From Polyangiaceae bacterium (GTDB lineage: Bacteria > Myxococcota > Polyangia > Polyangiales > Polyangiaceae): a stretch of 26,860 bases of DNA. Both the position numbers and the translations under genes were made by a program. Of this stretch, positions 1-26,860 are shown one piece after another. Where the stretch lies: the NCBI GenBank assembly GCA_025936205.1, contig JAICTU010000049.1, positions 1 through 26,860 on the forward strand, given 5' to 3'. The first letter of the stretch is position 1; every line of letters begins with the position of its first letter. The notes under the pieces are model-generated. The model did no database searches and was not told the origin of the DNA. It saw nothing but the letters and a program-made list of their open reading frames with translations.

Positions 1-1087
1 ACACCACCTGCAAGCCGAGCGCGGTCAGGCGCTCCATGTTCTGCCGGATCTGATCGGCGGAGCGATTGCCGTCCGTGCCGGTGCCGATGTGCATCTGCAG
101 GCCGACGCCGTCGATCGGGATGCCGCGCATCTTCATGCTCTGCACCATGTTGAACACGGCATCCGCCTTGGCGGAGGTGCCTTCGGCGTTGAAGTCGTTG
201 TAAAACAGCAGCGCGTCCGGGTCGGCAGCGTGCGCCAGCTGAAAGGCGCGATCGATGTAGTCCTCGCCGATCAGGCGGCGGAACGGCGAGTCGGGGCCGT
301 TGTTGCCGTTGGTATTTTGGGCGCTGGTGGCGTCCGCCGGGTCGCTGCCGCGCAGGCGCGGGGCGTTGCCGTCGGTGAAGGCCTCGTTCACGACGTCCCA
401 GGCGTGGATTTTACCCTTGAAGTGCGTGACGACTTCCGTGATGTGGCGCTCCATCGCGGCCAGCGCGTCGTCACGGGTGGTGAGGTCGCGCACCCACTGC
501 GGGATCTGCGAGTGCCAGACCAGCGTGTGGCCCTTCACCTGCATGTAGTTGGCTTCCGCGAACTGCACGATGCGCTCGGCGTTCTGGTAGCTGAACTGCC
601 CGGGGTTGCGCTCCAGCGCGTCCCACTTCATCTCGTTTTCCGGCGTCACGTAGTTGAACTCGCGCGCGGTCGCCGTGTACGCCGCCGTCATCAGCTTGTT
701 GGCGCTGATGGCCGTGCCGATCAGGCGCTTGCTCGCGAGCGCGGCCTGGCGCAGCGTCGTCGGCGGGCCGGTGAAAATGTCGGGGTTGTCCGACGCCGGC
801 GGCGTGTTGCCCAGCCCTCCGCTGCCGGCGCCTCCGCCGTTGAGGGACAGGGAGGGGTCCAGGCCCTCGTTTGATCCCTGGCCGGCGGCGCCGGGCTGGT
901 TCGAGGGCGCTTGCTCGGTGCCGGAGCCAGCGGCGCCGGATGGTTGCGGACCAGAGCTGCCGGGAGGGGACTGCTGCGCATCGGAGCCCCCATCCGATCC
1001 GCACGCTTGAGCCAGGGCCAGGAGCAAACAGGGCGAGCTCAGGCGCAGCAAACGGGGAGCGAGGCGTTTCCGAAACAGGTTCGTCAT
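1..1087 (-). CDS. GH10 endo-1,4-beta-xylanase, secreted, 3' end beyond window
   Basis: Reading from an ATG at 1087 down to the window edge gives 362 residues without a stop. The N-terminus is basic then hydrophobic and ends in LAQAC (Cys29), so it is a signal peptide and perhaps a weak lipobox. A Ser/Gly/Pro-rich linker follows to about residue 95. The rest is a glycoside hydrolase family 10 barrel: NEMKWD near the first strands, KGHTLVWHSQ, then WDVVNEAF with the acid/base Glu at residue 235, then YNDFNAE and GVGLQMHI. The window ends after TALGLQVV, just before the strand expected to carry the nucleophile Glu, so that residue cannot be seen. GH10 enzymes cleave xylan backbones; this one should act outside the cell or at its surface. 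The family is secure; substrate and anchoring are inferred. Confidence 0.93.
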   Translation of the reverse strand, partial: MTNLFRKRLAPRLLRLSSPCLLLALAQACGSDGGSDAQQSPPGSSGPQPSGAAGSGTEQAPSNQPGAAGQGSNEGLDPSLSLNGGGAGSGGLGNTPPASDNPDIFTGPPTTLRQAALASKRLIGTAISANKLMTAAYTATAREFNYVTPENEMKWDALERNPGQFSYQNAERIVQFAEANYMQVKGHTLVWHSQIPQWVRDLTTRDDALAAMERHITEVVTHFKGKIHAWDVVNEAFTDGNAPRLRGSDPADATSAQNTNGNNGPDSPFRRLIGEDYIDRAFQLAHAADPDALLFYNDFNAEGTSAKADAVFNMVQSMKMRGIPIDGVGLQMHIGTGTDGNRSADQIRQNMERLTALGLQVV

Positions 1088-1167
1088 CAGTGTTCCAGCG
1101 GTGGTATGCAGGCGAGCCAGCGCCTTCATACCCCGTTCCGGTCGGGCAGACCAGGCGCGCTGCCGCC

Positions 1168-1191
1168 TTTCGAAGTGGGTTTCGAAGTGGG
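1168..1191. repeat. Perfect 12-bp tandem duplication upstream of the xylanase gene
   Basis: TTTCGAAGTGGG occurs twice in direct succession (1168-1179 and 1180-1191), about 80 bp upstream of the xylanase start and downstream of the GNAT stop. Each unit contains the palindrome TTCGAA. Two adjacent copies spaced about one helical turn apart could be a regulator site. No function is shown by the sequence. Confidence 0.55.
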
Positions 1192-1216
1192 ACGTATCCC
1201 GCGGGGGCTCCCCGAT

Positions 1217-1747
1217 TCAGCCTTTGTCGCTTCCCGCGCCGCCGTTTTTCGTTTCCGGAGCGTCGGCGGGCGCGCTGGAGCGCATCATCTCCAGCATCGT
1301 CGAACGAAAACCGCGGGAGCGAAATAGCCGCTGGGCGTTCTCATTGCTCACCATCGTGTAGAGCACGATGCGCGGAGCACCGAGCGCCTCGAGCTCGCGC
1401 ACCATCGCGTCGAGTAGCTGCGCGCCCGCGCCCAGGCGGCGTGCGTGCTCGGCGACGAACACGTCATGAACCACGCCGTGGCGGTCGAGCAGCAGGTTCC
1501 AGTCCCGGTCTTCGGCCGCACCGTAGGCGTAACCCACCAGCTCATCGCCCTGGAGCGCCACCAGCACCACCGCGTTCGGGCGCTTCAGCTCCTTGCCGAA
1601 CCACCAGGCGTAGCCTTCGTCGACCCCCTCGGGCAGGAAGAAGCGGTCGGGATCTCGGTCGTGGTGAAAGCGAGCCAGGCCTCCGCCGAGCTGCCCCGCG
1701 CGCTCCAGATCGCCTGCGACCGCGCGCCGTACGATGATGTCCGTCAT
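1217..1747 (-). CDS. GNAT-family N-acetyltransferase
   Basis: This 176-residue protein has the Gcn5-related acetyltransferase layout. It opens with an IIVRRAVAGDLE beta strand and helix. The acetyl-CoA loop is VFVAEHARRLGAGAQLLDAM, with the R-x-x-G-x-G element at about 103-108, and the C-terminal NENAQRLFRSRGF (about 135-147) is the usual GNAT motif B region. It should transfer an acetyl group from acetyl-CoA to an amine; the substrate cannot be told. The ATG at 1747 lies 10 bp after the stop of the upstream hybrid kinase gene, so it is probably the last gene of that operon. The tail after residue 158 is a short Ala/Gly-rich extension. Confidence 0.9.
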   Translation of the reverse strand: MTDIIVRRAVAGDLERAGQLGGGLARFHHDRDPDRFFLPEGVDEGYAWWFGKELKRPNAVVLVALQGDELVGYAYGAAEDRDWNLLLDRHGVVHDVFVAEHARRLGAGAQLLDAMVRELEALGAPRIVLYTMVSNENAQRLFRSRGFRSTMLEMMRSSAPADAPETKNGGAGSDKG

Positions 1748-1757
1748 GGACGCCAGC

Positions 1758-4349
1758 CTAATCGATCTGGCGTCCGGCGAGCTCGGCGATGGCGGCGATC
1801 AGTGCCGCGGGGGCCGCCGGCTTGGCCAGGTGCCTCTGATAGCCCAGGGCGAGGGCACGCTCGCGGTGCGCGGGTTGCGCGTAGGCCGTCAGTGCGATGG
1901 CAGGAAACCAGAGCCGGCGCTCGACGCCTCGCGAGCGAATCTGACGAATCAACTCGTAGCCGTCGTCGCCGGGCATGCCGATGTCGCTCACCAGCACCTC
2001 GGGGCTCCAGTGCTCGATCAGCTCGAGCGCGGCGCGCGCGGAGGGGAGCGTCTTTACCTCTGCGCCCTCTTGCCCCAGCAGCGCGGCGAGCAGATCGCGC
2101 ACGTCCTCTTCATCGTCCACGACCAGCACGCGCACTCCTCGCAGGCGCACTCGAGGTTCTGCCAAAAGATGGGCGCTGCTCGGCGCAGCCTCCCGCGACG
2201 CGGCCGAGCGGAGCGGCAGTGTGACTCTGAAACATGCTCCGTGGCCCAGGCCCTCGCTGTGCGCCGTGACCTGCCCGCCGTGCAGCTCGACCAGGTGCCT
2301 GACCAGCGCGAGCCCCAGTCCGAGCCCTCCGAAGGCGCGAGTCGAGGAGCTGTCCGCTTGCCAGAAGCGCTCGAAGACTCGCGGAAGATGATCCTGGCGG
2401 ATGCCGATGCCGGTGTCGCTGACCTGGAATCGAACACCGGAGTCGTCCTGGTCCAGCACGACCTCCACGCGGCCGCCGGCCGGAGTGAACTTGATCGCGT
2501 TCGCCAGCAGGTTCCAGACGACCTGCTGCAGCCTGCCCGCATCGCCGAGCGTTTCACCAGCACCCGGTTCGCTCCGGATCGAGAGCTCGAGCTGCTTGGC
2601 GTCGACCGCCGCGCGCAGCGCGTCCAGCGCCGAGCGCACGACCTGATCGAGCTGCACGGGCTCGATCCGCAGGTGCAGCTTGCCGGTGATGATCCGGCTG
2701 ACATCCAGCACATCTTCCACGATGTGGACCTGAGCACGTGCGTTGCGCTCGATCGTTTCGAGCGCGCGCGCCGTATGCTCGGGGCGACCCGCGCGCAGCA
2801 GGTGCGTCCAGCCGAGGATGGCCGTGAGCGGGGTGCGGAGCTCGTGGGAAACCGTCGCCAGGAACTCGTCCTTCATGCGACTCGCTTCCTGCGCCTCGAA
2901 ATAGAGCTGGGCGTTGTCCATTGCGAGACTCGCCCGGCGACCGAGCTCTTCGGCGAGCGCCAGGTCTTCTGCCGTGAAGTGGCGCTGGGCCCGAGCGGCG
3001 GTCAAGCTGAGGGCGCCGGCAACCTGCCCGCGGAGCCGGAGCGGCACGACCATGTAGGAGCCGATCCCGAGCTCTGCCGTGAGCGCGCGGGCGCGCGACG
3101 TCGGGCTCCAGGCTTCCTGCACGAGGTCGGGGACTTCAGCCAGTAACTCTGCCTCGCCGGTGCGGATCACTCGCGGCAGCAGGCGGTCCTGCTCTCGGTT
3201 CAGGGGCAAGAGCTCATCCAGCTCTCGAGCGAGCGCCTCGCGCGCCGGGTCGTCCGCGGCGAGCGAGGTGAGGCGGATCGTACCGTCCGCCTCCAGCCGG
3301 TAGACGGCGGCCATGTCCGCGATCTTCGGCACCGCGAGCTGCGCGATCCGCTCCAGCGTCTGAGCGTAATCGAGCGACGTGGCGAGCATCGCCGTCACCT
3401 CGGCGAGGAAGCGATTGCGCGCCTCGGCGGCCTGCGCGGTGCGATAGAGGCGCTGGCGCTCGGTCCGTTCCTTCACCGCGGCGCTGAGATCTCGCACATA
3501 GCCGAGAAACGTGGGCAGGCCCGGGACATCCACCCGTCGCACGGCGAGCTCGATGGGGAACTCCGTGCCGTCCGCACGCAAGGCGGTGAGCTCCACGCGC
3601 CGATCGATGACCCGGCTCTCTCCCGTCGCGAAGTAGTGAGCCAGGCCACGGCGATGCGCCTCTCGCTGCGGGGGGGGAATGAGCACATCCGCGAGCGCCA
3701 CCCCCAGCATCTCTCGCCGGCCGCGCCCGAACATCTGCTCTGCCGCGCCGTTGAACTCGGTGATGCAGCCCGTGTGATCCATGCCGATGACCGCGTCCAG
3801 GGACGCATTGAGCAACGTGGCGGTGCGGGCCTGAGCCCGGCGCTCCTGTTCCGCGAGATCGGCGGCCTGCCGCCGCACTTGCTGGCGCGCCTGAAAGAGC
3901 TCCACGAACACGGATACCTTCGCGCGCACCACCCGCCGCTCCAGCGGCTTGCGAAGAATGTCGACGGCGCCGTGCGCGTAGGCTTCCAGCTCCGAGATGT
4001 CGCTCGCGGTCACCAGGATGATCGGCGTCTGCTGACCTCCCTCACGAGCGCGCGCCAGCTCCGCCGTCGCCAGGCCATCCATTCCGGGCATCATGACGTC
4101 GAGCAGCACGACCGCGAACTCGGTCGACCTCAGCTGCGCCAGCGCCTCCTCCCCGGACGTGGCGCGCACCAGCCGCTGCCCGAGAGGTGACAGGATCACC
4201 TCCAGCGCGAGCAGGTTCATGGGTTGATCATCCACCAGCAAGATGTTTGCTGGCGCTGACGATGGGGCCTCGGAACCCGGCTGGGTCAGGCTCTCCGGGC
4301 CTCCGCGCTCGGGCAGCATTCCGTCACCGAGCAAGCGGCTCCGCTTCAC
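1758..4349 (-). CDS. Hybrid sensor histidine kinase, REC-PAS-GAF-HisKA-HATPase-REC
   Basis: 863 residues, cytoplasmic, with no membrane segment. Domains in order: a receiver at about 35-150 with phospho-acceptor Asp84 (VLLDVMMPGMDG) and Lys134; a PAS domain at about 175-290; a GAF domain at about 330-480; HisKA with His502 in the H-box SHELRTPL; an HATPase with the N-box around Asn616, DTGIGI at 645-650 and the GLGLGL loop at 675-680; and a second receiver at about 738-858 with acidic pair 745-746, Asp789 and Lys843. It should be controlled by phosphorylation of its N-terminal receiver and by a soluble PAS/GAF signal, then relay phosphate to its own C-terminal receiver. The start at 4349 is GTG and overlaps the upstream regulator gene by 26 bp; an ATG at 4319 is the alternative. 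No output DNA-binding domain is present. Confidence 0.94.
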   Translation of the reverse strand: MKRSRLLGDGMLPERGGPESLTQPGSEAPSSAPANILLVDDQPMNLLALEVILSPLGQRLVRATSGEEALAQLRSTEFAVVLLDVMMPGMDGLATAELARAREGGQQTPIILVTASDISELEAYAHGAVDILRKPLERRVVRAKVSVFVELFQARQQVRRQAADLAEQERRAQARTATLLNASLDAVIGMDHTGCITEFNGAAEQMFGRGRREMLGVALADVLIPPPQREAHRRGLAHYFATGESRVIDRRVELTALRADGTEFPIELAVRRVDVPGLPTFLGYVRDLSAAVKERTERQRLYRTAQAAEARNRFLAEVTAMLATSLDYAQTLERIAQLAVPKIADMAAVYRLEADGTIRLTSLAADDPAREALARELDELLPLNREQDRLLPRVIRTGEAELLAEVPDLVQEAWSPTSRARALTAELGIGSYMVVPLRLRGQVAGALSLTAARAQRHFTAEDLALAEELGRRASLAMDNAQLYFEAQEASRMKDEFLATVSHELRTPLTAILGWTHLLRAGRPEHTARALETIERNARAQVHIVEDVLDVSRIITGKLHLRIEPVQLDQVVRSALDALRAAVDAKQLELSIRSEPGAGETLGDAGRLQQVVWNLLANAIKFTPAGGRVEVVLDQDDSGVRFQVSDTGIGIRQDHLPRVFERFWQADSSSTRAFGGLGLGLALVRHLVELHGGQVTAHSEGLGHGACFRVTLPLRSAASREAAPSSAHLLAEPRVRLRGVRVLVVDDEEDVRDLLAALLGQEGAEVKTLPSARAALELIEHWSPEVLVSDIGMPGDDGYELIRQIRSRGVERRLWFPAIALTAYAQPAHRERALALGYQRHLAKPAAPAALIAAIAELAGRQID

Positions 4350-4716
4350 TTCCCGGGATACAAAACGCGCGCACCTTGCGCAACAGGTCGCCGATGTCCA
4401 TCGGCTTGTCGAGGTAGTCGGCCGCCCGCAGCGTCTTCGCCGCTTGCGCGGCTCGCCCGCCGGCGCTGATCACGAGGACCGGCAGGTCGCGCAGTGCATC
4501 TGCCTCGAGCTGGGCCGTGCGAAACTCGAAGCCATCCATGACCGGCATCATGAGATCGAGCAGGATCAGCGCCGGGCAGGGTTGCGTCCTCAGGTACTCG
4601 AGGGCGTCGCGCCCATTGTTGGCGGTCGCGCAACCATAGCCCTCTGCCTGAAGCAACTCGCTGAGAGTTTCCCGAATGTCGGGGTCATCATCGACGATGA
4701 GGATCTGCGCGGCCAA
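4324..4716 (-). CDS. Single-domain response regulator (CheY-like)
   Basis: From a TTG at 4716 this is a 130-residue stand-alone receiver. It begins AAQILIVDDDPDIRETL (acidic pocket), has phospho-acceptor Asp54 in LILLDLMMPVMDG, the Ser/Thr switch in VISAGG, and Lys104 in YLDKP. There is no output domain, so it probably passes phosphate onward or binds a partner; the hybrid kinase encoded directly downstream, with overlapping reading frames, is the obvious candidate. The start is uncertain: the frame is open upstream, no good Shine-Dalgarno sequence is visible, and a GTG at 4734 is also possible. The longer open frame to 5103 is rejected because the receiver fold begins here and the extension would overlap the neighbouring protease gene. 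Confidence 0.87.
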   Translation of the reverse strand: MAAQILIVDDDPDIRETLSELLQAEGYGCATANNGRDALEYLRTQPCPALILLDLMMPVMDGFEFRTAQLEADALRDLPVLVISAGGRAAQAAKTLRAADYLDKPMDIGDLLRKVRAFCIPGSEAEPLAR

Positions 4717-4846
4717 TACGCACAAACATACCACCGTGCCATCCGGAGGTCTCGGGCTCTGCTGCGAATTGCTGCGCGGCGGCGTGCGACAGAGGGCACC
4801 ACCTGGGCACCTGCCGTGGCACTTTGTCACGCGAGCTGTCCTGCCT

Positions 4847-5518
4847 TCAGCTAAAGGGCAGTGCCAGCGCCAGAATCTCCACTGTAGGTACCAGCACGAG
4901 CTGAGCAGCGGAGCGGCGCGCGCGCGCCATGACCTGGTCGGCGAGAAATGTGCCCGCACGGTAGCCGACCCAGCGCCGGCCATCGGCGTGCCGGAACATC
5001 CATTGCGCGTAGGGCGCGTCATCCGGCAGCGCGAGCAGCTCATCCACCCAGGCGCGTACCTCCGGCGGATATTCGCCCCAGGGCGCCCGGTGCCCGGCGA
5101 CATCGCGTTCGAAGCTGGTGGCGAGCCCCTCGCTCACGACGGCGTCCATGAGCGTCCGGCGCGCGCCGATCGGGGTGTGGGCGGTCCCCGCAGAAACCTT
5201 CACCCAGCCTCGCGCGAGGTGATGCAGCTCGTGAAAGAGCGTCGCGCGCAGATGCAGCTCGGCGAGCTCGATCACGCCCTCCGGGCGCGATGCATCCACT
5301 CGCCAGCGCATGTGGGTGCGATCCAGCGCCGCGCCGGACGAGCCATACTCCGGGATCACGACGCTGCTCTCCTCGACCGTGAGCCGGAGTGTGAGCGGCA
5401 AGGCGGGCAGGTACTCGCGCGCCTCCAGCTCGGCTCGGTCGCAGATGGCTCGGATCGCCGCCTGCTCCTCGGGTCGAAAGACGTGCCGGCCCGACGCTTT
5501 GAATTCGACGCGGATCAT
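4847..5518 (-). CDS. Putative zinc metalloprotease, DUF2268-like
   Basis: From the ATG at 5518 the protein has 223 residues and no signal peptide. The gluzincin-type metal site is clear: TLFHELHHLARG contains HExxH at 96-100, and DAVVSEGLATSFERD supplies the likely third ligand Glu130. This spacing and the surrounding sequence resemble the DUF2268 group of predicted Zn-dependent proteases. The last part (about 165-223) contains WMFRHADGRRWVGYRAGTF, typical of the domain's C-terminal helices. The substrate is unknown. The open frame continues upstream beyond 5518, but that extension overlaps the oppositely oriented gene at 5631 and looks non-coding. The gene stands alone, ahead of the regulator gene on the same strand. 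Confidence 0.82.
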   Translation of the reverse strand: MIRVEFKASGRHVFRPEEQAAIRAICDRAELEAREYLPALPLTLRLTVEESSVVIPEYGSSGAALDRTHMRWRVDASRPEGVIELAELHLRATLFHELHHLARGWVKVSAGTAHTPIGARRTLMDAVVSEGLATSFERDVAGHRAPWGEYPPEVRAWVDELLALPDDAPYAQWMFRHADGRRWVGYRAGTFLADQVMARARRSAAQLVLVPTVEILALALPFS

Positions 5519-5630
5519 GCTGGCTCCGACTCTAACCTCGGCGGCGCGGGGAACCCACACGATGCGTGCTGGAGGTGTGTTCTCGACCTGCCGCCTGTCC
5601 CGTGCGACAAGGCCGGCGAGAGCCGTCTGC

Positions 5631-6380
5631 ATGCGCGCAGAAGTGAAAAACCACCGGCTGGAGCCGGCGGCGTTCGAGCCCACGCTGAAGCGGCGCCTGC
5701 GCCGGCGGCTACGTTGGGCGTTGCCGTCGTTGCTCTTGGTGGTCGTGGCAGTGCTTGCAATCCAGACGCGGGTGCAGCCGGGATTGGCAGAAACACTGCC
5801 GTTTTCGCTGCCGGTCGCGGCCGCTTGCCTCGGCTTCGCGATGTCCCGTTCCGTGCGCCTTGCGCGCCGAAACGGCAGGGCCGACTGGGATTCGTACCAG
5901 CTCTCTCTCTCCAAGGATGGTTTGCGGCGTGTCGTGTCGAGCTTGCCCGCCGTCGAGATCGCACGGGCGGAGGTGACGCACATCTTCGATTCGCCGGGGG
6001 AAGGGTTGACGGTGATGACGGCGCAGCGGCAGCGTTTCGTCTTCATCCCAGAGCAGCTGCAGGGGTATCCCGCCGTGCGCGAGCAGCTGGCGGGCTGGCG
6101 CGCCTTCGAAGCGCCGAGGGTGCGGCGCACGCAGGCCGTGCAGACGCTGTGGACACTGCTGCTGCTCGGGCTGTGGCTGGCGACAGGGCTCGTGCGGGAT
6201 ATGCGCATGGCGCTGCTCGCGGGCGCCGGGCTGTGGCTGGTCGGCGGCATCAGCATTCGCGAGACGCTGCGGCTAGGCATCCCCGATCGAGCCTATCGGC
6301 GGCGCGTGCTCGGTCTGTTGGTTTTCTTCCTGCTCTCGCCGCTGGCGCGTCTACTGTCGAGCTGGAGCGGCAGGTGGTGA
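5631..6380 (+). CDS. Unknown integral membrane protein
   Basis: 249 residues from an ATG at 5631. A basic N-terminus (KRRLRRRLR) precedes two hydrophobic stretches at about 29-72. A soluble segment at about 75-160 reads SYQLSLSKDGLRRVVSSLPAVEIARAEVTHIFDSPGEGLTVMT and looks like a small beta-rich, PH-like domain. It is followed by two or three more hydrophobic stretches (about 163-245). This layout recalls YcxB or bacterial-PH membrane proteins but I do not recognise the family. The gene is divergent from the metalloprotease gene, 112 bp away. The start is moderately sure; a GTG four codons later (5643) is possible. Function unknown. Confidence 0.7.
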   Translation: MRAEVKNHRLEPAAFEPTLKRRLRRRLRWALPSLLLVVVAVLAIQTRVQPGLAETLPFSLPVAAACLGFAMSRSVRLARRNGRADWDSYQLSLSKDGLRRVVSSLPAVEIARAEVTHIFDSPGEGLTVMTAQRQRFVFIPEQLQGYPAVREQLAGWRAFEAPRVRRTQAVQTLWTLLLLGLWLATGLVRDMRMALLAGAGLWLVGGISIRETLRLGIPDRAYRRRVLGLLVFFLLSPLARLLSSWSGRW

Positions 6381-6591
6381 GCAAGCCGATGCACGACGCC
6401 AGTTGGTCAAAAGGGTAGGTCAAAATGGTGCAACAATTGCTCGACACGGAGCGCCTCGCGAGCACGAGTCCTGCTCGAGATCGGCGGAATTCACATTTCT
6501 GCTCATGGTGCCCCGAGCGAAGTTGCTGATACGCTGACGACCGTTTGCTGCCGGTTGCGCTCAGTCCTCCACGGAAAGTGAGGTCCTCGAC

Positions 6592-8775
6592 ATGAGGCGG
6601 TTCGAGTCATGGGTCAAGGTCGGAGCCCCCTTCCGGCTCGGCTTGCTGCTGGCAGCGTGCGGGCTCTCTGCTTGCAGTGACGCCGGACACGGCAAGAACT
6701 CCAGCAGTTCCGGCGCAGGGCAGCCGGGCACCGGCCCCGGCGCATCGGGCGCCCCTGCCACGGGAGGCGCCACGAACGAAGGCGCTCCCAATCCCAGCGG
6801 GCTCGCCACCGGCGACCCCGACGGCCCCATGAACGCGCCCTGGACGGAGCCGTTGCCCCCGAGCAGCACCCTGCGCAAGATCAAGAGCACGCTCACCGGG
6901 CTCGGCCCGACCGACGCGGAGCTCGCTGCCGTCGGCTCGGACCTCAACGCGCTGCCGGGCCTGATCGACGGCTGGATGGCGACCCCCGAGTTCGAGAGCA
7001 AGATGCTGTTCTTCTTTCAGAACGCGTTTCAGCAGTCGTCGCTGGCCGTGCTCGACTTCGAGTTCCAGCTGCGCAAGCGCCCGGGCGCCTTCGACCTGCC
7101 CTACGACACCTTCGGCGACAACGCGTTCCCGCTGCTGTTCCAGAACCTGAAGGAGAGCTTCGCACGGACCGCGCTGCAATTGATCGCCGAGGGCGCGCCG
7201 TTCAGCGACGTGCTCACCACGCAGCGCTTCATGATGACCACGGCGCTCGAGAGCCTCTACCTGCAGATCGAGATGCCGTATGACATCCACACCACCAACT
7301 ACAAGTACAACCAGGGCAGCCGTCCCCCGATCGAGGAGACGCTCGATCCCAACAGCCCCAACTACCTGACCTTCGGCTACGTCGCTCCTGCGACCACCAC
7401 GACCAGCCGCAAGTTCAACAACAGCTGCGCGGGCGACGCGACCAAGGTCTCCGTCTTCCCGGGCAACACCTACGTGTTCCAGATGCTGCTCGGCGCGGTG
7501 CCGCGAGATTCTGGCGACAACTCCGCCGGCACCAGCAACCTGGGCTGCATGGAACACGCGGCGCAGCCGTACTTCACGGCCAGCGATCTCTCCGACTGGC
7601 ACATGGTGACGATCACGCAGCAGGGGACGCCGCTGCGCGCCTTCGACTTGCCGGCGCTGCGCCAGGCGACCACGCTCTCCTCCAAGCTGCCGCGGGTCAG
7701 CTTCTTCACCACGCCGGCGTTCCTGGCCGTGTGGAACACCAACGACAGCAACCAGCACCGCGTCACGGCCAACCAGGCGCTGCTGGTCGCGCTGGGTCAG
7801 GGCTACACCAGCGCCGCAGCCGCCATCCCCGTGCCGCCGAACCTGGCCGCGGTCGACGGCGAGCACGCCGTGAACACCTCCGTCTGTTACGGCTGCCACG
7901 TGAGCCTGGACCCGATGCGGCAGTTCTGGGGCAACTTCTACGACTTCAACGACAAGGCGGACGGGAAGAAGGCCAACATTCCTCCCGCGTTTGCCTTCGG
8001 CGACGTCAGCGCCGAGGGCAAGTCGCTGCTCGATTTTGGCAGCTTCCTGGCGCAGATCACGGACCAGCGCATGCAGGGCGACAAGGTGAATCGCTTCGCG
8101 CTGGCCATGACGCAGAAGCTCTGCTTCTTCGCCAATTCCTCGCGCTGCCTGGAAACGGACCCGGAGATGCGCCGCATCGCCCGGCAGTTCGAGAGCTCGA
8201 ACTTCGACTTCAAGGGGCTGGTGCGCGAGCTCTTCTCTTCACCGCTGGTGACCAGCGCGTCCAGCACCGAGACGGCGGCCAGCGACGGCGTGACGATCAG
8301 CGTGGCGCGGCGCGACCAGCTGTGCGCGGCGCTGTCGAGCCGCCTGGCGCGCCCGGATCTGTGTGAGATCACCGTGCCCACGCCCACCGACGTGACCAGC
8401 GCGCTGAACCGCCTGGCGGGCGCGCTGCCGGCGGACGGCTTCAGCCGCGGCACCGAGTTCCCGGTGACGGCGCCGGACCCGAACCTGTTCTATCGCGCGG
8501 CGAGCGAGCTCGTGTGCGAGGCGATCGCCGCCAAGGTCGTCGACGGCGACAATCCAGTGTACCGCAATGCGGACGCGGCCAAGGCCATTCCGGACATGGT
8601 CGACCGCGTGATGGGTGTGCCGAGCACGGACCCCAACTACGCCGCGGCCGTGCAAGCCCTGACCGAACACCACGACGCCGCGCTCGCCATGGCCGGCACC
8701 AGTGCCACCGCCGCCCTGCGCTCGACCTTCGCGGCCGCCTGCCAGGCGCCCACCACGCTCTCGATGGGGATCTGA
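6592..8775 (+). CDS. CxxCH-motif secreted lipoprotein (DUF1592/DUF1585-like), partner of a DUF1501 protein
   Basis: 727 residues. The N-terminus is a lipoprotein signal with candidate lipobox cysteines at 23 (LAAC) and 28 (LSAC), followed by a Gly/Ser/Pro-rich spacer to about residue 85. One haem-c-type motif, CYGCH at 432-436, lies in VCYGCHVSLDPMRQFWGNFYDF, a pattern typical of the DUF1588/DUF1592-type proteins of planctomycetes and myxobacteria. The C-terminal part (FALAMTQKLCFFANSSRC and SSNFDFKGLVRELFSSPLVTSA) resembles the DUF1585 region. The start has a good ribosome site (GTGAGG, about 8 nt upstream). The stop lies 2 bp before the DUF1501 gene, so the two are an operon; this pairing is usual for the family. 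The biochemical role is not established. Location outside the inner membrane is inferred. Confidence 0.85.
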   Translation: MRRFESWVKVGAPFRLGLLLAACGLSACSDAGHGKNSSSSGAGQPGTGPGASGAPATGGATNEGAPNPSGLATGDPDGPMNAPWTEPLPPSSTLRKIKSTLTGLGPTDAELAAVGSDLNALPGLIDGWMATPEFESKMLFFFQNAFQQSSLAVLDFEFQLRKRPGAFDLPYDTFGDNAFPLLFQNLKESFARTALQLIAEGAPFSDVLTTQRFMMTTALESLYLQIEMPYDIHTTNYKYNQGSRPPIEETLDPNSPNYLTFGYVAPATTTTSRKFNNSCAGDATKVSVFPGNTYVFQMLLGAVPRDSGDNSAGTSNLGCMEHAAQPYFTASDLSDWHMVTITQQGTPLRAFDLPALRQATTLSSKLPRVSFFTTPAFLAVWNTNDSNQHRVTANQALLVALGQGYTSAAAAIPVPPNLAAVDGEHAVNTSVCYGCHVSLDPMRQFWGNFYDFNDKADGKKANIPPAFAFGDVSAEGKSLLDFGSFLAQITDQRMQGDKVNRFALAMTQKLCFFANSSRCLETDPEMRRIARQFESSNFDFKGLVRELFSSPLVTSASSTETAASDGVTISVARRDQLCAALSSRLARPDLCEITVPTPTDVTSALNRLAGALPADGFSRGTEFPVTAPDPNLFYRAASELVCEAIAAKVVDGDNPVYRNADAAKAIPDMVDRVMGVPSTDPNYAAAVQALTEHHDAALAMAGTSATAALRSTFAAACQAPTTLSMGI

Positions 8776-8777
8776 CC

Positions 8778-10214
8778 ATGAAACGAATCGACGATTCAGA
8801 GGCCGACACGCGCGAAGGCGTGCCCAGCGACGGCGTGGCGCGGGATTTCACGTTCACCCGCCGGCAAGCGCTGCTCGCCGGCTTGTTCGGCGCAGGGGGG
8901 CTCGGCTGGCGCGCGATCGCCACGGGCCTGCCCGCATGGTTCTTGAGCCGACCGGGCAGCGCCAGCGCGCAGGATCTCGAGTGCGCGCTGAGCAACCAGG
9001 GCAAGGCGCAGTTCCTCGTGGTCAGCGCCTCCAGTGCGGGCGATCCGCACTCCTGCAACGTGCCGGGCACGTACGAGGCGGCCGAGATCATTCACCCCAC
9101 GCAGGCCGAGTTCGCGCCCACGCCGATCACCCTCGGCAGCAAGCAAGTCACCGGCGCACAGATCTGGTCCACCCTCACACCGGCAGTGCTCGCGCGCACC
9201 AACTTCTTTCACCACATCACCAGCGGCCTCGTGCACGGCGACCACCCCAAGGTGATGCGCCTCGTGGGCAAGACGGCGGGGGGCGAGATGTGGCCTTCGA
9301 TCTACGCCAAGCACTTGCACACCTGCCTGGGCACGGTACAGCCCGAGCCGGTGGCGGTGGGCGCGAACGGCGCGCTGGAGTTCATCTCCTTCAGCGGTCG
9401 CACGTTGCCGATGGTCTCGCCGACCCAGCTCAAGCAGCTGCTGACGGGCTCCAAGAACGATCCCGTCGTGAAGCTGCGCAGCCTGCGCGACCAGACGCTC
9501 GACAAGCTGAACGCCACCTTCAAGCAAGGCGCGACACCCGCGCAGCAGAACTTCCTGGATGCGATGGCCAACAGCCAGCTGCGCGTGCGCGAGCTGGCAG
9601 AGAGCCTCGCGACGACGCTCACCTCGATCCAGAACAACAGCGTCGCGGGCCAGGCGCTGGCGGCAGCTGCATTGTTTGCGGCCAAGGTGACGCCGGTGGT
9701 GACGCTGCACATCCCCTTCGGCGGTGACAACCACACTGACGCCGATCTGTACGACGAGTGGTTCGATCACGCCGACCGCGGCGGCAAGAGCAGCGGCGTT
9801 CCCGGCGTGCAAGCGGTGATGGATGCGCTCGCCGCGCTCGGGCTGCAAGACCAGGCGACCTTTGCGACCATGAACGTATTCGGTCGCGACCTGTCCGGGA
9901 CCGCCAAGGTCAGCAGCCGGGGCGGCCGCGATCACTTCGGCAATCACTCGGCGATGTTGATGATCGGCAAGAACGTGAACCCGGGCGTCACCGGCGGCTG
10001 CAGCATCGTGTCGGGCAGCGTGTATGGCGCCTCCGACATCGACTCGCAGACGGGCGCTTCCGTGGCCAGCGGCGGCGACATTCCGCGCGCGGACACGCAC
10101 ATCGCCGCGGCCAAGACGCTCGGGCTGGCGCTCGGCATCGACGCGGCAGCGCTCGACCCCGATTTCACCGACGGTGGTAGCGTGAAGGCGGTGAAAGCGG
10201 CGGTCGTCGCCTGA
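8778..10214 (+). CDS. DUF1501 family protein with Tat signal
   Basis: 478 residues. A twin-arginine signal is visible: DFTFTRRQALLAGLFGAGGLGW with Arg28-Arg29, a hydrophobic stretch, and a likely cut after SASA near residue 64. The mature part matches the DUF1501 type: FFHHITSGLVHGDHPKVMRLVG, then VTLHIPFGGDNHTDADLYDEWFDH and, late in the chain, GRDHFGNHSAMLMIG, whose His/Asp residues recall the sulfatase/phosphatase-like metal fold. Export folded by Tat suits a protein with a bound cofactor or metal. The ATG lies 2 bp after the stop of the CxxCH lipoprotein gene, so the two proteins are probably made together and act together outside the cytoplasm. Substrate unknown. Confidence 0.87.
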   Translation: MKRIDDSEADTREGVPSDGVARDFTFTRRQALLAGLFGAGGLGWRAIATGLPAWFLSRPGSASAQDLECALSNQGKAQFLVVSASSAGDPHSCNVPGTYEAAEIIHPTQAEFAPTPITLGSKQVTGAQIWSTLTPAVLARTNFFHHITSGLVHGDHPKVMRLVGKTAGGEMWPSIYAKHLHTCLGTVQPEPVAVGANGALEFISFSGRTLPMVSPTQLKQLLTGSKNDPVVKLRSLRDQTLDKLNATFKQGATPAQQNFLDAMANSQLRVRELAESLATTLTSIQNNSVAGQALAAAALFAAKVTPVVTLHIPFGGDNHTDADLYDEWFDHADRGGKSSGVPGVQAVMDALAALGLQDQATFATMNVFGRDLSGTAKVSSRGGRDHFGNHSAMLMIGKNVNPGVTGGCSIVSGSVYGASDIDSQTGASVASGGDIPRADTHIAAAKTLGLALGIDAAALDPDFTDGGSVKAVKAAVVA

Positions 10215-10366
10215 ACTAGTAGTAGAAACCCGAAGTCCGCGCCGGGTTTCTACAAATGAAGAAGAAGTACCGAGTGCAGAGTGCACCATCTGTCGGGTTT
10301 CGCCGTGCCCGTCACAGCGCAGCGGGGCACGGCGAAACCCGGCACGAACGTGGGGCACGAGGTACT
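10215..10366 (+). repeat. Dispersed ~150-bp structured repeat, copy A
   Basis: Copy A of an element also found at 26542-26693 in the same orientation. Order: ACTAGTA; a stem-loop with perfect 11-bp arms GTAGAAACCCG/CGGGTTTCTAC (10222-10232 and 10243-10253); a conserved linker CTACAAATGAAGAAG; then a long hairpin bounded by AGTACC (10266) and GGTACT (10361-10366) with perfect 17-bp inner arms at 10294-10310 and 10325-10341. The element starts on the base after the DUF1501 TGA and ends inside the TAG of the convergent lectin gene (10365-10367), so it is the whole intergenic space. It may be a REP/MITE-like element or a bidirectional terminator. Confidence 0.88.
10222..10253. terminator. Candidate terminator hairpin within repeat copy A
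   Basis: An 11-bp perfect stem with a 10-nt loop sits 8 bases after the DUF1501 stop. No run of T follows it, so it is not a classical intrinsic terminator; the assignment rests only on its place between convergent genes and on stem strength. Confidence 0.3.
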
Positions 10367-11228
10367 AGCGAGAGGGGCCTTCGCAGATGGCGGCGAAGAG
10401 CGTCGTGCACTGCAGGTCCGCCCAGCCGCCGCCAGCGCGCAGCCGCAGGCAGTCGGACAGATCGCCGCCGTTCGGCTCCGGGTTGGCGCCGGCGGTCCAG
10501 CTGACGAAGGCATTCCCAGCAGCGCTGCCCGTCGTGCCGTTGCCATTCCAGAACGCGCCGCTGTCACCCAGCCAGCGCCAGACGCCTTCGCTCTGCGCGT
10601 CGGAAGCGCCGACCCAGGCATCGCTGAGCGTGCCCAGAAAGCTCGCGAGAAAGCTGTTGCGCGCGGCGCTGTGGATGGTCGTCAGATCCCAGCCCGTACC
10701 CTTGGCCTGGCAGGCCGTGCGGGCGTCTTGCCAGCTGCTCGGCGTGGTCAGCAGTGCGAAGCAGCGCTGACCGGGACCAACGGTTGCGCCCGACGCGCAG
10801 CCCGAGACCGAGCCCGCATCTGTCGCGGCAGCAGCCGCATCGCCGCCGGGTTGCTCGGTAGGGATGGGCCCCGCGTCGACATCGGACAGCGTGGCGGGGG
10901 ACGAGCCTTCCATCGTGGTGCCGTCGACGGTGCCGGTGGAGAGCGGCGGAGCCGATCCCGTCAGCACGCCGTCTGCGGCAGCCCCGTCGCCGGGGGCTCC
11001 CTCGCCGAGGCCGCTCGCGGACCCCTCGATCGGCGTTTCGTCCGAAGCGCTCGGCAAGTCCTCATCCTGCGTGATGAGCAGCCCACCTTTCGAATAGTCG
11101 GACAGATTGTCGCTGGGCAGGCACGACACGCCGAGGAGCGCGAACAGACCAAACCCGCGCAGCGCTCGACCATCACTGGCGAGCCGAGTTCCACTGAGCT
11201 GGTGCGGGCGATGTTGCCGTCGATTCAT
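10365..11228 (-). CDS. Secreted C-type lectin-domain lipoprotein
   Basis: From the ATG at 11228 the protein has 287 residues; a GTG at 11270 is an alternative. The N-terminus FGLFALLGVSC gives a signal and possible lipid cysteine at 36, though the lipobox is not canonical. A long acidic Gly/Ser/Asp/Pro-rich spacer runs to about residue 140. The C-terminal 145 residues are a C-type lectin-like domain: CFALLTTPSSWQDARTAC, LTTIHSAARNSFLASFL, WVGASD, the calcium/sugar motif EPN at 251-253, and GWADLQCTTLFAAICE, which holds the WND-like WAD at 269-271 and the paired cysteines (156, 173, 260, 274, 282). EPN in animal lectins favours mannose-type sugars, so calcium-dependent carbohydrate binding at the cell surface is likely. 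The gene ends inside repeat copy A. Confidence 0.86.
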   Translation of the reverse strand: MNRRQHRPHQLSGTRLASDGRALRGFGLFALLGVSCLPSDNLSDYSKGGLLITQDEDLPSASDETPIEGSASGLGEGAPGDGAAADGVLTGSAPPLSTGTVDGTTMEGSSPATLSDVDAGPIPTEQPGGDAAAAATDAGSVSGCASGATVGPGQRCFALLTTPSSWQDARTACQAKGTGWDLTTIHSAARNSFLASFLGTLSDAWVGASDAQSEGVWRWLGDSGAFWNGNGTTGSAAGNAFVSWTAGANPEPNGGDLSDCLRLRAGGGWADLQCTTLFAAICEGPSR

Positions 11229-11492
11229 GACCTGTCGATTCGAACGCGGCGATGGTGAACCCCGATTCACGACCGCTCCAGTAAGTGAAAATTTCGCACG
11301 TCATACCATCCTCGTCCGCGCAAGCAAGCACGCATGCGGCTGGGATCTTCGAGTTCGCACTCGCAGGAGCTGAGCGCGAGCCGCGTGCTGTGTCGTTGTG
11401 CGACGTTGAGGCGAGTCAGTTGTCAGTGAAGGTGCCCAGCGCCACCCGAGTGCAACCCAGTGGACACAGAAGCCCGATACCCCTCGTGCCCC

Positions 11493-12731
11493 TCAGGAGT
11501 TGCTGGAAGGATCCACCGGAAGGACCGCTGAAACAGCGCGTTCCTGCGGCACCAACCAGCGCACTCCAAGGAAAACAGCGAGCCCCAGCAAACAACAAAT
11601 GGCTTCAGTTTCCAGCATTCCCCCCGATCCCCAGCGCCCCTGCGCCCAGCCGTCGACCAGCGTCATATACCAAATCGGCGTATTCGACAGCGAGGCGAAC
11701 ACGCTGTACTTCGTGGCCGCGGCCCCGAGTCCCATCGCCTCCAGCACGACCGCGGAGAAGCCCGCGTAGGTCAAGCCAGTGATGAACGAATACAGCGAGG
11801 TGAACAGCACATACATTGCCTCGCTGCGCGGAGACACCGCCATGGCCACCGCACAGCCCGCCTGAAGCACTCCGTAGATCGCATACGCGGCCTTGCGATC
11901 CATGCGATCGCAGAGCCAGCCGCCGATGAGACAGCCGACGGCGGACACCAGACCACCGGCGACCCCGGTCACGAGAGCGACCGTATCGGCCGAAGCTCGC
12001 CAATCGCCCGCGACTGCCGACCACAGCCCGCTCGCGGCGCCGGCGCCGATCGGCAAGAAGCACAGCACGAGCGCCAGCGAGCCGCGGCGCTGGCGCACGA
12101 GCAGCCAGAGATCCTTCAGCACGAAGCGCACACTCTCCAGCGCGCCGGCCCGGACCTCGCTGGCGCGTTCCTCTCGCAACCAGAACAACGCGAGCGCGCA
12201 GCCGAGACACAACGCCGCGACGATCGCCCCCGACATCCACGCCCCTGGCAAGCGCTCCGCGAGCCACAACCCCGCGCCCCCGCCGATGCCTGCGCCGCCG
12301 AGATTGCCGGCCTGAAACCAACCCGCTGCGCGACCCTTGTGCTCCTCGCGCGTCCCGAAGGCCATCAGACTCTCGGTGGCCATACCGAGAAACGTACTGC
12401 CGAAGCTCGACACCAGCACGATGGTCGAAAGCAGCGGCAGATTCTCCGCGGCTGCCGGCACCAGCCCCGTCGCGAGAATCCCGAGCGCGCTGAGCAGCGA
12501 CCCGATCAGGTACCAGGCCTTGCGCGACAACGTCGTATCGACGATCGGCGCCCACGCGAACTTCCACGTGTGAGGCAAGACACTCGAAGCGACCAGCGCC
12601 GCGACCGGTTCCACCCCGATGCCACGCGCGGCGAGCAGATACGCGACCGCCACCGACAGATAGCCCGACATCGCCCCGAACGGCACGATCAGAAACAGGA
12701 ACACGCTCGGATGCGGAGTACGGCTCGCCAT
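11493..12731 (-). CDS. MFS permease, AmpG-like
   Basis: 412 residues from the ATG at 12731, with about twelve hydrophobic helices. It begins FLFLIVPFGAMSGYLSVAVAYLLAARGIGVEPVAAL, and LPHTWKFAWAPIVDTTLSRKAWYLIG after the first helices resembles the W-K-F-x-W-x-P signature of AmpG/PAT-type transporters. The central loop (about 195-225) is charged, and the second half has GGWLCDRMDRKAAYAIYG, the usual MFS loop between helices 8 and 9. AmpG proteins import anhydromuropeptides; the substrate here is not shown by sequence. Earlier ATGs exist at 12746 and 12773, but homology-like sequence starts after 12731. It is divergent from the reductase gene at 12808. Confidence 0.84.
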   Translation of the reverse strand: MASRTPHPSVFLFLIVPFGAMSGYLSVAVAYLLAARGIGVEPVAALVASSVLPHTWKFAWAPIVDTTLSRKAWYLIGSLLSALGILATGLVPAAAENLPLLSTIVLVSSFGSTFLGMATESLMAFGTREEHKGRAAGWFQAGNLGGAGIGGGAGLWLAERLPGAWMSGAIVAALCLGCALALFWLREERASEVRAGALESVRFVLKDLWLLVRQRRGSLALVLCFLPIGAGAASGLWSAVAGDWRASADTVALVTGVAGGLVSAVGCLIGGWLCDRMDRKAAYAIYGVLQAGCAVAMAVSPRSEAMYVLFTSLYSFITGLTYAGFSAVVLEAMGLGAAATKYSVFASLSNTPIWYMTLVDGWAQGRWGSGGMLETEAICCLLGLAVFLGVRWLVPQERAVSAVLPVDPSSNS

Positions 12732-12807
12732 CACACGCCCCAGCATACCAGCCCCCCGACGCCGCGGCGCCATGGACGCTGCGCCTCCAGCGCACTAGCC
12801 TGCTGCC

Positions 12808-13389
12808 GTGGCACAGAATTCCCGCGTGCTCGTCTACATCGCGTGCTCCTTCGACGGCTTCATCGCGGGGCCGGGCGACGATCTCTCCTGGTTGCCGGGC
12901 GCCGATCCCGAGGCTCCCGATTTCACGGACCCGGCCGGTGCGGCGCAGACGGGTGCCGTCGGTTTCGAGACCTTCATGCGCCGCATCGGTGCGCTGCTGA
13001 TGGGCCGCCGCAGCTACGAAGTCGTCCAGGGCTTCGGCGGCAGCTGGCCCTACGGCGAGCGCCCGGTGCTGGTCGCGACCCATCGCCCCCTGCAACCGAT
13101 CGTCCCGCAGGTGCGCGCGGTCGATGGACAGATTGCAGAACTCATCGCACACGCGCGCGACGCCGCTGGCGAGCGCGACATCTACCTCGACGGCGGCAAC
13201 CTGATCCGCCAAGCGCTCGACGCCGACCTCGTCGACGAACTGATCGTCACCATGGTGCCGGTGCTGCTCGGCGACGGCCATCCGCTGTTCGCCGGCGTGC
13301 GCAAACGACACCAGCTCGAATTCGTGAGACACCAGCGCTACGGCAACGGGCTACTGCAGATCGAGTTGAGGCAGGCTGCGAAGAAGTGA
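12808..13389 (+). CDS. Dihydrofolate reductase / RibD C-terminal family protein
   Basis: 193 residues from a GTG at 12808. RVLVYIACSFDGFIAGPGDDLSWL is the first strand and loop of the RibD_C/DHFR fold; ALLMGRRSYEVVQGF (about 63-77) is the family's MGRxTYE-type motif; DIYLDGGNLIRQALDADLVDELIVTMVPVLLGDGHPLF is the typical C-terminal stretch with the NADPH-binding Gly-Gly. It should be an NADPH-dependent oxidoreductase; stand-alone members of this family mostly have unknown substrates and are not true DHFRs. It sits alone, divergent from the MFS permease gene, with 76 bp between the starts. Confidence 0.87.
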   Translation: MAQNSRVLVYIACSFDGFIAGPGDDLSWLPGADPEAPDFTDPAGAAQTGAVGFETFMRRIGALLMGRRSYEVVQGFGGSWPYGERPVLVATHRPLQPIVPQVRAVDGQIAELIAHARDAAGERDIYLDGGNLIRQALDADLVDELIVTMVPVLLGDGHPLFAGVRKRHQLEFVRHQRYGNGLLQIELRQAAKK

Positions 13390-13443
13390 GGGCGGGGCGC
13401 TGGGCGGCCACGCGGGCGCTCCGAGCGGAGCACGTGCGTTGGT

Positions 13444-13528
13444 TGGGCCGGGCCTGCTCTGGGCGGCGCTCGGCGGCACCTCGGGGCGCGGTGCGGAATC
13501 GCGCGGGGCGTATCCGCGCAGCGCGGGT
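13444..13528 (+). repeat. Short member of an inverted repeat pair
   Basis: GGGCCGGGCCT at the left and ACCTCGGGGCGCGG (from 13476) in the middle, then GTATCCGCGCAGCGCGGGT at the right (13510-13528). Both ends match, in the reverse orientation, the ends of the longer segment at 13780-13990; about 130 bases of that segment are missing here. Confidence 0.5.
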
Positions 13529-13709
13529 AGCGTTTCCACAAGCACGCTGCCGCCCAGCGTCGACTGACACGCGAGACTTGCCGGATCGATGGTGAGCTGA
13601 AGTCTGTAACGGTCCGCCGCGAGAGGCTCAATTCGCTGCGTGGCAAAAAGGCCGCTGGTTCGAGACCGTCGACGCCCCGGAAGCCTGCGGCGGCTGGCTC
13701 GCCCTCAAC

Positions 13710-13769
13710 TGAGTCGCCGCTAGCCGAGTCGCCGCCAAATGAGTCGCCGCCAACCGAATCACCCCTCGC
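13710..13769. repeat. 15-bp tandem repeat, four degenerate units
   Basis: Units based on TGAGTCGCCGCCAAC follow each other with a strict 15-base period from 13710 to about 13769; the third unit differs from the first by a few bases and the fourth is the most degenerate. The period is a multiple of three but no credible gene contains it. Confidence 0.6.
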
Positions 13770-13779
13770 GCCGTGAGTC

Positions 13780-13990
13780 ACCTGCGCAGCGCGGATACGG
13801 AGTCCATCGCGCGCCGAGCTGCCCTGCATCGCGCGCCGGCACCGGCCGACACTGCGCCATTTCTCGATCCGCATCGGGGCCGCCCGGCCTCGCGCCGCCG
13901 CCGAACATACCGAGATGGCGCGCGCCGCGTCCGGATTCGCCCCGCGCCCCGAGGTTCCGCGCTTCGCCGTGCAGCGGAGGCTCGGCCCCC
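13780..13990 (-). repeat. Long member of an inverted repeat pair
   Basis: On the minus strand this reads GGGCCGAGCCT, then ACCTCGGGGCGCGG (complement of 13942-13955), then about 130 unshared bases, then GTATCCGCGCTGCGCAGGT (complement of 13780-13798). The two flanks match the short copy at 13444-13528 at roughly four bases in five over the first 47 bases. Confidence 0.5.
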
Positions 13991-14024
13991 AAATCCCAAT
14001 GCGCGCTCGAGCGCCGTCTGAACG

Positions 14025-14657
14025 TCAGGCGCGCGAGATCGCCGCGTCCAGCGCGTCGAGCAGGGTGGCGAAGGCGGTTTCTTCGACTTGCATGACGTGT
14101 CGGAGTCGCTCTTGCCAGTCGGGCAAGTCTGTCTGCAGGCGCGTTTGCATCTCTCGCAGGTGGGCCTCTTCGTCGGTCAGGATGGAGGCGACGGAGACGC
14201 GCTGGCCTGTGGTCTGGAGGATCTGTTGGTAGGCAGGGTAAAAGGTACGGGCGCGGATTTCGATCGCGGCGCTGGTGAGGGCGTAGCTGGCTTCGGTCTC
14301 CAGGGTGGCCTCGCCGGCGTGGTCGACGGTCTGGAAGTAGCGTTCGGCTTCGTCGCCGGCCAGTGTGTGCTCGGCGCCGAAGGTGGCGACGGAGACGCCC
14401 TCGGGCGCCACGGCGCAAGCGAACTTTTTGAGGCGGGTGGCGTGGGCCGCTTCTTCGAGCATGTGTTGCAGGCCGTCGAGGTCGAGCTCTTGGGCGCGGC
14501 GGGTCTTGAGCATTTTGCGGACGCCGACGTACTCGAGCCGGGAGAGGCTGTTCAGGAAGCGGGCGTGCAGCGCGGGGTTCTGGACGATCGCGTGCAGTGT
14601 GCGCTCGAGCCGAGCGTGCGCAGGGCCGCTCTGGCAGGCGTCGACAAAGGCTTGCAT
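14025..14657 (-). CDS. Ferritin-like di-iron protein
   Basis: 210 residues from the ATG at 14657. All-helical, with two ExxH motifs of the ferritin-like kind: LEYVG (Glu42) and EEAAH (Glu69, His72) in the first helix pair, then Glu133 in AAIEIRARTFYPAYQ and DEEAHLREM (Glu163, His166) in the second. This is the ligand set of a carboxylate-bridged di-iron centre. It could be an oxidase, a hydroxylase or an iron/peroxide detoxifier; no closer family is evident. It starts 46 bp after the stop of the APH/P-loop kinase gene on the same strand, so both are probably one transcript controlled by the sigma-54 site at 16308. The frame runs further upstream but overlaps the kinase gene. Confidence 0.78.
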   Translation of the reverse strand: MQAFVDACQSGPAHARLERTLHAIVQNPALHARFLNSLSRLEYVGVRKMLKTRRAQELDLDGLQHMLEEAAHATRLKKFACAVAPEGVSVATFGAEHTLAGDEAERYFQTVDHAGEATLETEASYALTSAAIEIRARTFYPAYQQILQTTGQRVSVASILTDEEAHLREMQTRLQTDLPDWQERLRHVMQVEETAFATLLDALDAAISRA

Positions 14658-14703
14658 GGCCGTCCGAGAGTAGTCGCGGGCGGGGGCGAAGCCAGGAAAA
14701 TGA

Positions 14704-16245
14704 TCAGCAGATGCCGCGGGAGCGCAGCGCCGCGAGTGCATTTTGCAGGCTGCCGCCGGTGTCGACGATGAGATGTTCGCCGGCAGGCAGGCCGTCGATG
14801 GGTTCGAACTGGGCGACGAATTGCTCCAGAATCTCGCTGCGGCCGTCGCTTTCGTTGGGGCTGCGCGTGCGTTCGGCGAGCCGGGCGCGGCATACCTCGA
14901 GCGGCGCCCGGCACTCGATCAGCAGGAACGGCGCCTGGAAGCGCCGTGCCAGGTCGCGGGCGGCGTTGCGTGATGCACTGCTCCGAAACGAGGCATCGAG
15001 CACCACCGATCGACCGGACTCGAGCACGACGGCCGCGCGTCGCAGCACTTCGCGGTAGACGGCATCGCTCGCGGCCTCGGAGTAGTTGGCGTCGAACGCG
15101 GCGTCGGAGAGCGGCGTGGTCGCGCTCACCCCGCGCAGGGACTTGCGCGTGCGGTCGGAGCTGATGCGGGGCGCGGCGATCTCGGCAGCAAGCGCGCGCG
15201 CCAGGGTGCTCTTGCCACTCGCGATCCACCCGGCCAGCGCAAACACGCGCGGCGCGCTGTCCGGGGAGCGCTCGCTCGCCAGCGCCAGCAAGAAGTAGCA
15301 ACGGACGAGGGACTCCAGCTGCCGGCGCGCGGGCAGTGGCGCGGAGCGCAGGCCGAGGGCGCCGACCTTGGCACGCACGTAGGCGCGATAGCTCTCATAA
15401 AAATCGACGAGCGCGTACAGGTCATGGTCTTCGCTCTCTTCGGCGTAGGCCGCGAGAAATCTCTCCTTCAGGTCGACGCGACCCTGGAAGGCGAGGTCCA
15501 TGGACAGGAAAGCGACGTCGGCGCAGACGTCGGCGAAGCGGAAGCGTTCGTTGAATTCGATGCAGTCGATGATCGTCGGCTCGCCCGCGTCGTCGATGTA
15601 GACGTGCTCGAGTCGCAGGTCTCCGTGGCCGTCGCGGATGCGCCCGCCCTGCCGGCGTTGCTCGAACAGGTCTCGGCGCTGCTCGAGGAAGCCGAGTTGT
15701 GCTGCCTCGACTTCGCGCTGCTGGGATTCGGAGGCCAGCTCGGCCAGCAGTTGATGCGCCTGCGCGAAGTTCTCCAGCACGTTGCGGCGGATGCATTCGA
15801 CGCGCCCGAACTCGCCGATCTCGGCGTTGCCCGGCGCCGCACGGTGAAAGTGCGCGAGCATGCGCGCCAGGCGATCGAGGTGTTCGGGGCTGAGGCGGCC
15901 CTCGGCGAGGCGCACGTCGGCGCGATCTCTGTCGTCGAGGCGGCGCATCTTCACCGCCCAGTCGACGACCGGGCCTGAACCCGCGAGCTCATGCAGGCCA
16001 TCGGCGCGGCACGTAACGGGGACGACACCCTGGTACACGCCGGGCGCGAGGCGGGCGTTCAAGCGTGCTTCGTTCTCGCAGGCGAGCCGGCGCTGATCGA
16101 GCGTGGAAAAGTCCAGGAAGCCGAAGTTGACGGGCTTCTTCACCTTGAAGACGGTGTCGGCATGCAAGAAGACCCACGAGATGTGGGTCTCGCGTACCTC
16201 TCGAGCCGACTGCGCCAGGTCTTGCTTCAAGTCCGCCACTCGCAC
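14704..16245 (-). CDS. Fused APH-like / P-loop (AAA_33-type) kinase, Rv2004c-like
   Basis: 513 residues from a GTG at 16245, with GGGAAG just upstream. The first two thirds resemble an aminoglycoside-phosphotransferase fold: VFKVKKPVNFGFLDFS (nucleotide-binding strand with lysines), catalytic HGDLRLEHVYID at 207-218, and IDCIEFNERFRFADVCADVAFLSMDL, which holds the metal-binding Asp. The last third is a P-loop kinase: Walker A GWIASGKST at 339-347, SSDRTRKSL, VVLDASF, and an R-rich lid near 450-462. The same domain order and length are known from Mycobacterium tuberculosis Rv2004c (498 residues), a DosR-regulon member of unknown function. Neither substrate is known. It is divergent from the P-type ATPase gene (57 bp) and followed by the di-iron protein gene. 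Confidence 0.88.
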   Translation of the reverse strand: MRVADLKQDLAQSAREVRETHISWVFLHADTVFKVKKPVNFGFLDFSTLDQRRLACENEARLNARLAPGVYQGVVPVTCRADGLHELAGSGPVVDWAVKMRRLDDRDRADVRLAEGRLSPEHLDRLARMLAHFHRAAPGNAEIGEFGRVECIRRNVLENFAQAHQLLAELASESQQREVEAAQLGFLEQRRDLFEQRRQGGRIRDGHGDLRLEHVYIDDAGEPTIIDCIEFNERFRFADVCADVAFLSMDLAFQGRVDLKERFLAAYAEESEDHDLYALVDFYESYRAYVRAKVGALGLRSAPLPARRQLESLVRCYFLLALASERSPDSAPRVFALAGWIASGKSTLARALAAEIAAPRISSDRTRKSLRGVSATTPLSDAAFDANYSEAASDAVYREVLRRAAVVLESGRSVVLDASFRSSASRNAARDLARRFQAPFLLIECRAPLEVCRARLAERTRSPNESDGRSEILEQFVAQFEPIDGLPAGEHLIVDTGGSLQNALAALRSRGIC

Positions 16246-16302
16246 CTTCCCAATGCCCCGCGCTCCGACCTATGTCTGGGGCTTTCCAAGAAGAATAGAG
16301 CC

Positions 16303-18774
16303 ATGTCTGCAATGGGTGCGCCAGCCGTCGTCAGGGAAGCCGAGCGCTCGGCTGATGAACCGGGTCAGAGGCAACTCGGCCTCAGCGAGGCCGCCGCCAG
16401 GGAGCGGCTCGCGCAGGATGGTCCCAACGAGCTGGCGCGAAAAGCGCCGCCTTCGGCGCTGCGCCTGTTGGCCCGCCAATTTCAGAGCCCCGTGGTGGGG
16501 CTGTTGTTCGTGGCGAGCGTGGTGTCGGCGCTGGTCGGAGAGGTCGTCGACGGGCTGGCGATCGCCGTCGTATTGATCGTGAACGCCGTCGTGGGCTTCC
16601 TGCAGGAGCATCGTGCCGAGGCGGCCGTGCAAGCCTTGCGCAATCTGACCGCGCGCCGGGCGCGCGTGGTGCGGGCCGGAGCAGCGCGCGTGGTTCCCGC
16701 GGCGGAGCTGGTGGTCGGAGATCTGCTGCTGCTCGAAGCGGGGGACGTGATCGCGGCGGATGCGCAGGTGCTGGAGGCGAACCTGCTGGCGGTGAACCAG
16801 GCCAGCCTGAGCGGTGAGAGCGAGCCGGTCGGCAAGAGCGCGGAGCCCGCAGCGTCCGACGTGCCGCTGCTGGAGCGAGCCGACCGGGTGTTCATGGGCT
16901 CATCGGTGGCGCGCGGCTCGGGGCTCGCTCGGGTGGTCGCCATCGGGATGCAGACCGAGCTGGGGCGCATCGCGCACCTGGTCGAAAGTGTAGAACGCAG
17001 CGCGACGCCGCTGGAGGAGCGGCTCGCGCGTGTGACGCGCGGGCTGATCTACGTCTGTCTGGGCATCGTGGTGCTCGTGGCCGCGCTCGGGCTGCTGCGC
17101 CGCGTGCCGGCGTTCGAGGTGCTGATCAGCGCTGTTTCACTGGCGGTGGCTGCCATTCCCGAGGGGCTGCCCGCGCTGGTCACGGTGGCGCTCTCGCTCG
17201 GGGTGCGGCGCATGTCGGCACGGCGGGTGCTGGTGCGCCGGATGTCGGCGGTGGAGACGCTGGGCTGCACCACGGTGATCTGCACCGACAAGACCGGCAC
17301 GTTGACCGCGGGCGAGATGAGCGTTCGGGAGCTGTGGGGCGCGGACCAGCGCGCGCTGCTCGACGCGGCGGCGGCTTGTTGCGACAGCGAGCTGGGCACG
17401 GAGGGGCGTCCCGGCATCGGGGATCCCACGGAGCTGGCGCTCCTGCACGCTGCCCAGCTGCGCGGCATCACGCGCGCGGAGATCGAGCGCGAGCGTCCTC
17501 GGGTGCGGGTGGAGCCCTTCGATGCGCAGACCAAGCGCATGCTGATCGAGCGCGCCGATCGGGTGGTGTACGTGAAGGGCGCGCTGGAGGTGGTGCTGCC
17601 GTTGTGCCCGGAGCACGATCCGGCAGCGCCGGCGCAGGCCACGGACATGGCGGCGCGCGGCCTGCGCGTGTTGGCGGTGGCGAGCGGACCCGCACAGGAG
17701 CCTCTGCAGCTGTCGTTCCGCGGGCTGTGCGGGATCGCAGATCCGCCGCGCGCGGAAGTGCCGGCGGCGGTCGCGGCCGCGCGCAGCGCCGGTGTTCAGG
17801 TGGTGATGATCACCGGGGATCATCCGACCACGGCGCAGGCGATCGCGCGCGAGCTGGGCATCGTGGCCGCCGGCGAGTCGCCGGAAGGGCGGGTCCACGC
17901 GCGCACCACGCCCGAGCAGAAGCTCGCGATCGTGCGCGAATGGAAGAGCAAGGGCGCGATCGTGGCCATGACGGGCGATGGCGTGAATGACGCGCCCGCC
18001 CTGCGCGAGGCGCACATCGGCATCGCCATGGGGCGCACCGGCACGGAGGTGACGCGCGAAGCGGCCGACGTGGTGATCTCGGATGATAACTTCGCGAGCA
18101 TCGTGGCCGCCGTCGAGGAGGGGCGAGGGATCTTCGAGAGCATCCGCAAGGCGCTCGTGTATCTGCTCTCGACCAACGCCGCCGAGCTGCTCGTGATGCT
18201 GGTGGCGGCGCTGGTGGGCTTGCCGCTCCCGCTGCTGCCGGTGCAGCTCTTGTGGGTGAATCTGGTCACGGACGCGCTGCCGGCGCTGCCGCTGGCGATG
18301 GACCCACCTGCGGGCGATGTCCTGCGGCGGCCGCCCCGCGATCCGCGCGAGCCGATCATCGGTCGCGCGGAGTGGTGGACGGTCGCGGTGGTCGGTGCTC
18401 TGCTCGCCGCTGCCACGCTCGCCGCCTTTCTGTTCTTCGAGCGCTCGGGTGGCGTCGCGAGCGGGCGCTCGGCGGCGTTCTCGACGCTCGTGTTCGGGCA
18501 GCTGGGGCTGGCGCTGGCGGCACGCGACGATCGGCGCACGTATTGGCAAACACGGCCGCTCGGCAATCGCGCCCTGCTGGCGGTGGTCTGCGCGTCGTTC
18601 GTGCTGCAGCTCTCGCTCTACCAGTTCGCGGGGGCACGACGTGTGTTTCAGCTCGAAGGGCTCGGCGCGGCGGAGTTGCTACAGCTGGTAGCGTTGGCGC
18701 TGGCCCCCGTCAGCCTGGTGGAGCTGAACAAGCTCGTGCGGGGGTGCCGCACGAGCTCGCGCGCCCGGGCTTAG
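16303..18774 (+). CDS. P2A-type (calcium-class) cation-transporting P-type ATPase
   Basis: 823 residues from the ATG at 16303. In order: N-terminal cation-ATPase domain (LGLSEAAARERLAQDGPNEL); actuator loop LSGESEPVGK at 169-178; TM4 motif AAIPEGLPA with Glu287; phosphorylation site CTDKTGTLT with Asp329; an abbreviated nucleotide domain; KGALE; hinge TGDGVNDAPALREAHIGIAMG; TM5 NAAELLV and TM6 WVNLVTDALPALPLAMDP. The Glu/Asn/Asp set in TM4-6 matches the calcium sites of SERCA-like pumps, so Ca2+ (possibly Mn2+ or another divalent ion) export is likely. M. tuberculosis ctpF of the DosR regulon belongs to the same class. The frame is open far upstream but there it runs antisense to the kinase gene. 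Its stop overlaps the convergent HPF stop by three bases. No clear promoter was found on its own strand. Confidence 0.92.
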   Translation: MSAMGAPAVVREAERSADEPGQRQLGLSEAAARERLAQDGPNELARKAPPSALRLLARQFQSPVVGLLFVASVVSALVGEVVDGLAIAVVLIVNAVVGFLQEHRAEAAVQALRNLTARRARVVRAGAARVVPAAELVVGDLLLLEAGDVIAADAQVLEANLLAVNQASLSGESEPVGKSAEPAASDVPLLERADRVFMGSSVARGSGLARVVAIGMQTELGRIAHLVESVERSATPLEERLARVTRGLIYVCLGIVVLVAALGLLRRVPAFEVLISAVSLAVAAIPEGLPALVTVALSLGVRRMSARRVLVRRMSAVETLGCTTVICTDKTGTLTAGEMSVRELWGADQRALLDAAAACCDSELGTEGRPGIGDPTELALLHAAQLRGITRAEIERERPRVRVEPFDAQTKRMLIERADRVVYVKGALEVVLPLCPEHDPAAPAQATDMAARGLRVLAVASGPAQEPLQLSFRGLCGIADPPRAEVPAAVAAARSAGVQVVMITGDHPTTAQAIARELGIVAAGESPEGRVHARTTPEQKLAIVREWKSKGAIVAMTGDGVNDAPALREAHIGIAMGRTGTEVTREAADVVISDDNFASIVAAVEEGRGIFESIRKALVYLLSTNAAELLVMLVAALVGLPLPLLPVQLLWVNLVTDALPALPLAMDPPAGDVLRRPPRDPREPIIGRAEWWTVAVVGALLAAATLAAFLFFERSGGVASGRSAAFSTLVFGQLGLALAARDDRRTYWQTRPLGNRALLAVVCASFVLQLSLYQFAGARRVFQLEGLGAAELLQLVALALAPVSLVELNKLVRGCRTSSRARA
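16308..16323 (-). promoter_or_regulatory. Sigma-54 promoter for the kinase/di-iron operon
   Basis: Minus strand TGGCGCACCCATTGCA compared with TGGCACG-N4-TTGCA: GG and GC are ten bases apart, and TGGC and TTGCA are intact. The expected start of transcription near 16297 leaves about a 52-base leader before the GTG at 16245. The site lies within codons 2-7 of the divergent ATPase gene. Confidence 0.6.
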
Positions 18775-19100
18775 CCGGCCCGGCGCCGTTCCGTGCGCGT
18801 CTCCAGCTGGCGCGCGGCGGCGTCGAAGGCGCCGCGGATGGCGTTCTGCAGCGGCTCGTGGCTACAGCGACCATCGGGTTCGCGCGTCACGATCACCTCG
18901 TCTCCCGCGGTGGTGATGTCGAGCCGCACGCAGAAGGCGCCGCCTTTGTGCTGGTGGCGGTGAGGTTGATCCACCACCACGTGGCAGCGCTGGATCTGGG
19001 AACCCACTCGCTCCAGACGCTCGGCGCGCTCGCGGACGAGCAGCTCGATCGCGGGGGAAGGGGACATGCCTCGAAACGTGATCTGCAGGTGGTCTTGCAT
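18771..19100 (-). CDS. Ribosome hibernation promoting factor, short HPF/RaiA type
   Basis: 109 residues from the ATG at 19100. LQITFRGMSPSPAIELLVRERAERLERVGSQIQRCHVVVDQPHRHQHKGGAFCVRLDITTAG is the compact beta-alpha-beta HPF/YfiA fold, with the conserved basic HRHQHKG loop, and the C-terminal helix AIRGAFDAAARQLE closes it. Such proteins bind the small-subunit decoding centre and shut down or dimerise ribosomes in starvation, stationary phase or hypoxia. This short form lacks the C-terminal dimerisation domain of long HPF. No Shine-Dalgarno sequence precedes the ATG, and a strong sigma-54 site would start the mRNA about two bases before it. A further ATG at 19124 lies inside that promoter and is disfavoured. 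The stop overlaps the ATPase stop. Confidence 0.88.
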   Translation of the reverse strand: MQDHLQITFRGMSPSPAIELLVRERAERLERVGSQIQRCHVVVDQPHRHQHKGGAFCVRLDITTAGDEVIVTREPDGRCSHEPLQNAIRGAFDAAARQLETRTERRRAG

Positions 19101-19112
19101 GTGCGAGAACAG

Positions 19113-19128
19113 TGCATTCCGCATGCCA
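19113..19128 (-). promoter_or_regulatory. Sigma-54 promoter for the HPF gene
   Basis: Minus strand TGGCATGCGGAATGCA, with GG and GC ten bases apart; one of the best matches in the window. The predicted start is about 19102, immediately before the ATG at 19100. Confidence 0.75.
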
Positions 19129-19169
19129 GTGCGGTATAGCGGGTTCCGCGTGGTGCATTGGGGATGCGC

Positions 19170-19184
19170 CGGCAGCAACTGCGG
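19170..19184. promoter_or_regulatory. Possible second, degenerate enhancer site
   Basis: CGGCAGCAACTGCGG keeps GCAG-N3-CTGCG of the 15-bp motif; its centre lies 30 bp from the main site at 19200. Weak alone; reported because similar second sites lie 28 bp from the main site in the two other divergent regions. Confidence 0.35.
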
Positions 19185-19199
19185 TGTGGGGCCGCAGAA

Positions 19200-19214
19200 G
19201 CGCAGTTCTTGCGC
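19200..19214. promoter_or_regulatory. Enhancer-like palindrome between the HPF and CBS genes
   Basis: GCGCAGTTCTTGCGC: perfect 5-bp arms around five bases. It lies 93 bp from the HPF -12 element and 53 bp from the CBS -12 element. The same pattern is found at 20627 and 24686, in the other divergent sigma-54 regions. Confidence 0.65.
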
Positions 19215-19245
19215 AGGGGGATGGGGAAACCGGCCTGAGTCGAAG

Positions 19246-19261
19246 CGGCACGCGCCGTGCA
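19246..19261 (+). promoter_or_regulatory. Sigma-54 promoter for the first CBS gene
   Basis: CGGCACGCGCCGTGCA: GGCACG intact, ten bases between GG and GC, then GCA. The predicted start near 19272 gives a leader of about 84 bases that contains a good ribosome site (AGGAG). Confidence 0.72.
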
Positions 19262-19355
19262 GGCCCGGGATCACGGCCCTGAATAGCGGCAGGGCAAGGA
19301 ACGCGACCCTCCCGGTCCGATGCGAACCGTACGAGAAATTGCAGGAGAAGTGGCC

Positions 19356-20096
19356 ATGGCGAAGACAGTTGCCGAAATCATGCATCCAGAGTTCTTTCAC
19401 GCGTCTCAGAGCGACTCGATCGGGCAGCTGCTCCACGACATGGCGGAGCTGGGCATCGGCTCCGCTCCCGTGCTCGACCTGGCGGGCCACCCGCTGGGCA
19501 TGGCTACCGTGCGCGAGATCGACGGCTGCCGGCGCGTGGAAGAGCTGTGCGATCAGCTGAAGCAGCCCGTGGTGACCGTCCACCAGGACACGACCATCGA
19601 GTCGGCGGCACGCACGTTGGCGACGCATGAAGCCGACACGCTGGTGCTCGTCGACGACCACGGGGTGGCGGTGGGCGCACTACGGGCGCTGGATCTGCTG
19701 CGCGCCGTGCTGGGGCTCGCCCCGAGCCGGCCCGAGCGGGAGCGCAGCGGAATTTCGCGCATCGGCTGGTCTCGCGGTGCGCTGCTCAACCTGGACTCGG
19801 TGCATCACGCGCCGCAGGCACCGGGCATCATCCTGTTGGATCCCGGCGGGAGCGGCGCCCACCCCAACATCGTCTGGGCGGAAGCGGCCGAGAACATCCG
19901 CGAGCGTCTGGATCAGATGCTGCGCGAGCCCCAGGATGAGCCCGTCCTGGAACAGTTGCTGGGTGCCTATCCGCGCAGCGTCATCTTTCACGTGCTGGTG
20001 GTCAATGAGCCCGAGCGCCGCGCCCGCTTGTTGCGTTCGCTGCGCGCGGTGCTGGCGCGGCGCCACGTCGAGCCGGCGCCGGCTGCCACCGACTGA
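19356..20096 (+). CDS. Two CBS domains with an unknown C-terminal domain
   Basis: 246 residues from the ATG at 19356, chosen because AGGAG lies about 10 bases upstream. A CBS pair (Bateman module) fills residues 5-120: TVAEIMHPEFFHASQSDSIGQLLHDMAELGIGSAPVLD, then VVTVHQDTTIESAARTLATHEADTLVLVDDHGVAVGALRALDLL. Such modules usually bind adenine nucleotides. Residues 130-246 form an additional domain that I do not recognise, starting RIGWSRGALLNLDSVHHAPQ, with a Gly-rich turn DPGGSGAHPNIV at 162-173, a helix ENIRERLDQML, and a strand SVIFHVLVVNEPERRARLLRSL. It may read out the nucleotide state. It lies under a sigma-54 promoter, divergent from HPF and convergent with the next CBS gene, 4 bp between stops. 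Confidence 0.85.
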   Translation: MAKTVAEIMHPEFFHASQSDSIGQLLHDMAELGIGSAPVLDLAGHPLGMATVREIDGCRRVEELCDQLKQPVVTVHQDTTIESAARTLATHEADTLVLVDDHGVAVGALRALDLLRAVLGLAPSRPERERSGISRIGWSRGALLNLDSVHHAPQAPGIILLDPGGSGAHPNIVWAEAAENIRERLDQMLREPQDEPVLEQLLGAYPRSVIFHVLVVNEPERRARLLRSLRAVLARRHVEPAPAATD

Positions 20097-20100
20097 GCCT

Positions 20101-20538
20101 TCAGGAGCGCGCCGGGTGAGCCGCTTCGCGCAGCCACTCGGCGAATTTCCTGCAAGCGTCGACCGTCGTGAAGATGCCCGCGACGCGGTCGTCCTGCGCC
20201 ACGACGGCGCAGCCCGCGCCCCGCTCCGACATGCCCGAGAGCACCTCGTCGAGCGGAGCGGCGATGTCCACGAGATAGGGGTCCCTGGCGCACAGCTCGC
20301 GGACGCCGAGCTTCCAGGGATCGGCGCCCGGGCGAGCCAGCGCCAGCTCGAGGTCGCGCGCGCTGAGCACACTGTAGACCTCGCCCGCGCTGGTGACCGG
20401 CAGATGGTGGATGGCGCGCCCCGCGAGCATGCGCTCCGCGTCGCCGGCATGGCGATCGATCTCGATGGAGTAGGGAAAGGGCGTCATGACCTGGCCGATA
20501 CGGGGGATGGTGCCGGAAAGGTGCGGATTGCGTGCCAT
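20101..20538 (-). CDS. Stand-alone CBS-pair protein
   Basis: 145 residues from the ATG at 20538, with AGGAG about 6 bases upstream. First CBS motif: GQVMTPFPYSIEIDRHAGDAERMLAGRAIHHLPVTSAGEVYSVLSARDLELAL. Second: VRELCARDPYLVDIAAPLDEVLSGMSERGAGCAVVAQDDRVAGIFTTVDACRKFAEWL. The ending GIFTTVDACR is shared with the next CBS protein (GIFTTVDACQ), so the two are paralogues. No enzyme or transporter domain is attached; such proteins (for example M. tuberculosis Hrp1) bind nucleotides and are induced by hypoxia. A sigma-54 site 33 bp upstream fits the start codon. Confidence 0.86.
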   Translation of the reverse strand: MARNPHLSGTIPRIGQVMTPFPYSIEIDRHAGDAERMLAGRAIHHLPVTSAGEVYSVLSARDLELALARPGADPWKLGVRELCARDPYLVDIAAPLDEVLSGMSERGAGCAVVAQDDRVAGIFTTVDACRKFAEWLREAAHPARS

Positions 20539-20570
20539 GCAGAGCTCCTGTCTACCTCGCAAAAATCTTT

Positions 20571-20586
20571 CGCAAGGAGCATGCCG
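20571..20586 (-). promoter_or_regulatory. Sigma-54 promoter for the second CBS gene
   Basis: Minus strand CGGCATGCTCCTTGCG: GGCATG-N4-TTGC with the ten-base spacing. Predicted start near 20560, with a short leader carrying AGGAG before the ATG at 20538. An A/T-rich tract follows the -12 element. Confidence 0.75.
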
Positions 20587-20626
20587 GGGCGCGTGGCGCT
20601 GTCCAGCGGCAAGAGGCGACGCGGGA

Positions 20627-20641
20627 ACGCAGGAATTGCGT
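20627..20641. promoter_or_regulatory. Enhancer-like palindrome between the second and third CBS genes
   Basis: ACGCAGGAATTGCGT: perfect 5-bp arms ACGCA/TGCGT around five bases. It is 62 bp from the second CBS gene's -12 element and 103 bp from the third's. A degenerate second copy, CTGCAAGAGCTGCTG, lies at 20655-20669 (centre-to-centre 28 bp). Confidence 0.65.
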
Positions 20642-20722
20642 GAGGACCCGGAGTGCTGCAAGAGCTGCTGCGTAAGCGCTCGCAAATCCGTCAAAAAGCC
20701 GTGTCTGCGCCGCTGATGCGTC

Positions 20723-20738
20723 TGGCATGTGTCCTGCA
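20723..20738 (+). promoter_or_regulatory. Sigma-54 promoter for the third CBS gene and the monooxygenase gene
   Basis: TGGCATGTGTCCTGCA: only one base differs from TGGCAYG-N4-TTGCA. Predicted start near 20749; the leader carries AGGAGA before the GTG at 20823. Confidence 0.78.
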
Positions 20739-20822
20739 ACTGGACGGCTCGTCAGCAGCGGACTGGAACGTGGCCAGGGTGTTCTGGTCGCGGCAGCTCG
20801 AGGCTGCAGAGGAGAGATTGTC

Positions 20823-21233
20823 GTGAGCAAGCCCATCCCCACCATCCAGAAGTACATGACCACCACCCCGCACACCATCGGCAGCGAGCAGACGATCGCG
20901 AAGGCCTCCTCGCTGATGAGCGAATATCGCATCCGGCACCTGCCCGTGCTGCACGGAGGGAGGTTGCTCGGTGTGCTGTCGGATCGGGACGTCAAGTTGA
21001 TCGAGAGCTTCCGGGATGTCGACGCGACCACGACGCGCGTGGAAGAGGCGATGACGGAGCAGCCCTACACCGTGGATCCCGAAACACCCCTCGACCAAGT
21101 CGTGCGCACCATGGCGGAGAAGAAGCTCGGCTCGGCGGTGGTCCTGCAAAACCAGAAGGTGGTGGGCATCTTCACCACTGTGGACGCCTGCCAGGCGCTC
21201 TCCGAGTTGCTGCAGACTCGGCTCGCGAAGTAA
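20823..21233 (+). CDS. Stand-alone CBS-pair protein
   Basis: 136 residues from a GTG at 20823, with AGGAGA about 7 bases upstream. A single CBS pair: IQKYMTTTPHTIGSEQTIAKASSLMSEYRIRHLPVLHGGRLLGVLSDRDVKLI, then VEEAMTEQPYTVDPETPLDQVVRTMAEKKLGSAVVLQNQKVVGIFTTVDACQALSELL. RIRHLPV and GVLSDRDV are textbook CBS motifs. It is a paralogue of the neighbouring minus-strand CBS protein, each having the second-repeat ending GIFTTVDAC. It is probably a nucleotide-sensing regulator like Hrp1. The flavin monooxygenase gene follows after 59 bp on the same strand with no promoter seen between, so both are probably one transcript. Confidence 0.88.
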   Translation: MSKPIPTIQKYMTTTPHTIGSEQTIAKASSLMSEYRIRHLPVLHGGRLLGVLSDRDVKLIESFRDVDATTTRVEEAMTEQPYTVDPETPLDQVVRTMAEKKLGSAVVLQNQKVVGIFTTVDACQALSELLQTRLAK

Positions 21234-21292
21234 TCCCCACATGCGTGCGCCGGCGGCGCCGCCATTAGAAAAGAGCCAGTGGAGAAGACGCC

Positions 21293-22513
21293 ATGAAGGA
21301 CATGGAAGCTTGTGTGGTCGGCGGAGGTCCGATCGGTCTGTTTGCCGCCGCCTGTCTCCAGGACAGGGGCGTGGAGGTCGGCGTGATCGACGCCGAGTGG
21401 GAGCGACCGGTGCGCAGCTACGCCTGTGGCTTGCACCCGGAGACGCTGCGCCAGTTCGATCGTCTGGGGCTGATGCCGTCGTTGCAGGAGGTCGCGCACC
21501 GCATCGATCGCCTGTTCGTTGGCAGCCCGGAGAAGCAGGGCACGGTGATCGATCTCTCCATCGTGGGCGGTCCGTTTCCGCATGTGCTCACCCTGCGCCA
21601 GTCCGATCTGCAGGATCTGCTGGCGCAGCACCTGGCTCAGCTGGGCGTGGAGGTTTCGCTGGGGCAAGAGGTCAAGACGATCAGCGTGGGGCAGGGGGCG
21701 GTCCACTGCGTTTCGGCACCGCAGCAGCGTGGCGCCGGTGCTCCGGGAAAAGGCGCTTCCGCGCTCCCGCCCGGTGACGCCATCGTGCGGCGAGCCGAAT
21801 ATGTGATCGCTGCCGACGGCTTCGATTCGGTGTGCCGTCGCGCACTCGGCATCGAGCTGATCGACGCCAAGCACAGTGAAGCGTTTGCGATCTTCGAATT
21901 CGAGGCGGACCTGGCCGAGCTACAACACGAGGCCTACATCGTGCTGGCAGCGGACGGCGTGAGCGCTTTCTGGCCTCTGGGGCCGACGCTGGGTCGCTGG
22001 ACGTTTCAGATCTGGGAGCAGCTCGACGAGAATCCGTCGCTGGAGGCGCTGCAGCAGCTGCTGCGCGAGCGCGCTCCGTGGTTTCGCCCGCGTCCGGAGC
22101 AACTCGGCTGGGCCACCACCTCCACCTTCGAGCGCCGCATCGCGAGTCGCTTCGGCTCCGACCGGCTGTGGTTAGCGGGGGACGCCGCCCACGTGACGAC
22201 TCCCATCGGCTTTCAGAGCATGAACCGTGGCTTTGTAGAGGCCAGCGAGCTCGCCGAGCTGGTCAGCAATCGCTTGCACGGCGATGTGGCAGCTCGTGGC
22301 TTCCAGCGCTTCGAGCGCGAGCAGCAGCAGGAGTGGCGGCGCCTGCTCGGCCTCGGCACGGCGCCTTTACCCGGTTGGCTCTCGATCGCCGATCAGGCGC
22401 GGCTCGCCCCGTGCTTGCCCGCGTCCGGGGTCGATCTCGACGCGCTGCTGGCGGAGCTCAGCCCTTCGCTGCGCCCTCAGGCGCCAGCAGCCTCCAGCCA
22501 TCGCACCATCTGA
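21293..22513 (+). CDS. FAD-dependent monooxygenase, PHBH-like
   Basis: 406 residues. The ATG is preceded by GGAG. VVGGGPIGLFAAACLQDRGVEVGVID at 8-33 is the FAD dinucleotide fold; VIAADGFDSVCRRALGI (about 171-187) is the DG motif that helps bind NAD(P)H; and RLWLAGDAAHVTTPIGFQSMNRGFVEASELAELV is the GD motif with the flavin-binding aspartate, in the form seen in p-hydroxybenzoate hydroxylase-type class A enzymes. A short Gly/Ala insert at about 143-160 differs from common members. The substrate could be an aromatic compound or a quinone-like molecule; nothing nearby fixes it. It is probably cotranscribed with the CBS gene upstream. Its last 37 bases overlap the end of the convergent thioredoxin gene. 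Confidence 0.88.
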   Translation: MKDMEACVVGGGPIGLFAAACLQDRGVEVGVIDAEWERPVRSYACGLHPETLRQFDRLGLMPSLQEVAHRIDRLFVGSPEKQGTVIDLSIVGGPFPHVLTLRQSDLQDLLAQHLAQLGVEVSLGQEVKTISVGQGAVHCVSAPQQRGAGAPGKGASALPPGDAIVRRAEYVIAADGFDSVCRRALGIELIDAKHSEAFAIFEFEADLAELQHEAYIVLAADGVSAFWPLGPTLGRWTFQIWEQLDENPSLEALQQLLRERAPWFRPRPEQLGWATTSTFERRIASRFGSDRLWLAGDAAHVTTPIGFQSMNRGFVEASELAELVSNRLHGDVAARGFQRFEREQQQEWRRLLGLGTAPLPGWLSIADQARLAPCLPASGVDLDALLAELSPSLRPQAPAASSHRTI

Positions 22514-22914
22514 GGCGCGGCGACCAGCCCCGACTGGGCCGAGCGCACCTGGCCATTGCTCAGCACCACGAAGTGCGGAATGCCGTGCACCTGGTAGCGG
22601 GCCGCGAGCTCCGGGTGCTGGTCCGTATCGACTTTGAGCACCAGGGCGCGCCCGGCCATCTGCTGGGCCACTTGCTTCACGTGCGGGGCCGCCATCCGGC
22701 AGGGCCCGCACCAGGCTGCCCAGAAGTCGACCAGGATCGGCACCTTGGCCTCGCGCAGCACGCTGTCGAACTCTTCCGTGCTGGCGTCGAGCGGCTCTGC
22801 GAGCGGGGGCAGCGCCGACTTGCAGGCGCCGCAGCGCCCGGTGTCGGCGAGGTGCTTGGCCGGGATGCGATTTTGCTGGCTACAGTGGGGGCAGGTTCGA
22901 ATCAAGGTGTTCAC
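22477..22914 (-). CDS. trxC: Thioredoxin 2 with N-terminal zinc ribbon
   Basis: 145 residues from a GTG at 22914 (GGGGACGG upstream), close to the length of E. coli TrxC. An N-terminal zinc ribbon has CPHC at 8-11 and CGAC at 28-31; the thioredoxin fold follows with the redox motif WCGPC at 68-72, DFWAAWCGPCRMAAPHV, and the cis-proline in HGIPHFVVL. It reduces protein disulfides in the cytoplasm and TrxC forms are typically induced by oxidative stress. It follows the two unknown membrane protein genes on the same strand (61-bp gap) and is likely the last gene of that sigma-54 operon. No convincing promoter of its own was seen. Confidence 0.93.
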   Translation of the reverse strand: MNTLIRTCPHCSQQNRIPAKHLADTGRCGACKSALPPLAEPLDASTEEFDSVLREAKVPILVDFWAAWCGPCRMAAPHVKQVAQQMAGRALVLKVDTDQHPELAARYQVHGIPHFVVLSNGQVRSAQSGLVAAPQMVRWLEAAGA

Positions 22915-22975
22915 CCGTCCCCACAAGCTGCGTCCGCGCGGCGCGGCGCGCAAGGGGCCTGCGCCCAGCGTGGCG

Positions 22976-23707
22976 CTACGGCGAGTGCGAACTGCCGGGC
23001 ACTCCGTTCAGGCGGCGCCGGAAGGCCGCCCATGTGAGTGATGCCAGGAGCGCCAAGAGCAGATTCCAGCCCGCGAAGGCGACCAGGCCGGGCCCCGTCA
23101 TCATCCACGCCGGCCACAGCACCGCCGAAAGCGTACCGAGCACGCTCACGACACCGTTGGCCACGAAGGTCGCGCGCGCGGCGCGCTCGAGCGGCGTCCG
23201 ATCGAACACGCCCGCGAGCAGCCAGGTGGCGATGCCGGCGAAGCCCCAGCCCCACATCTCGATTGCCCAGGCCAGGCTGCGCGGGTTCGACATCGAGAGC
23301 ATCGCGAGCAGCGGGGCGTCCGCTGGGTCGTAGCTGCTGGACAGCGCCGGGACGTACGAGGTCTGCAGCGCGTAGTTCAGACAGATGAGACAAGCGAACA
23401 CCGCGCTCGTCAGCAGGGCCAGCGCGGCGTGTGCGCGATCCCGGTGCAGCACCTCCAAGCTCGCAATCAGGAGCAACAGGCTGAGCACCAGCAGCAGACC
23501 GCCGGCGTAGGGCACGATCTGCACGGGGTGGAAGCTGTGCGCGAAGCGCTCGGCGCCGCTCCAGCGGGGTTGCGGATGGGTTGCCTCTACCAGCGCGACC
23601 GCCAGCGGACCTGACGCGAGAATGCCGAGCAGCGTGCCGACGCTGCCTTGGACGACCCTGCGATAGCGCAGGGCGGTATTCGTTGCGAGGTCAGTGAGCA
23701 TGAGCAT
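22976..23707 (-). CDS. Unknown membrane protein, second of an overlapping pair
   Basis: 243 residues with about six hydrophobic helices (for example VGTLLGILASGPLAVALV, YAGGLLLVLSLLLLIASLEVL and ALLTSAVFACLICLNYAL). No motif of a known transporter or enzyme was recognised. A conserved-looking loop includes SYDPADAPLLAMLSMSNPRSLAWAIEMWGWGFAGIATWLLAGVF. The start overlaps the end of the upstream membrane protein gene by 17 bases (ATG at 23707; another at 23701), so translation is likely coupled. The pair may form one complex, but that is inference. Thioredoxin 2 follows. Confidence 0.72.
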   Translation of the reverse strand: MLMLTDLATNTALRYRRVVQGSVGTLLGILASGPLAVALVEATHPQPRWSGAERFAHSFHPVQIVPYAGGLLLVLSLLLLIASLEVLHRDRAHAALALLTSAVFACLICLNYALQTSYVPALSSSYDPADAPLLAMLSMSNPRSLAWAIEMWGWGFAGIATWLLAGVFDRTPLERAARATFVANGVVSVLGTLSAVLWPAWMMTGPGLVAFAGWNLLLALLASLTWAAFRRRLNGVPGSSHSP

Positions 23708-24554
23708 CCGCCTCGACGGGCGTCGGCAGCTCGATCGCCCGAAAGAATGGCACCGCCAGTGCGGTCGCGACCATGGGGATCAACGCAAACGGGGCCGCCT
23801 CGAACGCGCTGCGGCCGGCACTGAGCGCACTGCAGACGACCATCGCCGTGAGCGCCAAGCCCATGCAGATGGAGTTGACGAGATAGATCGCCGCTACCAC
23901 CACCGCGCCGGCCTTTCGCCGGAGTAGCAGCAGCGCCGTCGCGATGCCGAGCGGGACCTGCAGACCGAGATCGAGAGCGTGCACCACATGCCCGATCGCG
24001 TCGATGCCCGATGGCCACCCGAACGCACCGGCGGCGCTCTGGGCAACGATGCCCTTCAACCAGGCAAGTGAAAGGAACAGCGCCGACGCCAGCGCCAGCG
24101 CTGCCACTGCGCGGCGTGGCAGCTCGACCGGGAGAGTGGCGTCGAGCTCACGGTGAGCCGCGACGGCGCCCTGAATCAATGCCGGAAGGGCGCAGGCAAA
24201 GGCGCACACGTACAGCAGATACAGCGCGGTAAAAGGCGGGCTGACGGCCAGCTCGAGGTAGGTGTAGACCAAGTACGCGAGCGTGCCGAGCCAGCCCAGG
24301 TGCGCGCTGCGCGAGCTCGCCTTGCGCGCGCCGAGCAGGCAAACCGCGAGCAACGGCAGCGCGACCACCAGCGTCACCAGGCTCCAGCCGCGAGCCTCGG
24401 CCAGCGCGGGGTTGAAGCCCGACGAGTCGGGCGGAGGAGGAAAGGAGTCGCTCGTGATCAGGGTGATCGCGGAAGCCGCACCGGCGCATGCAACCGAGAC
24501 GATGGTCAGCGCCTGGGCAGAGCGCGAGGGAGGGCGGATCGAGCCGTGGGTCAT
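23691..24554 (-). CDS. Unknown membrane protein, first gene of a sigma-54 operon
   Basis: 287 residues from the ATG at 24554, the only plausible start in the frame near the first helix. About seven hydrophobic helices, beginning ALTIVSVACAGAASAITLI and then GWSLVTLVVALPLLAVCLLG. A periplasm-like loop SDSFPPPPDSSGFNPALAEARG (about 35-56) is proline-rich. No known family was recognised. There is no Shine-Dalgarno sequence, and a strong sigma-54 site places the transcription start about one base before the ATG, which predicts a leaderless message. It overlaps the next membrane protein gene and probably continues into trxC. Confidence 0.72.
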   Translation of the reverse strand: MTHGSIRPPSRSAQALTIVSVACAGAASAITLITSDSFPPPPDSSGFNPALAEARGWSLVTLVVALPLLAVCLLGARKASSRSAHLGWLGTLAYLVYTYLELAVSPPFTALYLLYVCAFACALPALIQGAVAAHRELDATLPVELPRRAVAALALASALFLSLAWLKGIVAQSAAGAFGWPSGIDAIGHVVHALDLGLQVPLGIATALLLLRRKAGAVVVAAIYLVNSICMGLALTAMVVCSALSAGRSAFEAAPFALIPMVATALAVPFFRAIELPTPVEADAHAH

Positions 24555-24565
24555 GCCGACGCGAT

Positions 24566-24581
24566 TGCATGCGTTGTGCCC
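24566..24581 (-). promoter_or_regulatory. Sigma-54 promoter for the membrane pair-trxC operon
   Basis: Minus strand GGGCACAACGCATGCA: GGCAC and TGCA with exact spacing. Predicted start near 24555, one base before the ATG at 24554. Confidence 0.72.
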
Positions 24582-24685
24582 ATGCGCGCCGTTCGACTCC
24601 GCGCTGACCACATGGCGTCGTGGCGGACCTCCGCTGTGGCAATTCGGGCGGGCGCGAAACGTCGCGCTTCCACCGGTCGGGCTGG

Positions 24686-24700
24686 ACGCAGGATCTGCGC
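24686..24700. promoter_or_regulatory. Enhancer-like motif midway between divergent sigma-54 promoters
   Basis: ACGCAGGATCTGCGC, the third copy of the R-CGCAG-N3-YTGCG-Y motif. Its centre (24693) is 126 bp from the -12 element of each of the two divergent promoters. A weaker copy, ATGCGGGCCTTGCGT, lies at 24714-24728, 28 bp further on. Confidence 0.68.
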
Positions 24701-24804
24701 CCAGGGTTCCGTCATGCGGGCCTTGCGTCTCCCGCGCCGGGTGCTCGCGTGCGCCAAGCCAGGCCGCTGCGGCCTGCCGGTGGCAGAGCGAGCTGGACCC
24801 AGAG

Positions 24805-24820
24805 TGGCATACGTCCTGCT
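24805..24820 (+). promoter_or_regulatory. Sigma-54 promoter for the outer-membrane-like gene
   Basis: TGGCATACGTCCTGCT: TGGCAT, ten-base spacing, TGCT. Closely similar to the site at 20723. Predicted start near 24831, then AGGAGAGAAG before the ATG at 24856. Confidence 0.76.
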
Positions 24821-24855
24821 CTTGCTGGCTCGTTCCCAAGTCAGGAGAGAAGACC

Positions 24856-25491
24856 ATGGCCAAGCATTGCTGGTTGGTGACGGCGTTGTTGGCGCTGAGC
24901 AGCGCCTCCGCTCATGCGGAGGCGACCTCCGAGAAGGCAGAGGACGTCGGCGCACCGCCGCTGTTCTCATCCGTCCGTCATGTCGGCGGATACGGTGGAC
25001 CGAGCGTCATGTACTCGCGCATCGCGGGCAAGGACGGGGTCCTGGTGGGCGGGGAGGGCGCCGTGTTGCTCGATCACCGGCTCGCCCTGGGAGGGGCCGG
25101 CTATGGCTGGACGCGCGACAGCAGCGCTCCCGCCGACGTGGACGGCGTGCCACGCGATCTCACGGTCGGCTACGGAGGCTTTTTGGTGCGCTATTCGTTG
25201 CTCACTGGCGGACCGATCTATGGCTCCCTGGGCGCCCTCGTGGGCGCGGGCGGCATCACGCTCGCCCGGAACAGCGACGATGACCGGAGCGAAGACGCGC
25301 GGAGCGACCAGAGCGATAGCTTCTTCGTGTTCGAGCCCCAGCTCTCCGTGCAGGTGAACCTGCTGAGCTGGATGCGCATCGGCTTGCAGGGTGGTTACCG
25401 GATCACGAGCGGGCTCGGTCATCTCGGTTACACCGAGCAGGACATCGACGGAGTGACGCTGGGAGGAACGCTGCAATTTGGCGGCCTCTGA
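24856..25491 (+). CDS. Putative outer-membrane beta-barrel protein
   Basis: 211 residues, with AGGAG ahead of the ATG. A clear Sec signal peptide (CWLVTALLALSSASAHA) is cut after about residue 21. The mature chain has alternating short Gly/Tyr-rich strands: HVGGYGGPSVMYSRI, VGGEGAVLLDHRLALGGAGYGWTRD, VGYGGFLVRYSLL, FFVFEPQLSVQVNLLSWMRIGLQGGYRI, ending in TLGGTLQFGGL. This is typical of small outer-membrane barrels or related surface proteins, although the last residue is Leu rather than the usual Phe. A charged stretch RNSDDDRSEDARSDQSD interrupts the middle and may be a loop. Function unknown; sigma-54 control suggests a stress role. The protein with two haem c motifs is encoded next. Confidence 0.8.
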   Translation: MAKHCWLVTALLALSSASAHAEATSEKAEDVGAPPLFSSVRHVGGYGGPSVMYSRIAGKDGVLVGGEGAVLLDHRLALGGAGYGWTRDSSAPADVDGVPRDLTVGYGGFLVRYSLLTGGPIYGSLGALVGAGGITLARNSDDDRSEDARSDQSDSFFVFEPQLSVQVNLLSWMRIGLQGGYRITSGLGHLGYTEQDIDGVTLGGTLQFGGL

Positions 25492-25519
25492 GCTGCGGGC
25501 AGGGCAGTACGCCGATGGC

Positions 25520-25535
25520 GGGCATTGAACTTGCA
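25520..25535 (+). promoter_or_regulatory. Sigma-54 promoter for the haem c protein gene
   Basis: GGGCATTGAACTTGCA: GGCAT and TTGCA with exact spacing. Predicted start near 25546, leaving about 36 bases with AGGAGA before the GTG at 25582. No full copy of the enhancer motif was found next to it. Confidence 0.72.
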
Positions 25536-25581
25536 CCCGAACGCCGACGCAGAAACCAGAAGCGTGGCAGGAGAATGAGTC

Positions 25582-26451
25582 GTGACGCACATCAATCACT
25601 CGATCCAACGAAAGTTCCACGAGACCCTCTTCGCGGGCCGACTGTATGCGGGGGCGGGCTTTGGGCTGCTCGCCGGGTGGGTCGGACCCTGTGACCAGCC
25701 ACCGCCGTCCGCTCACGCCGCGGACCAGAAGGCGTCGACGCCAGCTGCAGCCGCGCCGGCAGCGACGGTCGCCAAGTCAACGGAGCCCAGCGCGGCCCCG
25801 AGCGCCATGGCTCCGGCTCCAGCGCGCGCGCCGCAACAAACACCGACGACACGCCACTACATGCTGACGCACTATGCGGACACGGTCGGTATGCGCAAGG
25901 CCCTGGTCGGGGGCAAGCTCGCCGACTATCACAGCGCCGCAGCTGCCGTCGCCAAGGACGAATGGACGCCGCGGCTGCGTGGAGATTATCGCCCATACTT
26001 GGAGGCCGTGCGCGCCGCCGCGCATGCGGGCGAAAGCGCGTCGTCCCCGGTCAGCGCTGCGGCTGAGCTGGGCAAGATCGGCGAGGCCTGTGCAGCGTGC
26101 CACGTGAAGTTCGGTGGTCCCGGCAGTCCGGTGGCACCGGAGCAACTGACGGAGGGCACCGACCCCAGCATGGTCGCGCATGCCGTGGCCACTGACCGGC
26201 TGTGGGAAGGCCTGATTTTGCCGTCGGATCTCAGCTGGGCGAGCGGTATCGAGGTGCTGATGGACGCGCCCAAGCTCGACAGCGATGTGGCGGACGTAGC
26301 GGCAGCCGCCCATCACTTGCGCGACCTGGCTCGCCAGGGCAAGAGCGCCGAGGTGGGCCAGCGGGGTCAGATCTTCGCCAGCGTGATCACCACCTGTGCC
26401 GGATGTCACGAGCGCCTGGGCGTCGTGCTGCACCCGTCGCATTCGCCGTGA
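25582..26451 (+). CDS. Exported protein with two CxxCH motifs, tandem cytochrome c'-like
   Basis: 289 residues from a GTG at 25582, chosen because AGGAGA precedes it by about 8 bases. A hydrophobic N-terminal segment (LYAGAGFGLLAGWV, about 21-34) is a likely signal or anchor, followed by an Ala/Pro/Ser-rich spacer to residue 90. Two helical halves follow, each ending in a haem c motif: CAACH at 170-174 and CAGCH at 272-276. A long helix bundle with CxxCH near its end is the layout of cytochrome c', so this looks like two such bundles in tandem, which would bind two haems in the periplasm. Possible roles are electron transfer or binding of NO or CO. Repeat copy B begins 90 bp after the stop. 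Confidence 0.8.
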   Translation: MTHINHSIQRKFHETLFAGRLYAGAGFGLLAGWVGPCDQPPPSAHAADQKASTPAAAAPAATVAKSTEPSAAPSAMAPAPARAPQQTPTTRHYMLTHYADTVGMRKALVGGKLADYHSAAAAVAKDEWTPRLRGDYRPYLEAVRAAAHAGESASSPVSAAAELGKIGEACAACHVKFGGPGSPVAPEQLTEGTDPSMVAHAVATDRLWEGLILPSDLSWASGIEVLMDAPKLDSDVADVAAAAHHLRDLARQGKSAEVGQRGQIFASVITTCAGCHERLGVVLHPSHSP

Positions 26452-26541
26452 ACGGGCACGCGGGAGCGAGTGCGGCCGCAGACGCAGGGCCATCTCGGCA
26501 CTTGGCCGTCCTGCCGCTCTCACTTCAGCACCGGTGGGGCC

Positions 26542-26693
26542 ACTAGTAGTAGAAACCCGAGGTCGCGCCGGGTTTCTACAAATGAAGAAGAAGTACCGGG
26601 TGCAGAGTGCCCCCAGCTGCCGGGTTGCGCCGTGCCCTTCACAGCGCACCGGGGCACGGCGAAACCCGGCGCGAACTTGGGGCACGAGGTACT
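26542..26693 (+). repeat. Dispersed ~150-bp structured repeat, copy B
   Basis: Second copy, same orientation as copy A. The first stem is again perfect (26549-26559 with 26569-26579); its loop has 9 instead of 10 bases and a changed sequence. The long hairpin has 18-bp arms at 26620-26637 and 26652-26669 with one mismatch (TTGCG against TTTCG). The element ends with GGGGCACGAGGTACT. Loop changes with kept stems suggest that the structure matters. Confidence 0.86.
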
Positions 26694-26860
26694 GGGGGAG
26701 TACTGGGCTCGTGTTGAGCACTTTTTGAAGGCGTTGCCCACCCCGCGCCACTCAGGATTCGTCACATCTCGCGCGTGGCGCCACCGCTGACCTCTGCGCC
26801 TTGATTTTGGCCGGACCTCATGTGCACGGCGATGCCCCAACCCTCGGGGCGCCGGGCGCC
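26694..26860. other. Right edge, no gene recognised
   Basis: Open frames here either run through the repeat or have no recognisable content. If the arrangement of copy A holds, a minus-strand gene could end near the repeat, but no such gene is visible in the window. Confidence 0.4.

Follow-up and report, generated by a model that had tools for sequence, protein, structure and literature searches.

The three divergent intergenic regions of the window, as we call the whole stretch of 26,860 bp analysed here, each carry one copy of the palindrome RCGCA-N5-TGCGY between sigma-54-like promoters, and we consider it probable (at roughly 0.86) that all three pairs of the motif serve as enhancers for an NmpR-type response regulator, which would switch the flanking sigma-54 genes in low oxygen. 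The motif, its pairing, the sigma-54-like elements, the conservation and the linkage to NmpR-clade genes in relatives were found by computation. We infer that the genome of the window encodes NmpR, which would bind these sites, that each of the two divergent promoters is active and that the trigger is low oxygen. NmpR is an NtrC-like regulator of Myxococcus xanthus that turns on an oxygen-utilisation regulon; its site, GCGCA-N5-TGCGC, was bound in EMSA, NmpR sites drive sigma-54-dependent lacZ expression in M. xanthus, and hypoxic induction was reported for one target (PMC11841059). The statement in the initial annotation that no described regulator was known for this exact motif is thus wrong.

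The strong copies lie at 19200..19214 in region 1 (GCGCAGTTCTTGCGC), 20627..20641 in region 2 and 24686..24700 in region 3, and all three 15-mers start exactly where they had been placed at the outset. Measured against the published consensus, the copy at 19200 is perfect, while 24686 shows one and 20627 two outer differences, and the GCA-N5-TGC core that is present in every NmpR-bound site (PMC11841059) is exact in all of them. A weaker copy had also been claimed beside each site, which holds for region 1 (19170..19184, CGGCAGCAACTGCGG, 15 bp from the strong copy) and region 2 (20656..20670, CTGCAAGAGCTGCTG, 14 bp), where the core is kept, but not for region 3: the partner there, 24714..24728 (ATGCG-N5-TGCGT, at a distance of 13 bp), is degenerate, and its left half no longer has its core; none of the sites is assigned a strand. 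An NtrC-type site was considered as the identity of the motif and rejected, as NtrC half-sites (TGCAC) differ. Paired NmpR sites are 14-15 bp apart in five of seven bound M. xanthus promoters, and five of ten newly predicted promoters were bound, the unbound ones having other spacings or mismatches (PMC11841059); region 3 may therefore be weak or false.

The pattern of the initial annotation gave four strand-matches in the window, the site at 24686 matching both strands and thus counting twice, against 0.39 expected from the shuffled window; four matches were reached in two of 100 shuffles, with a largest count of five. RCGCA-N5-TGCGY itself has four sites in the 26860-bp window, three of which fall in the divergent regions that make up 840/26860 bp (3.1%), giving a binomial P of 1.2e-4 that was calculated after the motif had already been seen. 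The fourth, at 2793, lies within a hybrid kinase gene, and a site at 16627 (GTGCAAGCCTTGCGC) inside the ATPase ORF was excluded from the counts. When the divergent regions were shuffled 300 times with dinucleotides preserved, no shuffle had a site in more than one of them. The motif would also have been doubtful if its frequency in coding DNA equalled that near sigma-54 promoters; here the evidence consists of two comparisons only, upstream regions against whole loci and divergent regions against the window, and both favour the motif.

Six sigma-54-like elements were recognised, each with 2-3 mismatches to TGGCAC-N5-TTGCW, and with these imperfect elements a sigma-54 promoter oriented as the gene is predicted within 500 bp, the arrangement used as the criterion for an NmpR site. 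In region 1, the minus-strand element at 19113..19128 (TGGCATGCGGAATGCA) begins 28 bp before the start codon of a predicted target gene for a ribosome hibernation factor (HPF/S30AE; 18771..19100, minus strand), for which the Pfam match PF02482 refers to a longer reading of the frame, 18771-19661, and the start at 19100 is our choice. The plus-strand element at 19246..19261 (CGGCACGCGCCGTGCA) is the weakest case, having no leading T and a leader of ~80 nt to the predicted target gene of CBS-domain protein 1 (19356..20096, plus strand; PF00571), which as a protein query against genome contigs found no relative. Region 2 is bordered by the elements 20571..20586 (minus strand; CGGCATGCTCCTTGCG) and 20723..20738 (plus strand; TGGCATGTGTCCTGCA), which would serve CBS-domain protein 2 (20101..20538, minus strand; PF00571) and CBS-domain protein 3 (20823..21233, plus strand; Pfam match), respectively, both predicted targets, and many homologues of the latter elsewhere have the motif upstream. 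A gene for an FAD-binding monooxygenase-like protein (21293..22513, plus strand; PF01494) follows 59 bp after CBS protein 3 and is probably on the same transcript. The left element of region 3 (24566..24581, minus strand; GGGCACAACGCATGCA) begins 27 bp upstream of a start codon (24554) that would open a single transcript, probably spanning 22477..24554. It would encode two membrane-like proteins (23691-24554 and 22976-23707), for which Pfam gave no match, and a thioredoxin 2-like protein with Pfam match (22477-22953), all on the minus strand. The right element (24805..24820, plus strand; TGGCATACGTCCTGCT) precedes a predicted target gene for an outer-membrane beta-barrel-like protein (24856..25491, plus strand), a weak assignment with PF13505 below its cut-off. 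A P-type cation ATPase is encoded at 15991..18774 on the plus strand (ORF limits; the true start is probably later), and an Rfam search of the window gave no match. Worked out by hand from site and element coordinates, the distances from the motif centre to the C of the -12 GC are 93/53 bp in region 1, 62/103 bp in region 2 and 126/126 bp in region 3, in agreement with the range of 53-126 bp first proposed and with region 3 being exactly 126 bp from both.

Conservation in relatives, whose lack had been named as grounds for giving up the idea, was found upstream of CBS genes, and with exact spacing. Within 170 bp upstream of the CBS gene, CGCA-N5-TGCG occurs 21 times at 19 of 49 Myxococcota loci (0.9 expected), compared with 0-3 occurrences for each of the other spacers 0 to 13 and a single one for the everted control TGCG-N5-CGCA, so that the controls are near background; YGCA-N5-TGCR was absent upstream of the CBS gene from 20 of the 49. 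This count covers 49 of 72 loci, leaving out L021, L040 and L052-L072 (other groups by title; L070 is a fragment). Near sigma-54 elements, 23 of 42 site-to-site distances fall at 28-32 and 11 at 17-20, in a count without L052-L072 in which a pair of two strict sites is counted twice. The HPF gene of the nearest relative, G001, has sites at -113 and -83 and a sigma-54 element at -28, compared with -114, -84 and -28 in the window. As a side observation, an ORF of locus L106 is nitroreductase-like by our reading, with no Pfam match at 1e-8. That the palindromes are chance repeats in GC-rich intergenic DNA can hardly be credited at all: one match alone is nothing unusual at this window size (0.39 expected), but the conservation with exact spacing opposes this strongly, as do the genome-wide association and the placement.

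Linkage of the motif to activator genes was followed across genomes G001-G012, G013 and G014 being outside the motif scan and left out. Among the activator genes listed, motif-plus-sigma-54 promoters lie within 7 kb of nine of 22 NmpR-clade genes (seven of 20 without the query seeds G008 and G011) and of none of 110 other sigma-54 activator genes. The scan is noisy, with 56 matches versus 30 for the reversed control and more control than real matches in four of the 12 genomes; 11 of the 12 had been picked for the motif at the CBS locus, and those CBS promoters account for seven of the 56 matches. An activator gene was present in two of five motif-match neighbourhoods inspected. In a sample of 140 Myxococcota genomes, the clade cut-off was passed in 34; for three of the sampled genomes, G001, G012 and G017, an NmpR-clade gene had been identified beforehand. 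Paired sites numbered 185 in these 34 (control pattern 74) and 113 in the 106 genomes without such a gene (control pattern 194), palindromic pairs being counted on both strands for motif and control alike; the two groups differ with a Mann-Whitney P of 3e-9, compared with 0.17 for the control. Exceptions are four of the 34 without a paired site and four of the 106 with five or more.

Palindromes between divergent promoters are also typical of local repressors, and the sites could belong to an unrelated repressor or general DNA-binding protein acting in the same promoters. We regard this as very improbable, as no gene for a regulator of either type was recognised beside the sites, although several ORFs of the window are without Pfam match, and as an enhancer would account for the distance to the sigma-54 elements, the 29-30 bp pairing and the association with genes for sigma-54 activators. 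Conservation, together with the spacing and the link with a clade of activators, lends support to the initial proposal of paired enhancer sites for a sigma-54 activator.

The NmpR-clade activators have in common a C-terminal helix region of about STxRAAExLxxSxRxIQYxL, some differing at a position, which is also found in the activator of a Myxococcus genome that comes with an nmpU-like gene, while nine separate activators in the tree contain no QY there; G014_x, labelled 'other', was placed inside the clade by the tree. The Desulfobulbus loci L067 and L068 yielded an additional two activator genes, which are of a different type. The neighbourhoods of a subclade of ten genes are mostly without the motif promoter. 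It is improbable, though less so than a repressor, that the sites are used not by NmpR but by another activator of the same clade, from the subclade often found beside an ABC transporter gene: its helix region, SxRKIQYKLHEY, is closely similar, but promoters combining the motif with a sigma-54 element are absent from most of its neighbourhoods, and G001 has a single clade member past the cut-off, sited in the hypoxia island. This G001 protein contains receiver, sigma-54 activation and Fis-type HTH domains and a helix region in common with the Myxococcus protein. Its gene is on the same contig as the CBS gene, 11 kb apart, between a universal stress protein gene and, directly after it, one for a P-type ATPase related to that of the window. 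Searches of G001 gave no match for protoglobin and no strong match for a FixL-like kinase; protoglobin being the criterion for NmpU, we class the regulon of the window as NmpR-type only, not NmpRSTU. In G008 and G017, FixL-like PAS kinases adjoin the NmpR-clade gene; their PAS domains match FixL (1dp6, E 2.4e-29; 1d06, E 9.1e-22), and a His and an Arg align that we take to be the heme ligand and the regulatory residue. The occurrence of FixL-like kinases in genomes that lack a globin kinase may be new.

Falling oxygen would act through an oxygen-sensing kinase to yield phosphorylated NmpR, which would oligomerise on both sites of each divergent region, reach by looping the sigma-54 RNA polymerase bound at the promoters on either side and switch on the genes for HPF, three CBS-domain proteins, the FAD monooxygenase, the thioredoxin-membrane protein group and the outer-membrane protein. 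The hibernation factor is possibly a new target, and sigma-54 elements ~28 bp before start codons are possibly new as well and would imply leaderless mRNAs. Leaderless mRNAs can be translated by whole 70S ribosomes, so that this design may keep hypoxia genes translated while ribosomes are parked. We offer only as a tentative and rather doubtful idea that, in many Myxococcota, NmpR-type sigma-54 promoters, with the element beginning ~28 bp and transcription ~2 nt ahead of the start codon, make leaderless CBS and HPF mRNAs that escape the hibernation induced by the regulon. The analysis of element-to-start-codon distances covered 36 of the 49 CBS loci, with a bin of -33 to -26 set after viewing the data, and left out L033, L035, L037, L041-L048, L050 and L051 (start unsure or distant match). 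That all NmpR targets have leaderless promoters was rejected, since the likely element of the Myxococcus CBS gene, located by eye, lies ~59 bp upstream of its start codon, unlike some promoters of the window.

The system resembles the M. xanthus NmpR regulon (PMC11841059) in consensus, in the 14-15 bp between paired sites of regions 1 and 2, in sigma-54-like promoters and in a predicted NtrC-like regulator, and the predicted targets shared with it are CBS proteins, universal stress protein and the cbb3 oxidase together with its ATPase. The words 'ribosom' and 'hibernation' are absent from the main text of PMC11841059. Unlike that regulon, the predicted targets of the window include HPF, thioredoxin and FAD monooxygenase, and three divergent promoter pairs stand in one island; unlike for NmpRSTU, no protoglobin was found in G001. 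The FixL-like PAS kinases beside the NmpR-clade gene recall rhizobial FixL/FixJ, yet the neighbouring regulator is NtrC-like rather than FixJ, which is LuxR-type, and the arrangement, present in G008 and G017, was seen in neither the window nor G001. The mycobacterial DosR regulon, whose targets include a CBS protein and a cation ATPase, has a partly similar gene set, but DosR is a LuxR-type regulator with another site and without sigma-54, and the analogy is functional only. Universal stress proteins belong to the DosR dormancy regulon (PMC11841059), and the hibernation factor RafH of mycobacteria is raised in hypoxia (PMC10799931).

So far the regulon is known from seven promoters of M. xanthus; our reading would extend it to relatives that are uncultured and, for some of these, may connect the sensing of oxygen with ribosome hibernation. 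The Nmp targets of Anaeromyxobacter were called unknown by the 2025 authors (PMC11841059); a motif search would make NmpR target lists, including that of Anaeromyxobacter, predictable and testable.

As the initial annotation had proposed, three divergent regions of the window carry the motif; they lie between HPF (ribosome hibernation factor, S30AE) and CBS1 at 19200, between CBS2 and CBS3 at 20627, and between a membrane gene and a putative barrel gene at 24686, CBS1-3 being the three CBS-domain proteins of the window. The palindrome is better written RCGCA-N5-TGCGY, which occurs four times in the window, three of them in the 840 bp that these divergent regions span. The fourth (2793) lies inside the coding DNA of a hybrid kinase (1758-4349, minus strand) that combines PAS and GAF with a kinase and two receiver stretches. 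Of the weaker partner copies annotated beside the motif, those of regions 1 and 2 have an intact GCA-N5-TGC core, 15 and 14 bp off; in the partner of region 3, half of the core is lost. Besides HPF and the CBS proteins, Pfam searches of the right third of the window identified a P-type cation ATPase, a FAD-binding monooxygenase, a thioredoxin 2-like protein and a possible outer-membrane barrel, and gave no match for two membrane-like proteins there. A 727-residue ORF of high GC3 (6592-8775) was likewise without Pfam match. The GC content of the window is 68%, and Polyangiaceae are the source of several of the homologues named for CBS3 and HPF.

That no regulator had been described for this motif can no longer be maintained, as NmpR, an NtrC-like sigma-54 activator of Myxococcus xanthus, binds GCGCA-N5-TGCGC (PMC11841059; passages of PMC6211767 and PMC12753109). 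According to PMC11841059, GCA-N5-TGC is kept in all NmpR-bound sites, five of seven NmpR-bound promoters contain two sites 14-15 bp apart, the NmpR promoter tested requires its sigma-54 element, and hypoxic induction via NmpR is reported for one target (PMC11841059). That study lists a CBS protein and a universal stress protein as targets, together with a P-type ATPase alongside cbb3 oxidase, hemN alongside a hemerythrin, pilR and the nmp genes; the NmpU kinase has a protoglobin domain (PMC11841059). A literature search on the half-sites combined with sigma-54 or myxobacteria yielded, besides PMC11841059, a Plesiomonas paper.

Site, pairing and conservation were observed computationally. Scanning genome contigs for the CBS3 gene gave 72 loci, 49 of which were used for the upstream motif count; in the 170 bp upstream of these 49 genes, CGCA-N5-TGCG occurred 21 times against 0.9 expected, confirming conservation in relatives, while neither other spacers nor the everted palindrome approached this count. 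The looser YGCA-N5-TGCR was present in 29 of the 49 loci. Near sigma-54-like elements, 34 of 42 neighbouring-core distances were 28-32 or 17-20 bp. Away from such elements, 16 of 25 distances again fell at 19 or 28-30 bp, so either some promoters escape the exact sigma-54 pattern or the spacing does not depend on it.

NtrC-type activators were encoded in two of five neighbourhoods of matches to motif plus sigma-54 element (loci L103 and L104) and at two CBS loci (L039 and L047). With the alignment of these four as query, 24 genes scored at least 680 bits among the matches listed for 14 genomes, each genome having at least one and the next score down being 576 bits; five more genomes gave best scores of 679-749 bits. 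Among the matches listed for 12 genomes (G001-G012), a motif with sigma-54 match lay within 7 kb of 9/22 such (NmpR-clade) genes (7/20 without the G008 and G011 seeds), compared with 0/110 other activator genes, which supports linkage of the sites to this activator clade. In a tree, nine other activators formed a separate group (support 0.993) and a tenth fell within the NmpR clade. Across 140 Myxococcota genomes, with clade membership set at a cut-off of our own choice (1e-190), paired sites numbered 185 against 74 control matches in the 34 genomes with an NmpR-clade gene, and were not enriched (113 against 194) in the 106 without. An nmpU-like protoglobin gene lies about 5 kb from the Myxococcus clade member, which sits behind a CBS-like gene whose site pair, 14 bp apart, agrees with the one published for mxan_4236 (PMC11841059); from this position it is provisionally taken as NmpR. 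A subclade of NmpR-like activators (L147-L149, L151-L155, L183, L185) has a similar helix region and mostly lacks motif promoters nearby; by eye, six of its ten genes adjoin an ABC transporter gene.

In G001, the nearest relative (86% identity for CBS3, 67% for HPF), HPF is divergent from CBS3 on one contig with a site pair between them. Its HPF promoter has sites at -113 and -83 and a sigma-54 element at -28, compared with -114, -84 and -28 in the window. Further along, a homologue of the FAD monooxygenase comes with two sites and a sigma-54 element of its own, and genes named by eye as thioredoxin-like and membrane genes have a site and a sigma-54 element; a universal stress protein gene with both, the NmpR-clade gene and the P-type ATPase follow. 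Seventeen HPF homologues were found in 11 of 19 genomes; six, G001 included, had a core site in the upstream stretch scanned, four of them with a sigma-54-like element as well, single cases being uncertain because the bare core is common.

By hand count, 16 of 19 genomes gave a protoglobin match, and in 13 genomes one lies no more than about 6 kb from an NmpR-clade gene; G001, G008 and G017 gave none. In two of these three, G008 (L104, 4283-5503) and G017 (L181, 5423-6619), a FixL-like PAS kinase adjoins the NmpR-clade gene, a possible swap of oxygen sensor. Among eight genomes, the G017 PAS domain matched strongly only in G017 itself and G008, and both domains, aligned to FixL structures, keep the heme histidine and the arginine. 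The PAS of the G001 island hybrid kinase matches FixL more weakly (about 1e-17), its best match being another sensor PAS.

Scored with our own rough weights, the best sigma-54-like element begins 26-33 bp before the start codon at 29 of the 36 CBS loci used (from L001-L049), compared with a mean of 2 and a maximum of 6 in 200 mononucleotide shuffles. With sigma-54 transcription beginning 12 nt after the -12 C, the leaders of these CBS mRNAs would be a few bases long, so that the mRNAs may be leaderless. Close elements in the window precede HPF (-28, 19113-19128) and the membrane gene (-27, 24566-24581); leaders would be about 22 nt for CBS2, about 25 nt for the barrel gene, and longer for CBS1 and CBS3. 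Among the papers listed for leaderless mRNAs with sigma-54, or with Myxococcus xanthus, none dealt with the NmpR regulon.

Motif plus sigma-54 element gave 56 matches in 12 genomes against 30 for the reversed pattern, a comparison biased by 11 of the genomes having been picked for a motif at a CBS locus, whose promoters account for seven matches. Among the genes behind the matches are those for a cbb3 oxidase, a CBS protein, an AAA_33 kinase and a P-type ATPase adjoining cbb3 genes, besides a gene for a sigma-70-family-like factor that was seen in three genomes (L079/L107, L095 and L096), the Pfam check covering L079/L107. In G016, a motif pair (6578/6597) lies upstream of genes for a NapC/NirT-type protein and for cytochrome c552, of the ammonia-forming nitrite reductase family (L179, 4210-6609), near which the exact pattern used found no sigma-54 match.

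Linkage to NmpR-clade genes is likewise a computational observation; that the window's own genome encodes an NmpR is inferred. Most likely, low oxygen would lead to phosphorylated NmpR, which would bind each site pair and activate one or both flanking sigma-54 promoters. The gene set of the island in the window resembles, in function, that of the mycobacterial dormancy regulon.
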